Origin: Pantoea piersonii
Lineage (GTDB): Bacteria; Pseudomonadota; Gammaproteobacteria; Enterobacterales; Enterobacteriaceae
Length of the DNA stretch: 64,000 bases
Reading direction: 5' to 3'
Assembly: GCF_003612015.1 (NCBI RefSeq)
Contig: NZ_RARB01000001.1
Span: forward strand, 1 to 64,000
This document shows, in pieces, positions 1-64,000 of this stretch. The notes under the pieces are model-generated. The model was not told where the DNA came from. It did no database searches and saw only the letters and a program-made list of their open reading frames with translations. The position numbers and the translations under genes are program-made. The first letter of the stretch is position 1. Each line of letters opens with the position of its first letter.

Positions 1-20
1 TGGTAGCAGCAGTATTCGGT

Positions 21-97
21 GGTGCGGTAGTTCAGTCGGTTAGAATACCGGCCTGTCACGCCGGGGGTCGCGGGTTCGAGTCCCGTCCGCACCGCCA
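21..97 (+). tRNA. aspU: tRNA-Asp (GTC), first copy
   Basis: A 77-nt cloverleaf with encoded CCA: 7-bp acceptor stem, D-arm, anticodon stem ccggc/gccgg around the loop ctgtcac (anticodon GTC), and a T-arm containing ttcgagt. No promoter fits in the 20 bases upstream. In E. coli the tRNA at this place (next to yafD) is the last gene of rrnH, so it is probably co-transcribed with an rRNA operon just outside the window. It is identical to the copy at 7725-7801. Confidence 0.96.
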
Positions 98-108
98 CCT
101 ATACAGAT

Positions 109-141
109 AAGCCCTGACTGAAAAGTCAGGGCTTTTTCTTT
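109..141 (+). terminator. Rho-independent terminator after tRNA-Asp
   Basis: An 11-bp perfect stem (aagccctgact/agtcagggctt), a gaaa tetraloop and a T-rich tail. It lies 12 bases after the tRNA CCA end, where an rrn operon transcript would stop. Confidence 0.9.
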
Positions 142-264
142 TGCCTTAAAAAAACCTTCATTCGCACGCGATGATTCCGACAATTACGCACACCGATTGA
201 AACGCCGGACTAAAATCCCTATAACAGACAGGTGCAACGGGTACGGAAGGAATTGGGCGATAAC

Positions 265-1056
265 GTGCGAAAAAAAACTTATGCAATGCGATATGTCGCG
301 GGTCAGCCGGTCGAGCAGATCTTTCCGCCGGGTGCCATGCTTCATCTCGGTCAGGCGCTGCCTCCAGGTGCGCCGCTGTCGCCTGATGCCCATCTGAAAG
401 TACTGGTCTGGAATATTTTCAAACAGCAACGTGCTGACTGGATGTCTGTATTACAGGGATTCGGCAAAGACGCTCACCTTGTGCTGCTGCAGGAGGCGCA
501 AACTACGCCGGAGCTGGTGCAGTTCGCGACCAGCAACTACCTTGCCGCCGATCAGGTTCCCGCCTTCGTGCTGCCGCAGCACCCCTCTGGCGTGATGACG
601 CTGGCGTCCGCTCACCCGGTCTACTGCTGTCCGCTGCGTGAACGCGAGCCGCTACTGCGTCTGGCTAAATCGGCGCTGGTCACCGCCTATCCATTGCCGA
701 CCGGCGACATGCTGATGGTCGTCAATATTCATGCGGTCAATTTCAGCCTGGGGATCGATGTCTACAGCAAACAGCTGGGGCCGATAGGCGAGCAGATCCT
801 GCACCATAAAGGGCCGGTTATCATGGCGGGCGATTTTAATGCCTGGAGCCGTCAGCGCATCCATGCGCTTTACCGGTTTGCACGCGAAATGGCGCTAAAA
901 GAGGTGCGGTTCACTGACGATCATCGACGTAAGGCGTTTGGCCGTCCCCTGGACTTCGTTTTCTATCGCGAAATGAACGTCAGTAAGGCATCGGTGCTGG
1001 TGACGCGCGCATCGGATCATAATCCGTTACTGGTAGAGTTTAACGCGGCACGCTGA
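265..1056 (+). CDS. yafD: YafD, endonuclease/exonuclease/phosphatase family protein
   Basis: A cytoplasmic protein of the Mg-dependent endonuclease/exonuclease/phosphatase (DNase I-like) fold; its substrate is not established. Family motifs are visible: an early NIF segment with LLQEAQ, then NIHAVNF, AGDFNAW and the C-terminal ASDHNPLL. I chose the GTG start at 265 because the protein then begins (M)[14 protein letters not shown], as E. coli YafD does; an in-frame ATG at 232 would add 11 residues. The gene sits beside the rrn-linked tRNA-Asp as in E. coli and converges on the cyclase gene with only 2 bases between stops. Confidence 0.9.
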
Positions 1057-1058
1057 GG

Positions 1059-1754
1059 TTAATGCTCCAGCAGAGCGATAGCGCGAACCGGTGAAGCGGA
1101 ACCTCGCTCAATGCGCAGCGGCAGCGCGATAAAAGTAAAAGTGGGCGGTAAGCAGGAAAGATTCGCCAGATTTTCAATAATTACCTTATCGCTGCCTAAC
1201 ACCCGCTGATGAACTGGATTCTCTTCGCTGCCGAAAGCATCGATCGACAGCGCATCCGTACCAAACACGCTGACGCCTCTGGCGAGCAACATCTCCGCAC
1301 CTGCGGCAGAGAGCCCCGGCCAGCCGGTTAAAAAGTCTGCCTGTTCAGGACGTCGCGCCCATTTCATATCCCAGCCCGTATGAAAAATAACGATGTCGTC
1401 CTGGACAATAGCGCCATTCTCTCGCTCCCAGCGGGTAATCTCCTCTGTACCAAACGTGGAGCCGGCCGCGACGTTTCGTACGTTAATCAGCACGCCGCGG
1501 CCCATCAGCTGACGCACATCTACCTGCTCGATAGTCTTTCCTTGCGGAATAAAATGAGAAGGGGAGTCGACGTGCGTGCCGCAGTGATCGCCCATCAGCA
1601 GCTGACAGTTATAGTTACCATCTCCACCTGCGTAGCTTTCATTTTCACCGAGCATAAATTTAGGATGTGTCGGCCATACCGGCATCAGCGGTTGATAGAG
1701 ATGGTTTAGCTCAATCACCTTGCTGTTACGTAACGCTGTCCAGAGTGCGGTCAT
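1059..1754 (-). CDS. Cyclase family protein (kynurenine formamidase-like metal hydrolase)
   Basis: A 231-aa member of the cyclase/kynurenine formamidase-type amidohydrolases. The metal-binding signature HCGTHVDSPSHF (family pattern HxGTHxDxPxH) is at about residues 57-68, and a second conserved stretch has IVIFHTGW. The family hydrolyses amide or ester bonds of small carboxylic substrates; the substrate here cannot be read from sequence. Its ATG lies 1 base past the stop of the upstream MFS gene, so the two are almost certainly one operon and may take up and hydrolyse the same compound. It is not part of the E. coli yafD-mltD interval, so it is accessory. Confidence 0.8.
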   Translation of the reverse strand: MTALWTALRNSKVIELNHLYQPLMPVWPTHPKFMLGENESYAGGDGNYNCQLLMGDHCGTHVDSPSHFIPQGKTIEQVDVRQLMGRGVLINVRNVAAGSTFGTEEITRWERENGAIVQDDIVIFHTGWDMKWARRPEQADFLTGWPGLSAAGAEMLLARGVSVFGTDALSIDAFGSEENPVHQRVLGSDKVIIENLANLSCLPPTFTFIALPLRIERGSASPVRAIALLEH

Positions 1755-1755
1755 C

Positions 1756-3090
1756 TTATCCTCGCTTAATTTTTACCGTTTCTTTGATAAGCAGCAGCGG
1801 CAGGCAGGAGAGCAGCAGCACCGCGACAATGACTGCGTAGTGGACACCAAAGCCCCAGCTATGGATGATCCAGCCGCTTACCGGCGCCACCAGGATACCA
1901 GCGATACCTACGGCAAGGCCGATCATCAGGCCCATGCTGGAGGCGGCGGCATGGGGAGCAGAGTCAATCAGCAGCGCATAGGCAACCGGGTAGGGCGAGT
2001 TGCGAAACAGCCCCCAGAAAATCAGGATCGCCCAGGCGAGCGCGGCTGAATGAATAAAAGTGCAGAGCGCGCAGGCGACAATCCAGCCGGCAATAATGAA
2101 ACCCAGCGACGATTTGCGTCCACGTATGTCAGAAAAGCTGCCCCAGAGGATCTGGCCTGCCCAGCCGGTAAGCCCCGATGCGCCGGAAATAATCGCCGCC
2201 GTGGAGAGATCGAGCCCCACCTCACGCGTCAGTTGCAGCGTAAGAAAGTTAGCGATACCCATCTCCGCCCAGGTAAAACCGAATACCAGCGCTATCGCCA
2301 TCTTGCAGTTACGGTTTTTCAGACAGCTGAAAGAGGACGCTAAACCGGATGACTGAGGACGCGGTTCAATGGGCCGTGTAAGACGGTTTTCATCGATCCA
2401 GCGGAACACCTTGCCATGATTCTTTTTGGTGCCGAGCAGCAGCTGCATAACCACGATGCCCAGTCCAATGAGCGGGATAAACAGAAAAGCGTGACGCCAG
2501 TCGCCGAAAGTCAGAATAGCAGCGATCAGAACAGGTCCGATAAACTGCCCCAGCGGAAAGCCGGTATGGTGAACGCCAATGGCGAATCCGCGGTTCTCTT
2601 TCTGCCACCACTCGCCGAGCAGTGCGACGTTGATGGGCTCAGAGCCGCCGGTGCCCATTCCCATAAATACGCGCAGCAGCTGAAAGGCGCCCAGCGTCTT
2701 ACAAAAGGCGGTCGCGACTCCGGAAACGATCTCTACCAGCACCGCCAGACACCAGCTATAGCAGCGGCGATAGCCCGTACCGATATAATCGGACAGCAGC
2801 CCAAACAGCACCGCGCCGGTTAGCGTGCCGATAAAGCTGAGTGAGTTGATCCAGCCGGCCTGCACCTCGCTGATATTGAAGTCTTTCATTATGGCGGGCA
2901 GCAGCGTAGGCAAAATAATACGGTCAATCGAGTTCATCAGTATCGCCAGCGTGGTGATCACCAGCATCCACCACGAAAGCGGATGGGCGCGCGGCAGCCA
3001 ACCGCGTTTGACCGGCGCGTTCCCGGCGTGATTCTCCTCGCCGGACTGCGTTTGTGAGGCTTTTAACTCCTGATCCAGGCTATCGCTCAT
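1756..3090 (-). CDS. MFS transporter
   Basis: A 444-aa major facilitator protein with about 12 hydrophobic segments after a hydrophilic N-terminus of about 35 residues. Features include LLSDYIGTGYRR after the second helix (MFS loop 2-3 motif) and a repeat-like motif SFSDIRGRKSS in the C-terminal half. It most resembles MFS carriers of organic anions or aromatic acids, but the substrate is unknown. It is first in an operon with the cyclase-family hydrolase, so the pair is probably one small catabolic unit. Confidence 0.8.
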   Translation of the reverse strand: MSDSLDQELKASQTQSGEENHAGNAPVKRGWLPRAHPLSWWMLVITTLAILMNSIDRIILPTLLPAIMKDFNISEVQAGWINSLSFIGTLTGAVLFGLLSDYIGTGYRRCYSWCLAVLVEIVSGVATAFCKTLGAFQLLRVFMGMGTGGSEPINVALLGEWWQKENRGFAIGVHHTGFPLGQFIGPVLIAAILTFGDWRHAFLFIPLIGLGIVVMQLLLGTKKNHGKVFRWIDENRLTRPIEPRPQSSGLASSFSCLKNRNCKMAIALVFGFTWAEMGIANFLTLQLTREVGLDLSTAAIISGASGLTGWAGQILWGSFSDIRGRKSSLGFIIAGWIVACALCTFIHSAALAWAILIFWGLFRNSPYPVAYALLIDSAPHAAASSMGLMIGLAVGIAGILVAPVSGWIIHSWGFGVHYAVIVAVLLLSCLPLLLIKETVKIKRG

Positions 3091-3332
3091 AACCTTACCC
3101 TGTAGTGTTGGCCCTGGGGCGAAAGTGACTGCCGCAGTGCGGCATCGGTTATATCTCGCGCAACCACGCCAGAGGTAACAATCTGGCTACACGAAAACAG
3201 GGTTGTTAACATGGCCCGACATCTACTGCCATACAAGTATTTTGTGGTTAATAATTGATCGCCGTCACGCGTTTTAAGTGGTTAGCCTTCAAAAGGTAAG
3301 GCGCAGGAATGGAGAAGAAGAGGGGGCAGAAA
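3091..3332. promoter_or_regulatory. Intergenic region upstream of the MFS/cyclase operon
   Basis: No gene is visible in this stretch, which has a lower GC content than its surroundings. It must hold the leftward promoter of the MFS gene. A short interrupted palindrome, atac-aa-gtat at 3231-3240, could be part of an operator, but it is too short to assign. No transcription-factor gene lies beside it. Confidence 0.4.
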
Positions 3333-3334
3333 TG

Positions 3335-3362
3335 AAAAAAGGCCAACAAATGTTGGCCTTTT
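3335..3362 (-). terminator. Terminator of mltD
   Basis: Inverted repeat aaaaggccaaca / tgttggcctttt with a 2-base loop. Read on the minus strand it ends in a run of T, 8 bases past the mltD stop. It is nearly symmetrical and could also work rightward. Confidence 0.85.
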
Positions 3363-3369
3363 CGACGCA

Positions 3370-4749
3370 TCAGGTATCGGGCGATGCGCTATTATTTACG
3401 AAGAGCGTTAGCCTGTCGCCGGGCTGGATATCTTTCGTGCTGCTCAGGACCGTATTCCAGCGCATCACATCTTTGATATCGACGCCGTGGCGCCTTGCAA
3501 TACTGGCAAGAGAATCACCTTTACGCACGCGATAGGTGATGCTGTTGCTATTATCAGCCAGGCTAGTGCCGCTGTCGCCGACGGTCAGCGTCTGACCGGG
3601 ACGAATGTTGCCGCCCTGCAAATTGTTCTGCTGCTTCAGCGTAGCTACGCTGACGCCCAGTTTGCTTGCGATACCAGAAAGGGTATCGCCGCTGCGCACT
3701 TTATAGCTGCTGCCCGACGCGCTGTTTTTCGCCAGCTGGGTCGGCTGCACCGCTGCGATGTCGCCAGAAGCGAGCGAATTACGTAGCTGCGCGACATGGG
3801 ACTTAGGCACTAAAATGTACTGCGGTCCGTTTGGCGCGGTTGCCCCTTTTTTATAGCCGGTATTGAAGCTCTTGAGCTTACTGAGCGACATACCCGCCAT
3901 TTCGGCAGCCTGGGTCAACTGCATCTGCTGACCGACTTCGACGCGCGCCAGCGCGCGGCTTTCGTCAGGCGTCGGCAGTTTAATGCCGTAGCGCTTGTTG
4001 TTCTTAAGCAGATCGCTTAAGGCCAGCATTTTAGGTACGTAGACCGTGGTTTCGCGCGGCAGGGATAAACTCCAGAAATCGGTGGGCTTTCCGCGCGCCT
4101 TATTCTGTTTTATCGCCTTCAGCACACGTCCTTCACCGCTGTTATAAGCCGCGACGGTCAGTAACCAGTCGCCGTCGAACATCTTGTTAAGACGTTGCAT
4201 CATATCCAGCGCAACCTTGGTCGAGGCCACGACATCGCGGCGCCCGTCGTACCACTGGTTTTGTTTCAAACCATAGTTTTTGCCCGTTGTTGCAACGATC
4301 TGCCAGATGCCGGCGGCATTGGCTGATGAGGTTGCATGGGGGTCAAAAGCGCTCTCCACTATGGGTAGCAGTACCAGTTCCATCGGCATCTTACGTTTAT
4401 GTATCTGCTCGACTATCCAGTACATGTACGGCTCTGCCCGTAATGTTACATCGTGGAGATAGCTCTTATTTTTTAAGTACTTTTGTTTTTGTTCGCGGAT
4501 CCGGCTGTTTTCCGGAATCCCCATCTTCAACTCGTCACTAATGAAACTCCAGAGATCGCTATCTTCTGCGAGGCCAGTTCCATCTTCCTGCCATCGCGGC
4601 GACAACATTCGATCACCGTACTTTCCATTTTCACCTTGACCAGCTGAAGACAGACTCTGGGCATGCTGTTCGGGGATATTGGCGTCATTCCTTGATGCCT
4701 GACATCCCACCAGCAAGACCGAGGCGAGTAATATCGCTTTAGCCTTCAT
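3370..4749 (-). CDS. mltD: Membrane-bound lytic murein transglycosylase D
   Basis: A 459-aa outer-membrane lipoprotein that cleaves peptidoglycan glycan strands non-hydrolytically. It has a lipoprotein signal peptide with lipobox LVGC (Cys16). The transglycosylase domain at about 105-230 carries the catalytic-Glu motif PIVESAFDP followed by AAGIWQ. Two LysM repeats (about 345-390 and 402-446, each starting YKVRSGDTLS or YRVRKGDSLA) bind glycan. Length and architecture match E. coli MltD. It lies upstream of gloB on the same strand, in the E. coli order. Confidence 0.95.
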   Translation of the reverse strand: MKAKAILLASVLLVGCQASRNDANIPEQHAQSLSSAGQGENGKYGDRMLSPRWQEDGTGLAEDSDLWSFISDELKMGIPENSRIREQKQKYLKNKSYLHDVTLRAEPYMYWIVEQIHKRKMPMELVLLPIVESAFDPHATSSANAAGIWQIVATTGKNYGLKQNQWYDGRRDVVASTKVALDMMQRLNKMFDGDWLLTVAAYNSGEGRVLKAIKQNKARGKPTDFWSLSLPRETTVYVPKMLALSDLLKNNKRYGIKLPTPDESRALARVEVGQQMQLTQAAEMAGMSLSKLKSFNTGYKKGATAPNGPQYILVPKSHVAQLRNSLASGDIAAVQPTQLAKNSASGSSYKVRSGDTLSGIASKLGVSVATLKQQNNLQGGNIRPGQTLTVGDSGTSLADNSNSITYRVRKGDSLASIARRHGVDIKDVMRWNTVLSSTKDIQPGDRLTLFVNNSASPDT

Positions 4750-4820
4750 GTGTGTGTCAATAGTTCGCTTAAAAGACGAGCAACTATACGTGACGCCCTG
4801 TCACAACACAACCCGAAAAA

Positions 4821-5576
4821 TCAAAACTTGTCTTTCTTCTCACGTAAAAGGGCGAATGTGTCCCATATGTGCCCGGGTGTTAAATTTATGTTTAATGCTC
4901 TTTGTAAATCAGGGTCTTGCGTTCGAAGAAATAAATTTATTTGCCGTTCGTGCGCCAGTTTTGTGGGCAAAGTAATGCCGTTTTTGGCGCGTAAGTCCTT
5001 AATTTTCTGATATTCGGCCATAATTTGCGGGTCATGAGGCAGAATAGCCGCAGCAAACTTCAAATTAGATAAAGTGTACTCATGCGCGCAGCAAACAAGG
5101 GTGTCGCCGGGAAGCTGATCAAGCTTTTGAAAAGACTCATACATTTGCTCAGCCGTGCCTTCAAAAAGACGGCCGCATCCGCCGGAAAACATGGTGTCTC
5201 CACAAAAAAGATAAGGCGAACTGTAATATGAGATATGTCCTAAAGTATGACCAGGGGTATGGATGACGGTGAACGTCAACCCCAGCAGCTCAACCGTATC
5301 GCCTTCGCTCACTATCCTGGTCGCGCCTTTATCTTCTGTTTCCTGTGGACCGAAAACCTCAAGGCCGGGGAATTTTTCCAGCAGCGCCTGTACGCCGCCG
5401 ACATGATCGTGATGATGGTGAGTCAATAAAATCGCGACGGGTTTCCAGCGGTTCGCGTACACTTTCTCCAGCACAGGTTGCGCTTCGCCAGGATCGACAA
5501 TCAGGCAGTTGCCCGCGTCGTCATTCAGCGTCCAGATGTAGTTATCCTGCAGCGCAGGAATACTGGTAAGATTCAT
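4821..5576 (-). CDS. gloB: Hydroxyacylglutathione hydrolase (glyoxalase II)
   Basis: A 251-aa metallo-beta-lactamase-fold enzyme that hydrolyses S-D-lactoylglutathione to D-lactate and glutathione, completing methylglyoxal detoxification in the cytoplasm. The binuclear metal motif [10 protein letters not shown] is at residues 52-61, with further ligand motifs TPGHTLGH and CCAHEYT. I set the start at 5576 ([15 protein letters not shown], preceded by agaggtg); a longer in-frame reading would overlap the divergent yafS. The 42-base gap to yafS must hold both promoters. Confidence 0.96.
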
Positions 5577-5618
5577 AATCACCTCTCGCAGGCCGTTAGA
5601 AAAGGAAGATGGTAAAGC

Positions 5619-6356
5619 ATGAAGCGCGCTAAAACACGCCAGATTCTGACTGCGCCGCACTCATGGCGTGATATGCCATGGGGAGACTATTTTCGCGACG
5701 CGCTGACTCAGCAACTACAGCCTTACCTTGGAAAGCTTTATGGCTTTCATATGCTTAAGATTGGCAACCTTAGTGCAGAAATCAACACCGAGCACTGCGC
5801 TATTTCACATCAGGTCAATGTCGGCAGCGAAGGCGAACTGCTGCAGGTGCTGGCGCAGCCGACTCAGCTACCCTTTGAGTCTAAATCTATTGATGCCTGT
5901 CTGCTGGCGCATACGCTGGCGTGGAGTCAGGACCCGCATCGGGTGCTACGCGAAGTGGATCGCGTGCTGATTGACGACGGCTGGATGATTATTAGCGGCT
6001 TTAATCCCTTCTCGCTGCTGGGCGTCAGTAAAGTACTGCCTGGCATCCAGCGCAAAGCGCCGTGGAGCGGACGTATGTTCAGTCAGATGCGGCTGCTTGA
6101 CTGGCTGAGCCTGCTTAATTATGAAGTGGTATTCCGCACCCGCTTTCAGGTGGTGCCCTGGCATCGACAGGGCGGCAAGGTGATCAGCGCGCATCTGCCT
6201 GCGCTGGGCTGCCTCAATATCGTCGTGGCGCGCAAGCGCACCTTCCCGCTGACGCCGACGAAAGCGAAAAAAGCACTCTCTAATGCGCAGCTACGCCCGG
6301 CGGTTAACGCCACGCGGCAGTTCCGCGCGGCGAAGGATCAGGATTCGACCTTATAG
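5619..6356 (+). CDS. yafS: YafS, class I SAM-dependent methyltransferase
   Basis: A 245-aa putative methyltransferase of unassigned substrate. It has a Rossmann-type core: [10 protein letters not shown] in the SAM-binding region, then the [26 protein letters not shown] stretch typical of Methyltransf_11 proteins. It is divergent from gloB as in E. coli, and its last 19 bases overlap the convergent rnhA 3' end. The basic, disordered C-terminal tail (about residues 205-245) looks poorly conserved. Confidence 0.88.
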
Positions 6357-6805
6357 CCGATATCCTCTGACTGCGGACGCGACGCCGCGCTGCGCGCCAG
6401 CTCGTCGCAGCGTTCGTTCTCCGGATGGCCGGCATGGCCTTTGACCCACTCCCACTCGATCTCATGCCCGGCCAGCGCGCTGTCGAGGCGCTGCCAGAGA
6501 TCGACGTTTTTCACCGGTTTTTTCTCTGCGGTTTTCCAGCCGCGCTTTTTCCAGTTATGGATCCAGCTGGTGATACCCTGGCGCACATACTGGCTGTCGG
6601 TGCTCAAGACCACGTGACAGGGCTCTTTCAGCGCTTCCAGCGCCACAATCGCCGCCATCAGCTCCATACGATTATTGGTGGTGAGCCGGTAACCGGCGCT
6701 GAACAGTTTTTCGTGCTGACCGTAGCGCAAAATCGCGCCGTAGCCGCCGGGGCCTGGATTGCCAAGGCAGGATCCGTCGGTGAATATTTCTACCTTCTTG
6801 CGCAT
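6338..6805 (-). CDS. rnhA: Ribonuclease HI
   Basis: A 155-aa enzyme that degrades the RNA strand of RNA-DNA hybrids (R-loops, primers). All catalytic residues are at their E. coli positions: D10 (FTDGSC), E48 (NRMEL), D70 (STDSQ), H124 and D134 (ERCDE). The start at 6805 gives exactly the E. coli length. A much longer open frame continues upstream on this strand but is only the antisense of dnaQ. It is divergent from dnaQ across 54 bases, the classic rnhA/dnaQ overlapping-promoter arrangement. Confidence 0.98.
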
Positions 6806-6859
6806 CTCTGGTAGACTTCCTTCTGATAAAAACGCCAAGTCTGACATAAAACGAATCCT

Positions 6860-7591
6860 ATGAGCACTGCAAATAACCGCCAGATCGTTCTCGATACTGA
6901 AACCACCGGCATGAACATGATCGGTGTCCATTACGAAGGTCACCGCATCATTGAAATTGGTGCGGTAGAGGTGGTTAACCGTCGCCTGACCGGCAATAAC
7001 TTCCATATCTATCTGCGCCCCGATCGGCTGGTGGACCCGGAAGCGTTCGGCGTGCACGGCATTGCGGATGAGTTTCTCGCCGATAAGCCGACCTTTGCTG
7101 AGGTAGCGGACGAATTCCTCGACTATATTCGCGGCGCCGAGCTGGTGATCCATAACGCGTCGTTTGATATCGGCTTTATGGACTATGAGTTTTCCATGCT
7201 GAACCGCGGCATTGGGAAAACAGAAACCTTCTGCCGGATCACCGACAGCCTGGCGATGGCGCGCAAGATGTTCCCGGGCAAGCGCAACAGCCTGGATGCG
7301 CTCTGCTCGCGCTATGAGATCGACAACAGCAAGCGTACGCTGCACGGCGCATTGCTCGACTCCGAAATCCTGGCGGAAGTCTTCCTGGCGATGACGGGCG
7401 GCCAGACCTTGCTGGCGTTCTCGCAGGAAGGGGATGGCGCGCAACAGAACGAGAGCGAAACCATTCAGCGCATCGTGCGTCCCGCTTCGGCGCTGCGCGT
7501 AGTGGCGGCGTCGGATGAAGAGGTGATGGCGCATGAGTCGCGGCTCGATCTGGTGATGAAAAAAGGCGGAAGCTGCCTGTGGCGCGGTTAA
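6860..7591 (+). CDS. dnaQ: DNA polymerase III epsilon subunit (3'-5' proofreading exonuclease)
   Basis: A 243-aa proofreading subunit of the replicative polymerase core, the same length as E. coli DnaQ. The exonuclease domain occupies about residues 1-180, with ExoI motif LDTETTG (D12, E14), ExoII around [12 protein letters not shown] (D103) and ExoIIIe [12 protein letters not shown] (H162, D167). The C-terminal tail that binds the alpha subunit ends in GGSCLWRG. It precedes tRNA-Asp as in E. coli. Confidence 0.98.
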
Positions 7592-7665
7592 CAAGGGCGT
7601 TTCGCCGGTTAAATCAGCGTTAAGCGTAAAAAAACAGCAAACGCGTCGCGCGGCGATAAAAAGCG

Positions 7666-7694
7666 TTGACGGGGTTACGAGGGGCCATTAATAT
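7666..7694 (+). promoter_or_regulatory. Sigma-70 promoter of the second tRNA-Asp
   Basis: A -35 box TTGACG (7666-7671) and a -10 box TAATAT (7689-7694) are separated by 17 bases. A GC-rich discriminator (gcgcctcg) follows. Strong boxes plus a GC discriminator are typical of stringently controlled stable-RNA promoters. The tRNA begins about 30 bases downstream. Confidence 0.82.
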
Positions 7695-7724
7695 GCGCCT
7701 CGTTCCCGACGGGGAACACAGCGC

Positions 7725-7801
7725 GGTGCGGTAGTTCAGTCGGTTAGAATACCGGCCTGTCACGCCGGGGGTCGCGGGTTCGAGTCCCGTCCGCACCGCC
7801 A
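7725..7801 (+). tRNA. aspV: tRNA-Asp (GTC), second copy
   Basis: Identical over all 77 bases to the copy at 21-97, including the GTC anticodon and encoded CCA. Its position after dnaQ matches aspV of E. coli, a known insertion hot spot in enterobacteria. Here a 20-kb accessory region follows it. Confidence 0.97.
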
Positions 7802-7810
7802 ACTCTTCAG

Positions 7811-7844
7811 AAAGGCCGATTCAGCAATGAATCGGCCTTTTGCT
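7811..7844 (+). terminator. Terminator of tRNA-Asp
   Basis: A 13-bp stem (aaaggccgattca/tgaatcggccttt) with a gcaa loop followed by T-rich sequence. It begins 9 bases after the tRNA. The T-rich tail works rightward; the leading A run may also let it serve the leftward permease gene. Confidence 0.88.
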
Positions 7845-7862
7845 TTTCTGACGTTTCAATCC

Positions 7863-9359
7863 TTACTCTTTCTGCATTGCGATACCGCCGGCGAAAGGCT
7901 TCACCGCGCCCGCTTCACGCTCGTTGCGCGCCAGATAGCGATAGCATCCGCCGCCCAGCGCCGCGCCGATAAACCAGCTAAAGCTGGCGACCTCATGCAA
8001 CGCTGGCACAAAGCTAATGATGAGGCCGATGCCGACCGACGGCAGCAGCGCAGCGATCGCTTTCGGGTTAAAGCCGCCGCGATACCAGTAGCGGCCCTGC
8101 GGCGTCGCATCGAAGAGGTCGTCGACAGAGACGCGGCTGCGTTTAATCAGATAGAAATCCGCCAGCAGAATGCCAAACAGCGGCCCGATAAAGGCGCCCA
8201 GAACGTCGAGGGTATAGTGGATCAGCTCCGGCGACTGGAACAGGTTCCACGGCGTCAGCAGCACGGAGCCGACCGCGGCGATCATGCCGCCGGTGCGGAA
8301 ACTGATTTTCTGCGGCGAGCAGTTAGAGAAATCGAATGCGGGCGACACGAAGTTCGCTACGATATTGATGCCGATAGTCGCGGCGATCATGGTCAGCAGG
8401 CCGATAGCCACCGCCACATCGTTGCCAACCATGCTGACGGTCTCAATCGGATCGGTGATCATTTTGCCGAACAGTGACTGGGTGCCAGAGACGATAACCA
8501 CCGTCACCACGGAGAAGAGTAAAAAGTTAAAGGGCAGGCCCCAGCGGTTGCCGCGGCGAATTTCGCCCATGTTTTTGCCGTAGCGCGCGAAGTCGCCAAA
8601 ATTAAGCAGCGGCCCGGAAAAGTAGGAGACGACCAGCGCGGTGGCGGTAATCATCTGCCAGCCCTGTTCGCCTGCGCTCAGCGACTTGCTCGACAGCGTA
8701 AAAGAGATACCGTCAAAGCCGATCTTGTATACAATCCAGCCCGCCAGCGCCACCATCACCACATAGACGGCAGGGCCTGCCACATCAATAAAGCGCTTAA
8801 TAGCGTTCATGCCGTGCCAGAACACCATCGCCTGTAAAAGCCACATCACGCTGAAGCAGCACCAGCCGAGCAGCGACAGGCCCAGCCAGCTGGCGTGGGT
8901 CATGGACGCCAGCGTAGGAAAGAATTTCAGCAGTACCAGCATCAGCGCATTGGCCGCCAGCCAGGTCTGAATACCGTACCAGGCGAAAGCGATCAGTCCG
9001 CGGATCACCGCCGGTATATTCGCACCGAAAACGCCAAACGCCTGACGACAGATAACCGCATAGGGCACGCCCGCCATCTGGCTCGGCTTCGCCACCAGAT
9101 TCGCGCACAGCTGCACGATGCAGATCCCCGCCAGCAGGCAAATCAGCACCTGCCAGCTCGCCAGACCAAGCGTAAAAAAGCTGGCGGCGACAACATAGCC
9201 GCCCATGCTGTGCACATCCGACATCCAGAAAGAGAAGATGTTGTACCACGTCCAGCTCTGATGGCGCGTCGGCGCCAGATCCTCGTTGGTGAGGCGTGGA
9301 CTGTAGCGCGCGTGGGCATCAGCAGCCGACGCAGAAGAATTTTTTCGAGAGTTTGGCAT
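7863..9359 (-). CDS. hpxC: NCS1-family nucleobase:cation symporter, probable allantoin permease
   Basis: A 498-aa inner-membrane carrier with about 12 hydrophobic segments. It shows NCS1 traits: the early helix-1 region FSFWMSDVHSMGGYVVAASFF, and GVPYAVICRQAFGVFGANIPAVIRGLIAFAWYG (substrate-site region) in the next part. The family imports purines, hydantoins or allantoin. It is divergent from the GntR-allantoin racemase-allantoinase operon, the same partnership as hpxC with hpxSAB in Klebsiella, so allantoin is the likely substrate. Other hydantoins cannot be excluded. Confidence 0.82.
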   Translation of the reverse strand: MPNSRKNSSASAADAHARYSPRLTNEDLAPTRHQSWTWYNIFSFWMSDVHSMGGYVVAASFFTLGLASWQVLICLLAGICIVQLCANLVAKPSQMAGVPYAVICRQAFGVFGANIPAVIRGLIAFAWYGIQTWLAANALMLVLLKFFPTLASMTHASWLGLSLLGWCCFSVMWLLQAMVFWHGMNAIKRFIDVAGPAVYVVMVALAGWIVYKIGFDGISFTLSSKSLSAGEQGWQMITATALVVSYFSGPLLNFGDFARYGKNMGEIRRGNRWGLPFNFLLFSVVTVVIVSGTQSLFGKMITDPIETVSMVGNDVAVAIGLLTMIAATIGINIVANFVSPAFDFSNCSPQKISFRTGGMIAAVGSVLLTPWNLFQSPELIHYTLDVLGAFIGPLFGILLADFYLIKRSRVSVDDLFDATPQGRYWYRGGFNPKAIAALLPSVGIGLIISFVPALHEVASFSWFIGAALGGGCYRYLARNEREAGAVKPFAGGIAMQKE

Positions 9360-9413
9360 GAAACCTGCTCCTTTTAACGACGTTTATTGGTCATAGCAAC
9401 GTAAAAGGCTGTT

Positions 9414-9427
9414 GCAGGATCCAGGCC
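9414..9427 (-). promoter_or_regulatory. Possible sigma-54 promoter of hpxC (imperfect)
   Basis: On the minus strand the sequence TGGCCT-ggatc-CTGCAA has GG and GC exactly 10 bases apart, as a -24/-12 promoter needs. It departs from the TGGCAC-N5-TTGCA consensus at two or three positions. It lies about 55 bases upstream of the permease start. It is weaker than the candidates at 18988 and 17939. Confidence 0.4.
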
Positions 9428-9439
9428 ACAATTGAAATC

Positions 9440-9470
9440 TTGTATACAAAAAAATCTCTTCGCGTATACG
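9440..9470. promoter_or_regulatory. Candidate GntR (HpxS) operator pair
   Basis: A perfect palindrome TTGTATACAA (9440-9449) and a second CGTATACG (9463-9470) share the core GTATAC, with centres 22 bases (about two helical turns) apart. They lie between the divergent permease and GntR genes. GntR proteins of the FadR group commonly bind short palindromes of this type, so binding by the adjacent regulator is the simplest reading. Confidence 0.6.
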
Positions 9471-9503
9471 ATAAGCGCACGCAGCCTTTCAAGGGAGCCG
9501 GAT

Positions 9504-10226
9504 ATGAAAAGTGAAAGAGGCCAGACGCTGGCCGTCGATCGCGGGGATAAAGACGAATCTATCTTTCAGGCGTTGATGAACGCCATTGTGGAGCATCAGC
9601 TGCCGCCAGGCAGCAAACTGCCGGAGGAGGCGCTGGCAGAGGTATTCGGCGTCAGCCGCACCGGCATTCGTAAGGTGCTGCAGCGCCTCGCCGCAGTGCA
9701 GATGGTGACGCTATTGCCCAGGCGCGGTGCACAGGTGGCCACGCCCGGCGTTGACGAAGCGCGCGATATCTTCCGCACTCGCGCGCTGATCGAATGCGGC
9801 AATCTGCCCGCGGTGCTGGCGCATCTGCAACCGCCGCATCTGGCGGGACTAACGCAGCGCATCGCGCAGGAGCAGCAGGCGCATGAGGCTCGCGACGGCG
9901 CGGCGGCTATCCGCCTCTCGGCCGCCTTTCATATTGAACTGCAGGCTATTGCGGGCAACCAGGTGCTGACCGAACTGGTGACGCGCCTGACGCAGCGCTC
10001 TTCGCTGGTGATTGCCGCCTGGGGCGCGCCCTGGCAACAGGGCTGCCGTTGTGACGATCACGATCGCCTGATCGCCCATCTGCGCGCTGGCAATCTTGCC
10101 GCGCTGACCGAGGCGCTGCAGCAGCACTTCGATCATATCGTCTCCAGCCTGCATTTTGAGCGCAGCGGCGAGACGCTGCCCGATTTCTCACGGTTATTTG
10201 CCGGTCATAAAGAGGTGACATCATGA
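9504..10226 (+). CDS. hpxS: GntR-family transcriptional regulator of allantoin genes
   Basis: A 240-aa regulator with an N-terminal winged helix-turn-helix (about residues 20-85; LPEEALAEVFGVSRTGIRKVLQRLAA) and a C-terminal FCD-type ligand domain (RDIFRTRALIECG...FHIELQAIAGNQVL). I chose the ATG at 9504 because gggag precedes it at proper spacing; an in-frame ATG at 9432 would run through the operator region. The stop overlaps the racemase ATG (ATGA). In Klebsiella the equivalent HpxS is described as the repressor of the racemase/allantoinase operon. Confidence 0.85.
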   Translation: MKSERGQTLAVDRGDKDESIFQALMNAIVEHQLPPGSKLPEEALAEVFGVSRTGIRKVLQRLAAVQMVTLLPRRGAQVATPGVDEARDIFRTRALIECGNLPAVLAHLQPPHLAGLTQRIAQEQQAHEARDGAAAIRLSAAFHIELQAIAGNQVLTELVTRLTQRSSLVIAAWGAPWQQGCRCDDHDRLIAHLRAGNLAALTEALQQHFDHIVSSLHFERSGETLPDFSRLFAGHKEVTS

Positions 10227-10954
10227 GCCTGATCCAGGTGATCAATCCTAATACCAGCCTCGCGATGACGGAAACTATCGGCGCGGCGGCGCGCGCGGTG
10301 GCAGCGCCAGGCACTGAAATTATCGCGGTCTCGCCGTCGCAGGGCGTGCCCTCGATTGAAGGCCATTTCGACGAAGCTATCGCGGCGATCGGCGTGCTGG
10401 AGCAGGTAAAGCGCGGCAAAGCGCAGGGCGTCAGCGGCCATGTTATCGCCTGCTTTGGCGATCCCGGCCTGCTGGCGGCGCGCGAGCTGGCCAGCGGGCC
10501 GGTAATCGGCATCGCCGAGGCGGCAATGCACACCGCGACGCTGGTAGCGACGCGCTTTTCCATTGTCACCACGCTGCCGCGTACGCTGACGATTGCGCGC
10601 CATTTGCTGCAGCAGTACGGCTTCACCCATCACTGCGCCGCGCTGCACGCGATCGATCTGCCGGTGCTGGCGCTGGAGGATGGTTCGGGCATTGCGCAGG
10701 AAAAGGTGCGCCAGCGCTGCCTTCAGGCGAAGCAGCAGGATGGCTGCGGCGCGATTGTTCTGGGCTGCGGTGGCATGGCGACGCTGGCGCGCGACCTGAC
10801 GCAGGAGCTGGGTATGCCGGTTATCGACGGCGTCAGCGCGGCGGTGAAAATGGTTGAGGCGCTGGTGGCGCTTGGCTTTGGCACCAGCAAGCATGGCGAT
10901 CTCGACTGGCCGATAGCTAAACCTCTCTCTGGCGCGTTTCAGCATCTAAACTAA
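10223..10954 (+). CDS. hpxA: Allantoin racemase (Asp/Glu/hydantoin racemase family)
   Basis: A 243-aa cofactor-free racemase that interconverts R- and S-allantoin so that a stereospecific allantoinase can use both. The two catalytic cysteines expected in the family are visible as C77 (IACFGDPG) and C182 (VLGCGGMA). The N-terminal INPNTS motif binds the substrate. It is translationally coupled to the GntR gene (4-base overlap) and followed by allantoinase, which fixes its role better than sequence alone. Confidence 0.88.
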   Translation: MSLIQVINPNTSLAMTETIGAAARAVAAPGTEIIAVSPSQGVPSIEGHFDEAIAAIGVLEQVKRGKAQGVSGHVIACFGDPGLLAARELASGPVIGIAEAAMHTATLVATRFSIVTTLPRTLTIARHLLQQYGFTHHCAALHAIDLPVLALEDGSGIAQEKVRQRCLQAKQQDGCGAIVLGCGGMATLARDLTQELGMPVIDGVSAAVKMVEALVALGFGTSKHGDLDWPIAKPLSGAFQHLN

Positions 10955-10988
10955 CGTGACCTTGCCGCAATTACACAGGAACTGATGA

Positions 10989-11945
10989 ATGGATAGTTCA
11001 GCCAAAAAAGAGTACAGCTTTAACAAAAACTATCCGCGCGATCTGATCGGCTACGGTGCCACGCCGCCGCATGCCGCCTGGCCGAACAAGGCGCGCGTGG
11101 CGGTACAGTTCGTGCTCAACTATGAAGAGGGCGCAGAGAACAACGTGCTGCACGGCGATGCCGGATCCGAGCAGTTTCTCTCCGACATTATTGGCGCGGC
11201 CAGCTATCCCGACCGCCATATGTCGATGGATTCGCTCTACGAATATGGTTCGCGCGCCGGCTTCTGGCGTATCCACCGCGAATTCCAGAAGCGCGGTTTG
11301 CCGCTGACGGTGTTCGGCGTTGCGATGGCGCTGGCGCGTCATCCAGAGATCGTCGACGCGATCAAACAGGCCGACTATGACGTGGTAAGCCATGGCTGGC
11401 GCTGGATCCACTACCAGGCGATGGACGCCAAAACCGAGCGTCAGCATATGCAGCAGGCGGTAGACGTGCTTACTGACCTGTTCGGTAAAGCGCCGACCGG
11501 CTGGTACACCGGGCGTGACAGCCCCAACACGCGGCGGCTGGTGGTCGAGCAGGGCGGCTTTAGCTACGACAGCGACTATTACGGCGACGATCTGCCGTTT
11601 TGGACGCAGGTCACCTGTCAGGACGGCACTGTGAAGCCGCATCTGATTATCCCCTACACGCTGGAGTGCAACGATATGCGCTTCGCCACGCCGCAGGGCT
11701 TCAATACCGCCGAGCAGTTCTTTACCTACCTGCGCGACACCTTTGACGTTTTGTATGAAGAGGGCGAAACCCAGCCGAAGATGATGTCGGTCGGCATGCA
11801 CTGTCGTCTGCTGGGGCGGCCAGGGAAATTCAAAGCGCTGCAAAACTTCCTCGACCATATCCAGCAGTACAGCGACGTCTGGATCTGTACGCGCCAGCAG
11901 ATCGCCGATCACTGGGCCGCGACCCATCCGGCGCCGCAGCCCTGA
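10989..11945 (+). CDS. hpxB: Allantoinase, PuuE (polysaccharide-deacetylase fold) type
   Basis: A 318-aa enzyme opening the hydantoin ring of allantoin to allantoate. It belongs to the NodB/polysaccharide deacetylase superfamily, not the classical metal amidohydrolase family of AllB. Conserved segments are RDLIGYGATPPHAAWP near the N-terminus, EYGSRAGFWRIHREF, the VVSHGWRWIHYQ motif and a C-terminal SVGMHCRLLGRPGKF. The start at 10989 follows aggaactg; an overlapping ATG at 10985 is in another frame and meets a stop at once. Confidence 0.9.
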   Translation: MDSSAKKEYSFNKNYPRDLIGYGATPPHAAWPNKARVAVQFVLNYEEGAENNVLHGDAGSEQFLSDIIGAASYPDRHMSMDSLYEYGSRAGFWRIHREFQKRGLPLTVFGVAMALARHPEIVDAIKQADYDVVSHGWRWIHYQAMDAKTERQHMQQAVDVLTDLFGKAPTGWYTGRDSPNTRRLVVEQGGFSYDSDYYGDDLPFWTQVTCQDGTVKPHLIIPYTLECNDMRFATPQGFNTAEQFFTYLRDTFDVLYEEGETQPKMMSVGMHCRLLGRPGKFKALQNFLDHIQQYSDVWICTRQQIADHWAATHPAPQP

Positions 11946-11952
11946 AAAAATA

Positions 11953-11980
11953 AGGCGCGGCTGCTCAGACAGCCGCGCCT
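11953..11980. terminator. Strong hairpin after hpxB
   Basis: An 11-bp GC-rich stem (aggcgcggctg/cagccgcgcct) with a 6-base loop, 8 bases past the stop. There is no T run on the plus strand, while the minus strand has one (ttatttttt). It probably ends or protects the hpxSAB transcript. Confidence 0.55.
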
Positions 11981-12258
11981 GCCTGCTGCCGTTAAAAAAC
12001 TGTAACTGGCTATTTAGCAGGAAATTTAATGCTTCCCCTCAACCGTTAGCCTTTTGTGCGCGTCATAAAACGCCTTATTCCGCGTTTCATTAACGTTTCC
12101 TAAATGAAATAAAAATATTTGCGCAACAAAATTAATTAACAACGGTTAGGTTCCGCGCCGCTCAGCGGAATGTTACATATTGCCTGCCGCCTGGTTTTCG
12201 CTTTGCGTTTATAGATATTCCGCTGAGATTTTTCATAACGGAATAAGGAATTGTTTTG
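11981..12258 (+). promoter_or_regulatory. Long AT-rich leader upstream of the oxalate decarboxylase gene
   Basis: With the hairpin before it, this makes a 313-base stretch without a gene. It is visibly more AT-rich than its neighbours (for example 12060-12140). It contains an 11-bp perfect inverted repeat, CTCAGCGGAAT (12161-12171) and ATTCCGCTGAG (12217-12227), separated by 45 bases and ending about 30 bases before the start codon. This could be an operator pair or a folded 5' leader. An aagga ribosome-binding site is at 12245-12249. Confidence 0.5.
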
Positions 12259-13470
12259 ATGAGCAAACTTTCCAGAAGGAACTTTATGGCGTTCGCCGCA
12301 GGCGGAACGGTGGCGCTGGCGGCAGGACAGGTGCACGCCCACGATAGCATCGCCTCCTGGCCCGCCGGCACGCCGCGCGATCCCGGCCCGCACGATCCAG
12401 CGAGAGAAGCGCAAAATCCCGATATCGTCGACCCGCCCGCCACCGACAGCGGTACGCTGCCCAACCTGCGCTTCTCTTTTAGCGACGCGCACGTTCGCAA
12501 AGGCAGCGGCGGATGGACGCGACAGGTGACGCAGCGCGAGCTGGGTATCTCCACCACCATCGCGGGCGTCGATATGCGGCTTAACGCAGGCGGCATCCGC
12601 GAACTGCACTGGCATAAAGAGGGCGAGTGGGCTTATATGACCTTCGGCCAGGCGCGGGTTACCGCTTTTGATACTGAAGGCGGCTGGTTTGTCGATGATA
12701 TCGGCGTCGGCGATCTCTGGTATTTTCCGCCGGGCATACCCCATTCGATTCAGGGACTGGGACCAGACGGCTGCGAATTTCTGCTGGCTTTTGACGATGG
12801 CAGCTTTGATGAGGACAGCACCTTTCTGTTATCGGACTGGTTCAAACATATTCCGCCCGATATCCTGGCGAAAAACTTCAGCGTGCCGGTCTCAACCTTT
12901 GCAAAGCTACCTTCGCCGGATGACGAATATATCTTTGCTGGCAAGGTGCCGGGCAGCCTGGCCTCGGACGCGATTCAGGGCGCGCCGAAATCCAAAAAAG
13001 TCTTCACGCATCATATGCTGGCGCAGAAGCCGATAACCGCCCCGGGCGGCACGGTGAGAATTACCGACTCCTCTAACTTTCCGGTATCAAAAACCATTGC
13101 GGCCGCGCTGGTGGAGATTGCGCCGGGCGGTATGCGCGAACTGCACTGGCATCCCAATAACGATGAGTGGCAATACTATCTGGAGGGAGAGGGGCGCATG
13201 GGCGTTTTCGCCTCATCCGGTCAGGCGAGAACCTTCGACTACCGGGCGGGCGACGTCGGTTACGTGCCTTTCGCCATGGGCCACTATATTGAGAATACCG
13301 GCAAAGGGCCGCTGCGGTTTCTGGAGCTGTTCAAGAGCGACTACTATGCCGATATTTCGCTTAACCAGTGGCTCGCCAGCACGCCGCGCGAGCTGGTGGC
13401 GCAGCACCTGCAGCTTGATGACGCGTTTTTGTCAGCGCTCTCGCTGCAAAAGAATCCGGTAATCAAATAA
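12259..13470 (+). CDS. oxdC: Bicupin oxalate decarboxylase, Tat-exported
   Basis: A 403-aa bicupin of the OxdC family (oxalate to formate + CO2, Mn-dependent). The N-terminus carries a twin-arginine signal (SRRNFM at 5-10, hydrophobic run, then QVHAHD), so the enzyme should be exported folded. Both metal sites are complete: H117, H119, E123, H162 and H296, H298, E303, H342, with the spacings of Bacillus OxdC. The active-site lid reads DEDST (184-188) where OxdC has SENST; the key lid Glu is kept (E185), which favours decarboxylase over oxidase. A TTG directly precedes the chosen ATG. It stands alone in an allantoin cluster whose end product is oxalate. Confidence 0.88.
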
Positions 13471-13474
13471 CCGC

Positions 13475-13499
13475 CAGGGCTGGTGCTACGCCAGCCCTG
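13475..13499 (+). terminator. Hairpin after oxdC
   Basis: A 9-bp stem (cagggctgg/ccagccctg) with a 7-base loop directly after the stop codon. There is no clear T run, so it may be a weak terminator or a 3'-end stabiliser. Confidence 0.45.
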
Positions 13500-13610
13500 C
13501 GTAGTTGTCTGAATCCTGAAGTACCTGCAAAACCCGTGGTTGTTACGGTTAAAGCAATCAGCGACAATGGCCGTTTCCATAATTTTTTCTGATGAGTGAG
13601 CGTCGTGAAC

Positions 13611-14339
13611 ATGACTGAACCGCGTCAGGCGAAGTGGAGAGGCACGTTGCGCACTTTTCTTGCCCGCTTCTGGCCGCATCCGCTGCCGGTGGCAAAAAAA
13701 CAAATTGTTATCGCCAGTATCGGCGCCGGCCTTGGCCTGACCATCACCAGCCTGATCAGCCACTGGCTACTGGGACAGGTCAATTTATGGTTTGTCGCGC
13801 CGATGGGGGCTTCCGCCGTGCTGCTGTTCGGCATCCCCAACAGCCCGCTGGCGCAGCCCTGGTCCATTGTCGGCGGCAATATGGTGGCGGGTGCGATTGG
13901 CGTGACCGCCGCCATAACTATTCCTTATGCTCCGCTGGCCTGCGGCATCGCCGCCTGCCTGGCCATTGCGGTGATGTTTCAGCTGCGCTGCCTGCATCCG
14001 CCCAGCGGTGCGGTGGCGCTGACCGCCATTCTCGGCGGCGGCAACGTACATCAGCTGGGCTACCACTATATTCTGACGCCCGTGCTGCTTAACTCCCTCT
14101 GTCTGGCGCTGCTGGCGATTATCTTCAACAACCTGGCGGGCCGTCGCTATCCGCATCCGCTGGCCTCAACCGAGGCGAAGCCCGAACCGGTCGCAATCGA
14201 TGTACCGATTACGCGTGACGATCTGCACCAGGCGCTGGAAAGCGGCCAGCTGCTGGATATTGATGAAGACGATCTCCAGCAGCTGTTGCAGCGCGCCGAG
14301 GCGATTGCGGTTCAGCGGCAGGCGCAGCGCGCCCGTTAA
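13611..14339 (+). CDS. HPP-family integral membrane protein
   Basis: A 242-aa protein with about four or five hydrophobic helices and the family signature CLHPPSGAVALTAI (the HPP motif) near residue 125. A charged C-terminal tail of about 60 residues includes ITRDDLHQALESGQLLDIDEDDLQQLL. Molecular function in bacteria is not established; a plant homologue has been linked to nitrite transport. I chose the ATG at 13611; GTG codons at 13596 and 13605 are alternatives. It follows oxdC by 140 bases, so it may belong to oxalate/formate handling, but that is only positional. Confidence 0.8.
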   Translation: MTEPRQAKWRGTLRTFLARFWPHPLPVAKKQIVIASIGAGLGLTITSLISHWLLGQVNLWFVAPMGASAVLLFGIPNSPLAQPWSIVGGNMVAGAIGVTAAITIPYAPLACGIAACLAIAVMFQLRCLHPPSGAVALTAILGGGNVHQLGYHYILTPVLLNSLCLALLAIIFNNLAGRRYPHPLASTEAKPEPVAIDVPITRDDLHQALESGQLLDIDEDDLQQLLQRAEAIAVQRQAQRAR

Positions 14340-14341
14340 TC

Positions 14342-14731
14342 TCAGCTTTCGCTCATCAAACTGACCTGTGCGGCGACGATACGCCAGCCGTCCGGCAGCC
14401 GGACCCAGCTCTGCTGCTGGCGGCCAGTTTTAGTTGTGCCTTCGCGCGTGAACTCGGTGCTGCAAACCGCATACTCTTCACCGAAGGTGGTAATGACGCT
14501 GTTACGCAGGGTGCGCGCCAGTCCGGCGGCGGGACGCTGGGCGCGAAAGGCCCGGATCTGCTCGATGCCGTAGAGGTTCTCGCCCGCGCCGAGCCGTACG
14601 GTACGCTCATCGTGCCAGAAGAGGGCGTCCAGCGTATCGATATCATTGCTCACCAGCGCCTGCTCGTAGCGGTGAAAAGCGGCCGTTACCTCCGCCACGA
14701 CGTGCGGCAAATTAATCTCTTCAGTTCTCAT
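14342..14731 (-). CDS. hpxZ: HpxZ/AtzH-like protein (DUF3225, SnoaL-like fold)
   Basis: A 129-aa NTF2/SnoaL-like protein (VVAEVTAAFHRYEQALVSNDIDTLDALFW, then GRQQQSWVRLPDGWRIVAAQVS). In Klebsiella hpxZ is the last gene of hpxWXYZ, and the AtzH homologue accompanies amidases of the AtzE type. Its own activity in purine breakdown is unproven. The start at 14731 (MRTEEINLP) overlaps the end of the amidase gene by 11 bases; a longer reading would run deep into that gene. Confidence 0.82.
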   Translation of the reverse strand: MRTEEINLPHVVAEVTAAFHRYEQALVSNDIDTLDALFWHDERTVRLGAGENLYGIEQIRAFRAQRPAAGLARTLRNSVITTFGEEYAVCSTEFTREGTTKTGRQQQSWVRLPDGWRIVAAQVSLMSES

Positions 14732-16118
14732 TTCGTTTATCCAGACAGGCTGGCGCCAGGGTAATGCCCTGCTGCTCAAGCGCAAAGGTGACGCGCAGCG
14801 CGGCGGTTTCATTAAAGGGGGCCGCAATCAGCTGTAGTCCGATCGGCAGGCCGCTTTTCGTCGCCAGCGGCACGCTGCACACCGGCAACCCCAGGAAGGA
14901 GATCGGCTGCGTCAGCATGCCCATGCTGGCGCGCGCGGGCAGATCGACGCCGTTAATGCGAATGCTTTCCTGACCGATCGGCGGCGCGACGCAGGGCGTG
15001 GCGGGCGCGATCAGCACATCGAAGCGCTCGAACAGCGGCAGAACCTGCTGCTGGAAATGGCGGCGGAAGCGCTGCGCCTGCACATACCAGGCGGCGGGCA
15101 ACATCGCGCCCGCCAGCAGCCGCTCGCGCGAAGCGGGTTCGAAACGCTCCGGCGAGGCGCGCAGCGCGGGCAGATAGAGATTGCCGCCTTCGCAGGCGGT
15201 CAGGATAAAGGCCGCGGAACGCGCCAGCTCCGCTTCCGGCAGCGTCACCTCATCGCTGATATCCAGCGCCTGAGCGGCCCGCGCCAGCGCGTCGCGCGCG
15301 TCGTCGTCGCACCAGGCAGAGAAAAAGCCGCCCAGCAGCGCGCAGCGCTGACCGCGCACTTCCAGTCCGACCAGCGTCGGATCGGCAGGCCGGTCCGCCT
15401 GGAAGGCGTCATCGGCGTCGCGGCCCTGCAATATGTCATACACCAGCGCCAGATCTTCGACGCGGCGTGCGAAGGGGCCGATATGATCAAGGCTGCCGAC
15501 AAACGGATGACTGCCGCTGCGCGACAGGCGGCCAAAGGTCGGCTTCAGGCCGAAGATGCCGCACAGTGACGCAGGCACGCGAATTGACCCGTTGGTGTCA
15601 GTGCCGAGGGAGAAGTGCGCCAGCCCGGCCGCCACCGCCGCAGCGGAGCCGCCCGACGATCCACCCGCCACGCGCGTCAGGTCATGGGGATTGCGCGTCG
15701 CGCCGAAGTGGGTGTTCTCAGTGGTAAACCCATAGGCGTAGGCATCCATATTCAGCATGCCGGAGAGCAACGCCCCGGCGCGGCTGAGACGCCTGATCGC
15801 CCAGGCGTCCTGCGTCGCCGCAGGACGATCCTGAAACAAGGCGGCGCCCGCCAGCGTGGTATGTCCCGCCACGTCGAACAGATTCTTCACCGCATAAGGA
15901 ATGCCCGCCAGCGGCGGCAGGTTCTCGCCGCGCCGCCGCTGCGCATCGATCGCGTCAGCCTCGCGCAGCATGCGTTCGGCCGTAACGTCGGTCCAGGCGT
16001 TAATTGCCCGGTGGCGCTCAATGCCTTGCAGCGTCTGCTGCGCCACCTCGCGCGCGCTGAGATCGCCGCGCTGGATCGCCTGCTGCAGCGCCTGGAGAGA
16101 AAATTCGCTGAGGTTCAT
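14721..16118 (-). CDS. hpxY: AtzE-type amidase (HpxY)
   Basis: A 465-aa amidase-signature enzyme. The Ser-cisSer-Lys triad is visible: K78 (YAVKNLFD), S154 in GGSSGGS and nucleophile S178 in TNGSIRVPAS, with the usual 24-residue serine spacing. The closest group is AtzE/HpxY, which works with a small AtzG-like subunit. In purine catabolism it is thought to act around the oxalurate/oxamate steps, but the exact substrate is unsettled. It overlaps hpxX by ATGA and hpxZ by 11 bases, so the complex is probably made stoichiometrically. Confidence 0.85.
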   Translation of the reverse strand: MNLSEFSLQALQQAIQRGDLSAREVAQQTLQGIERHRAINAWTDVTAERMLREADAIDAQRRRGENLPPLAGIPYAVKNLFDVAGHTTLAGAALFQDRPAATQDAWAIRRLSRAGALLSGMLNMDAYAYGFTTENTHFGATRNPHDLTRVAGGSSGGSAAAVAAGLAHFSLGTDTNGSIRVPASLCGIFGLKPTFGRLSRSGSHPFVGSLDHIGPFARRVEDLALVYDILQGRDADDAFQADRPADPTLVGLEVRGQRCALLGGFFSAWCDDDARDALARAAQALDISDEVTLPEAELARSAAFILTACEGGNLYLPALRASPERFEPASRERLLAGAMLPAAWYVQAQRFRRHFQQQVLPLFERFDVLIAPATPCVAPPIGQESIRINGVDLPARASMGMLTQPISFLGLPVCSVPLATKSGLPIGLQLIAAPFNETAALRVTFALEQQGITLAPACLDKRNEN

Positions 16119-16300
16119 GGATGAAATACTCCCGCCACTTCCAGCCTCTCATCGAGAGGAAACGCCATCAGCGGCGCTGCCAGCGCGGCGATGCGTTCCA
16201 GCTGAATAACCAGCTCGGCGCGGCGCACGTCGTCCAGCTCCAGCGCCAGCAATTGCTCCATCTGCGCCAGATAGCGCGCCCAGTCTGTTGTCTGATTCAT
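16115..16300 (-). CDS. hpxX: AtzG-like small amidase subunit (HpxX, DUF4089)
   Basis: A 61-aa helical protein, MNQTTDWARYLAQMEQLLAL onward, with the family-type ending LAAPLMAFPLDERLEVAGVFHP. AtzG is the GatC-like partner that stabilises the AtzE amidase, and the same role is likely here. The reading frame is open further upstream into hpxW, but the ATG at 16300 gives the family length. The gene lies 13 bases after hpxW and overlaps hpxY by 4 bases. Confidence 0.85.
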   Translation of the reverse strand: MNQTTDWARYLAQMEQLLALELDDVRRAELVIQLERIAALAAPLMAFPLDERLEVAGVFHP

Positions 16301-16313
16301 TGTGTTTCTCCTG

Positions 16314-17900
16314 TCAGAATCCGCTTGCGCTGCCGTTGCTGCGCGGATCGCATGCGCCTTCCAGCATGCCGTTGATATGGCGCACGATAGCGCCCGCGTG
16401 ACCGACCGCCTCGCTGAAATCGGGCAGCAGCTCCACTTCATGCCCCAGCTGGCGCAGCCTGGCGACCGTCTCCGGCGCGAAGCGGCCTTCCAGCTTGAGC
16501 GAGTCAGATGCGTTGCCCCAGGTGCGCCCCAGCAACCAGCGCGGCGCGCTTACCGCCTGCTGCAGCGGCATGCCCTGAATCACATGTCGGGTAAAGATCG
16601 CCGCCTGGGTTTGCGGCTGTCCGTCGCCGCCCATTGAGCCGTAGACCAGCGTGCGGCCATCTTTCAGGCGCGCGGCGGCGGGATTAAGGGTGTGAAACGG
16701 CTGCTTGCCCGGCGCCAGCGCCAGCAGATGATCCGGATCGAGGCTAAAGGCGGCGCCGCGGTTCTGCCAGGTGATGCCGGTGCCGGGGATCACCACGCCG
16801 CTGCCGAACTCGTGATAGATGCTCTGAATAAAGGAGACGGCGAGGCCGCTGCTGTCCATCACGCCCATCCATACCGTGTCGCCTGGGCCACGTCCGGTTC
16901 CCCAGGGGGCGGCCTGCGCCTCGTCAATCTGGCTCGCCAGGGTGGCGAAATGATCCAGCGTTAACAGCGACTGCGCTTCGCACCTCATATGGCGCGGGTC
17001 GGTAATATGGCGATCGCGCAGGGCAAACGCTTTTTTCGTCGCTTCCACAATGCGGTGCACCGTCTGCGCTTCATCAGCCTGCGCCATCGCAAGATGATCG
17101 GTAATGCCGAGGATCGCCAGCGAGACCAGGCCCTGAGTCGGCGGCACCATATTCCACAGATCGCCTTCGCTGTGCGCCACGTGCAGCGGAACGCAGCGAC
17201 GTGCGCGCTGCTGCTGCAAATCCGCCAGCGTCACCGGCATGCCGAGCGCCGACATCTCTCGCGCCAGGTGGCGCGCCAGCTCGCCGCGATAGAAGCTGTC
17301 GAGGCCTTGGTCGCTCAGCAGGCTGAGCGTCTGCGCCAGCGCCGGCTGGGTAAAGCGGCTGCCCTGGCGCGGCGGCTCGCCGTCCGGCATAAAGGTGGCG
17401 GTAAACCCCGGCTGATGTGCAAGTTCGTGCCGTTTGGCGGCGGTGGCGGCCGCCTGCGACGCGGTGACCGGAATGCCGTCGGCGGCATAGCGGATGGCGT
17501 CGCGCAGCAGGCGCGGCAGGGGCAGCGAGGCGCCGCCCAGCTCGCGAGAGAGCGCCAGCGCCTCCTGCCAGCCGCTCACCGTCCCGGCTACCGTTAAGGC
17601 TGCTTTCGGACCGCGATGCGGGATCGTGCCTTCGCCATGGTAGAAGTGGGGATGCGCCAGCGAACCCGCCGCGCCGCTGGCGTCGATAGCCACCGGCTCG
17701 CCGTTGGGCGGCAGCACCAGCCAGAAGCCGTCGCCGCCGAGGCCGTTCATATGGGGATAAACCACTGCGATGGTGGCAGCCGCGGCGACCATCGCCTCAA
17801 GGGCGTTGCCGCCGTCGCGTAGTACCGCCAGCGCGCTCTCGCTCGCCAGGTGATGTGGCGCGACCGCCATGCCCAGCGGAGCCATATTGCTCTGAATCAT
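16314..17900 (-). CDS. hpxW: Oxamate amidohydrolase, gamma-glutamyltransferase-like (HpxW)
   Basis: A 528-aa N-terminal nucleophile hydrolase of the gamma-glutamyltranspeptidase family. The expected autocleavage/catalytic Thr is T342 in PGDTVWMGVMD, followed by the GSGVVIPGTGITWQNRG and YGSMGGDGQPQ segments. There is no signal peptide, unlike periplasmic Ggt, which agrees with a cytoplasmic catabolic role. Klebsiella HpxW has been characterised as oxamate amidohydrolase, releasing oxalate and ammonia. The start at 17900 (MIQSNMAPLG) was preferred over an upstream in-frame start in the shared promoter region. It is first in the operon hpxWXYZ, divergent from hpxU. Confidence 0.85.
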   Translation of the reverse strand: MIQSNMAPLGMAVAPHHLASESALAVLRDGGNALEAMVAAAATIAVVYPHMNGLGGDGFWLVLPPNGEPVAIDASGAAGSLAHPHFYHGEGTIPHRGPKAALTVAGTVSGWQEALALSRELGGASLPLPRLLRDAIRYAADGIPVTASQAAATAAKRHELAHQPGFTATFMPDGEPPRQGSRFTQPALAQTLSLLSDQGLDSFYRGELARHLAREMSALGMPVTLADLQQQRARRCVPLHVAHSEGDLWNMVPPTQGLVSLAILGITDHLAMAQADEAQTVHRIVEATKKAFALRDRHITDPRHMRCEAQSLLTLDHFATLASQIDEAQAAPWGTGRGPGDTVWMGVMDSSGLAVSFIQSIYHEFGSGVVIPGTGITWQNRGAAFSLDPDHLLALAPGKQPFHTLNPAAARLKDGRTLVYGSMGGDGQPQTQAAIFTRHVIQGMPLQQAVSAPRWLLGRTWGNASDSLKLEGRFAPETVARLRQLGHEVELLPDFSEAVGHAGAIVRHINGMLEGACDPRSNGSASGF

Positions 17901-17938
17901 ATTTACGCTTCTTATCGGGTGACAGAGCGAGGATCCAA

Positions 17939-17952
17939 GCAAGAGCCGTTCC
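17939..17952 (-). promoter_or_regulatory. Candidate sigma-54 promoter of hpxWXYZ
   Basis: Read on the minus strand: TGGAAC-ggctc-TTGCTT, with GG and GC exactly 10 bases apart. It differs from the TGGCAC-N5-TTGCW consensus at one position of the -24 box. Predicted transcription would start near 17927, about 27 bases before the hpxW ATG. Confidence 0.6.
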
Positions 17953-18034
17953 AGTTTTTGCGGTCGCGCACGACAGCGGTAACCTGGATCGAATTATGCT
18001 AGCTTCTGCTGAAACGAAAGTTACAGGACGACGC

Positions 18035-18874
18035 ATGAAACAGCTCGATGAACGACTCAGAAGCCACTATCCGCAGCTCTCGCCCCAGGAGCAGCGTATT
18101 GCGGATTTCGTCTTTGACCATTTCGACGATTTGATCAGCTACAACAGCGCCGAGCTGGCGCGGCTCAGCGGCGTGTCGAAAGCCACTGTCAGCCGCCTGT
18201 TCCGACGGCTGGGCTATGACAAATATAAAGATATGCGCGACGAACTGCGTATTCTGCGGCAGAGCGGTATGCCCTTGACCGACAACCGCGACGCGGTGCA
18301 GGGCAATACGCTGCTGGCGCGCCACTATAAGCAGGAGATGGCGAACCTGACGCAGTGGGTGAACGCGCTTGACGCGCAGCAGTTTGGCGAGGCGGTGCAG
18401 CAGATGACGCAGGCGAAACGTATTTTCGTTATCGGGATGCGTAACTCCTGGCCGCTGGCGCTGCACCTGCGCCAGCAGCTGCTGCAGGCCCGTTCCAGCG
18501 TCGCCGTACTGCCGCAGCCGGGCCAGACGCTGGCGGAAGAGGTGGTGGATATTACCGCCGACGATATGGTGATCGTTATGGCGTTTCGCCGTCGTCCGCG
18601 CCTGATCCGCCCGCTGATACAGCAGCTGCAGCAGCGTGATATTCCGCTGCTGGTGCTGTGCGAGCCGCAGGCGCAGTCGATGGCGGGCCTGGCGAGCTGG
18701 CAGCTCTGCGCGCCGCTCGACAGCGTATCCGCCTTCGACAGCTACGCTTCGGCGATGAGCCTGATCAATTTACTGACCAATGCGCTACTGCATGAAATGC
18801 TGTCGCAAGGTCGCCAGCGCATCCACCAGATCGCCGATCTCTACCTGCAGCTGGATGAGCTGGAGCACCGTTAA
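18035..18874 (+). CDS. hpxU: RpiR-family regulator (HpxU-like)
   Basis: A 279-aa regulator with an N-terminal RpiR helix-turn-helix (residues about 1-78; YNSAELARLSGVSKATVSRLFRRLGYDKYKDM) and a C-terminal SIS domain (about 115-250; RIFVIGMRNSWPLALHLRQQLL). SIS domains bind phosphosugar-like or other anionic ligands. In Klebsiella the RpiR protein HpxU represses the allantoate operon and lies between it and hpxWXYZ, exactly as here. The start at 18035 follows aggacg; upstream in-frame codons fall inside hpxW. A tatgct -10 box is at 17995-18000. Confidence 0.85.
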   Translation: MKQLDERLRSHYPQLSPQEQRIADFVFDHFDDLISYNSAELARLSGVSKATVSRLFRRLGYDKYKDMRDELRILRQSGMPLTDNRDAVQGNTLLARHYKQEMANLTQWVNALDAQQFGEAVQQMTQAKRIFVIGMRNSWPLALHLRQQLLQARSSVAVLPQPGQTLAEEVVDITADDMVIVMAFRRRPRLIRPLIQQLQQRDIPLLVLCEPQAQSMAGLASWQLCAPLDSVSAFDSYASAMSLINLLTNALLHEMLSQGRQRIHQIADLYLQLDELEHR

Positions 18875-18876
18875 CG

Positions 18877-18893
18877 AGCACCTTTTTGGTGCT
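18877..18893. promoter_or_regulatory. NtrC-type enhancer site
   Basis: A 17-bp palindrome AGCAC-cttttTG-GTGCT, with the GCAC-N7-GTGC spacing of the NtrC consensus (as in the glnA enhancer). It starts 3 bases after the hpxU stop, and its centre is about 130 bases upstream of the start predicted from the sigma-54 promoter at 18988. A simple terminator was considered, but the T run after the stem is too short. Confidence 0.65.
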
Positions 18894-18987
18894 TTGCCTC
18901 ATTTTGATCCTCCTGCATCGGGCGGTGGAAATCCGCCTTAACTACCGTAATTAAGCCCTCTTGCCGTTTACCTCACCTCGTACTGCA

Positions 18988-19005
18988 TTGGCACATTAGT
19001 TGCAA
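18988..19005 (+). promoter_or_regulatory. Sigma-54 promoter of the hpxF operon
   Basis: The sequence TTGGCAC-attag-TTGCAA matches the -24/-12 consensus (TTGGCACG-N4-TTGCW) at all core positions, with GG and GC 10 bases apart. The predicted start is near 19015, about 41 bases before the hpxF ATG. Together with the upstream NtrC-type palindrome it indicates induction under nitrogen limitation. Confidence 0.75.
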
Positions 19006-19055
19006 ATAACAATTACAAGAATCTTTTGTTTCAGGTCAACTTACCGGGGTGCATA

Positions 19056-19841
19056 ATGAAAAAAGTATTAATGGCGGTAGCGGCGGCAGCGTTATTCGTG
19101 ATCCAGACCGGCAGCGCGCTGGCGGATCAGTTACAGGATATCGAGAAGCGCGGCGTGCTGCGCGTGGCGGTGCCGCAGGATTTCCCGCCGTTCGGATCGG
19201 TGGGCACCGATCTGCAGCCGCAAGGCTATGATATCGACACCGCGCGCTATCTGGCGAAACAGATGAAACTTAAGTTGCAGCTGGTACCGGTCACCAGCGC
19301 CAACCGCGTGCCCTATCTGCAAACCGACAAGGTCGATCTGGTGATCTCCAGCATGGGTAAAAACCCTGAGCGGGAGAAGGTAATCGATTTCAGCCGTGCC
19401 TATGCGCCCTTTTTCCTTGGCGTCTTTGGGCCAAAAGGCGAGGCGCTGAAAGACGCGGCGGCGCTCAGCGGCAAGAGTATTGGGGTCACGCGCGGCGCGG
19501 TAGAGGATATGGTGCTGAGCAGTCTTGCGCCGAAAGAGGCGCAGGTGAAGCGCTACGAGGACAACAACACCACGCTTTCGGCTTACCTCTCTGGACAGGT
19601 GCAGTACGTCGCGACCGGCAACCTGGTGATCGCGGCGATCGCGCGGCAGAATCCGCAAAAAGCGCCGGTAGCGCAGTTTATGCTGAAAGATTCGCCCTGC
19701 TTTATCGGCCTGAAGAAGGGGGAGCCGGCTCTGAAGGCGAAGGTCGACGCGCTGATTGAGCAGGGCATCAAAGACGGCACGCTCAACAAGCTGTCGGAAG
19801 AGTGGCTGAAAGCGCCGCTGCCCGCCAGCCTCGGCGCATAA
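19056..19841 (+). CDS. hpxF: ABC transporter periplasmic binding protein (polar amino acid/opine type)
   Basis: A 261-aa precursor with a Sec signal peptide (MKKVLMAVAAAALFV...GSALA, cleaved near 23). The SBP_bac_3 fold follows (IEKRGVLRVAVPQDFPPFG, GYDIDTARYLAKQM, ISSMGKNPEREKVIDFS). It should deliver a small polar ligand to the permease encoded next. Its place in an allantoate operon suggests allantoate, ureido acids or related purine products, but family members mostly bind amino acids. The start at 19056 is set by the signal peptide. Confidence 0.85.
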   Translation: MKKVLMAVAAAALFVIQTGSALADQLQDIEKRGVLRVAVPQDFPPFGSVGTDLQPQGYDIDTARYLAKQMKLKLQLVPVTSANRVPYLQTDKVDLVISSMGKNPEREKVIDFSRAYAPFFLGVFGPKGEALKDAAALSGKSIGVTRGAVEDMVLSSLAPKEAQVKRYEDNNTTLSAYLSGQVQYVATGNLVIAAIARQNPQKAPVAQFMLKDSPCFIGLKKGEPALKAKVDALIEQGIKDGTLNKLSEEWLKAPLPASLGA

Positions 19842-19847
19842 GGGCGC

Positions 19848-20516
19848 ATGATGCTCGGGCAACTTAACTTCCCTGCGCTCTGGCCCTACTGGCCAGAGTT
19901 GCTTGCCGGGCTGTGGGTCACCCTTCAGCTGACGGTGCTGGCCACCGTGGGCGGCGTCGGGCTGGGGATCCTTGGCGCGGCGCTGCGCAGCGGTAAAGCG
20001 AGCTGGGCCAGCCGTCTCTGGGGCCTCTATGTGGAGATCATCCGCAACACCCCGTTCGTGGTGCAGCTCTTCTTTATTGTTTTCGGTCTGCCTAATCTGG
20101 GACTGAAGCTGACGGCGGGCGAGGCGGCGCTGCTGGCGATGCTGATTAACCTCGGCGCCTACAGCACCGAGATTATCCGCGCCGGGATTCAGGTGACGCC
20201 GAAAGGGCAGTGGGAAGCGGGACGCGTGCTGGGCCTGACGCGCGCGCAGACCTTTTTGCGCGTGGTGCTGCCGCCGTCGCTGCAGCGCATCTATCCGGCG
20301 CTGGTAAGCCAGTGCATTATCGTGATGCTCGGTTCGTCGGTGGTGTCGCAGGTCTCTTATGAAGAGCTGACCTTCGCCGCCAACCTGATCCAGTCGCGCA
20401 CCTTTTTAAGCTTCGAGGTCTATCTGGTGACCACGCTGATCTATCTGCTGTTATCGATCGCCATGCGGCAGGTGCTGCTGGCGCTGGGGCGTAAATGGTT
20501 TGGAGCGCAGCGATGA
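19848..20516 (+). CDS. hpxG: ABC transporter permease (His/Glu/opine type), first
   Basis: A 222-aa inner-membrane permease with about five hydrophobic helices and the EAA loop EAGRVLGLTRAQTFLRVVLPPSLQRIYPAL that contacts the ATPase. An N-terminal LAGLWVTLQLTVLATVGGVGLG segment and IIRNTPFVVQLFF are typical of HisM/GltK-type permeases. It starts 6 bases after the binding-protein gene, and its stop overlaps the second permease. Two adjacent ATGs (19848, 19851) make the exact start uncertain. Confidence 0.85.
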   Translation: MMLGQLNFPALWPYWPELLAGLWVTLQLTVLATVGGVGLGILGAALRSGKASWASRLWGLYVEIIRNTPFVVQLFFIVFGLPNLGLKLTAGEAALLAMLINLGAYSTEIIRAGIQVTPKGQWEAGRVLGLTRAQTFLRVVLPPSLQRIYPALVSQCIIVMLGSSVVSQVSYEELTFAANLIQSRTFLSFEVYLVTTLIYLLLSIAMRQVLLALGRKWFGAQR

Positions 20517-21172
20517 TGACGACCTTTACCGACTGGGACATTCTGCGCAATCTGCTGCTGGCGGCGCGCTGGACGCTGCTGCTCTCGCTGACCGCCTTTG
20601 TCGGCGGCACGCTGGTGACGCTGCCGTTGCTCCTGCTGCGCCTGCTGCAGCGGAAATGGCTGACGCGGCTCATCCGCGCCTATACCGAGCTGTTCCAGGG
20701 CACGCCGCTGCTGATGCAGCTCTTTCTCGCCTTTTTCGGCGTCGGGCTGTTTGGCATCGACGTCGCGCCCTGGACCGCGGCCTCGCTCGCTCTGACCTTT
20801 TATACCAGCGCTTTTCTGCTCGATATCTGGTTCGGCAGCATCCACGCGCTGCCGAAAGGGCAGTGGGAAGCGTCGCGCTGCCTCGGCCTCAGCTTCGGCC
20901 AGACTCTGTGGCGGGTTATCGCGCCGCAGGCGCTGCGCATCGCCATCGCGCCGACGGTGGGCTTCGCCGTACAGGTGATCAAGGGCACCGCGCTCGCCTC
21001 AATTATCGGCTTTATCGAACTGACGAAAGCCGGAACCATTCTTAACAACGTGACCCTGCAGCCGTTCAAGGTGTTTGGGCTGGTCGCGCTGGGCTACTTT
21101 TTGATGTGCTACCCGCTGTCCCGCTACAGCCAGTATCTGGAGAAAAAATTCCATGCCGCTCATCACCATTAA
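20513..21172 (+). CDS. hpxH: ABC transporter permease (His/Glu/opine type), second
   Basis: A 219-aa partner of the preceding permease, with the same layout: about five helices, TELFQGTPLLMQLFL and the EAA loop EASRCLGLSFGQTLWRVIAPQALRIAIAP. The two should form the heterodimeric channel. The ATG at 20513 overlaps the upstream stop (ATGATGA), and the 3' end overlaps the ATPase gene by 20 bases, signs of translational coupling. Confidence 0.85.
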   Translation: MMTTFTDWDILRNLLLAARWTLLLSLTAFVGGTLVTLPLLLLRLLQRKWLTRLIRAYTELFQGTPLLMQLFLAFFGVGLFGIDVAPWTAASLALTFYTSAFLLDIWFGSIHALPKGQWEASRCLGLSFGQTLWRVIAPQALRIAIAPTVGFAVQVIKGTALASIIGFIELTKAGTILNNVTLQPFKVFGLVALGYFLMCYPLSRYSQYLEKKFHAAHHH

Positions 21173-21884
21173 TCAGGTGCAGAAGTACTACGGCGATAAT
21201 CACGTGCTGAAAGGCGTCGATCTCGATATCGAAATGGGTGAAGTGATCTCCATCATCGGCCGCAGCGGCTCAGGCAAAAGCACGCTGCTGCGCTGTATGA
21301 ACGGTCTGGAGGGCTATCAGGAGGGCAGCATCAAGCTGGGCGGCATGACGATTACCGATCGCGATAGCCAGGCGCGCGACATCAGCCGTTCGGTCGGCAT
21401 GGTGTTTCAGAACTTCAATCTCTTTCCCCATATGACCGCGCTGGAAAACGTGATGCTGGCGCCGCGCCGGGTGCTGAAGAAAGGCGAGGCGGCGTGCCGC
21501 GCGCTGGCGACGCAGATGCTGGAGAAAGTCGGCCTCGGCGAGCGCCTCGATTACTACCCGGCGAACCTCTCTGGCGGCCAGCAGCAGCGCGTCGCCATCG
21601 CCCGCGCGCTGGCAATGAACCCGAAGGTGCTGCTGTGCGACGAGATCACCTCGGCGCTCGATCCTGAGCTGGTGGGCGAGGTGCTGAAAGTGCTGGAGCA
21701 GCTCGCCGCCGAAGGAATGACGCTGATCCTGGTCACCCATGAGATGAATTTCGCGCGCGACGTCGGCGATCGCGTGGTCTTTATGCATCAGGGGCGCGTC
21801 TGGGAGCAGGGCAGCAGCAAAACCCTGTTCGCCGCGCCGCAGACGCCGGAGCTGAAGCAGTTTATCTCCTCGGTGCGACTCTAA
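21153..21884 (+). CDS. hpxI: ABC transporter ATP-binding protein (polar amino acid type)
   Basis: A 243-aa ATPase with Walker A GRSGSGKST (about 37-45), Q-loop VFQNFNLFPHMTALENV, signature LSGGQQQRVAIARALAM, Walker B VLLCDEITSALDP and H-loop VTHEM. The GlnQ/HisP type agrees with the two permeases and the binding protein upstream. The 20-base overlap with the permease gene suggests coupled translation. Confidence 0.88.
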   Translation: MPLITINQVQKYYGDNHVLKGVDLDIEMGEVISIIGRSGSGKSTLLRCMNGLEGYQEGSIKLGGMTITDRDSQARDISRSVGMVFQNFNLFPHMTALENVMLAPRRVLKKGEAACRALATQMLEKVGLGERLDYYPANLSGGQQQRVAIARALAMNPKVLLCDEITSALDPELVGEVLKVLEQLAAEGMTLILVTHEMNFARDVGDRVVFMHQGRVWEQGSSKTLFAAPQTPELKQFISSVRL

Positions 21885-21902
21885 TTTCAGAAGGAAACCA
21901 AT

Positions 21903-23135
21903 ATGGAAAACCGCTACCCGCAAATTAATCCGCCGCAGCGTCTGCTGATGGGGCCTGGCCCGATCAACGCCGATCCGCGCGTGCTGCGCGCCATGTCGAC
22001 TCAGCTGATCGGCCAGTACGATCCGGCGATGACGCACTATATGAACGAGGTGATGGCGCTCTATCGCGGCGTCTTCCGTACGGAAAACCGCTGGACGCTG
22101 CTGATTGACGGTACCTCACGCGCCGGGATCGAGGCGATCCTGCTGTCGGCGATCCGGCCTGGCGATCGGGTGCTGGTGCCGGTATTTGGCCGCTTCGGCC
22201 ATCTGCTGTGCGAGATCGCCCGCCGCTGCCGCGCCGAGGTGCACACCATTGAGGTGCCCTGGGGGGAAGTCTTTACGCCGGATCGGATCGAAGATGCTAT
22301 TAAGTGCGTTAAGCCACGCCTGCTGCTGACGGTACAGGGCGATACCTCGACCACCATGCTGCAACCGCTGGCGGAGCTGGGCGCGATCTGCAAAAAGTAT
22401 GGCGTACTCTTCTATACCGATGCCACCGCGTCGCTCGGCGGCAACGCGCTGGAGACCGACGCCTGGGGGCTGGATGCGGTATCGGCAGGCATGCAGAAGT
22501 GCCTCGGCGGCCCGTCCGGCACCTCGCCCATCACCTTAAGCCCGCAGATGGAAGAGGCTATCCGCAGGCGTAAATGCGTTGAGGAGGGGATCCGTACCGC
22601 CGAGCATCAGGATGGCGATGAGGAGATGATCTACTCGAACTATTTCGATCTCGGCATGATCATGGATTACTGGGGGCCGGAGCGGCTTAACCACCATACC
22701 GAGGCGACCACCGCGCTGTTCGGCGCGCGGGAGTGCGCCCGTCTTATTCTGCAGGAAGGGCTGGACGCAGGCATTGCGCGCCACAAGCTGCACGGCGACG
22801 CGCTGCTGAAGGGCATTCAGGGCATGGGGCTGGAGACCTTCGGCGATCTGAAGCACAAGATGAACAACGTGCTCGGCGTGGTGATCCCGCAGGGCGTCAA
22901 CGGCGACCAGGTGCGCAAGCTGATGCTGGAAGATTTCGGCATTGAGATCGGCACCTCGTTTGGCCCGCTGCACGGCAAGGTATGGCGCATCGGCACCATG
23001 GGCTATAACGCGCGGAAAGATTGCGTCATGACCACGCTGGCGGCGCTGGAAGCAGTGCTGACGCACGTCGGCTTCCGCGCGACGCAGGGCGCGGCGATGC
23101 AGGCGGCCTGGGATCACTACGGGAGCGGCGCATGA
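21903..23135 (+). CDS. hpxJ: Ureidoglycine-glyoxylate aminotransferase (PucG/HpxJ type)
   Basis: A 410-aa class V, fold type I PLP enzyme. The PLP lysine is K199 in VSAGMQKCLGGPSGTSPI, and the aspartate pairing with the PLP ring nitrogen is in LFYTDATASLGG. The family member PucG transaminates the unstable ureidoglycine with glyoxylate, giving oxalurate and glycine, which matches the adjacent allantoate amidohydrolase. Generic alanine-glyoxylate transaminase would be the alternative. It starts 18 bases after the ATPase gene behind an aaggaa site. Confidence 0.86.
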   Translation: MENRYPQINPPQRLLMGPGPINADPRVLRAMSTQLIGQYDPAMTHYMNEVMALYRGVFRTENRWTLLIDGTSRAGIEAILLSAIRPGDRVLVPVFGRFGHLLCEIARRCRAEVHTIEVPWGEVFTPDRIEDAIKCVKPRLLLTVQGDTSTTMLQPLAELGAICKKYGVLFYTDATASLGGNALETDAWGLDAVSAGMQKCLGGPSGTSPITLSPQMEEAIRRRKCVEEGIRTAEHQDGDEEMIYSNYFDLGMIMDYWGPERLNHHTEATTALFGARECARLILQEGLDAGIARHKLHGDALLKGIQGMGLETFGDLKHKMNNVLGVVIPQGVNGDQVRKLMLEDFGIEIGTSFGPLHGKVWRIGTMGYNARKDCVMTTLAALEAVLTHVGFRATQGAAMQAAWDHYGSGA

Positions 23136-24388
23136 TGATGAACGCCGCTGAGGCGCAACTGGCCGCTGAACGCGTAATGGCGCGCTGCGACGCGCTGGCG
23201 GCGATCAGCGAATCGCCCGATCACCTGACGCGCGTCTATCTCTCGCCGGAGCATCTGCGCGCCAACGCCCAGGTAGGCGAGTGGATGGCGCAGGCCGGCA
23301 TGCGCGTCTGGCAGGATGAAGTCGGCAATATCTGCGGCCGCTACGAAGGCGCGAGCAGCGGGGCACGTGCGCTGCTGCTCGGCTCGCATCTCGACACGGT
23401 ACGCAACGCCGGACGCTACGACGGGATGCTGGGAGTGCTGACCGCGATTGAAACCGTACAGTGGCTCCATGAGAAACAGCTGCGCCTGCCGCTGGCGGTG
23501 GAGGTGGTCGGGTTCGGCGATGAAGAAGGAACGCGCTTTGGCATTACGCTGCTCGGCAGTCGCGGCATCGCCGGCAGCTGGCCGGAAAGCTGGCCGATGC
23601 ACCCGGACGGCAACGGCATTACCGTCGCGCAGGCGATGACGGACGTAGGGCTGGATGCCGACACTATTCCGCGCGCCGCCCGTGACCTTAACGCCATCGT
23701 CGCCTATCTTGAACTGCATATCGAACAGGGGCCTTGTCTGGAGCAGGCCGGGCTGGCGCTGGGCGTCGTCACCGCCATCAACGGCGCGCGTCGTCTTAGC
23801 TGCCGCTTCACTGGCGAGGCGGGCCATGCGGGTACGGTGCCGATGACGCACCGCAAAGACGCGCTGGCGGCGGCGGCGGAGTGGATGGTGTTTATCGAGG
23901 CGACGACGCGCGAGCAGGATCCGCAGCTGGTGGCGACGGTCGGTACCCTGAGCTGCGCGCCCGGCGCGGTTAACGTTATTCCCGGCGAGGTCGTTCTGTC
24001 GCTGGACGTGCGCGGCCCGGAAGATCTGCCGCTGGAACGGCTGCTGTCGAGCCTGCTGACCCAGGGCGAGGCGATCGCGCTGCGACGTGGCCTGCGCTTC
24101 GAGGCGGAGGAGTATTACCGCATCAGCGCCACCGCCTGCGACGGTCAGCTGCGTCAGGCGCTGAGCAGCGCCGTAGAGACGGTGCAGGGCCGCACGCTGG
24201 CGCTGCCGAGCGGCGCGGGCCATGACGCCATCGCCATCGCCGAGCGCTGGCCGGTCGGCATGCTGTTTGTGCGTAACGAACGCGGCATCAGCCACCATCC
24301 GGCGGAGGCGGTGATGACCGACGACGTGGCGCTGGCGGTGCGCGCTTATCTGCACGCCGTGTGCCAGCTGGCACAGCGGAGCGCGTAA
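23132..24388 (+). CDS. hpxK: Allantoate amidohydrolase (M20 family, HpxK/AllC type)
   Basis: A 418-aa binuclear metal hydrolase of the hydantoinase/carbamoylase branch of M20. Metal-site motifs are LGSHLDTVRNAGRYDGMLGVL, the GDEEGTRFG pair and LELHIEQGPCLE, with GHAGTVPM in the dimerisation lid. It converts allantoate to ureidoglycine, CO2 and ammonia. N-carbamoyl amino acid hydrolases have the same motifs, but the operon points to allantoate. The start at 23132 overlaps the hpxJ stop (ATGA) and follows gggagcgg; two further ATGs follow at once. Confidence 0.87.
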   Translation: MMMNAAEAQLAAERVMARCDALAAISESPDHLTRVYLSPEHLRANAQVGEWMAQAGMRVWQDEVGNICGRYEGASSGARALLLGSHLDTVRNAGRYDGMLGVLTAIETVQWLHEKQLRLPLAVEVVGFGDEEGTRFGITLLGSRGIAGSWPESWPMHPDGNGITVAQAMTDVGLDADTIPRAARDLNAIVAYLELHIEQGPCLEQAGLALGVVTAINGARRLSCRFTGEAGHAGTVPMTHRKDALAAAAEWMVFIEATTREQDPQLVATVGTLSCAPGAVNVIPGEVVLSLDVRGPEDLPLERLLSSLLTQGEAIALRRGLRFEAEEYYRISATACDGQLRQALSSAVETVQGRTLALPSGAGHDAIAIAERWPVGMLFVRNERGISHHPAEAVMTDDVALAVRAYLHAVCQLAQRSA

Positions 24389-24882
24389 TGAACCTTGTGA
24401 CCTTTAACGCGCTGCCTTATGACGCGGCGCAGGCCGTAATCGCCCATTGCGTGGCGATCCCGCGCTGGCAGCAGGCGCTGACGGCCGCGCGTCCCTTTGC
24501 CTCCGTGTCGGCCTTGCTGGAGGCGGCGGAAAGGCTGGCGCAGGCGTGGGACAGCGAGGATCTTGAACAGGCGCTGACAGCGCATCCGCGCATCGGCGAG
24601 CGCGCCAGCGGCGCGGACAAAGAGGCGGCGCTGTCGCGTCAGGAGCAGTCAGCGATGGGCGACGCCGACGCGGCGCTGAAGCAGGCGATGCTGGCGGGCA
24701 ATCAGGCCTATGAAGCGCGCTTTGGCCGCGTTTTCTTAATTCGCGCCCGTGGGCGCAGCGGCGAAGAGATGCTGGCGCAACTTCAGCGTCGCCTGAGTCA
24801 TGACGAAGAGACCGAAACGCGCGAAGCGCTGCAGCAATTACGCGAAATTACCCTGTTGCGTCTGAAGGAGAGCCTGACATGA
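24388..24882 (+). CDS. uraD: OHCU decarboxylase (UraD/HpxQ)
   Basis: A 164-aa enzyme that decarboxylates 2-oxo-4-hydroxy-4-carboxy-5-ureidoimidazoline to S-allantoin. The catalytic His is H66 in AHPRIGER, and the family ending RLSHDEETETREALQQLREITLLRL is present. The start at 24388 overlaps the hpxK stop (TAATG) and its end overlaps uraH by 4 bases. In Klebsiella the equivalent (hpxQ) sits in a separate urate operon; here it is joined to the allantoate genes. Confidence 0.9.
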   Translation: MNLVTFNALPYDAAQAVIAHCVAIPRWQQALTAARPFASVSALLEAAERLAQAWDSEDLEQALTAHPRIGERASGADKEAALSRQEQSAMGDADAALKQAMLAGNQAYEARFGRVFLIRARGRSGEEMLAQLQRRLSHDEETETREALQQLREITLLRLKESLT

Positions 24883-25214
24883 GCACTATCACTACCCATA
24901 TTCTGGACACCGCGCTGGGCAAACCGGCGGTCGGCGTCGCCGTCTCGCTTGAGCAGAATAGCCCGGAGGGCTGGCTGCCTGTCTGCGAAGGCACCACGGA
25001 CAGCGACGGGCGCGTTAGTGAGTTAACGCCGGAGCCGCTCGCCCCCGGCCACTATCGCCTGACCGCAGAGATTGGCGACTACTTTGCTATAGACGGACGC
25101 GATGCGCTCTATGTCTCTGCGCAAATCGACTTTGTGATTGCCGAAGCGGGCAGCCATTTTCATCTGCCTTTTTTGATTTCGCCCTGGTCGTGGTCGACCT
25201 ATCGCGGTAGCTAA
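24879..25214 (+). CDS. uraH: 5-hydroxyisourate hydrolase (transthyretin-related)
   Basis: A 111-aa transthyretin-like tetrameric enzyme opening 5-hydroxyisourate to OHCU, one step before UraD. It has the N-terminal TTHILDTALGKPA motif and the diagnostic C-terminal tetrapeptide YRGS. There is no signal peptide, so it should be cytoplasmic. It is last in the coupled hpxF-uraH operon. No urate oxidase or urate hydroxylase gene, which would make its substrate, lies in the window. Confidence 0.93.
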   Translation: MSTITTHILDTALGKPAVGVAVSLEQNSPEGWLPVCEGTTDSDGRVSELTPEPLAPGHYRLTAEIGDYFAIDGRDALYVSAQIDFVIAEAGSHFHLPFLISPWSWSTYRGS

Positions 25215-25287
25215 ATTTGAAAGCCTGCGGCTATCAATACCGTCGGTTCAGCCAAATAGTGTTTATACAAGCGTAACGTTATCGTAG

Positions 25288-27582
<2,295 letters not shown>

Positions 27583-27602
27583 TTGACGCATTAGCAGTCA
27601 GT

Positions 27603-27636
27603 AAAAAGCCGCAGCCTGAACCGCTGCGGCTTTTTT
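27603..27636 (+). terminator. Terminator of katG
   Basis: A 10-bp stem aagccgcagc/gctgcggctt with a 7-base loop and a six-T tail, about 20 bases past the katG stop. An A run on the left side lets it also serve the convergent yafV transcript. Confidence 0.9.
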
Positions 27637-27742
27637 ATTGCCGGTGCCAGCGCGATGGCCGAAGCACGGCTCCTGCGCTGGCCTGCGCCTTACCTGACGC
27701 GAATTGTCAGTGCCTCCTCCGCGGGCGAGGGGGATCGGCGCT

Positions 27743-28516
27743 TTATTGCGTCCACGTAAAATCGTCGGCGTCGCGCCAGGCCGGAAAGCGCTCACGATAA
27801 GCGTTCAGGGTCTCCAGCGACAGCGTTGCGTCGAGCCGCGCCTGCGTAAAGGGCGCCGCCTCGCTGAGGATCTCGCCCTGCGGCGAAATAATCCGGCTGT
27901 CGCCGCTGTAGTGATGCTGGTTACCGTCGCTGCCGACGCGGTTGCAGCCCGCCACATAAGCCTGATTCTCAATAGCGCGCGCCAGCAGCAGCGCTTGCCA
28001 GTGCAACGCGCGCGGCGCGGGCCAGTTCGCTACATAGAGCGCCAGATCGTAGTCGTTGCGGTTGCGCGCGAACACCGGGAAGCGCAGGTCGTAGCAGATC
28101 TGCGGCAGGATGCGCCAGCCGCGCCACTGCAGCACTTCACGCGTCGTCCCTGGCTGATAGTGATGATGCTCGTCCGCCATGCGGAACAGGTGCCGCTTGT
28201 CATACTGGTGCAGCGTGCCGTTCGGCTCTACCAGCAGAAAGCGGTTCACCGCGCCTTTCTCAGTCTGGATCGCCGCGCTGCCGCCTACCAGCGCGTCGCT
28301 CGCCTCGGCGTGGCGGTGCAGCCACTCCACCACCTGCGCCTGCGGCAGGGAACGCTGCGCCGCTTCCATGGCGAATCCGGTCGTGAACATCTCCGGCAGC
28401 AGGATCAGATCGCGGCCCGTCACGCCCTCAAGTACGGCGTCGAAATGACGCAGGTTCGCTTCGCCATCCATCCAGTGCAGGGTTTCCTGCAAAACGGTAA
28501 TCTTTAAATCTGACAT
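27743..28516 (-). CDS. yafV: Omega-amidase YafV (nitrilase superfamily)
   Basis: A 257-aa nitrilase-fold amidase hydrolysing 2-oxoglutaramate and similar alpha-keto acid omega-amides. The catalytic Glu-Lys-Cys set is seen in LLPEMFTTGF, YDKRHLFRMADE and ICYDLRFPVF. It removes the keto-amide made when glutamine is the amino donor for the last step of methionine salvage, which fits its 13-base overlap with the aminotransferase gene ybdL. The start at 28516 (MSDLKITV) was chosen over a longer antisense-like extension. Confidence 0.9.
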   Translation of the reverse strand: MSDLKITVLQETLHWMDGEANLRHFDAVLEGVTGRDLILLPEMFTTGFAMEAAQRSLPQAQVVEWLHRHAEASDALVGGSAAIQTEKGAVNRFLLVEPNGTLHQYDKRHLFRMADEHHHYQPGTTREVLQWRGWRILPQICYDLRFPVFARNRNDYDLALYVANWPAPRALHWQALLLARAIENQAYVAGCNRVGSDGNQHHYSGDSRIISPQGEILSEAAPFTQARLDATLSLETLNAYRERFPAWRDADDFTWTQ

Positions 28517-29664
28517 AAGCGCTCCGCGGCGGCGTCCAGCGTCGCCTCCTGTTTGGCGAAGCAGAGGCGGATCAGCCTGTGCGGGAAGGGGCCGGCGCAG
28601 AACACCGATAGCGGGATCGCCGCCACGCCCACCTCTTTCGTCAGCCACTGACAGAAGCTTACGTCATCGAGATCGGAGATGGCGCTGTAGTCCGCCAGCA
28701 GAAAGTAGGTGCCTTCGCACGGCAGCACCTTAAAGCGGCTCTTCCCCAGCGCCTGCGCCAGACGGTCGCGGCGCGCGCGGTAAAACGACGGCAGCTCGCG
28801 GTAGTGTTCCGGCGCGTCGCGCAGCATATCGGCAATCGCCAGCTGCGCGGGCGTATTGACCGCAAAGGTCAGATACTGATGCACCTTGCGGATCTCCGCG
28901 CTGATGGCGGCGGGCGCGACGCTGTAGCCCACTTTCCAGCCGGTCATATGAAAGGTTTTGCCGAATGAGGAGACGGCGATGGCGCGCTCGCGCAGCTGCG
29001 GATGCGCCAGTACGCTGGCGTGGCCCGCCTCATCGAAGCAGATATGCTCGTAGACCTCGTCGCTCAGCACGTAAATTTCCCGATCGGCAATCGCCTGCCA
29101 GAGCGCGGCGAAATCTGCTTTACGCCAGACGGTGGCGGAAGGGTTGTGCGGCGTATTAAGGATAACCAGACGCGTTTTGCTGGAGAGCAAACGGGCGAAC
29201 GCTGCCCAGTCGACGCGAAAGCCCGGCGGCTGCAGCGCGATGCGCTTCAGCACGCCTCCTGACAGCTCGACGGCAGGCGCATAGCTGTCGTAGCTTGGGT
29301 CGAAGCAGATCACCTCATCGCCCTGGCGCACCAGCGCCGTGATCGCCGCGTAGAGCGCTTCGGTCGCGCCAGCGGTCACGGTGATATCGCTTTCGACGTT
29401 GGGCCGGTAGCCATAAAGCTCAGCGGTTTTCCCGGCGATCGCTTCGCGCAGCGGCAGGGCGCCGGTCATCGGCGCATACTGATTCGCGCCCTGGCTGACG
29501 TGATGCGCCAGGCGCTCCTGCAGATAGCGCGGGCCATCGAAATCGGGAAAACCCTGAGAGAGGTTAATGGCGTTATGCTGCTGCGCCAGCGCACTCATTT
29601 GGGTAAAAATGGTGGTGCCGAGAGCGGGAAGTTTACTCTCCGGCGTCAGATTGGGCTGCGTCAT
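28504..29664 (-). CDS. ybdL: Methionine aminotransferase YbdL (fold type I PLP)
   Basis: A 386-aa class I/II aminotransferase. The PLP lysine lies in SSFGKTFHMTGWKVGY, with LNTPHNPSATVW and YVLSDEVYEHICF as the other conserved cofactor segments. E. coli YbdL prefers methionine and aromatic amino acids. Beside mtnBCD and mtnAK it should aminate 2-oxo-4-methylthiobutanoate to methionine, closing the salvage cycle (the MtnE role). It is divergent from mtnB across a MetJ box. Confidence 0.9.
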   Translation of the reverse strand: MTQPNLTPESKLPALGTTIFTQMSALAQQHNAINLSQGFPDFDGPRYLQERLAHHVSQGANQYAPMTGALPLREAIAGKTAELYGYRPNVESDITVTAGATEALYAAITALVRQGDEVICFDPSYDSYAPAVELSGGVLKRIALQPPGFRVDWAAFARLLSSKTRLVILNTPHNPSATVWRKADFAALWQAIADREIYVLSDEVYEHICFDEAGHASVLAHPQLRERAIAVSSFGKTFHMTGWKVGYSVAPAAISAEIRKVHQYLTFAVNTPAQLAIADMLRDAPEHYRELPSFYRARRDRLAQALGKSRFKVLPCEGTYFLLADYSAISDLDDVSFCQWLTKEVGVAAIPLSVFCAGPFPHRLIRLCFAKQEATLDAAAERLCQI

Positions 29665-29749
29665 GGTTAATTGCCTTAAGCGCGAATGTCGTTGCGGAGT
29701 AACCCTGTGTTGAAGCCACTATAAACAGGATGTTAATATTTGGCAATCG

Positions 29750-29765
29750 AGACGCTTAGACGTCT
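29750..29765. promoter_or_regulatory. MetJ operator between ybdL and mtnB
   Basis: Two tandem 8-base met boxes: agacgctt (29750-29757) and a perfect AGACGTCT (29758-29765). MetJ binds two or more adjacent boxes. The site lies in the 132-base divergent gap, 32 bases upstream of the mtnB start. Confidence 0.82.
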
Positions 29766-29796
29766 AAAACCCACGTTACAGGATGCCTGATACGCT

Positions 29797-30411
29797 ATGT
29801 CTGAACTCTCTCCGCTCGACCAGCTGGTGGCGGCCTGCCGCTGGATTGGTGAAAAAGGCTGGGCGCCCGCTACCGGCGGCAATATGTCGGTTCGTGAAAA
29901 TGACCGCTTCTGCCTGCTCAGCGAATCAGGCAAGGATAAAGGCAGCCTGACGCGCGACGACTTTATTCAGGTGGAGATCGCCACCAGCAGCGCGCCGTCC
30001 GGACGCAGGCCCTCGGCGGAAACAGGACTCCATACCCTGATCTACCGACTGTTTCCCGACGCGGGCGCAGTGCTGCATACCCATACGGTCAATGCAACGG
30101 TGCTGTCGCGGGTCGAAAAGGGCAGTGCGCTGCGGCTGGAAGGCTATGAAATGCAGAAAACCCTGGCGGGGCAGCATACCCATCTTGCGTGCGTGGCGAT
30201 CCCGCTGTTTGATAACGACCAGGATATCGACGCGCTGGCGCAGCGCATTGAGGCATATGCCCGGCACAATCCGTTTCGCTACGGCTTTCTGCTGCGCGGC
30301 CACGGCTTGACCTGCTGGGGCCGGGACGTTAACGAAGCGCGTCGCCATCTGGAAGGTCTGGAATTTTTATTTGAATGCGAACGTCAACGTCGCCTGCTGG
30401 AGGCTCAATGA
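29797..30411 (+). CDS. mtnB: Methylthioribulose-1-phosphate dehydratase
   Basis: A 204-aa class II aldolase/adducin-fold enzyme dehydrating 5-methylthioribulose 1-phosphate in the methionine salvage pathway. Zn-site motifs include [12 protein letters not shown] (HxH) and a later histidine in [11 protein letters not shown]. The N-terminal [11 protein letters not shown] matches the family. It is translationally coupled to mtnC (ATGA overlap). Confidence 0.93.
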
Positions 30412-31085
30412 TCCGCGCTATTGTCACCGATATTGAAGGTACCACCAGCGATATCCGCTTCGTACATGAGGTACTGTTCCCGTACGCGCGTCAGCACCTC
30501 GCCGCGTTTATTCGCGCGCAGCATCAGCAGCCCGACGTCAGTGCCGCGCTCGACGCGGTGCGCGCCGAAGCAGGACAGCCGGAGGCCGATCTGTCGGCGG
30601 TAACGCAGATCCTGTTGCGCTTTATGGACGAAGATCGCAAATCCACCGGACTGAAAGCGCTGCAGGGGATGATCTGGCGCGACGGCTATATGAACGGCAG
30701 CTTTACCGGCCATCTCTATCCCGACGTCCTGCCGGCGCTGCGCGCCTGGCGTGAGCAGGGCGTTCAGCTTTACGTTTATTCTTCCGGTTCGGTTGCAGCG
30801 CAAAAACTGTTATTTGGCTACAGTGATGAAGGTGATATTACTGGCCTGTTTAGCGGGTATTTTGATACCCGCGTCGGCGCCAAGCGCGAGGTCGCCTCCT
30901 ACCGCAATATTGCTGAACAAACCGGCCTGCCCGCTGAGCAGCTGCTGTTCCTCTCCGACATTCGTCAGGAGCTGGATGCGGCAGCGGAAGCCGGATGGAA
31001 TACCGTGCAGTTAATTCGCGGCCCCGCAGACAGCGAAAGCCGCCATCATCAGGTGAACACCTTTTCGGGAGTCGTTTTAGCATGA
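30408..31085 (+). CDS. mtnC: Enolase-phosphatase E1 (bifunctional, HAD family)
   Basis: A 225-aa HAD enzyme that enolises and then dephosphorylates 2,3-diketo-5-methylthiopentyl-1-phosphate to the acireductone. HAD motif I is [11 protein letters not shown] (D-x-E type, as in MtnC), motif II is [13 protein letters not shown] and the late acidic motif is [13 protein letters not shown]. The start at 30408 overlaps the mtnB stop, and its end overlaps mtnD. Confidence 0.94.
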
Positions 31086-31624
31086 GTGCATTGACCATTT
31101 TTACCGATACCGAGGCCACGCTGCCGGTGTGGCACAGTACCGATGCGGAGATGATCCGCGAGCGGCTGAACGCGAAAAATGTGCGCTTCGAGCGCTGGGC
31201 GGCGGATCGCGATTTAGGCGAAAATCCAGAGCCAGCCCGCGTGATTGAAGCCTATCAGCACGCCATCGATCTGCTGGTGGCGGAGAAGGGCTATCAGAGC
31301 TGGGATGTGATCAGCATGCGCGCCGACCACCCGCAAAAAGAGGCGCTGCGCGAGAAGTTTCTCGCCGAGCATACGCATGGCGAAGATGAGGTGCGCTTCT
31401 TTGTCGAGGGCGCGGGCCTTTTCTGCCTCCACCTCGACGGCCAGGTCTATCAGATCCTGTGTGAGAAAAACGATCTCATCTCAGTGCCAGCGGGTACGCC
31501 GCACTGGTTCGATATGGGTTCATCGCCGCACTTCACCGCTATTCGCATTTTCGATAATCAGGAAGGCTGGGTGGCGCACTTTACCGGCGATGCCATCGCC
31601 GACGCCTATCCGCGCCTGCCTTAA
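31082..31624 (+). CDS. mtnD: Acireductone dioxygenase
   Basis: A 180-aa cupin enzyme oxidising acireductone. The metal ligands are H-x-H-x3-E in [11 protein letters not shown], with a later His in GTPHWFDMG. With bound Fe the product is the methionine keto-acid precursor plus formate; the Ni form gives CO and an off-pathway acid. It is the last gene of mtnBCD, with its start overlapping the mtnC stop. Confidence 0.95.
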
Positions 31625-31631
31625 TGCCTGA

Positions 31632-31656
31632 GGGGCGCGCTGAGCGCGCCCTTTTA
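31632..31656 (+). terminator. Terminator of mtnBCD
   Basis: An 8-bp GC stem gggcgcgc/gcgcgccc with a 3-base loop and a tttta tail, right after the mtnD stop and just before the convergent mtnA end. Confidence 0.82.
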
Positions 31657-31657
31657 T

Positions 31658-32677
31658 TCAGGGCTGAAAAATTCCCGCCTTTACCTCGTCCGGCGACACC
31701 GCGCCGGTATCCAGCACCCAGCCGCTGATCAGCGCCGCAGGCGTCACATCGAACGCCGGGTTATAGACGGCCGCCGCTTCCGGCGCCCACTGTACGCTGC
31801 CAAAACTGCCCGCCACGCCAGTCACTTCGCTGGCGGCGCGCTGTTCGACAGGAATGTCGCGGCCGCTGGCACACTGGCGATCCAGCGTGGTATAGGGCGC
31901 GGCGACATAGAACGGGATCTGGTGATAGTGCGCCAGCACTGCGAGGCTATAGGTGCCGATTTTATTCGCCACGTCGCCGTTGGCCGCAATGCGGTCCGCG
32001 CCGACCCAGATCGCGTCGACCTGGCCGCTCGCCATCAGGCTGGCTGCCATCGAGTCGGTGATGAGCCGATAGGGGATCGCCAGCTCGCCCAGCTCCCAGG
32101 CGGTAAGCCGCCCGCCCTGCAACAGCGGGCGCGTCTCATCGACCCAGACGCTCGCCACCTTGCCCTGCTGATGCGCGCGAGCGATAACGCCCAGCGCGGT
32201 GCCGACGCCCGCCGTCGCCAGCCCGCCGGTGTTGCAGTGGGTTAACAGGCGGCTGCCCGGTTTAACCAGCGCGCTGCCCGCCTCGGCGATGCTGTCGCAC
32301 AGCTGACGATCTTCCTCCACCAGACGCAGCGCTTCATGACTCAGCGCGACGACGAAATCCTCCTGCGCCAGCGCCTGTTTCATCCGGTCCAGATTATTCA
32401 TCAGGTTGACCGCCGTCGGACGCGCGGCGCGCAATACAGCCAGCGCCTGCGCCAGCGCGTCGCGACTGGCCCCCGCTTCGGCCAGCAGCGCCAGCAGCAG
32501 CGAGGCGGAGAGGCCGATTAGCGGCGCGCCGCGCACGCGCAGGGCGTGAATATGGTCAATCAGCTGCGGCACATCATGCGCCGGAAGCCAGTTTTTTTGC
32601 TGCGGCAGCGCCTGCTGGTCAAGGATCCAGAGCTGATTGTCACGAACCTGTAAGCTGGTGGTACGGAGTGTTTGCAT
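31658..32677 (-). CDS. mtnA: Methylthioribose-1-phosphate isomerase
   Basis: A 339-aa aldose-ketose isomerase related to eIF2B subunits, converting 5-methylthioribose 1-phosphate to the ribulose form. Typical motifs are [21 protein letters not shown] (active-site Cys), [36 protein letters not shown]. The start at 32677 ([10 protein letters not shown]) was preferred to a longer frame that would cross the MetJ box. It is divergent from mtnK. Confidence 0.95.
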
Positions 32678-32731
32678 TGTCTGTGAAAACCCTGTTGCGT
32701 TGTTATCACGTATTGTGCCAACATGCGGAAC

Positions 32732-32755
32732 GGATGTATAGACGTCTGAACGGCT
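32732..32755. promoter_or_regulatory. MetJ operator between mtnA and mtnK
   Basis: A perfect met box AGACGTCT at 32740-32747, flanked in register by weaker 8-mers ggatgtat and gaacggct. It lies in the 136-base divergent gap, 66 bases before the mtnK start, and mirrors the site at 29750. Confidence 0.75.
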
Positions 32756-32813
32756 TATTATAGCGCCCTGGCGGGGTTTTCGTTGCAGAGACTTTTGTTT
32801 GAGAGGAATGGCA

Positions 32814-34013
32814 ATGTCGCAATACCGTACCTTCACCGCGGCTGACGCCGTAGCCTATGCCAGAGAATTTGGTGGCGTAGAGGACCCCGCTTCGCTGGTT
32901 GCGGCGGAAGAGATAGGTGATGGCAACCTCAACCTGGTATTTAAAATTTTCGACCGCCAGGGCAACAGCCGGGTCATCGTAAAACAGGCTCTGCCTTATG
33001 TGCGCTGCGTCGGCGAGTCCTGGCCGCTGACGCTGGATCGCGCGCGGCTGGAGGCGCAAACCCTGGTCGAGCACTATAAATATTCTCCCCAGCACACGGT
33101 GAAGGTGACGCACTACGACGAGACGCTGGCAGTAATGGTGATGGAAGATCTCTCGAGCCACCGCATCTGGCGCAGCGAGCTGGTGAAGGGCGCTTACTAT
33201 CCGCAGGCGGCGACGCAGCTGGGCGAATATCTGGCGCAGACGCTGTTTCACACCTCCGATTTTATGCTGCATCCCCACAAGAAAAAGGCGGAAGTGGCGC
33301 GCTTTATTAATCCGGAAATGTGCGAGATCACCGAAGATCTTTTCTTTAACGATCCCTATACCGATCACGAACGCAACAGCTATCCGCAGGCGCTGGAGCC
33401 GCTGGTCGCCAGCCTGCGCAATGATGATGCGCTGAGGATCGCCGTCGCCGGCCTGAAACACCGCTTTTTTGCCCACGCAGAAGCGCTGCTGCACGGCGAT
33501 ATCCACAGCGGCTCGATCTTCGTCGCCGATAACAGCCTGAAGGCGATCGACGCGGAGTTCGGTTATTTCGGCCCGATTGGCTTTGATGTCGGCACGGCGC
33601 TGGGCAACCTGCTGCTTAACTACTGCGGTCTGCCGGGGCTGCTGGCCCCGCGTGAAGCGGCGGAAGGGCGCGAGCTGCGGCTGAATGACGTGCGCGAGGT
33701 ATGGAACAGGTTTGCTGCACGCTTCCTGGCGCTGGCGCAAGAGAAAACTCGTGACGTAGCGCTGGCATACCCAGGCTATGCGCAGGCGTTTTTACGCAAG
33801 GTGTGGGCCGATACTATCGGCTATTGCGGCACCGAGCTGATTCGCCGCACCGTCGGCATGTCGCACGTCGCGGATATGAAGCTGATTAAGGATGAGGCGA
33901 TGCGCACCGAGTGTATCCGCAGCGCCATTACGCTGGGACGCACGCTGATTCTGGCGGCGGATCATGTGGAAGATGTAGAAGCGCTGATTGCGCGTATTCG
34001 GCAGGCGGGCTAA
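32814..34013 (+). CDS. mtnK: S-methyl-5-thioribose kinase
   Basis: A 399-aa kinase of the choline/aminoglycoside kinase fold, phosphorylating 5-methylthioribose, the first step after MTA nucleosidase. It shows a Gly-rich ATP segment [14 protein letters not shown], catalytic [13 protein letters not shown] (Brenner-type HGD) and the metal-binding [14 protein letters not shown]. The length equals that of Klebsiella MtnK. I chose the ATG at 32814 because gagagga is 7 bases upstream; an ATG at 32808 abuts that site. Confidence 0.95.
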
Positions 34014-34041
34014 GGTCGAGCAAAAGTTTCCTTTTACAGGC

Positions 34042-34066
34042 CGCGCACGCTCCTTGTGCGCGACCC
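34042..34066 (+). terminator. Probable terminator of mtnK
   Basis: A 7-bp stem cgcgcac/gtgcgcg with a 7-base loop, followed by accctttc. The tail is only moderately T-rich. Confidence 0.5.
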
Positions 34067-34072
34067 TTTCGT

Positions 34073-36520
34073 TTACGCCGCCTCGCTTTCTCGCGCGGCC
34101 TTAACCGTCGGCTGCTTTACCGGCACCGCCAGCGCATCCGCTTCAAACTCGTCGACGTTAATGGCGCGCAGGCGACTCGCTTCGGCGCGCGTCAGCACAT
34201 CCGCCTCAGCGGCATCAATCCATCCCGCTTTAAGCGCCCGCTGCGCCAGCGCGTCGAGCCGGGTGAAAGAGAAGTGCTCTTTCTGCTGTTTGCACAGACG
34301 ATCGTGGATCGCTTCCGCCGCCATCACCTCCTGCAAGGCCTGCTCAAGCTGGCCCGCCGGGTTATGCTCGCCTGGCGTCAGATACTGACCGCGTCCCAGA
34401 CGCGTCCGGGTGGCGGACGGCACCTGCAGCAGCTTCGCCAGCTTATGATCCAGACGGTCGCTCGGCGCCGGGCAGTGTTTGCCGCCGGCAAAAATCATCA
34501 TGCGCAGCGCGCCAGCCGCCAGCGGGCTCGGGAAGTTGCGCAGCAGATCTTCTATCGCCTGCTCGGCCTGATGCAGCGCATCCTGTACGCCCCAGTGAAC
34601 CAGCGGCAGATCGGCCTCGTGACGGCCCTCATCGTCATAGCGTTTCAGCGTGGCAGAGGCGAGATAAAGCTGGCTCAGCACATCCCCCAGACGCGCTGAA
34701 ATACGCTCGCGTCGTTTCAGACTGCCGCCGAGCACCGCCATCGAAACGTCAGCCAGCAAGGCCAGGTTGGCGCTCAGACGGTTGAGGTGTTGGTAGTAGC
34801 GGCGCGTGGCGTCGCGCGTCGGCGAGGCGCTGCTGCGTCCCGCCGTCAGGCCGAGCCACAGGCTGCGTACGGCGTTGCTGCCCACGTAGCCGATATGGCT
34901 GAACAGGGCGGCGTCGAAGGCGTTGAGATCCTGACTCGCCGCCGCCGCCATCTCTTTCAGCACGAACGGATGACAGCGGATCGCCCCCTGACCAAAGATA
35001 ATCATGCTGCGCGTCAGAATATTCGCGCCTTCCACCGTGATGGCGATAGGCGCGCCCTGATAGGCGCGGGCAAGGAAGTTATTGTTGCCAAGCATAATGC
35101 CTTTGCCGCCCGCGATATCCATGGCGTCCACGATAGCGCGCTGACCGCGATGGGTGCAGTGATACTTCACAATCGCCGACAGCACCGCCGGCTTCTCACC
35201 CTGCATAATGCCGGTGGTAATCAGCGTCGCCGCGGCATCCATGACATAGGCATTACCGGCAATGCGCGCCAGCGGCTCCTCAATGCCCTCCATCTTACCG
35301 ATAGAGACTTTGAACTGACGACGGATATGCGCATAGGCGCCGGTCGCCAGCGCCACGCTTTTCAGGCTGCCGGTCGAGTTAGACGGCAGGGTAATGCCGC
35401 GTCCTACCGACAGACACTCAACCAGCATCCGCCAGCCCTGACCGGCCATCTGCGGACCGCCGATAATAAAATCGATCGGCACGAAAATATCCTTGCCGCG
35501 CGTCGGGCCGTTCTGGAACGGCACGTTCAGCGGGAAGTGACGCTTGCCGATTTCGACGCCCGGCGTGCTGGTAGGAATTAACGCGCAGGTAATGCCCAGC
35601 GACTCGGTATCGCCCAGCAAACCATCGGGGTCGGAAAGCTTAAAGGCCAGGCCTAACACGGTCGCCACCGGCGCCAGCGTAATGTAGCGTTTATTCCAGG
35701 TGAGGCGCATGCCCAGCACCTGCTTGCCTTGCCACTCGCCCATACAGACGACGCCGGTATCGGGAATGGCCCCGGCGTCGGAACCCGCCTCCGGGCTGGT
35801 CAGCGCAAAGCAGGGGATCTCGTCGCCGCGCGCCAGACGCGGCAGATAGTGATCTTTCTGCTCGTCAGTGCCGTAATGCTGCAGCAGTTCGCCAGGGCCA
35901 AGCGAGTTGGGCACGCCGACGGTTATCGCCAGAATGCCGGAGACGCCCGCCAGCTTTTGCAGCACGCGCGCCTGCGCATAGGCGGAGAATTCCAGGCCGC
36001 CATACTCTTTCTTGATAATCATGGCGAAGAAGCGCTGCTCTTTCAGATAAGCCCACAACTCCGGCGGTAGATCCGCCATCTCATGGGTAATAGCGAAATC
36101 GTTCGCCATGCGGCAGGCTTCTTCCACAGGCCCGTCGAGAAACGCCTGCTCTGCTGGCGTCAGGCGCGGCTGCGGGTAGTTGTGCAGCTTCTGCCAGTCC
36201 GGCTTGCCCTGAAACAGATCGCCTTCCCACCAGGTGGTCCCGGCGTCGATCGCCTCTTTTTCAGTACGCGACATCGGCGGCATTACCTGCTGAAAGCGCT
36301 GCAGCATCGGCTTCGAAAACATTGCGCGGCGCATCGAAGGAAGGTTAAACGGCAGCAGCACAATAGCCAGCGGCAACAGCAGCCAGGGGGTCCAGAGGTG
36401 CGCCGCGGCCCAGCCGGCGGTCCACAACAGTAAAATCACGCTGCTCGCCGCCAGGGATACGCGGTGATAAAACAGGACGCTGATTAACACCAGCGTCGCG
36501 AGGATCGACACAACCATCAT
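34073..36520 (-). CDS. fadE: Acyl-CoA dehydrogenase FadE
   Basis: An 815-aa inner-membrane-associated flavoprotein catalysing the first oxidation of fatty acid beta-oxidation. Two N-terminal hydrophobic helices (about 3-60) precede the acyl-CoA dehydrogenase core, which includes [20 protein letters not shown] and [14 protein letters not shown], and a FadE-specific C-terminal extension. I took the ATG at 36520 ([11 protein letters not shown]) with cggag upstream; a GTG two codons earlier is possible. Its upstream gap carries a FadR site. Confidence 0.96.
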
Positions 36521-36541
36521 AATCACGGCTCCGTAAGTAGT

Positions 36542-36558
36542 AAGAGGTCTGACCTGTT
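36542..36558. promoter_or_regulatory. FadR operator of fadE
   Basis: The 17-mer AAGAGGTCTGACCTGTT matches the FadR consensus AACTGGTCNGACNTGTT at all but two positions. It is 22 bases upstream of the fadE start, where FadR represses fadE in E. coli. Confidence 0.82.
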
Positions 36559-36744
36559 ATCTGTAGAGGTGTATGACACTGGCGATTAATTAGCAATCCG
36601 TTTACATCGCAATTACAACCTTACTCACAAAATCGGAAAATCAGCCATGCAGGGCGCGCAGGCTTTCGCGCGGCGCACGCTTTGCGGCAACCCGCCATTC
36701 CGTTAAACTTGAAAAGTCACTCTTTTACTAACAAGGACATCCCT

Positions 36745-37323
36745 ATGTATCAGGACATCATTCGCTCTGAGCTGAATGAAGCAGCGGATACGCTGAATAC
36801 GTTTCTCAGCGACGAAGCGAACATTCACGCGATTCAGCGCGCGGCGGTGCTGCTGGCCGACAGCTTTAAAGCGGGCGGTAAAGTGCTCTCCTGCGGCAAC
36901 GGCGGCTCCCACTGCGACGCCATGCACTTCGCCGAAGAGCTGACCGGCCGCTATCGCGAAAACCGTCCGGGCTATCCGGCGATCGCCATCTCCGACGTCA
37001 GCCATCTTTCCTGCGTCAGCAACGATTTCGGCTACGACTACGTTTTCTCTCGCTACATCGAAGCGGTGGGGCGTCCGGGCGACGTTTTGCTGGGGCTCTC
37101 TACCTCCGGCAACTCCGCCAATATCATTAAGGCGATCGAAGCGGCGCGCGCGCAGGGCATGAAGGTGATTACCCTGACCGGCAAAGATGGCGGCAAGATG
37201 GCGGGCTCGGCGGATATCGAAATCCGCGTGCCGCACTTCGGCTATGCTGACCGCATTCAGGAGATCCACATCAAGGTGATCCATATCCTGATGCTGCTGA
37301 TCGAAAAAGAGATGGTGAAGTAA
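36745..37323 (+). CDS. lpcA: D-sedoheptulose 7-phosphate isomerase
   Basis: A 192-aa SIS-domain isomerase (also called GmhA) making D-glycero-D-manno-heptose 7-phosphate for the LPS inner core. Diagnostic parts are [36 protein letters not shown] and the C-terminal [17 protein letters not shown] metal/His segment. The start at 36745 ([10 protein letters not shown], after aagga) gives the E. coli length. It is divergent from fadE. Confidence 0.97.
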
Positions 37324-37330
37324 GGTTGCT

Positions 37331-37360
37331 GGCCGCCAGCGTCTGCGCTGGCGGCCTTTC
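37331..37360 (+). terminator. Terminator of lpcA
   Basis: An 11-bp stem ggccgccagcg/cgctggcggcc with a 4-base loop and a short tttc tail, between lpcA and yafJ. Some read-through into yafJ is likely given the short tail. Confidence 0.6.
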
Positions 37361-37377
37361 TGACTAAGGCGGTAGCT

Positions 37378-38145
37378 ATGTGCGAATTGCTCGGGATGAG
37401 CGCCAACGTTCCAACCGATATCTGTTTCAGTTTTACCGGCCTGGTGCAGCGCGGCGGGGGAACCGGGCCGCATAAAGACGGCTGGGGCATCACCTTTTAT
37501 GAAGACAGAGGCTGTCGCACCTTTAAAGATCCGCTGCCGAGTTATAACTCGCCCATCGCGCGGCTGGTGCAGGAGTACCCGATCAAGTCCCATTCAGTGG
37601 TGGCGCATATTCGCCAGGCGAATCGCGGGCCGGTCTCGCTGGAAAATACCCATCCCTTTACCCGCGAGCTGTGGGGACGCAACTGGACCTATGCACATAA
37701 CGGCCAGCTAAAAGGCTATCGTCAGCTGGAAACCGGTCATTATCGCCCGGTCGGTGAAACCGACAGCGAGAAGGCGTTCTGCTGGATCCTGCATAAGCTG
37801 GCGACGCGCTATCCGCGCACGCCTGCCAACTGGCCGGCGGTGTTTCGCTATGTGGCAGAACTGGCGGGCGAGCTGCGGCAGAAAGGGGTGTTTAATATGC
37901 TGCTGTCGGACGGGCGCTATCTGATGGCGTTCTGCTCAACCAATCTTTACTGGATCACGCGTCGCGCGCCCTTCGGCAAAGCGCAGCTGCTCGATCAGGA
38001 CGTCGAGATCGATTTCCAGCAGCACACCACCGCCAACGATGTGGTGACGGTGATTGCAACGCAGCCGCTGACGGGAAATGAAACCTGGCACCGCATCGTG
38101 CCAGGCGAGTGGGCGTTATTCTGCCTTGGAGAGCGCCAGGAATGA
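37378..38145 (+). CDS. yafJ: YafJ, class II glutamine amidotransferase family protein
   Basis: A 255-aa Ntn-type glutamine amidotransferase domain standing alone. Cys2 (MCELLGMSAN) is the expected N-terminal nucleophile after Met removal. SVVAHIRQANRG and WTYAHNGQLKGY are the conserved substrate-pocket motifs, as in the glutaminase halves of PurF and GlmS. No synthase partner is encoded, and the physiological substrate is unknown. Its last 30 bases overlap the convergent yafK. Confidence 0.92.
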   Translation: MCELLGMSANVPTDICFSFTGLVQRGGGTGPHKDGWGITFYEDRGCRTFKDPLPSYNSPIARLVQEYPIKSHSVVAHIRQANRGPVSLENTHPFTRELWGRNWTYAHNGQLKGYRQLETGHYRPVGETDSEKAFCWILHKLATRYPRTPANWPAVFRYVAELAGELRQKGVFNMLLSDGRYLMAFCSTNLYWITRRAPFGKAQLLDQDVEIDFQQHTTANDVVTVIATQPLTGNETWHRIVPGEWALFCLGERQE

Positions 38146-38862
38146 TTTAGACGCGGCTTCGGGATTAACCATCACCGGGCTGCTGTTGTTCATCACATAG
38201 CTGCCGCTGGCGACGTTGACCGTCGGCGGCTGATGATACTTCTCAAAATAGGCGTAGCCCGGCTGCAGCTCGCGCCAGAAGCTGGCGTAGGTAGAGTAGC
38301 GATGACGCTGCATATTGGTGTCGGTCATGCGGAACGGGAAGATGCTGATATTGACCTGCGCCTGGCCGTTACGCAGCGCCGCGTTCACGTAAGTGAAGAT
38401 CTCATCCATATAGGCGTTGGTCATGGCGTAGCAGCCGATCGATTTGCAGTCGCCATGGATCATCAGATAGTTGCCGGTGTAGGCGTGTTCGCGATCGTAC
38501 TGGTTAGGAAAACCGACGTTGATAGCGCGATAAAAGCGGCTGTCCGGCTTAAGCTGGTTTAGCCTGACGCTGTAAAATCCTTCCGGACTCTTAAAATCCC
38601 CTTCACGGCGCTTCGGTCCGAGGCCGCCGGAAAAGTTACAGATGCGGTAGGTATCGAGCAGGCGAAATTCGTTGCCGATTTTGCCATAGAGCTCCAGCGT
38701 GCGTTCTTCCTTGAAGATCTGAATATAAACCGGCGTGCCGAGTAGCTGTTTCTTTAATTCTTTACTCACCGGCGTCGACATCTGCTGCGTCGGCTCGGGA
38801 GTCATTGCCATGCTGAGGGCTGGCATCAAAATCATCGCAAACAGAAGTGCGATTTTGCCCAT
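38116..38862 (-). CDS. yafK: YafK (DpaA/LdtF), L,D-transpeptidase-fold periplasmic protein
   Basis: A 248-aa exported protein with a YkuD domain. The signal peptide is MGKIALLFAMILMPALSMAM, and the catalytic motif is MIHGDCKSIGCYAMTN (H-x-n-SIGC). E. coli YafK has been described as the amidase that detaches Braun's lipoprotein from peptidoglycan. I took the start at 38862 for the signal peptide; 19 further in-frame residues are open upstream. The 3' end overlaps yafJ by 30 bases tail to tail. Confidence 0.93.
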   Translation of the reverse strand: MGKIALLFAMILMPALSMAMTPEPTQQMSTPVSKELKKQLLGTPVYIQIFKEERTLELYGKIGNEFRLLDTYRICNFSGGLGPKRREGDFKSPEGFYSVRLNQLKPDSRFYRAINVGFPNQYDREHAYTGNYLMIHGDCKSIGCYAMTNAYMDEIFTYVNAALRNGQAQVNISIFPFRMTDTNMQRHRYSTYASFWRELQPGYAYFEKYHQPPTVNVASGSYVMNNSSPVMVNPEAASKSFLALSKAE

Positions 38863-39107
38863 GCTGTGTATACCTTGAGAGAGGAAGAACGGTGACGCGA
38901 AACGCGTCCAGACTTGCATTATCGGAAAACTCCGCTACCGCAGCGCAACATTAGCATTGTCTGTTTTTTTATCAAGATGCCGCCGGGTAAATTCACGTTT
39001 TCCTCAAGGTATGACGGCCAGAAATTTGTAAACTTTAATGGCAATTTGCGTTAAGGCCCGCTTTCTTCCGCGCCCGAAGCGATGGGGGGGCGGCGGCACT
39101 TTTGCAT

Positions 39108-39123
39108 CTGTACATCTATACAG
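39108..39123 (+). promoter_or_regulatory. LexA (SOS) box of dinB
   Basis: CTGT-acatctat-ACAG, a perfect CTG-N10-CAG palindrome with an AT-rich centre and flanking ta on the right. It lies 38 bases before the dinB start. SOS induction of dinB is established in E. coli. Confidence 0.9.
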
Positions 39124-39161
39124 TATCATAAGGTGTGGCGAAAACCTGATGGCGGGCAAGC

Positions 39162-40214
39162 GTGAAAATCATACATGTCGATATGGACTGCTTCTATGCA
39201 GCGGTGGAGATGCGCGACAATCCGGCGTTGCGCAATATCCCTATCGCCATTGGCGGCAGCCGGGAACGACGCGGTGTGATCAGCACGGCGAACTATCCGG
39301 CGCGCAAATTCGGCGTACGCAGCGCGATGCCCACCGCGATGGCGCTGAAGCTCTGCCCACATTTGAAACTTCTGCCGGGTCGCTTTGACGCTTATAAAGA
39401 GGCCTCGCAGCAGATCCGCGATATTTTCCTGCGCTACACCCCTTTAATCGAACCGCTGTCGCTGGATGAGGCCTATCTGGACGTGACCGACAGCCCGCTC
39501 TGTCACGGCTCCGCCACGCTGATCGCCCGCGAGATCCGCGCCACTATTCAGCGCGAGACGGGGCTAACCGCCTCGGCCGGCATCGCGCCGATTAAGTTTC
39601 TCGCCAAGATCGCCTCCGATCTCAACAAGCCCGACGGGCAGTACGTGATTACGCCGCAGGAGATGCCCGGCTTTCTACTGTCGCTGCCGCTGGCGAAAAT
39701 CCCGGGCGTCGGCAAGGTGGCGACAAAGAAGCTGGAAGAGATGGGGCTGCATACCTGCGCCGATGTGCAGAAAGCGGACGTGGCACAGCTGCTTAAGCGT
39801 TTCGGCAAGTTTGGCCGCGTGCTGTGGGAGCGCAGCCACGGTATTGACGAGCGCGGCGTGGTGGTGGAGCGCGAGCGAAAGTCCGTCGGCGTCGAGCGGA
39901 CGCTGGCGGAAGATATTCACAGCTGGGAAGCCTGCCTGGAGATTATCGATTTTCTTTATGCGGAGCTGGAGCGCCGCCTGACTCAGGTGCGGCCCGACAA
40001 ACAGATTGCGCGGCAGGGAGTCAAACTCAAGTTCAATGATTTTCAGCTGACGACCCAGGAGCATATCTGGCCGGAGCTGAATAAAGAGGATCTGATAGCG
40101 GTGGCGCGTAAGACCTGGGATGAGCGACGCGCCGGGCGCGGCGTGCGGCTGGTGGGGCTGCATGTGACGCTGCTGGACCCGCAGCTTGAGCGACAGCTGC
40201 TGCTGGGGCTGTAA
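39162..40214 (+). CDS. dinB: DNA polymerase IV
   Basis: A 350-aa Y-family translesion polymerase. The catalytic carboxylates lie in [16 protein letters not shown] and in [11 protein letters not shown], then the helix-hairpin-helix [13 protein letters not shown]; the C-terminus ends RQLLLGL, like the beta-clamp binding tail of E. coli DinB. The start is GTG at 39162, one residue shorter than E. coli. The nearby ATG at 39149 is out of frame, and the ribosome-binding site is weak. Confidence 0.95.
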
Positions 40215-40305
40215 TGACAAAGGGCAAAACCAAAGCATTGTGAACGGTGCCAGCGCAGGTAGCATCGACCAACCGCAACGTTGCCGTTCGTCATCCCTGA
40301 GCGCT

Positions 40306-40338
40306 CGACCCGCCCAGTTGCTGGCGCGGGTCGTTTTG
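40306..40338 (+). terminator. Terminator of dinB
   Basis: A stem cgacccgc/gcgggtcg whose loop can pair further (cca/tgg), followed by tttt. It lies about 90 bases past the dinB stop, on the far side of the synteny junction. Confidence 0.65.
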
Positions 40339-40350
40339 CTCTTCGGGCGA

Positions 40351-40378
40351 GGCTACCCGCTTGCTAAGCAAGGTAGCC
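40351..40378. repeat. Intergenic hairpin in the dinB/tas junction
   Basis: An inverted repeat ggctacc...ggtagcc encloses a second pair ttgct/agcaa, making one bulged hairpin. A further palindrome caccttaaggtg (40387-40398) runs into the tas stop codon. Three structured elements in a 176-base gap suggest convergent terminators or remnants at a rearrangement point. Confidence 0.6.
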
Positions 40379-40390
40379 GTCTGTGACACC

Positions 40391-41431
40391 TTAAGGTGCC
40401 GGATAGGTGTAGCGGCGGTGAATCGCTTCCAGCTCCTCAAGCACCTCTTCGTTCAGCGTCAGATTAAAGCTGTCGATATTGATCTTCAGCTGCTCAAGGG
40501 TGGTCGCGCCCAGCAGGGTGCTGGCGACAAATGGCTGCTGACGTACGTAGGCCAGCGCCATCTGCGACGGATCCAGCCGATGCTTCTGCGCCAGCGCCAC
40601 ATATTCCGCGACCGCCTGCTGCGATTGCTCGCCGCTGTAGCGCGTAAAGCGGCTGAACAGCGTATTGCGCGCGCCGGCCGGTTTAGCGCCGTTAAGGTAC
40701 TTGCCGCTCAGCGTGCCGAAAGCGAGGCTGGAGTAAGCCAGCAGTTCAACCCCTTCATGCTGGCTGATTTCGGCCAGGCCCACTTCAAAGCTGCGGTTCA
40801 GCAGGCTGTAGGGATTCTGAATGGTCACGATGCGCGGCAGCTCGTGCTTTTCCGCCAGCTGCAGGTAGCGCATCACGCCCCAGGCCGTTTCGTTCGACAC
40901 GCCGATATAGCGAATTTTTCCGGCGCGCACCTGCTCAGCCAGCGCCTCCAGCGTCTCCAGCAGCGTGACAGGAATAGTGTTCTCGCTGTACTGATAGCCC
41001 AGTTTGCCGAAGAAGTTGGTCTGGCGCTGCGGCCAGTGCAGTTGGTAAAGATCGAGGTAATCGGTGTTCAGGCGCTTCAGGCTGGCGTCCAGCGCTTCGC
41101 GGATATTTTTACGATCCAGCGCCTGATGCGGCCGAATCGAGGCGTCAGCGCCACGCACCGGACCTGCCACCTTGCTGGCGAGGATAACTTTATCGCGGCT
41201 GCCGCGCTTCTTCAGCCAGCTGCCGATGTACTGTTCGGTTAAACCCTGGGTTTCCGGGCGCGGCGGCACCGGATACATTTCAGCGGTATCAATAAAGTTA
41301 ATGCCGCTGGCGATGGCGAAATCGAGCTGCTCGTGGGCGTCGGCTTCGCTGTTCTGTTCACCAAACGTCATGGTTCCCAACCCCAGCTGGCTTATCTCCA
41401 GCGTGCTATGGGGGATGCGGTGATAGTGCAT
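40391..41431 (-). CDS. tas: Tas, NADP(H)-dependent aldo/keto reductase
   Basis: A 346-aa aldo/keto reductase, the same length as E. coli Tas. The catalytic tetrad can be placed: Asp and Tyr in FIDTAEMYPVP, Lys in VILASKVAG, His in LYQLHWPQR. The C-terminal nucleotide-binding segment is VASTLLGATTLEQLKINI. The physiological substrate is not firmly known. It heads the ygdR-ygdQ-mutH block, in E. coli order. Confidence 0.95.
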   Translation of the reverse strand: MHYHRIPHSTLEISQLGLGTMTFGEQNSEADAHEQLDFAIASGINFIDTAEMYPVPPRPETQGLTEQYIGSWLKKRGSRDKVILASKVAGPVRGADASIRPHQALDRKNIREALDASLKRLNTDYLDLYQLHWPQRQTNFFGKLGYQYSENTIPVTLLETLEALAEQVRAGKIRYIGVSNETAWGVMRYLQLAEKHELPRIVTIQNPYSLLNRSFEVGLAEISQHEGVELLAYSSLAFGTLSGKYLNGAKPAGARNTLFSRFTRYSGEQSQQAVAEYVALAQKHRLDPSQMALAYVRQQPFVASTLLGATTLEQLKINIDSFNLTLNEEVLEELEAIHRRYTYPAP

Positions 41432-41525
41432 AGCCGTCTTCCTTATTTTTTGGAATGTAATGATGTGTCCGTTGGGACTATAACGCGTGAATCAACAGGG
41501 AAGGAAGTGGGGAAAATCGGGGAAA

Positions 41526-41557
41526 TCACCTGTCCGGACAAATTGCGGGACAGGTGA
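41526..41557 (-). terminator. Hairpin between ygdR and tas
   Basis: A 10-bp stem tcacctgtcc/ggacaggtga with a 12-base loop, just beyond the ygdR stop on the minus strand. The downstream tail (tttcccc) is only weakly T-rich, so termination may be partial. Confidence 0.5.
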
Positions 41558-41570
41558 GTTGAAATGGCAC

Positions 41571-41789
41571 TTAACGCTCAATGATGGTCGACACTTCGTC
41601 GCCATTGATCTGCACTTCATGGCCGGACTGATCGATATATTTAACCAGCCCCGTCTCTTTATCTATGGTCGGCTTGCCTTCCGTCATGATCATCTGTCCA
41701 TTTTTTGTGGCCATTACATAATCTGAACTGCATCCGCTCAGTGTAACGGCGGCAAAAATCAATACTGCTACGCCTGCCAACTCTTTCAT
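41571..41789 (-). CDS. ygdR: YgdI/YgdR family small lipoprotein
   Basis: A 72-aa lipoprotein precursor: hydrophobic leader and lipobox LSGC, then the DUF903 core SSDYVMATKNGQMIMTEGKP and a C-terminal DEVSTIIER. It should be anchored in the envelope; function is unknown. The start at 41789 (MKELAGVAVL) gives the family length, with six extra in-frame residues upstream unlikely to be translated. Confidence 0.93.
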   Translation of the reverse strand: MKELAGVAVLIFAAVTLSGCSSDYVMATKNGQMIMTEGKPTIDKETGLVKYIDQSGHEVQINGDEVSTIIER

Positions 41790-41918
41790 CACGCTTATTC
41801 CTCTCACTCCCGTCAGCCAGTGGGCTGCGTCGTCCTGGTGACAGGACCGCGCAGCATCAACAGCAAAAAGTGTAGTAATAAATCGTTTTGACGCTTTGCG
41901 TTATCGCATGAATCTGAA

Positions 41919-41944
41919 AATAACAGGGCGGCCAGCGGCCGCCC
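41919..41944 (-). terminator. Terminator of ygdQ
   Basis: A perfect 8-bp stem gggcggcc/ggccgccc with a 3-base loop; on the minus strand it is followed by tgttatttt. It lies 17 bases past the ygdQ stop. Confidence 0.72.
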
Positions 41945-41960
41945 TTGACTTTTTTACCCC

Positions 41961-42671
41961 TTACGCCGCCTTTTTCTTGCTGCGCATCAGGTTCAGGCAT
42001 TCGACAGCTATCGAGAAGAACATCGCGAAATAGATGTAACCTTTTGGTACATGCACCGCAAAACTCTCCAGGATCAGGGTAAAACCCACCAGAATCAAAA
42101 AGGAGAGGGCCAGCATTTTTATTGAAGGATGACGGTCAACAAACTCGCCGATGGCGCGCGCGGCGAACATCATCATCAGAACGGCGATCACGACGGCCGC
42201 CATCATAATGAAGAGGTGGTCGGAGAGGCCGACGGCGGTGATCACCGAATCCAGGCTGAAGATAATGTCCAGCAGCATAATCTGCACAATGGCGCCGAGG
42301 AAAGAATGAACATTGGTTTTATGCTCCTCTTCGCCGCCTTCAATGGTTTCATGGATCTCCATACTCGACTTCCACAGCAGAAACAAACCGCCGCCGAGCA
42401 GGATCAGATCGCGCCAGGAGAAGGGGTGATCGAACAGGGTAAAGAGCGGATGGGTCAGACGCGCGACCCAGGCGATAGAGGCCAGCAGGGCGAGACGCAT
42501 CAGCATCGCGCCCATCAGGCCGAGACGGCGGGCGCTGGCCTGCTGTTGTTTGGGAAGTTTTGCGACGACCAGCGACAGGAAAATAATATTATCAATACCC
42601 AGAACCACTTCGAGGATGGTCAGCGTGCCCAGCGCCAGCCAGGCGTTGGGATCGGTTATCCACTCAAACAT
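41961..42671 (-). CDS. ygdQ: TerC-family integral membrane protein YgdQ
   Basis: A 236-aa inner-membrane protein with seven hydrophobic segments. The two conserved acidic motifs of TerC proteins are present: EVVLGIDNIIFLSLV and DIIFSLDSVITAVGLSDH. Family members (Alx, MntY/TerC) export Mn2+ or other metals during protein secretion; the role of YgdQ is not proven. I chose the ATG at 42671 (MFEWITDPNAW), which fits the E. coli protein; a TTG four codons upstream is the alternative. Confidence 0.92.
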   Translation of the reverse strand: MFEWITDPNAWLALGTLTILEVVLGIDNIIFLSLVVAKLPKQQQASARRLGLMGAMLMRLALLASIAWVARLTHPLFTLFDHPFSWRDLILLGGGLFLLWKSSMEIHETIEGGEEEHKTNVHSFLGAIVQIMLLDIIFSLDSVITAVGLSDHLFIMMAAVVIAVLMMMFAARAIGEFVDRHPSIKMLALSFLILVGFTLILESFAVHVPKGYIYFAMFFSIAVECLNLMRSKKKAA

Positions 42672-42731
42672 GCGCACACTCAATCTTAAACGAAAAGTAA
42701 ACGGCGATTATACGCATCCGCTTTCATGAAC

Positions 42732-43409
42732 TCACAGTAAAAAATGTCGCGCCAGCAGCGGGGCGGTGAAGCTCTTTTTCAGATAAAAACCGCGCGGCAG
42801 GGTCATAATCGGCTCGCCGTGTTCGCCGATGCCTTCAGTGAGTGCCCGGCTGTTGGCCGCTTTCGGACGGATTTGCAACCAGGCGCCGTGGCGGGCGGTG
42901 ATGCGCTCAACCTGGCCCAGTACGATCATATCCATCAGTTCCTCCCAGTCCTGGCGCAGCATTCGATCTTCCTCCTCGCTCGGGCTCCACAGCAGCGGCG
43001 CGCCGACGCGGCGCTGAGCAAGCGGAATAGCGCGATCGCCCTCTACCGGGATCCAGAGCACGCGCGCCAGCTTATGGCGCACATGGCTGGTCTCCCAGGT
43101 CACGCCGCTGTTGCCGGTCAGCGGTGCCACGCAGACAAAGGTGGTTTCCAGCGGCTTGCCCTGCGCGTCAATGGGAATGGTTTTGAGTTCAATACCGAGA
43201 TGGGCGAAATCCTGCTCCGCCTTGCTGCCTGCGCTGGCGCCGAGATAGCGCTCCAGCAGCATGCCGACCCAACCTTTATCCCGTTTCAGATCGGCCGGCA
43301 TCGTCAGGCCAGCCTGCTTTGCGAGGGTTTCCAGCGTCTGTCCCGCCAGCGCGTGCGCGCGCGTTAACAGAACGGCTTCATTTTCGGGCGGAGCAGGAAG
43401 CTGGAACAT
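42732..43409 (-). CDS. mutH: DNA mismatch repair endonuclease MutH
   Basis: A 225-aa endonuclease nicking the unmethylated strand at hemimethylated GATC. The catalytic D-x6-E-x-K set is present in [15 protein letters not shown], followed by the conserved [28 protein letters not shown] block. The start at 43409 ([12 protein letters not shown]) gives about the E. coli length; 34 more in-frame residues are open upstream. It is divergent from rppH across the DnaA-box region. Confidence 0.96.
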
Positions 43410-44095
43410 GGCGAAAACCTGTATGGTTAAAAAATGAACAATTTTTTCTCTGGGTTCTTTTCCCACAGCGGCATCAGGAGAAAGGACGTCGATAATAGCA
43501 TGATTCGCCATGCTTTTTTAACGGCGTCATTTTTTAACTCTCTGCGGCAAGGCAAGGTTATCCCGGACTAATGGCATTAATGAACAGGATCTTAAGCTAA
43601 GTTATCCACAGATCGGTGGGATAACCCCGCTGCATCACCATTACTGGTTCCATTTACAGCCTTGACTTCAGTGGAAAAGCCGCTTTTCTGTCCAGTGATG
43701 AGCAAGTTTACTCCATTGTCTGTGGATAAAAACGGCGTCGCTTGATCTTTGACCAGCTAAAAGCGATCTGCGCTATTCACTGAAAAGCCAGGAAAATGAA
43801 TTCTGAATAAGAGTTATTTAAATGGCTGTTTTTAATTGATAAAAACAGAATTGTTGTGTTTGCCCTTTTTAACGCCTGCAAAAGTTTATCCAGCTAATTC
43901 CCGCGTTCTGCACAAAGCTATCCACAGAAAACGTGAATAAGATCGGCGCTTTAGCGCCTCAACTGTTTATAACTCTGGGCTGAGCTGTGAGTTATCCAGG
44001 CTCGACGCGCCGTTCTTCCCGGCAATCCAGTGGTTTACCGCCTGTAAGGAGTGTGAAACAATCAGGCTATTCAAATTTAGCTTTGAGGTAGTCCA
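43410..44095. other. DARS2: DARS2-like DnaA-reactivating region with DnaA boxes
   Basis: A 686-base gap between mutH and rppH with no gene, in the same interval as DARS2 of E. coli, which converts ADP-DnaA to ATP-DnaA. DnaA boxes: perfect TTATCCACA at 43602-43610 (+) and 43721-43729 (-); an inverted near-box at 43616-43624 facing the first, 5 bases away; ctatccaca at 43918-43926; weaker ttatccagc (43886) and ttatccagg (43992). An AT-rich stretch at about 43796-43865 could bind IHF. The gap must also hold the mutH and rppH promoters. Confidence 0.78.
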
Positions 44096-44626
44096 GTGAT
44101 CGATGATGATGGCTACCGCCCGAATGTTGGTATCGTAATCTGTAACAGGCAAGGACAAGTGTTGTGGGCCAGGCGCTTTGGACAGCACTCCTGGCAGTTT
44201 CCTCAGGGAGGCATCAATCCCGGTGAAACCGCCGAACAGGCGATGTATCGTGAACTGTTCGAAGAAGTGGGTTTACACCGTAAAGATGTTCGAATACTTG
44301 CATCTACCCGAAACTGGTTGCGCTACAAATTGCCAAAACGTTTGGTGCGTTGGGACACAAAGCCGGTGTGTATCGGCCAGAAACAAAAGTGGTTTCTTCT
44401 GCAGTTGATGAGCAGTGACGCGGATATCAATGTGCAACACAGCAGCACGCCGGAGTTCGACGGCTGGCGCTGGGTGAGCTTCTGGTATCCGGTGCGTCAG
44501 GTTGTCTCCTTTAAACGCGATGTCTATCGCCGCGTCATGAAGGAATTCGCTGGCGTGGTAATGTCGATGCAGGAGAGTGCGGGGCAGCAGCGCAGCGCGC
44601 CAGCCCATCGACGAAAAAGAGGATAG
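44096..44626 (+). CDS. rppH: RNA pyrophosphohydrolase
   Basis: A 176-aa Nudix hydrolase that removes pyrophosphate from 5'-triphosphate RNA and so starts RNase E-dependent mRNA decay. The Nudix box [22 protein letters not shown] is complete (residues about 37-59). The GTG start at 44096 yields [17 protein letters not shown], identical in length to E. coli RppH. ptsP follows 11 bases downstream. Confidence 0.97.
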
Positions 44627-44637
44627 GCCACGCCCTT

Positions 44638-46884
44638 ATGCTCACTCAGTTGCGCGAAATAGTAGAAAAGGTGGCGGGCGCGCCACGTCTTACCGACGCG
44701 CTCGACATTCTGGTCAATGAGATCTGCCTGGCGATGGACACGGAAGTGTGCTCCGTTTATCTCGCAGATCATGAACACCATTGCTACTACCTGATGGCCA
44801 CGCGAGGCCTGAAAAAACCGCGCGGGCGCACCGTTACGCTGGCGTTCGACGAAGGGATCGTCGGCCTGGTGGGACGTCTCGCCGAACCTATCAACCTTGC
44901 GGATGCGCAAAGTCACCCCAGCTTCAAATATATTCCTGCAGTGAAAGAAGAGCGCTATCGCTCTTTCCTCGGCGTGCCGATTATCAGTCGCCGTCAGCTG
45001 TTGGGCGTGCTGGTGGTACAGCAGCGCGAACACCGACAGTTCGACGAAAGCGAAGAGTCTTTCCTGGTTACGCTGGCGACGCAGATGGCGACTCTGCTGT
45101 CGCAGTCGCAGCTCGGTCAGCTCTTCGGCCAGTTCCGCCAGACGCGGGTACGCGCTATCGCTGCCGCGCCCGGCGTCGCTGTCGCGCCAGGCTGGGTCGA
45201 TGAAACTCAGCCGCTGCTGGATCAGGTCTCCGCCGCCTCAACGCTCGATATTCAGCGCGAACGCGAACGGCTGGTGGTGGCGATGAACGAAGCCGCCAGC
45301 GAGTTTCGCCGCTTCAGCAAACGTTTCGCCGCCGGCGTGCAGAAAGAGAGCGCTGCGATCTTCGATCTCTACTCCCACCTGTTAACCGACGCCCGCCTGA
45401 AAAAGGATCTGTTCGATGAGATCGAACAGGGATCGGTCGCCGAATGGGCGGTAAAAAAGGTGATCGAAAAATTCGCCGCCCAGTTCGCCAGCCTGAGCGA
45501 TAACTACCTGCGCGAGCGCGCAGGCGATCTGCGCGTGTTAGGGCAGCGCCTGCTGTTTCATCTCGATGATTCTCTGGTCGGCACCAACGCCTGGCCGGAA
45601 CGTTTTGTGCTGGTCGCCGACGAGCTTACCGCTACTACCCTGGCGGAGCTGCCGCACGAGCGGCTGGCGGGCATCGTGGTGCGCGATGGCGCCTCCAACT
45701 CGCACGCTGCTATCCTGACGCGCGCCATGGGCATTCCCACGGTAATGGGCGCGGATATCCTGCCTGCGCAGCTGAATAAACGCCTGCTGATTGTCGACGG
45801 CTATCGCGGCGAGCTGCTGATCGATCCTGAACCGGTACTGGTGCAGGAGTATCAGCGTCTGATCAGCGAAGAGAACGCGCTGAGCAAAATGGCAGAAGGG
45901 GTCGTCGATCAGCCGGGCGAACTAAAAAGCGGCGAGCGCATCCAGGTGATGCTTAACGCTGGCCTCAGCCCGGAGCATGAGCAGACGCTCGACAGCTGGG
46001 TGGACGGCATCGGCCTCTACCGCACTGAAATTCCCTTTATGCTGCAAAACGGCTTTCCCTCCGAAGAGGAGCAGGTTGCGCAGTATCAGGGCATGCTGCA
46101 GCTGTTTCACAATAAGCCGGTCACGCTGCGCACGCTGGACGTCGGCGCTGACAAACAGCTGCCCTATATGCCGATCAGCGAAGAGAACCCCTGCCTCGGC
46201 TGGCGCGGCATCCGTCTGACGCTGGATCAGCCCGAAATCTTTCTGGTGCAGGTGCGCGCCATGCTGCGCGCCAACGCCGCCTCCGGCAACCTCAGCATTT
46301 TGCTGCCAATGATCAGCCATATCGACGAGATTGATGACGCGGTGCGGCTGATCCAGCGCGCCGGACGCGAAGTGGAAGAGATGCTGGGCTATGTGATTCC
46401 GAAGCCGCGCGTCGGCGTGATGATCGAAGTACCGTCGATGTTGTTTATGATCCCGCAGCTGCAGACGCGCGTCGATTTCGTCTCGGTCGGCACCAACGAC
46501 CTGACCCAGTACCTGATGGCGGTCGATCGCAACAACACGCGCGTCGCCAATCTTTACGATCCGCTGCATCCCGCCATGCTGCGCGCGCTGCGGTCGATCG
46601 CCACCGAAGCCCGTCTGGCGAATCTTGAACTCTGTCTTTGTGGTGAAATGGCGGGCGATCCGATGTGCGTCGCGCTGCTGGTGGGGCTTGGCTATCACCA
46701 TCTCAGCATGAACGGCAAGAATGTGCCGCGCGTAAAGTATCTGCTGCGCCATCTGGATAAACAAGAGACGCAGAAGCTAAGCGAGCAAGGCCTCAGCGCG
46801 CATACCGCATCGGAGGTTCGCCACCTGGTCGCCGCCTTTATGGAGCGGCGCGGGCTGGGCGGTCTGATCCGCGGCGGGCGCTGA
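44638..46884 (+). CDS. ptsP: Phosphoenolpyruvate-protein phosphotransferase PtsP (EI-Ntr)
   Basis: A 748-aa first enzyme of the nitrogen-related phosphotransferase system (PEP to NPr to EIIA-Ntr). An N-terminal GAF domain (about 1-165) senses nitrogen metabolites. The EI part follows, with the phosphorylated His in VRDGASNSHAAILTRAMGIPTVMG and the PEP-binding C-terminal barrel (SVGTNDLTQYLMAVDRNN, LCGEMAGDP). It lies 11 bases after rppH, as one operon. Confidence 0.97.
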   Translation: MLTQLREIVEKVAGAPRLTDALDILVNEICLAMDTEVCSVYLADHEHHCYYLMATRGLKKPRGRTVTLAFDEGIVGLVGRLAEPINLADAQSHPSFKYIPAVKEERYRSFLGVPIISRRQLLGVLVVQQREHRQFDESEESFLVTLATQMATLLSQSQLGQLFGQFRQTRVRAIAAAPGVAVAPGWVDETQPLLDQVSAASTLDIQRERERLVVAMNEAASEFRRFSKRFAAGVQKESAAIFDLYSHLLTDARLKKDLFDEIEQGSVAEWAVKKVIEKFAAQFASLSDNYLRERAGDLRVLGQRLLFHLDDSLVGTNAWPERFVLVADELTATTLAELPHERLAGIVVRDGASNSHAAILTRAMGIPTVMGADILPAQLNKRLLIVDGYRGELLIDPEPVLVQEYQRLISEENALSKMAEGVVDQPGELKSGERIQVMLNAGLSPEHEQTLDSWVDGIGLYRTEIPFMLQNGFPSEEEQVAQYQGMLQLFHNKPVTLRTLDVGADKQLPYMPISEENPCLGWRGIRLTLDQPEIFLVQVRAMLRANAASGNLSILLPMISHIDEIDDAVRLIQRAGREVEEMLGYVIPKPRVGVMIEVPSMLFMIPQLQTRVDFVSVGTNDLTQYLMAVDRNNTRVANLYDPLHPAMLRALRSIATEARLANLELCLCGEMAGDPMCVALLVGLGYHHLSMNGKNVPRVKYLLRHLDKQETQKLSEQGLSAHTASEVRHLVAAFMERRGLGGLIRGGR

Positions 46885-46931
46885 GCGTTATCCTCGTTTA
46901 CATTTACGCTGCTCTGTAAAAAACCAGGCTG

Positions 46932-46940
46932 TGCTATGAT
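46932..46940 (+). promoter_or_regulatory. Extended -10 promoter of lgt-thyA
   Basis: tgcTATGAT: a TGN motif directly before a near-consensus -10 box (46935-46940). The -35 region is poor, as is common for extended -10 promoters. It lies about 64 bases before the lgt start. Confidence 0.55.
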
Positions 46941-47003
46941 GCGCAGCCTTTAACATATCCGCCTGGCGCCCCTTTTTCAGGGCTGAAAATTGAATGGTGA
47001 ATG

Positions 47004-47885
47004 ATGAATAACGGCTATATCGCATTTCCGCAGTTCGATCCGGTGATCTTCTCTATCGGACCGGTTTCGCTGCACTGGTACGGACTGATGTATCTCGTCG
47101 GCTTTATTTTTGCCATGTGGCTGGCGGTTCGCCGCGCTAACCAACCCGGCAGCGGCTGGAAAAAAGAGGAAGTGGAAAACCTGCTCTACGCGGGGTTCCT
47201 CGGCGTTTTCCTTGGTGGCCGCATCGGCTACGTGCTCTTCTATAACCTGCCGCTGTTTCTGGAAAATCCGCTCTACCTGTTCAAAGTATGGGATGGCGGC
47301 ATGTCGTTCCACGGCGGCCTGATCGGCGTGATCGTGGTGATGATGATTTTCGCGCGCCGCACCAGACGCACCTTTTTCCAGGTCTCTGACTTTATCGCGC
47401 CGCTGATCCCGTTCGGCCTTGGCGCTGGTCGTCTCGGCAACTTTATCAACGGCGAGCTGTGGGGCCGCGTCGCGCCTGACTTCAAATTCGCCATGCTGTT
47501 CCCAGGCTCGCGCAGCGAGGATGTGGCGCTGGCGGCGAGTAATCCGCGCTATCAGGAACTGCTGAATACCTACGGCGTGCTGCCGCGTCATCCGTCACAG
47601 CTGTATGAGCTGATGCTGGAAGGCGTGGTGCTGTTTATTATTCTGAACCTGTTTATTCGCAAACCGCGTCCGATGGGCAGCGTCTCCGGCCTGTTCCTGA
47701 TCGGCTACGGCGCGTTTCGCATTATCGTTGAATTCTTCCGCCAGCCAGATGCGCAGCTCGGCCTGTTTGAAGGCGGCGTCAGTATGGGGCAGATCCTCTC
47801 CATTCCGATGATCCTGGCAGGCGTTATTATGATGGTCTGGGCGTATCGTCGTCGCCCGCAGCAACACACTCGAGAGGTAAAATGA
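47004..47885 (+). CDS. lgt: Phosphatidylglycerol-prolipoprotein diacylglyceryl transferase
   Basis: A 293-aa inner-membrane enzyme with seven helices that attaches diacylglycerol to the lipobox Cys of prolipoproteins. The Lgt signature [16 protein letters not shown] and the essential-residue region [12 protein letters not shown] are present, with the late motif [17 protein letters not shown] codons at 47001 and 47004 are adjacent; I took 47004 by comparison with E. coli. It ends inside the thyA start (ATGA). Confidence 0.96.
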
Positions 47886-48676
47886 AACAGTATCTGGACC
47901 TGATGCAACATGTGCTGAACCATGGCACGCCGAAATCTGACCGTACCGGTACTGGCACGCTGTCGATTTTCGGTCACCAGATGCGTTTCAACCTGCAAGA
48001 TGGCTTTCCGCTGGTGACCACCAAAAAAGTGCATTTGCGCTCGATTATTCACGAGCTGCTGTGGTTCCTGAAGGGCGAGACCAATATCGGCTACCTGAAA
48101 GAGAATAACGTCACTATCTGGGACGAGTGGGCTGATGAAAAGGGCGACCTCGGCCCGGTCTACGGTAAACAGTGGCGCAGCTGGGGCAGCGCGCGCGGCG
48201 AAGAGATCGACCAGATAGCGAAGGTTATCGAACAGCTGAAGCGCGACCCCGACTCGCGCCGCATTATCGTTTCGGCGTGGAACGTCGGCGAACTGGACGA
48301 GATGGCGCTGGCGCCGTGTCACGCTTTTTTCCAGTTTTACGTGGCGGACGGCAAGCTCTCCTGTCAGCTCTATCAGCGCTCCTGCGATATTTTCCTCGGC
48401 CTGCCGTTCAATATCGCCAGCTACGCGCTGCTGGTCCATATGGTGGCGCAGCAGTGCGATCTGCAGGTGGGTGATTTCGTCTGGACCGGCGGCGACACGC
48501 ACCTCTACAGCAACCATCTGGAGCAGGCGCGCCTGCAGCTGACGCGCGAGCCGCGCCCGCTGCCGAAGCTGGTGATTAAGCGCAAGCCCGACTCGATCTT
48601 CGATTATCGCTTCGAAGATTTTGAGATCGAAGGCTACGATCCTCATCCGCCCATCAAGGCGCCGGTAGCGGTGTAA
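47882..48676 (+). CDS. thyA: Thymidylate synthase
   Basis: A 264-aa enzyme, the same length as E. coli ThyA, methylating dUMP to dTMP with methylene-tetrahydrofolate. The nucleophile Cys lies in [12 protein letters not shown], followed by [20 protein letters not shown] and the C-terminal IKAPVAV tail that closes over the active site. It overlaps lgt by 4 bases. Confidence 0.98.
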
Positions 48677-48695
48677 CGCTTCTGCCTGCTGTTAT

Positions 48696-48733
48696 AAAGC
48701 CCTGGCGCAGCCTTGCTCGCCGGGGCTTTTTTT
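48696..48733 (+). terminator. Terminator of lgt-thyA
   Basis: Stem aaagccctggcg/cgccggggcttt with one mismatch and a 10-base loop, then seven T. It starts 20 bases past the thyA stop. Confidence 0.88.
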
Positions 48734-48862
48734 CTGCTTTTTAGCGCGCCCTCTCGTACCCTTTTGCTGCCTGATGCAACCCTGACATCTTTGCTGGAAC
48801 GCGGCGCGCAGTCCGGCACAACGCCGCTCGCGACTATGCGGGCAAAGCGGCAGAGTTTCGCC

Positions 48863-49333
48863 ATGAAAAAAGAACCCCACTATGGCTTTACGCTGCCGGA
48901 GCTGCTGTTCGTACTGGTTATCGTCGGCATCCTCAGCCTCGGCGCGCTTCAGGGCTGGCAGCGCTGGCAGCAGCGACAGCAGCTGCGCGAGACCGCGCAA
49001 CAGCTGCAGGGCTTTTTACAGCGCCTGCGGGCGCAGGCCAACTGGCAGAGCCAGGATCGCACGCTCTGGCTGATACCGGGCGAACGCTGGTGTCTGGGTA
49101 GCGGGCCGAAACCCGATGCTGGCTGTGAGCGCGGCAGGCGGCTGCAGTTTATCGCGCCTTATCCCGGCGTTAGCCTGACCGGCGTACGCGGCGAGCCGGG
49201 CTTTTACGGCCGCCGCAATATGGCGAAGGCGGGCAGCCTGGAGTTTGGCAACGCAAGCGGCAGGCTGCGGTTGATTATTTCCGCCCGCGCCCGCATTCGC
49301 CTCTGCCAGCCGGAGGAGCAGGGATGCGACTGA
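48863..49333 (+). CDS. ppdA: Prepilin-type protein PpdA (minor pseudopilin)
   Basis: A 156-aa protein with a type IV prepilin leader MKKEPHYG/FTLPELL, cleaved before Phe, and a following hydrophobic helix (LFVLVIVGILSLGA). In E. coli the ppdA-ppdB-ygdB-ppdC set encodes minor pseudopilins that can prime type IV pilus or type II secretion fibres. The start at 48863 is set by the leader; an in-frame ATG at 48836 is nine codons upstream. It overlaps ppdB by 10 bases. Confidence 0.88.
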   Translation: MKKEPHYGFTLPELLFVLVIVGILSLGALQGWQRWQQRQQLRETAQQLQGFLQRLRAQANWQSQDRTLWLIPGERWCLGSGPKPDAGCERGRRLQFIAPYPGVSLTGVRGEPGFYGRRNMAKAGSLEFGNASGRLRLIISARARIRLCQPEEQGCD

Positions 49334-49857
49334 AGATAGCCGGGTTCAGTTTGCTGGAGATGCTGGTGGCGATGGCCATCAGCGCCGTGCTGATGCTGAG
49401 CGCAGGCCGGTTTTTACCGCTGCTGATGGGGGAAAACCTGCGCCTGCAACAGCGCGTTCAGCTGCGCGAAGATCTGCAGCAGGTGATGCAGACGCTGGAA
49501 AAAGCGGTGCGCCGCGCGGGCTACTGTAACGGCGACTGCGGCGCGGCGGGGTTTAGCGCCTCCGGCGACTGCCTGCTGCTGCGCTGGGACGACAACAGCA
49601 ATGGAAAATGGGAAGGGGTCGCGCACGGCGAAAGCGATTATTACGGCTTTCGGTTGCGGCAAAAGCAGCTGGAAACCCGACGCGGCGCGGACGGATGCGG
49701 CGGAACAGGCTGGGAACGCCTCACCGATCCCGCTTTTCTCGCGGTTGAGCAGTTCAGCGTAGAGCAAACGGGCGCGCTGATTAAGCTGCGTCTGACTGGG
49801 CGCGCCGGCAGCGAGCAGGAAACGCTGGAGAGCTGGGTCGAGGGAGAAAACCAGTGA
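49324..49857 (+). CDS. ppdB: Prepilin-type protein PpdB (PilW-like minor pseudopilin)
   Basis: A 177-aa protein with the leader MRLKIAG/FSLLEMLVAMAISAVLML, a standard class III signal with Glu5 of the mature form. The soluble domain has two cysteine pairs (GYCNGDCGAAG...GDC). It is second in the pseudopilin operon, overlapping ppdA by 10 bases and ygdB by 4. Confidence 0.9.
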   Translation: MRLKIAGFSLLEMLVAMAISAVLMLSAGRFLPLLMGENLRLQQRVQLREDLQQVMQTLEKAVRRAGYCNGDCGAAGFSASGDCLLLRWDDNSNGKWEGVAHGESDYYGFRLRQKQLETRRGADGCGGTGWERLTDPAFLAVEQFSVEQTGALIKLRLTGRAGSEQETLESWVEGENQ

Positions 49858-50252
49858 ATCAAAAAGGCAACAGCGCGCTGGGCATGGTGCTGATGATTTT
49901 GCTGATGGGCAGCCTGACGCTGCGCGCCAGCCGGGAAAGGCTGGAGCAGGGCATGTCGCTGGTCGCCGACGAGCGGCAGCACTATCACGATTTCTGGGCG
50001 GCGCAGTCGGCGCTGCAGTGGGGGCTGACGCTGAGCTGGCCGCAGGCGCAGGGCTGCCAGCAGGAGCGGCGGCAGGGCTGGGAAAGTTGTTTACAGAAGG
50101 TGAGCGATGAACGGGCGTTGCTTAAAGGCCGCGCGGCGGCAGGCGAACTGGCGCTATGGCGCTGGGTGGCAAAGGAGGGCTACAGGCTCAGACCGTTGCC
50201 GCACGGCTGGATCGATTACTGCCCGCTGGCGACGGCGAAACGCTGTCTGTAA
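49854..50252 (+). CDS. ygdB: YgdB (DUF2509), pseudopilin-operon protein
   Basis: A 132-aa protein with an N-terminal MNQKGNSALGMVLMILLMGSL segment that resembles a pilin-like leader without the usual GFTLxE motif, as in PilX-type minor pilins. Conserved parts are ERQHYHDFWAAQSALQWGL and a cysteine-containing tail. Role inferred from the operon only. It overlaps ppdB by 4 bases. Confidence 0.85.
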   Translation: MNQKGNSALGMVLMILLMGSLTLRASRERLEQGMSLVADERQHYHDFWAAQSALQWGLTLSWPQAQGCQQERRQGWESCLQKVSDERALLKGRAAAGELALWRWVAKEGYRLRPLPHGWIDYCPLATAKRCL

Positions 50253-50535
50253 GCAGCGTGGCTTTAGCCTGCCGGAAGCGCTGTTCGCGCTGTTGCTGCT
50301 GGCGACGAGCGTGAGCGCGCTGCTGCACTATCAGCTCGCTCTGGCGCAGGGCTTCAGCCAGCAGTGGCAGCAACGCGTCGCCGTACGCGTCGCCGCGCAG
50401 CGTCTGATGGGGCATGAGATGCCGGGCTGGCGTACGTCACTTGAGCGCAGCAGCGCTTCGAACTGTACGCTGGAACGCGCTGAGGTCAGCGGAGCGTATC
50501 AGGGGCACGCCATATTGACGCGTTTACGTTGCTGA
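50107..50535 (+). CDS. ppdC: Prepilin-type protein PpdC; start codon unclear
   Basis: The C-terminal part of this frame is a minor pseudopilin: leader KQRG/FSLPEALFALLLLATSVSALLHY, then a short soluble domain, about 92 residues after the cleavage site. The leader begins at about 50245-50252, exactly at the ygdB stop, where an ATG/GTG/TTG is expected but none exists in frame. The only standard in-frame start is the ATG at 50107, which adds about 45 unlikely basic residues inside ygdB. A rare ATT at 50215, an undetected frameshift or loss of function are alternatives. Confidence 0.6.
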   Translation: MNGRCLKAARRQANWRYGAGWQRRATGSDRCRTAGSITARWRRRNAVCKQRGFSLPEALFALLLLATSVSALLHYQLALAQGFSQQWQQRVAVRVAAQRLMGHEMPGWRTSLERSSASNCTLERAEVSGAYQGHAILTRLRC

Positions 50536-50637
50536 GAGGCAAAAGAGCCCGCACGCTATGGGCAACCCCGGCGATCCGCGGTAGAGTGACCAGTCTGCCG
50601 CTTTGCCGCGCCAGACAGTGTCACCACAGGAGTTTCC

Positions 50638-53600
50638 ATGTTTCACGTTTATCACTCAAACCAGCTCGATGTTCTGAAGATTCTCGCGGCAGCGGTGATA
50701 GAACATGACCCCCTCAGCGATCCTTTTTCCGCCGAAACCGTGCTGGTGCAGAGTCCCGGCATGGCGCAGTGGCTGCAGATGGAACTGGCGCAAACCTTCG
50801 GTATCGCCGCCAATATCGAATTTCCTCTGCCCGCTTCTTTTATCTGGGATATGTTCGTGCGCGTGCTGCCGGACATTCCTGCCGAGAGCGCTTTTACCAA
50901 AGCCAGCATGAGCTGGAAACTGATGCATCGCTTGCCTGAACTGCTGACGCAGGAGGCGTTTGTCTCGCTGCGCCACTATCTGCACGACGACAGCGATAAG
51001 CGCAAACTCTTCCAGCTCTGCTCCCGCGTTGCCGATCTCTTTGACCAGTATCTGGTCTACCGCGCCGACTGGCTGAACCGCTGGGAACAGGGCGAGCTGG
51101 TCGAAGGTTTAGGCGACGCGCAGCTGTGGCAGTCGGCGCTCTGGCGTGACCTGGTGGCCTACACCGAGGCGCTGGGACAGCCGAAATGGCATCGCGCCAA
51201 CCTCTACGCGCGCTTTATCCAGACGCTGGAGCGGGCGGAGCGGCCCCCCTCTGGCCTGCCAAAGCGCGTGTTTATCTGCGGCATTTCCGCCTTGCCGCCG
51301 GTCTATTTACAGGCGCTGCAGGCGCTGGGCCGCCATATCGATATTCATCTGTTGTTCACCAATCCCTGCCGCGACTACTGGGGCGATATTCAGGATTACG
51401 CCTTCCTCGCGAAGCTGCAGAGCCGCCAGCGCCGTCGCCTCGACAGCGAAGAGTCGCGCGATCTCTTCAGCGATCCGCTTGAGGCGCCGGCGCGTTTCAA
51501 CGCCGAAGGCGAACAGCAGCTCAGCAATCCGCTGCTCGCCTCCTGGGGCAAGCTGGGCCGCGACAACCTGTTCCTGCTCAGCCAGATGGACGAGGCGGAT
51601 GACGTCGACGCCTTTGTCGAGGTGGAAGAGGACAATCTGCTGCATGCCATGCAGCACGATCTGCTGAATCTGCAGGACAACGCGGTGCTGGGGCTGAACG
51701 CGGAGGAGCTGGCCTGGAGCGGCAACAAGCGTCCGCTCGATCCCGACGATCGCTCGATTAGCGTGCAGATCTGCCACAGCGCGCAGCGCGAAGTGGAGGT
51801 GCTGCAGGATCACCTGCTGGCGATGATGGAAGCAGATCCCGCGCTTAAGCCGCGCGATATCATTGTGATGGTCGCCGATATCGACAGCTACGCGCCCTTT
51901 ATCCAGGCGGTCTTCGCCAACGCGCCCGCCGATCGCTATCTGCCGTTCTCTATCTCCGATCGCCGCGCCAGCCAGGCGCATCCGGCTATCTTTGCCTTTC
52001 TGAGCCTGCTGGCGCTGCCGGACAGCCGCTTTGCGGCGGAAGATGTGCTGGCGCTGCTGGAGGTCCCGGCGCTGGCGAACCGGTTCTCCGTGGATGAGAG
52101 CGGCCTGCGCCTGCTGCGCCGCTGGGTCGATGAATCTGGCGTGCGCTGGGGGCTGGACGATGACAGTGCCGAAGCGCTGGCGCTGCCGGTCACGGGCCAG
52201 CACACCTGGCGCTTTGGCCTGGAGCGTATGCTGCTGGGCTATGCGATGGAGAGTCATCACGGCGACTGGCAGGGCATTTTGCCCTATGACGAATCGAGCG
52301 GCTTAGTCGGCGAGTTGGCCGGTCATCTGGCGGAGCTGCTGATGCGCCTGAACCACTGGCGCGCGCGCCTCAGCGAATCCCGACCGCTGGAAGGGTGGTT
52401 GCCGCTCTGTCGGGAGATGATCAATGACTTCTTTCACGGCGACGCCGAAGCGGACGCGGCGCTGCTGCTGGTGGAGGAGCAGTGGAAGCAGCTGATCGAA
52501 TATGGGCAGGCCGCGCGCTATCAGGCCGCTATTCCCGTGACGCTGCTGCGCGACGATCTGCGCGCGCGCCTCGATCAGCAGCGCATCAGCCAGCGCTTCC
52601 TCGCCGGACAGATTAACTTCTGCACGCTGATGCCGATGCGCTCGATCCCCTTCCGCGTGGTCTGTCTGCTTGGCATGAACGACGGCGTCTATCCCCGCAC
52701 GCTGCCGGCGCCGGGCTTTGACCTGATGCAGCAACAGACGCGCAAAGGCGATCGCAGCCGGCGCGACGACGATCGCTATCTGTTCCTTGAAGCGCTGCTT
52801 TCGGCGCAGGATCGGCTCTATATCAGCTATATCGGTCGCGCAATTCAGGATAATACGGAACGCTATCCCTCTGTGCTGGTCACAGAGCTGCTGGATTACA
52901 TTGGCCAGAGCTTCTGTCTGCCCGGCGATGAGGCAAAAGAGCTGGATGAGAGCGCGCAGCGCGTCCAGCAGCATATCCAGCATCTGCACAGCCGTATGCC
53001 GTTCGCCGCGGAAAATTTTCAGCCGCAGTCACGATGCCATAGCTTTGCGCGCGAATGGCTGCCCGCCGCGCAGGGAAAAGGCGAGGCGCAGCCCGACTTT
53101 GTTCAGCCGCTGCCGCTGTCGGAGATGGAGTCCGTCTCCTGCGAGCAGTTCCTGCGCTTCTGGCGTCATCCGGTGCGCGCCTGGTTTCATCAGCGGCTCG
53201 GCGTCACTTTCTGGCTGGAGGAGACGGAGCTGTCAGACAATGAGCCTTTCGCGCTCGACAGTCTGGAGCGGTACCAGATCAACGCCGAGCTGCTGAACGC
53301 GCTGGTGGAGGGCGAAGATACGCAGCGGCTGTACGCCCTGCATCGCGCGGCGGGCAATCTGCCTTACGGCGCGTTCGGCGAGCTCTTCTGGCAGGCGCAG
53401 CAGGAGGAGATGCAGGAAGTGGCGGCGGCGGTCATTGAGCAGCGCAGCGAAGGCGAGAGCTGGGAGGTGAATCTGCCGCTTGACGGCGTTACGCTGACCG
53501 GCTGGCTGACGCAGGTACAGCACGACGGCCTGCTGCGCTGGCGTCCCGGCGTGCTTAATATGAACGACGGCCTGCTGCTCTGGCTGGAGCACCTGATCTA

Positions 53601-54015
53601 CTGTGCGCTGGGTGGCAGCGGCGAGAGCCGCATGATGGGCAGAGAAAACAGCCGCTGGCGCTTTGCGGCGGTGCCGCAGCCAGAGGCCGAGGCGATGCTG
53701 ACGCGCTATATGCAGGGCTATAAGCAAGGCATGTCACAACCGCTGCTGCTGCTGAACAAGAGCGGCGGCGCCTGGCTGACGGCAAGCTACGACAAAAAAA
53801 CGCAGCAGCTGCTGCTGGATGAAGCCACCCAGGTCAAGGCGCGCAATCGGCTGCTGCAGGCCTGGACAGGCGGTTATCAGCAGGAAGGCGAGGGCGGCGA
53901 TCCCTACCTGCAACGACTGTGCCGCGTCCTGAACGACGCGCAGATAGCGCAGATCACCGAGGCCGCGCAACGCTGGTATCTGCCGGTATTGCAGGCCCAC
54001 CTGGATGATGAATAG
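50638..54015 (+). CDS. recC: Exodeoxyribonuclease V gamma subunit
   Basis: A 1125-aa subunit of the RecBCD helicase-nuclease, close to the E. coli length. It has a helicase-like fold without functional Walker motifs and scans the DNA for Chi. The N-terminus MFHVYHSNQLDVLKILAA and the NFCTLMPMRSIPFRVVCLLGMNDGVYPR block are typical. It opens the recC-ptrA-recB-recD series; ptrA starts 118 bases later. Confidence 0.97.
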   Translation: MFHVYHSNQLDVLKILAAAVIEHDPLSDPFSAETVLVQSPGMAQWLQMELAQTFGIAANIEFPLPASFIWDMFVRVLPDIPAESAFTKASMSWKLMHRLPELLTQEAFVSLRHYLHDDSDKRKLFQLCSRVADLFDQYLVYRADWLNRWEQGELVEGLGDAQLWQSALWRDLVAYTEALGQPKWHRANLYARFIQTLERAERPPSGLPKRVFICGISALPPVYLQALQALGRHIDIHLLFTNPCRDYWGDIQDYAFLAKLQSRQRRRLDSEESRDLFSDPLEAPARFNAEGEQQLSNPLLASWGKLGRDNLFLLSQMDEADDVDAFVEVEEDNLLHAMQHDLLNLQDNAVLGLNAEELAWSGNKRPLDPDDRSISVQICHSAQREVEVLQDHLLAMMEADPALKPRDIIVMVADIDSYAPFIQAVFANAPADRYLPFSISDRRASQAHPAIFAFLSLLALPDSRFAAEDVLALLEVPALANRFSVDESGLRLLRRWVDESGVRWGLDDDSAEALALPVTGQHTWRFGLERMLLGYAMESHHGDWQGILPYDESSGLVGELAGHLAELLMRLNHWRARLSESRPLEGWLPLCREMINDFFHGDAEADAALLLVEEQWKQLIEYGQAARYQAAIPVTLLRDDLRARLDQQRISQRFLAGQINFCTLMPMRSIPFRVVCLLGMNDGVYPRTLPAPGFDLMQQQTRKGDRSRRDDDRYLFLEALLSAQDRLYISYIGRAIQDNTERYPSVLVTELLDYIGQSFCLPGDEAKELDESAQRVQQHIQHLHSRMPFAAENFQPQSRCHSFAREWLPAAQGKGEAQPDFVQPLPLSEMESVSCEQFLRFWRHPVRAWFHQRLGVTFWLEETELSDNEPFALDSLERYQINAELLNALVEGEDTQRLYALHRAAGNLPYGAFGELFWQAQQEEMQEVAAAVIEQRSEGESWEVNLPLDGVTLTGWLTQVQHDGLLRWRPGVLNMNDGLLLWLEHLIYCALGGSGESRMMGRENSRWRFAAVPQPEAEAMLTRYMQGYKQGMSQPLLLLNKSGGAWLTASYDKKTQQLLLDEATQVKARNRLLQAWTGGYQQEGEGGDPYLQRLCRVLNDAQIAQITEAAQRWYLPVLQAHLDDE

Positions 54016-54133
54016 CAAGTGGCACGACGAGCTCTGACGCGTCGACGCCCGATAAAAAGGTCACGTCAGTTTGAACCATTTTCGGCTGCGCCTGCCCGGC
54101 AGCGCAGTTTCAAGGGTAACAGAAGGGGTTTAC

Positions 54134-57025
54134 ATGCGTAGATACGCTCGCTGGATAGCGGCGCTAATGTTGAGCCTGGCGACCTGCGCCTCGCTGGCAC
54201 AGGCCGCGACGGGCTGGACGCCGGTTAATGAAGCCATTCGCAAAAGCGAAAAAGATCCGCGCCAGTATCAGGCTATCCGGCTCGACAACGGCCTGACCGT
54301 GCTGCTGGTCTCCGACGCGCAGGCGCCAAAATCGCTGGCGGCGCTGACGCTGCCGATCGGCTCGCTGGACGACCCGGATCAACAGCTCGGCCTGGCGCAC
54401 TTTCTGGAGCATATGGTGCTGATGGGATCGCAGCGCTATCCGCAGCCGGATAACCTGGCGGAGTTCCTGAAAAAGCATGGCGGCAGTCACAACGCCAGCA
54501 CCGCCTCCTACCGCACCGCGTTCTACCTGGAGGTGGAAAACGACGCGCTGGAACCGGCGGTCGACCGCATGGCGGACGCGCTGGCTGCGCCGTTGCTCGA
54601 TCCGGTTAACGCCGATCGCGAACGCAACGCCGTCAACGCCGAGCTGACGATGGCGCGCTCGCGTGACGGCTTGCGTATGGCGCAGGTCGGGGCGGAGACG
54701 CTGAATCCGGCGCATCCCGGCTCGCGCTTTTCTGGCGGCAATCTCGATACGCTGAAAGATAAGCCGGACAGCAAGCTGCTGGATGCGCTGTCGGCGTTCT
54801 ACCATACCCATTACTCCGCCAACCTGATGAAAGCGGTGCTCTACAGCAATAAACCCTTGCCGGAGATGGCGCAGATCGCCGCCAACACCTTTGGCCGCAT
54901 CGCGAATCACGATGCGGCGGTTCCGGCTATCGACGCACCTGTGGTTACCGAGGCGCAGCAGGGCATTGTGATCCACTATGTCCCGGCGCAGCCGCGCAAG
55001 CAGCTCAAAATTGAGTTCCGCATTGCGAATAACAGCGATCGCTTCCGCAGCAAAACCGATACGCTGATCGGCTATCTCATCGGCAACCGCAGCAAAAATA
55101 CCCTGGTCGACTGGCTGCAAAAGCAGGGGCTGGCCGACGGCGTCAATGCCGGCGCCGACCCGATGAGCGAACGCAGCAGCGGCGTCTTCGCCATTACCGC
55201 CTCGCTCACCGATAAAGGCCTGGCGCAGCGCGATGAAGTGGTGGCGGCGATCTTCAGCTATATCGCCATGCTGCGTGAGCAGGGCATCGACAAGCGCTAC
55301 TTTGACGAAGTCTCCCACGTGCTGGCGCTCGATTTTCGCTATCCCTCGCTGACGCGCGATATGGATTACATCGAGTGGCTGGCAGACACCATGCTGCGCG
55401 TGCCGGTTGAGCATACGCTGGATGCGCCTTATCTGGCCGATGACTACGACGCCGCCGCCATTAAAGCGCGCCTTGACGAGATGACGCCGCAGCATGCGCG
55501 CATCTGGTATATCAGCCCGCAGGAGCCGCACAACAAAGTGGCCTACTTTGTTAATGCGCCCTATCAGGTCGATCGTATCAGCGACCAGACCTTCGCCGAC
55601 TGGCGACAGCGCGCCAGCCATATCCAGCTCTCAATGCCGACGCTGAACCCCTATATTCCTGACGATTTCACCCTGATCACGCAGGACGGCAAAAGCTATA
55701 CCCATCCAGTTTCGCTGCCCAATGACGTCGGCATGCCCATCTACTGGATGCCCAGCCAGTTTTACGCCAGCGAGCCGAAAGCCTCTGTGATGCTGGCGCT
55801 GCGCAATCAGCACGCCATCAGCGACGCGCGCCAGCAGGTGCTGTTCGGCCTGAACGATTATCTCTCCAGCCTGGCGCTGGATGAGCTGAACTCGCAGGCC
55901 TCGGTCGGCGGCATCAGCTTCTCTACCAGCGAAAATGATGGGCTGGTGTTCACCGCCAGCGGCTTTACCCAGCGGTTGCCGACGCTGCTGAAAAAACTGG
56001 TCGAAGGCTATGCCACGTTCCAGCCGACGACGCAGCAGCTGGAGCAGGCGAAATCCTGGTATCTGGATCAGCTGGACGCGGCGGACAAAGGCAAAGCGTT
56101 TGAAATGGCTATCCAGCCGATGCAGATGCTGTCGCAGCTTCCCTATACGCAGCGCGAGACGCGCCGCGCGCTGGTCAAAGCGATCGGGCTCGACGAGGTA
56201 GTGGCGTATCGCGACAATCTGATCCATCATGCGACGCCTGAACTGCTGGCGGTCGGCAATCTCAGCGCCGATAGCGTGACGCAGCTTGGTCGCGAGCTGA
56301 AGCAGCAGATGCAGACCCAGGGTACGCAGCTCTGGCGCAACAACTATGTTTCCTTCGCTAAGCCTGTGAAAGCCAACCTGCAAAAAACCGGCAGCAGCAC
56401 CGATTCGGCGCTGGCGGCGCTCTATGTGCCACTCGGCTACGGCGAATATCAGAGCATGGCGAACAGCTCTATGCTGAGTCAGATCGTGCAGCCCTGGTTC
56501 TACAATCAGCTGCGTACCGAGGAGCAGCTGGGCTATGCGGTATTCGCTTTCCAGATGCCGGTCGGCCGTCAGTGGGGCATCGGCTTCCTGCTGCAAAGCA
56601 ACAGCAAGCAGCCCGCTTATCTGCTGCAGCGCTATCAGGCTTTTTACCCGCAGGCGGAAAAACGGCTGCGCGCCATGCCGCAGAGCGACTTCGCCCAGTA
56701 TCAGCAGGCGATGATTAATCAGCTGAAGCAGCGGCCGCAAACCCTTGATGAAGAGGCGTCGCGCTACAGCCGGGATTTCGATCGCCAGAATTACGCCTTC
56801 GATACCCGACAGAAAGTTATAGAAGCGATCCAGCAGCTGACGCCGGGCGAGCTGGCGGACTTCTTCCACCGTGCCGTGATGAAAAAAGAGGGCATGGCGA
56901 TGACGTCGCAGATTGCGGGCAACAGCGCGGAAAAAGTCGCCTTTGCGCGGCTGCCCGGATGGAAAACCTGGAATGAGGTAGCGAAACTGCAGCAGTCGCT
57001 ACCGGTTAAGAGTGAGACGCAATGA
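54134..57025 (+). CDS. ptrA: Protease III (pitrilysin)
   Basis: A 963-aa periplasmic M16 zinc peptidase degrading small polypeptides. The signal peptide is MRRYARWIAALMLSLATCASLAQA. The inverted zinc motif HFLEH (in LAHFLEHMVLMGS) and the downstream ERNAVNAELT Glu are present; four M16 domains fit the length. The start at 54134 matches the E. coli protein. Its stop overlaps the recB ATG, so this unrelated protease is embedded in the recombination operon, as in other enterobacteria. Confidence 0.96.
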   Translation: MRRYARWIAALMLSLATCASLAQAATGWTPVNEAIRKSEKDPRQYQAIRLDNGLTVLLVSDAQAPKSLAALTLPIGSLDDPDQQLGLAHFLEHMVLMGSQRYPQPDNLAEFLKKHGGSHNASTASYRTAFYLEVENDALEPAVDRMADALAAPLLDPVNADRERNAVNAELTMARSRDGLRMAQVGAETLNPAHPGSRFSGGNLDTLKDKPDSKLLDALSAFYHTHYSANLMKAVLYSNKPLPEMAQIAANTFGRIANHDAAVPAIDAPVVTEAQQGIVIHYVPAQPRKQLKIEFRIANNSDRFRSKTDTLIGYLIGNRSKNTLVDWLQKQGLADGVNAGADPMSERSSGVFAITASLTDKGLAQRDEVVAAIFSYIAMLREQGIDKRYFDEVSHVLALDFRYPSLTRDMDYIEWLADTMLRVPVEHTLDAPYLADDYDAAAIKARLDEMTPQHARIWYISPQEPHNKVAYFVNAPYQVDRISDQTFADWRQRASHIQLSMPTLNPYIPDDFTLITQDGKSYTHPVSLPNDVGMPIYWMPSQFYASEPKASVMLALRNQHAISDARQQVLFGLNDYLSSLALDELNSQASVGGISFSTSENDGLVFTASGFTQRLPTLLKKLVEGYATFQPTTQQLEQAKSWYLDQLDAADKGKAFEMAIQPMQMLSQLPYTQRETRRALVKAIGLDEVVAYRDNLIHHATPELLAVGNLSADSVTQLGRELKQQMQTQGTQLWRNNYVSFAKPVKANLQKTGSSTDSALAALYVPLGYGEYQSMANSSMLSQIVQPWFYNQLRTEEQLGYAVFAFQMPVGRQWGIGFLLQSNSKQPAYLLQRYQAFYPQAEKRLRAMPQSDFAQYQQAMINQLKQRPQTLDEEASRYSRDFDRQNYAFDTRQKVIEAIQQLTPGELADFFHRAVMKKEGMAMTSQIAGNSAEKVAFARLPGWKTWNEVAKLQQSLPVKSETQ

Positions 57026-60000
57026 GTTACCCTGAGTCGCTGAATCCTCTGACGCTGCCGCTGCGCGGCGAGCGTCTGATCGAGGCTTCGGCGGGAACCG
57101 GCAAAACCTTTACTATCGGCGTGCTCTATTTGCGCCTGCTGTTGGGGTTGGGCGGCGAAAACAGTTACAGCCGCCCGCTGTCGGTCGAAGAAATTCTGGT
57201 AGTGACCTTTACCGAGGCCGCCACCGCTGAACTGCGCGGACGCATCCGCGAAAATATTCATGAGCTGCGCCTGGCCTGCGTGCGCGGTGCCAGCAGTAAT
57301 CCGATGCTGGCGCAGCTGCTGGGCCAGATTGACGATCTCTCGCAGGCCGCTTCGCTGCTGCTGGCGGCGGAGCGTCAGATGGACGAGGCGGCGATATTCA
57401 CGATTCACGGCTTCTGCCAGCGCATGCTTAACCTGAACGCCTTTGAGTCCGGCATGCTGTTCGAGCAGGAGCTGATAGAGGATGAGGCGGCGCTGTTTAA
57501 ACAGGCGACGGCGGACTTCTGGCGACGCCACTGCTATCCGCTGACGCTGGAGGTGGCGCGCGCCATTATCGCTGAGTGGAACGGACCCGAAAGCCTGCTG
57601 ACGACGCTGCGGCCCTGGCTGCAAGGCGAGTCGCCTCGCCTGAAGCGTCCACCTGCCGACGACGAAACCCTTGCGACGCGCCACGCTGCCAATCTGGCGC
57701 GCATCAGCGCCATGAAGCAGCAGTGGCAGGCGGTAAGCGACGAAGTTGAAGGCATCGTCAGCCAGTCCGGCGTTGATAAGCGCAGCTACAGTAGTAAATA
57801 TCTGCCGCTCTGGGTGGCGAAGATCACCCAGTGGGCCAACAGCGAAACGGTGGACTATCTCTTTCCTAAAGAGCTGGAGCGTTTCGCCCAGCGCGTGCTG
57901 CTGGAAAAAACCAAAAAAGGCGAGCCGCCGCAGCATCCGCTGTTTCAGGCGGTAGAGGCCTTTCTCGCCGAGCCGCTGTCGCTGCGTGACCTGGTTATCG
58001 CCCGCGCGCTGGTAGAAGTACGCGACGCGGTGCGTAAAGAGAAGCGCCTGCGCGCGCTGCTCGGCTTCGACGATCTGCTGAGCCGGCTCGACGAGGCGCT
58101 GCAGCAGCCGGGCGGCGCGCTGCTGGCCGACACTATCCGCGGCCGTTTTCCGGTGGCGCTGATCGATGAATTCCAGGATACCGATCCGCAACAGTACCGT
58201 ATTTTCCGCACGCTCTATCTTAATCAGCCTGAGCTGGCGCTGCTGCTGATCGGCGATCCCAAACAGGCTATTTACGCCTTCCGCGGCGCCGATATTTTTA
58301 CCTATCTGCGCGCGCGCAGCGAGGTCAGCGCCCACTACACGCTTGATACCAACTGGCGATCGTCGCCAGGAATGGTGCAGAGCGTAAACCGCCTTTTCGC
58401 CCGCATGGATTCGCCGTTTCTCTTTTCAGCTATCCCGTTTCTGCCGGTTAACCCGGCTGAGCCGAATCAGCAACTGACGCTATTGAAAGATGCGCAGCCG
58501 CAGGCGGCGCTGCGTTTCTGGCTGCAGCCCGGCGACGGCGTGGGCGTAAGCGACTATCAGCAATTTATGGCGCAGCAGTGCGCCGCCGATATCAGCCGCT
58601 GGCTGGTGGCCGGACAGCAGGGACGCGCTCTGCTGGGTAAGGGCGATAACCTGCGGCCGGTACAGGCGTCCGATATTACCGTGCTGGTGCGCAGCCGCAA
58701 CGAAGCAGGACTGGTTCGCGACGCGCTGAACGGCCTGTCGATTCCATCGGTCTACCTCTCTAACCGCGACAGCGTCTATACCACCCCCGAGGCGCGCGAA
58801 CTGCTGTGGCTGTTGCAGGCGATACAGGCGCCGGAGCAGGAGCGTCTGCTGCGCAGCGCGCTCGCCACCTCGATTTTCGCTATCGACGCCGCCTCGCTGG
58901 ATACGCTGAGCCAGAACGAGCGCGAATGGGATGCGCTGGTAGAGCAGTTCGCTGGCTGGCAGCAGCTATGGCACCAGCGCGGCGTGTTACCAATGCTGCG
59001 CGACGTGATGAATCAGCGGCAGCTGGCGGAAAATATGCTGGCCTCGGAGAACGGCGAGCGCAGGCTCACCGATCTGATGCACCTTGGCGAACTGTTGCAA
59101 GAGGCCTCGACGCAGCTCGACAGTCCCCATGCGCTGGTGCGCTTTCTCGCCCAGCAGATCGCCCGGCCCAATAGCCAGTCGGCGGATCAGCAGCTGCGTC
59201 TGGAGAGCGATCGCCATCTGGTACAGATCGTTACCATCCATAAATCCAAAGGATTACAGTACCCGCTGGTGTGGCTGCCTTTCGCCGCCGGCTTTCGTGA
59301 GGCGGCCAGCGCGCTCTATCACGACCGGGAGAGCTTCGCGACGCTGCTCGATGTGCAGGGCGACGAGCAGAGCATGGAGCTGGCCGAGCAGGAGCGACTG
59401 GCGGAAGATTTGCGCCTGCTCTACGTCGCCCTGACGCGCTCGGTGTACCACTGTAGCGTTGGCGTTGCGCCGCTGTTTAAAGGCGCGCGCAAAAAAGAGG
59501 GCGACAGCGATCTGCACAAGAGCGCGCTGGGCTATCTGGTGCAGCAGGGAGAGAGCGGCAACGCCGACCGTCTGCGCACCTGTCTGGCGACGCTGGCGGA
59601 TGGTGATACCGAGGTAGTGAGCGACGATCTGATCCCCGGCGAAAACTGGCGCGAGCAGGCGCAGCCCGACGATGCGCTCAGCAGCCGTCAGGTCACGCGC
59701 GACCTACGCGACGCCTGGCGCGTCACCAGCTACTCAGGTTTACAGCAGCACAACAGTTCGCCGCTGCTGGAAGCGATGCCCACTTTCGATATCGACGCGG
59801 CTGGCGAAGAGGGCGGCGAAGCGGAGAACGTGCTGACGCCGCATCACTTTCCGCGCGGCGCGGCGCCGGGCACCTTTTTGCACGGCCTGTTTGAATCGCT
59901 CGATTTTACCCGGCCGCCGGATCGGACGCTGCTGGAGACGCAGCTGGAACAGAACGGCTACCCGTCGCACTGGCTGCCGGTGCTGGAGGCGTGGATTGCA

Positions 60001-60558
60001 CGCGTGCTGCATACGCCGCTTAATCGCGACGGGCTGACGCTGGGCGCGCTGCAAAACCATGACCGGCTGGTAGAGATGGCTTTTTATCTGCCGCTGGAGC
60101 GCATGCTTAACGCAGCGGAGCTGGATGCGCTGATGCGCCAGCACGATGCGCTGTCGGCACGCGCGCCGCGTCTGGAGTTTCATCAGGTGCAGGGCATGCT
60201 GAAAGGCTTTATCGATCTGGTATTTCGCTGGAACGGTCAATATTATCTGCTGGATTATAAATCCAACTGGCTAGGCGACAGCGAAGCGGCCTATACCCCA
60301 GAGGCGATGGCGCAGGCGATGGTGGATCACCGCTACGACTTGCAATATCAGCTCTATACGCTGGCGCTGCATCGCTATCTGCAGCATCGTCTGCCCGGTT
60401 ATGATTATCAGCGCCACTTTGGCGGCGTGTTTTATCTGTTTTTGCGCGGCGTCGATGGCAGTTCGCCGGAAAACGGCATCTTTACCGCGCGGCCGTCGAC
60501 GGCGTTCGTCGACGGGCTGGACGCGTTGTTTCGTCGCCCGAAAGAGGAGGAAGTATGA
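57022..60558 (+). CDS. recB: Exodeoxyribonuclease V beta subunit (3'-5' helicase/nuclease)
   Basis: A 1178-aa UvrD-type SF1 helicase with a C-terminal nuclease. Walker A EASAGTGKT is at 21-29, Walker B region ALIDEFQDTDPQQYRIF, motif IV-VI segments (LIGDPKQAIYAFRGAD; VTIHKSKGLQYPLVWLP; LLYVALTRS), and the nuclease motif GFIDLVFRWNGQYYLLDYKSN near residue 1075. It loads RecA after Chi. It is coupled to ptrA and recD by 4-base overlaps. Confidence 0.97.
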   Translation: MSYPESLNPLTLPLRGERLIEASAGTGKTFTIGVLYLRLLLGLGGENSYSRPLSVEEILVVTFTEAATAELRGRIRENIHELRLACVRGASSNPMLAQLLGQIDDLSQAASLLLAAERQMDEAAIFTIHGFCQRMLNLNAFESGMLFEQELIEDEAALFKQATADFWRRHCYPLTLEVARAIIAEWNGPESLLTTLRPWLQGESPRLKRPPADDETLATRHAANLARISAMKQQWQAVSDEVEGIVSQSGVDKRSYSSKYLPLWVAKITQWANSETVDYLFPKELERFAQRVLLEKTKKGEPPQHPLFQAVEAFLAEPLSLRDLVIARALVEVRDAVRKEKRLRALLGFDDLLSRLDEALQQPGGALLADTIRGRFPVALIDEFQDTDPQQYRIFRTLYLNQPELALLLIGDPKQAIYAFRGADIFTYLRARSEVSAHYTLDTNWRSSPGMVQSVNRLFARMDSPFLFSAIPFLPVNPAEPNQQLTLLKDAQPQAALRFWLQPGDGVGVSDYQQFMAQQCAADISRWLVAGQQGRALLGKGDNLRPVQASDITVLVRSRNEAGLVRDALNGLSIPSVYLSNRDSVYTTPEARELLWLLQAIQAPEQERLLRSALATSIFAIDAASLDTLSQNEREWDALVEQFAGWQQLWHQRGVLPMLRDVMNQRQLAENMLASENGERRLTDLMHLGELLQEASTQLDSPHALVRFLAQQIARPNSQSADQQLRLESDRHLVQIVTIHKSKGLQYPLVWLPFAAGFREAASALYHDRESFATLLDVQGDEQSMELAEQERLAEDLRLLYVALTRSVYHCSVGVAPLFKGARKKEGDSDLHKSALGYLVQQGESGNADRLRTCLATLADGDTEVVSDDLIPGENWREQAQPDDALSSRQVTRDLRDAWRVTSYSGLQQHNSSPLLEAMPTFDIDAAGEEGGEAENVLTPHHFPRGAAPGTFLHGLFESLDFTRPPDRTLLETQLEQNGYPSHWLPVLEAWIARVLHTPLNRDGLTLGALQNHDRLVEMAFYLPLERMLNAAELDALMRQHDALSARAPRLEFHQVQGMLKGFIDLVFRWNGQYYLLDYKSNWLGDSEAAYTPEAMAQAMVDHRYDLQYQLYTLALHRYLQHRLPGYDYQRHFGGVFYLFLRGVDGSSPENGIFTARPSTAFVDGLDALFRRPKEEEV

Positions 60559-62396
60559 CGGAGATAGTGTCATTGCTCGATCAGGCGGTAGAGAAACGTC
60601 TGCTGCGGTCGCTCGATCTCCAGTTCGCGCGGCTGCTCGCCGACGCCTCACAGCCCGCGTGGCTGCTGGCGGCCGCCTGCGTCAGCGCCGAAGCGGGCGA
60701 CGGCCATGTCTGCCTGCCGCTGGCGCACCTGACCCCAGAGACGCTGTTCGCCGGACGTCACCCCGAACTGGCGCAGGCCTTATGGCGCGCAGCGGGCGCG
60801 CCGCCGTGCTGGAAAACGGCGCTATCGGGCTGGCCGGCGCTGAGCGATGGCGGCATCGCCACGCCGCTGGTGCTCAATCATGAACGGCTTTATCTGCATC
60901 GCCTGTGGCAAAGCGAAGGCCAGGTGGCGCGCTTTTTCACCCGGCAGGTGGAGATGGCGGAGATGGATATCGCCGCCGCGCAGAACGTGTTGAGTGCGCT
61001 GTTTGGCGATCGTCCCGATGACTGGCAAAAAATTGCTGCCGCCGTGGCGCTGACGCGCAAAACGGCGGTGATATCTGGCGGCCCCGGCACGGGCAAAACC
61101 ACCACCGTGGCGAAGCTGCTGGCGGCGATGATCCGCCTGAGCCGCAGCAGCCTGCGTATTCAGCTGGCGGCACCGACCGGAAAAGCGGCGGCGCGCCTTA
61201 CCGAATCGCTCGGCCAGGCGCTGCAGGCGCTGTCGGTAAGCGACGAGGAGCGGGCGCGTTTTCCCAGCGAAGCCACAACGCTGCATCGCCTGCTGGGCGC
61301 GCAGCCCGATACGCAGCGGCTGCGCTATCACGCCTCAAACCGGCTTCATCTTGATGTGCTGGTGGTGGACGAAGCCTCTATGGTCGATCTCTCGATGATG
61401 GCGAAACTGATCGCGGCGCTGCCTGACCATGCGCGCGTGATTTTCCTCGGCGATCGCGATCAGCTGGCGTCGGTGGAAGCGGGCGCCGTGCTGGGCGATA
61501 TCTGTCGCTGCGCTGAAACGGGTTACAGCCTGTCGCGCGCGCAGCAGCTGGTGGCGCTGACGCAGTGCGCGCTCGACGGCGCGGATGACGCGCGCGCCCC
61601 CGACGTGCGCGACAGCATTTGCCTGCTGCGCAAAAGTTACCGTTTCGACGCGAAATCGGGCATTGGTCAGCTGGCGCGCGCGGTCAATCTCGGCGATGCG
61701 CGCGAGGTCGAGGCGGTGATTAACGCCGCCTTTGAGGATATCGATTTTCAGGCGCTGCAGAGCGGCGAAGCCTATCAGGCTATGCTCGATGCCGTAGCGG
61801 AGGGCTACCGTCCTTACCTGAAATTAGTGCAGGCGCGCGCGCCGGTTGAGGAGATCCTGCAGGCGTTCAGCCGCTATCAGCTGCTTTGCGCATTGCGTGA
61901 CGGCCCCTTTGGCGTTCAGGGGTTGAATCAGCGCATCGAGCAGCGTCTGGTTCAGCTGCAGCGCATCCGCCGTCCGGCGGTCGGCAGCCGCTGGTATGCG
62001 GGACGGCCAGTGATGGTGACGCGAAACGACAGCGCGCTGGGGCTCTTCAACGGCGATATCGGCATTACCCTGCGCGATGCAGAGAATCAGCTGAAGGTCT
62101 TTTTCCCGCTGCCGGATGGTTCGGTGAAGGCAGTACAGCCGAGCCGCCTGCCGCCGCACGATACCGCCTGGGCGATGACGGTGCATAAGTCGCAGGGGTC
62201 GGAGTTCGAACATACTGCGCTGGTAATGCCCGCTCAGTTTTCACCGGTTTTGACGCGCGAGCTGGTCTATACCGCCATTACCCGCGCGCGCAAGCGGCTG
62301 ACGCTCTACAGCGAACCTGCGGTGTTTCAGCGTGCGGTGCAGCTGCAAACCCAGCGCCGCAGCGGGCTGGTGGAAAGGCTTAGTCTCGCCGTCTGA
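60555..62396 (+). CDS. recD: Exodeoxyribonuclease V alpha subunit (5'-3' helicase)
   Basis: A 613-aa SF1B helicase. Walker A is ISGGPGTGKTTTVAKLL (about 173-189), DEAH-like VLVVDEASMVDL, then IFLGDRDQLASVEAG and the late motif AMTVHKSQGSEFEHTALV with YTAITRARKRL. The N-terminal domain contacts RecB and RecC. It overlaps recB by ATGA and converges on argA. Confidence 0.97.
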   Translation: MTEIVSLLDQAVEKRLLRSLDLQFARLLADASQPAWLLAAACVSAEAGDGHVCLPLAHLTPETLFAGRHPELAQALWRAAGAPPCWKTALSGWPALSDGGIATPLVLNHERLYLHRLWQSEGQVARFFTRQVEMAEMDIAAAQNVLSALFGDRPDDWQKIAAAVALTRKTAVISGGPGTGKTTTVAKLLAAMIRLSRSSLRIQLAAPTGKAAARLTESLGQALQALSVSDEERARFPSEATTLHRLLGAQPDTQRLRYHASNRLHLDVLVVDEASMVDLSMMAKLIAALPDHARVIFLGDRDQLASVEAGAVLGDICRCAETGYSLSRAQQLVALTQCALDGADDARAPDVRDSICLLRKSYRFDAKSGIGQLARAVNLGDAREVEAVINAAFEDIDFQALQSGEAYQAMLDAVAEGYRPYLKLVQARAPVEEILQAFSRYQLLCALRDGPFGVQGLNQRIEQRLVQLQRIRRPAVGSRWYAGRPVMVTRNDSALGLFNGDIGITLRDAENQLKVFFPLPDGSVKAVQPSRLPPHDTAWAMTVHKSQGSEFEHTALVMPAQFSPVLTRELVYTAITRARKRLTLYSEPAVFQRAVQLQTQRRSGLVERLSLAV

Positions 62397-62433
62397 CGGG
62401 TGTTTCTGGCAAACGACTCAGTACATTACTGCG

Positions 62434-62536
62434 CGGGCAACAGGGGCTGTGGAACAAAGCGTCCCGCGCCAGGGAAGGCGCGGGCCGAGCGGGCAGGGAT
62501 GCTTGAGCGACTTTGTGGAACAGCCCCTGTTGCCCG
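62434..62536. repeat. Large inverted repeat between recD and argA
   Basis: Two 17-bp arms, perfect inverted copies (cgggcaacaggggctgt at 62434-62450; its complement at 62520-62536), enclose 69 bases. That insert contains a second hairpin, cccgcgcc...ggcgcggg. It fills most of the 175-base convergent gap. It may be a bidirectional terminator, a dispersed palindromic repeat or a structured RNA; there is no clear T tract. Confidence 0.7.
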
Positions 62537-62571
62537 TGCCTGCTCATCAGTCTGGCGCAAGCTGTTCCAAA

Positions 62572-63900
62572 TCAGGTCAGATCCGCCATCAGCACCTTAG
62601 AGCGCCGCTGGTAGTTGTACATTTGCTTTTTACTCTCTGGCAGCGACTCAATATCCACCGGCGTAAAGCCGCGTTCCTGAAACCAGTGAATGCTGCGCGT
62701 CGTCAGAACAAACAGCTTCTCCAGCCCCATTTGTCGCGCCTGAAGCGCAACGCGCTGCAGCAACATCTCGCCGCGTGAGGAGCTGCGATAGTCAGGATGC
62801 ACCGCCACGCAGGCCATTTCGCCAATTTTCTCATCCATAAAGGGGTAGAGCGCCGCACAGGCGATGGTCAGATTGTCGCGTATGATAATGGTGAACTTGT
62901 CGATCTCCATCTCCAGCTGCTCGCGCGAGCGACGCACCAGAATACCCTGCTGCTCCAGCGGGCGGATCAGCTCCAGAATGCCGCCGATATCGTTAATAGT
63001 GGCGCGGCGGATCTGCTCGCTCGACTCCATAACGATCTGCGTGCCGATACCGTCGCGTGAAAAGAGTTCCTGCAACAGCGCGCCATCTTCCTGATAGCTG
63101 ATGAGATGGCTGCGGCGCACGCCGCTCCGGCAGGCTTTCACCGCGCCACGCAGGAAACGCACCGTGCCGGACAGATAGTCGCCGTCGCTCTCCATCTCCT
63201 CGATGCGCGCCTGCGCGTCATTCGGGAAGAGTTCGGAGATAATCGCGCCGTCGCGGCTGGTCACGCCCTGCTCGGAGCAGAAACCAATCATCTTTTCCGC
63301 CTTCAGCTTGATCGCCAGCTGGGTGGCGACCTCTTCCGACGTCAGGTTAAAGCTTTCGCCGGTAACAGAGACCGCCACCGGACCGAGCAGCACGATTGCA
63401 TTGTTATCCAGCTGCCGATGGATCGCCTCTTCGTCGATGCGGCGAATACGCCCGCTGTGGCAGTAATCCACGCCGTCATCCACGCCCAGCGGCTGCGCGA
63501 TAATGAAGTTGCCGCTAACGACATTGATATGCGCGCCCTGCAGCGGCGTATTGTTAAGGCTCATTGAAAGTCGCGCCGTAATATCGAGCTGTAACCGTCC
63601 CGCCGCCTGCTTCACCAGCTCCAGCGATTGGGCATCGGTGACGCGGGTGTGCTTGTGGTAAACCGGCTCCAGCTGATGCTGCGCCAGGCTGGCGTCAATC
63701 TGCGGACGCGCGCCATACACCACCACCAGACGTATCCCGAGGCTGTGCAGCAAACCGATATCGTTGACGATGCTGGAGAAATTTTCGTGCTCGATCGCTT
63801 CGCCGCCCAGCATGATGACAAAGGTCTTGTCCCGATGGGCATTGATATAGGGAACGGTGTGGCGAAAACCCTGAACCAGCTCAGTACTACGTTCCTTCAC
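62572..63900 (-). CDS. argA: N-acetylglutamate synthase
   Basis: A 442-aa first enzyme of arginine synthesis. An N-terminal amino-acid-kinase fold (about 20-280; [29 protein letters not shown]) binds arginine for feedback inhibition, and a C-terminal GNAT domain (about 295-440; [22 protein letters not shown]) transfers acetyl. The GTG at 63900 follows gagg at proper spacing and matches the E. coli N-terminus; an in-frame TTG at 63912 is less likely. Paired ARG boxes lie just upstream. Confidence 0.96.
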
Positions 63901-63910
63901 GGCAAACCTC

Positions 63911-63949
63911 AATGAATGATTATTCGTAATTTCTGTATTTTTATTCTTT
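63911..63949. promoter_or_regulatory. Pair of ArgR (ARG) boxes upstream of argA
   Basis: Two 18-base boxes, aatgaatgattattcgta (63911-63928) and tctgtatttttattcttt (63932-63949), fit TGAAT-N4-ATTCA with 1 and 2 mismatches. They are separated by exactly 3 bases, the standard spacing for an ArgR hexamer. They lie 10-50 bases before the argA start, where they would overlap the promoter. Confidence 0.88.
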
Positions 63950-64000
63950 CAGGGCCACTTTTGCAAGAATTAAACCTGACGTAAATTTACGTTTTTTCGG

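Follow-up and report, generated by a model that had tools for sequence, protein, structure and literature searches.

A twin-arginine-signal oxalate decarboxylase gene in an allantoin locus of Pantoea piersonii and its joint retention with hpxW in reduced symbiont genomes

What would an oxalate decarboxylase with an export signal do in the middle of an allantoin degradation locus, and where would its oxalate come from? The window analyzed here, a stretch of 64,000 nucleotides from Pantoea piersonii, raises this question: its oxdC gene sits between hpxSAB, located upstream on the same strand, and the convergent hpxZ, -Y, -X, and -W, and a gene for an HPP transmembrane protein lies directly downstream of oxdC. 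The substrate could be oxalate released inside the cell by HpxW or oxalate met outside it. We read the gene product as a Tat-exported oxalate decarboxylase that would dispose of oxalate, including the oxalate made by HpxW, and we put the probability of this reading at about 0.6.

The oxdC gene and the surrounding hpx locus

The oxdC gene (12259..13470, forward strand) starts with ATG, and its translated open reading frame (ORF) extends over 403 aa with zero internal stops. The original prediction described a complete OxdC-type bicupin between hpxSAB and hpxZYXW; the gene order was confirmed, and the protein scores 548.1 bits against the oxalate decarboxylase bicupin model TIGR03404 (cut-off, 254.2 bits), covering profile positions 6 to 367 of 367. 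Two stretches of OxdC match Pfam Cupin_1, and its nearest PDB structures are the oxalate decarboxylases 5vg3 and 1j58 (E ~1e-142).

Alignment to solved OxdC chains placed a first metal-site motif at residues 114 to 124 (12598..12630, forward strand) and a second at residues 293 to 304 (13135..13170, forward strand). The RELHWH motif occurs twice and the later His of each site is present, so both Mn sites appear intact, as predicted. In the alignment to 5vg3 and in the columns of a 52-row alignment of OxdC proteins, the His/His/Glu/His metal ligands of OxdC were found in each of the two cupin domains. The active-site lid reads DEDST (residues 184 to 188; 12808..12822, forward strand), compared with SENST in 5vg3, and Glu185 aligns with the catalytic lid Glu of OxdC. 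The 5vg3 alignment thus agrees with the prediction of a DEDST lid that keeps its Glu, though this lid is usual in the OxdC set: 50 of the 52 rows have FDEDSTF or FDEESTF, which rules out DEDST as a special lid. The metal-ligand positions and the lid Glu are conserved in 52/52 rows, including those from genomes of 0.48 to 0.9 Mb. OxdC would catalyze the Mn-dependent conversion of oxalate into formate and CO2.

We estimated selection on oxdC by the NG86 method, in which certain dS values were near saturation. The dN/dS ratio was 0.05 to 0.06 in two septica-clade pairs and 0.13 to 0.24 in six pairs from tiny genomes, with finite dS in 8 of 9 pairs (the septica/Nezara pair gave none), and the dN of oxdC was below that of hpxW in all six pairs computed for both. 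Judged by these ratios (0.05 to 0.24 in 8/9 pairs), oxdC is under purifying selection.

The twin-arginine signal that had been predicted was recovered by the Tat-signal model TIGR01409 (score, 21.4; cut-off, 16.7). Within the signal peptide (27 aa; 12259..12339, forward strand), the RR motif precedes a hydrophobic segment and a predicted cleavage site, placed after VHA from sequence only, and the RR motif is retained in the symbiont OxdC homologues that we read. The window genome also encodes TatC (PF00902; G000:C2:12467-13099), adjoined by tatA and tatB ORFs recognized by sequence and position. OxdC would be exported through Tat.

We then looked into the genes around oxdC. Before it lie an NCS1-family, allantoin-permease-like gene (7863..9359, reverse strand; the models that it matched were all below cut-off), an hpxS-like GntR/FCD regulator gene named from its position (9432..10226, forward strand), an hpxA-like racemase gene (10223..10954, forward strand; 422 bits to the putative hydantoin racemase 3qvj and 158 bits to the allantoin racemase 5lfd), and hpxB, encoding a PuuE-type allantoinase (10989..11945, forward strand; TIGR03212 over cut-off). 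The HPP gene (13596..14339, forward strand; PF04982) is followed on the reverse strand by the AtzH-like hpxZ (14342..14827; NF033625 over cut-off), by hpxY for an AtzE-family amidohydrolase (14721..16118; 480 bits to biuret hydrolase 6c62), by an hpxX-like gene for a small protein, again named from position (16115..16309), and by hpxW for an oxamate-amidohydrolase-like Ntn hydrolase (16314..17942). HpxW matches 5hft with 500 bits for chain A and 357 bits for chain B; its small chain starts at Thr356, and this nucleophile Thr is found at the small-subunit start in 43/43 aligned rows. Beyond hpxW, the cluster extends to position 24388, all on the forward strand, with an RpiR-type regulator gene (17855..18874), an amino-acid-type ABC transporter composed of a binding protein, two permeases, and an ATPase (19026..21884), a ureidoglycine-glyoxylate aminotransferase gene (21903..23135; 859 bits to 3nnk), and an hpxK-like allantoate amidohydrolase gene (23021..24388), the real start of which is probably downstream of 23021.

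The racemase, allantoinase, allantoate amidohydrolase, and ureidoglycine aminotransferase, leading from allantoin to oxalurate, are thus all encoded at the locus. In the passages of PMC5270733 that bear on these enzymes, the aminotransferase can lead to oxalurate, and HpxW converts oxamate into oxalate and ammonium, for which Hicks and Ealick 2016 is cited. The predicted route, for which enzymes are encoded around oxdC as expected, would run from allantoin to allantoate, ureidoglycine, oxalurate (by the aminotransferase), and oxamate, and HpxW would release oxalate and NH3. In these bacteria, the step from oxalurate to oxamate would fit HpxY, which is AtzE-like, and oxalate would be the end product of the HpxW route. 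Regarding transcription, hpxB and oxdC are separated by 313 bp, a scan of positions 11850 to 14400 found no sigma-70-like promoter, and the four terminator-like sites in the same interval (mean, 3.2) are about the number expected by chance. The gap and the missing promoter leave cotranscription of hpxB and oxdC unsupported, which counts against an internal source of the oxalate.

oxdC and hpxW in Pantoea and the family

We searched 61 Pantoea genomes and found an hpxW orthologue with at least 80% identity in 60 of them (the copy of G017 is in two pieces); in G008, the search shows a 37% paralogue only. oxdC was matched in 23/61 genomes, 22 times at 80% identity or more and once at 44% (G047), with the match in two overlapping pieces in G026 and starting only at residue 48 in G012. 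Since 37 of the 60 genomes with hpxW have no oxdC match, the pathway can run without OxdC. A substitute route through oxalyl-CoA decarboxylase (Oxc, TIGR03254), which also disposes of oxalate, was not found in the oxdC-less Pantoea: matches exceeded the cut-off in 0/61 genomes, compared with 1/14 control genomes. Of the purine-to-formate pathway first proposed for this locus, the enzyme, its Tat signal, and the predicted route are supported, and OxdC as a needed step is weakened. On a dependence between oxdC and hpxW, Pantoea is uninformative, hpxW being near-universal there.

Only 7 of the 23 genus oxdC genes are located within an hpx locus: those of the window genome, P. septica (G007), P. 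latae (G009), P. deserta (G029), G027, and two symbionts, of Plautia stali (type B; G014, 2.4 Mb) and Nezara viridula (G051, 1.4 Mb). The other 16 have no hpx gene nearby (~20 kb per locus; 15.9 kb for G026), and many oxdC genes sit on large plasmids, which speaks against an internal source; 42 of the 80 plasmid records matching oxdC are from Pantoea. Among the best 80 of 526 candidate loci, hpx genes flank oxdC in five (L054 to L057 and L092), all from the septica-type clade. We examined the hpx loci of 40 of the 54 other Pantoea genomes and saw oxdC in 0/40; hpxB and hpxZ face each other in 37 of them, hpxB being out of view in 3. With G041 set aside, the hpxB and hpxZ match ends are at most 172 bp apart in 28/36 loci and 331 to 1632 bp apart in 8/36, and oxdC was found between the two genes in 0/36 loci with both in view. 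All seven hpx-linked rows form a single clade in the OxdC tree (support, 100/99), and a FastTree analysis based on five hpx proteins places the Nezara symbiont with the septica clade (support, 1.0). Because the hpx-linked OxdC form one clade and none of the 36 other junctions carries oxdC, a single insertion between the convergent genes hpxB and hpxZ of the otherwise conserved allantoin locus, in the septica-type clade, would explain the arrangement. The position of oxdC beside hpx is clade specific, being confined to the septica clade and the Nezara symbiont. In these gene maps of oxdC and hpx loci, matches covering <30% of the query were omitted.

Two Pantoea genomes weigh against internally made oxalate as the substrate: G041 (2.9 Mb, septica clade), which has kept hpx and lost oxdC, and G037 (2.4 Mb, 74% complete), in which hpxW is present and oxdC absent. 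The HPP protein had been put forward as a candidate oxalate exporter. At the Nezara symbiont locus, HPP was not matched, and what is left of it in the Plautia symbiont is a remnant of 43 residues, yet both loci keep oxdC; the Ishikawaella genome gave no HPP either. HPP is therefore not needed for OxdC, and we dropped it as the exporter.

Several further observations were made on these loci. The eight wider hpxB-hpxZ junctions (L139, L140, L145, L147, L148, L157, L170, and L171) suggest that the site may take repeated insertions. In G041 (L134, C8), HPP (two pieces) and the NCS1 permease match in overlapping pieces only, possibly reflecting ongoing genome erosion. The oxdC frame of P. stewartii (L086) is broken by a stop after 72 codons, and L053 is the locus of the two overlapping oxdC pieces of G026. 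hpxZYXW lacks adjoining hpxSAB within 20 kb in L158 (G002, P. allii), L163 (G011, P. ananatis), and L168 (G012, P. stewartii). A Pantoea-like oxdC (80% identity, two pieces) occurs at CP093281.1 828346-829564, a 952-kb plasmid recorded as "Pseudomonas silvicola." In Roseomonas acroporae (L104), hpxY-like (43%) and hpxW-like (34%) genes lie ~3 kb from oxdC (~3973 to 7803), a possible independent hpx/oxdC pairing outside Enterobacterales, and in Dickeya (L090), an hpxW-like gene lies ~7 kb from oxdC (the hpxW-like matches of L104 and L090 have 34 to 36% identity).

We extended the search to 392 genomes of the family, with cut-offs of E <= 1e-95 for HpxW and E <= 1e-60 for OxdC, which strongly diverged copies could escape. 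The OxdC set was limited to at least 57% identity (29 genomes), excluding 19 of the 48 bicupin-matching genomes; the latter (for example, G125, G134, and G224) carry a divergent bicupin at 43 to 50% identity, and 10 of the 19 have hpxW. The proposed co-occurrence was found: hpxW is present in 128/392 genomes, in 25/29 with OxdC versus 103/363 without (Fisher p 8e-10). Counted by genus, the figures are 12/15 versus 39/139 (p 1e-4), and in large genomes alone, they are 16/18 versus 103/253 (p 8e-5); kinship among the genomes makes all three p values overstate the evidence. Against an internal source, 103 of the 128 hpxW-bearing genomes are without OxdC at this identity, as are the 37 Pantoea genomes above. 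The four genomes with OxdC and no hpxW (G113, G130, G163, and G274), which made up the set searched for allantoinase, all have an hpxB match, in two pieces for G163.

Joint retention and Tat in reduced genomes

The co-occurrence is nearly perfect in reduced genomes. In the family, 121 of the 392 genomes, from 55 genera, are smaller than 2 Mb (rounded sizes). hpxW was found in nine of them, and all nine also have oxdC, compared with 2 of the 112 without hpxW (G130 and G274); by genus, oxdC occurs in 6/6 with hpxW versus 1/49 without. The nine include Ishikawaella, P. carbekii, P. edessiphila, and the Nezara symbiont. The two exceptions are 480-kb genomes with oxdC, TatC, and allantoinase in which hpxW was not found; with their allantoinase match, they are not clean as counterexamples free of purine genes.

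We read the hpx loci of nine tiny genomes, namely P. carbekii, five P. edessiphila/SoEX genomes, G122, Ishikawaella, and G233 (708,439 bp). All nine keep hpxB, hpxW, hpxY, the aminotransferase, and the allantoate amidohydrolase, and eight keep hpxA, which is absent from the G233 stretch; the Nezara symbiont keeps all six. Stops inside these hpx matches are few and fall at residues 6 to 37 of the window proteins, where the starts of the species differ. None of the RpiR regulator, hpxS, the ABC transporter, and HPP was seen in the nine stretches, and in the whole Ishikawaella genome (a chromosome of 745,590 bp, a size also given in a table of PMC7218078, and the plasmid pAst of 9,139 bp), they were not found either, with only unspecific ABC-ATPase matches. 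In P. carbekii, P. edessiphila, strain SoEX, and Ishikawaella, oxdC is located on plasmids of 7 to 18 kb (17,880 bp for P. carbekii G204). On both small plasmids, pBMSBPS3 (L254) and pAst (L255), oxdC is accompanied by genes for RepB and for a methionyl aminopeptidase (map); their remaining genes differ, with thiamine genes on the former and arginine-succinyl genes on the latter.

Intact TatC was found in 11 of the 121 genomes smaller than 2 Mb; G146, with its three broken TatC pieces, is not counted among the 11. Nine of the 11 have oxdC, the other two being G164 (1.2 Mb) and G189 (1.6 Mb), and below 1 Mb, TatC occurs in 7/106 genomes, from three genera, all seven with oxdC. In Ishikawaella, TatA (52 residues) and TatC were matched with 65% and 63% identity, respectively, and a TatB-like frame lies between them. 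We scanned 941 ORFs of at least 60 aa from the whole Ishikawaella genome for RR motifs ahead of a hydrophobic segment. By our judgement, the plasmid OxdC was the only convincing substrate, in a scan that is blind to atypical signals such as KR and has no control genome with known Tat substrates; the other matches were an MFS-like N terminus, internal membrane segments, and short ORFs. This is an unusual case of a protein-export machine kept in very small genomes apparently for one substrate. TatC was not found in P. carbekii (G100 and G204) or in G233, though both keep oxdC with the RR motif; there, OxdC either is cytoplasmic or is exported by another route.

The joint retention of hpxW and oxdC in small stink-bug symbiont genomes suggests that oxdC clears oxalate left from nitrogen recycling. 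It is on these reduced genomes, more than on the septica-type locus, that the pathway idea rests.

Sources of oxalate and known systems

The gene, its family, its catalytic residues, its Tat signal, the gene order, and the joint retention are established in the sequences compared. In the mechanism that we propose, OxdC would fold and then exit via Tat to the periplasm, where it would decarboxylate both HpxW-derived oxalate, which would have left the cytoplasm, and any oxalate met outside the cell. For free-living cells, this disposal would be optional, as oxalate could be excreted; in dense gut symbionts, it would be selected for, since oxalate would otherwise accumulate in the host, which would presumably benefit.

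We lean toward oxalate made inside the cell by HpxW as a main object of OxdC, because hpxW and oxdC are retained jointly; an intracellular origin of oxalate would also make it easier to understand why two lineages keep oxdC without TatC. Other points run the opposite way: a periplasmic enzyme meets cytoplasmic oxalate only once it is outside the cell, P. carbekii and G233 keep an enzyme with an export signal though TatC was not found there, and stink bugs eat plants, so the joint retention may have two causes. For the stink-bug symbionts specifically, we consider it close to an even bet that HpxW-based nitrogen recycling ends in oxalate, that Tat-exported OxdC is the detoxifying last step, that sub-megabase genomes keep Tat essentially for OxdC, and that the septica-type locus builds this step into the hpx cluster.

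It is possible, with a probability that we place clearly below even, that oxalate from external sources (plant tissue, fungi, or host diet) is the main substrate of OxdC, that oxdC came to lie beside hpx by neutral insertion where two genes converge, and that its retention with hpxW in symbionts reflects two separate host services. Support for an outside source comes from G130 and G274, which have oxdC and TatC without hpxW, and from the many oxdC genes that lie away from hpx, the gene being widespread in Pantoea, Erwinia, and others apart from that locus. Export by Tat fits it as well, and PMC5404199, where it treats ode (Nikoh et al. 2011), gives that gene a plant-oxalate role. Against it stands the pattern below 2 Mb, where, host diet disregarded, oxdC is present in 9/9 genomes with hpxW and absent from 110/112 without; two hpxW lineages without TatC retain oxdC with its active-site residues, and G130 and G274 retain allantoinase. 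Internal and outside sources may both hold.

A function in acid tolerance, with oxalate source unimportant, would draw on the protons consumed by decarboxylation, and OxdC of Bacillus subtilis reportedly has an acid-stress role; from this function, one would not expect the link with hpxW, a periplasmic OxdC would probably aid cytoplasmic pH little, and we consider it improbable. Oxalate oxidase activity, with peroxide production, is the least credible alternative, for although the cupin fold family is common to both enzymes and the lid sequence sets the decarboxylase/oxidase balance, the lid Glu aligns with the OxdC lid Glu in 52/52 rows.

Reviews cite the symbiont gene for plant-toxin detoxification; our preferred reading, with HpxW as a source of the oxalate, sets an internal explanation beside that one. 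It raises a testable question: does the oxalate come with the diet, or does the symbiont produce it during host nitrogen recycling? We offer the retained allantoin-to-oxalate genes as a second oxalate source for symbiont oxdC, a connection for which we found no paper in the open-access literature. That literature yielded no paper joining oxalate decarboxylase, allantoin, and a symbiont, and none joining twin-arginine with the stinkbug symbiont Ishikawaella and oxalate; the main text of PMC8032781, on stink-bug symbionts, contains neither of the stems "allanto" and "oxal." Passages of the Benitsuchiphilus paper report urate oxidase and no allantoinase, and the paper does not contain the stem "oxal"; by that account, Benitsuchiphilus is a stink-bug symbiont that lacks the pathway, the enzyme being unmentioned there.

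Among known systems, the window protein shares with Bacillus subtilis OxdC (YvrK; PDB 1j58) the bicupin fold, the two metal sites, and the lid Glu, over residues 44 to 403. Compared with the solved OxdC chains, it adds the Tat signal, the alignment beginning at residue 44. The ode/oxdC product of Ishikawaella capsulata pAst is 58% identical to the window OxdC and has a Tat signal too; PMC5404199 and PMC9319143 explain it as symbiont detoxification of plant oxalate, in passages that mention no link to chromosomal allantoin-to-oxalate genes or to Tat. The Klebsiella hpx cluster (HpxW, PDB 5hft) shares homologues of hpxA, -B, -W, -Y, and -Z, of the aminotransferase (3nnk), and of the allantoate amidohydrolase with the locus described here; no oxalate decarboxylase is mentioned in the passages on that cluster, whereas the septica-type locus has one between hpxB and hpxZ.
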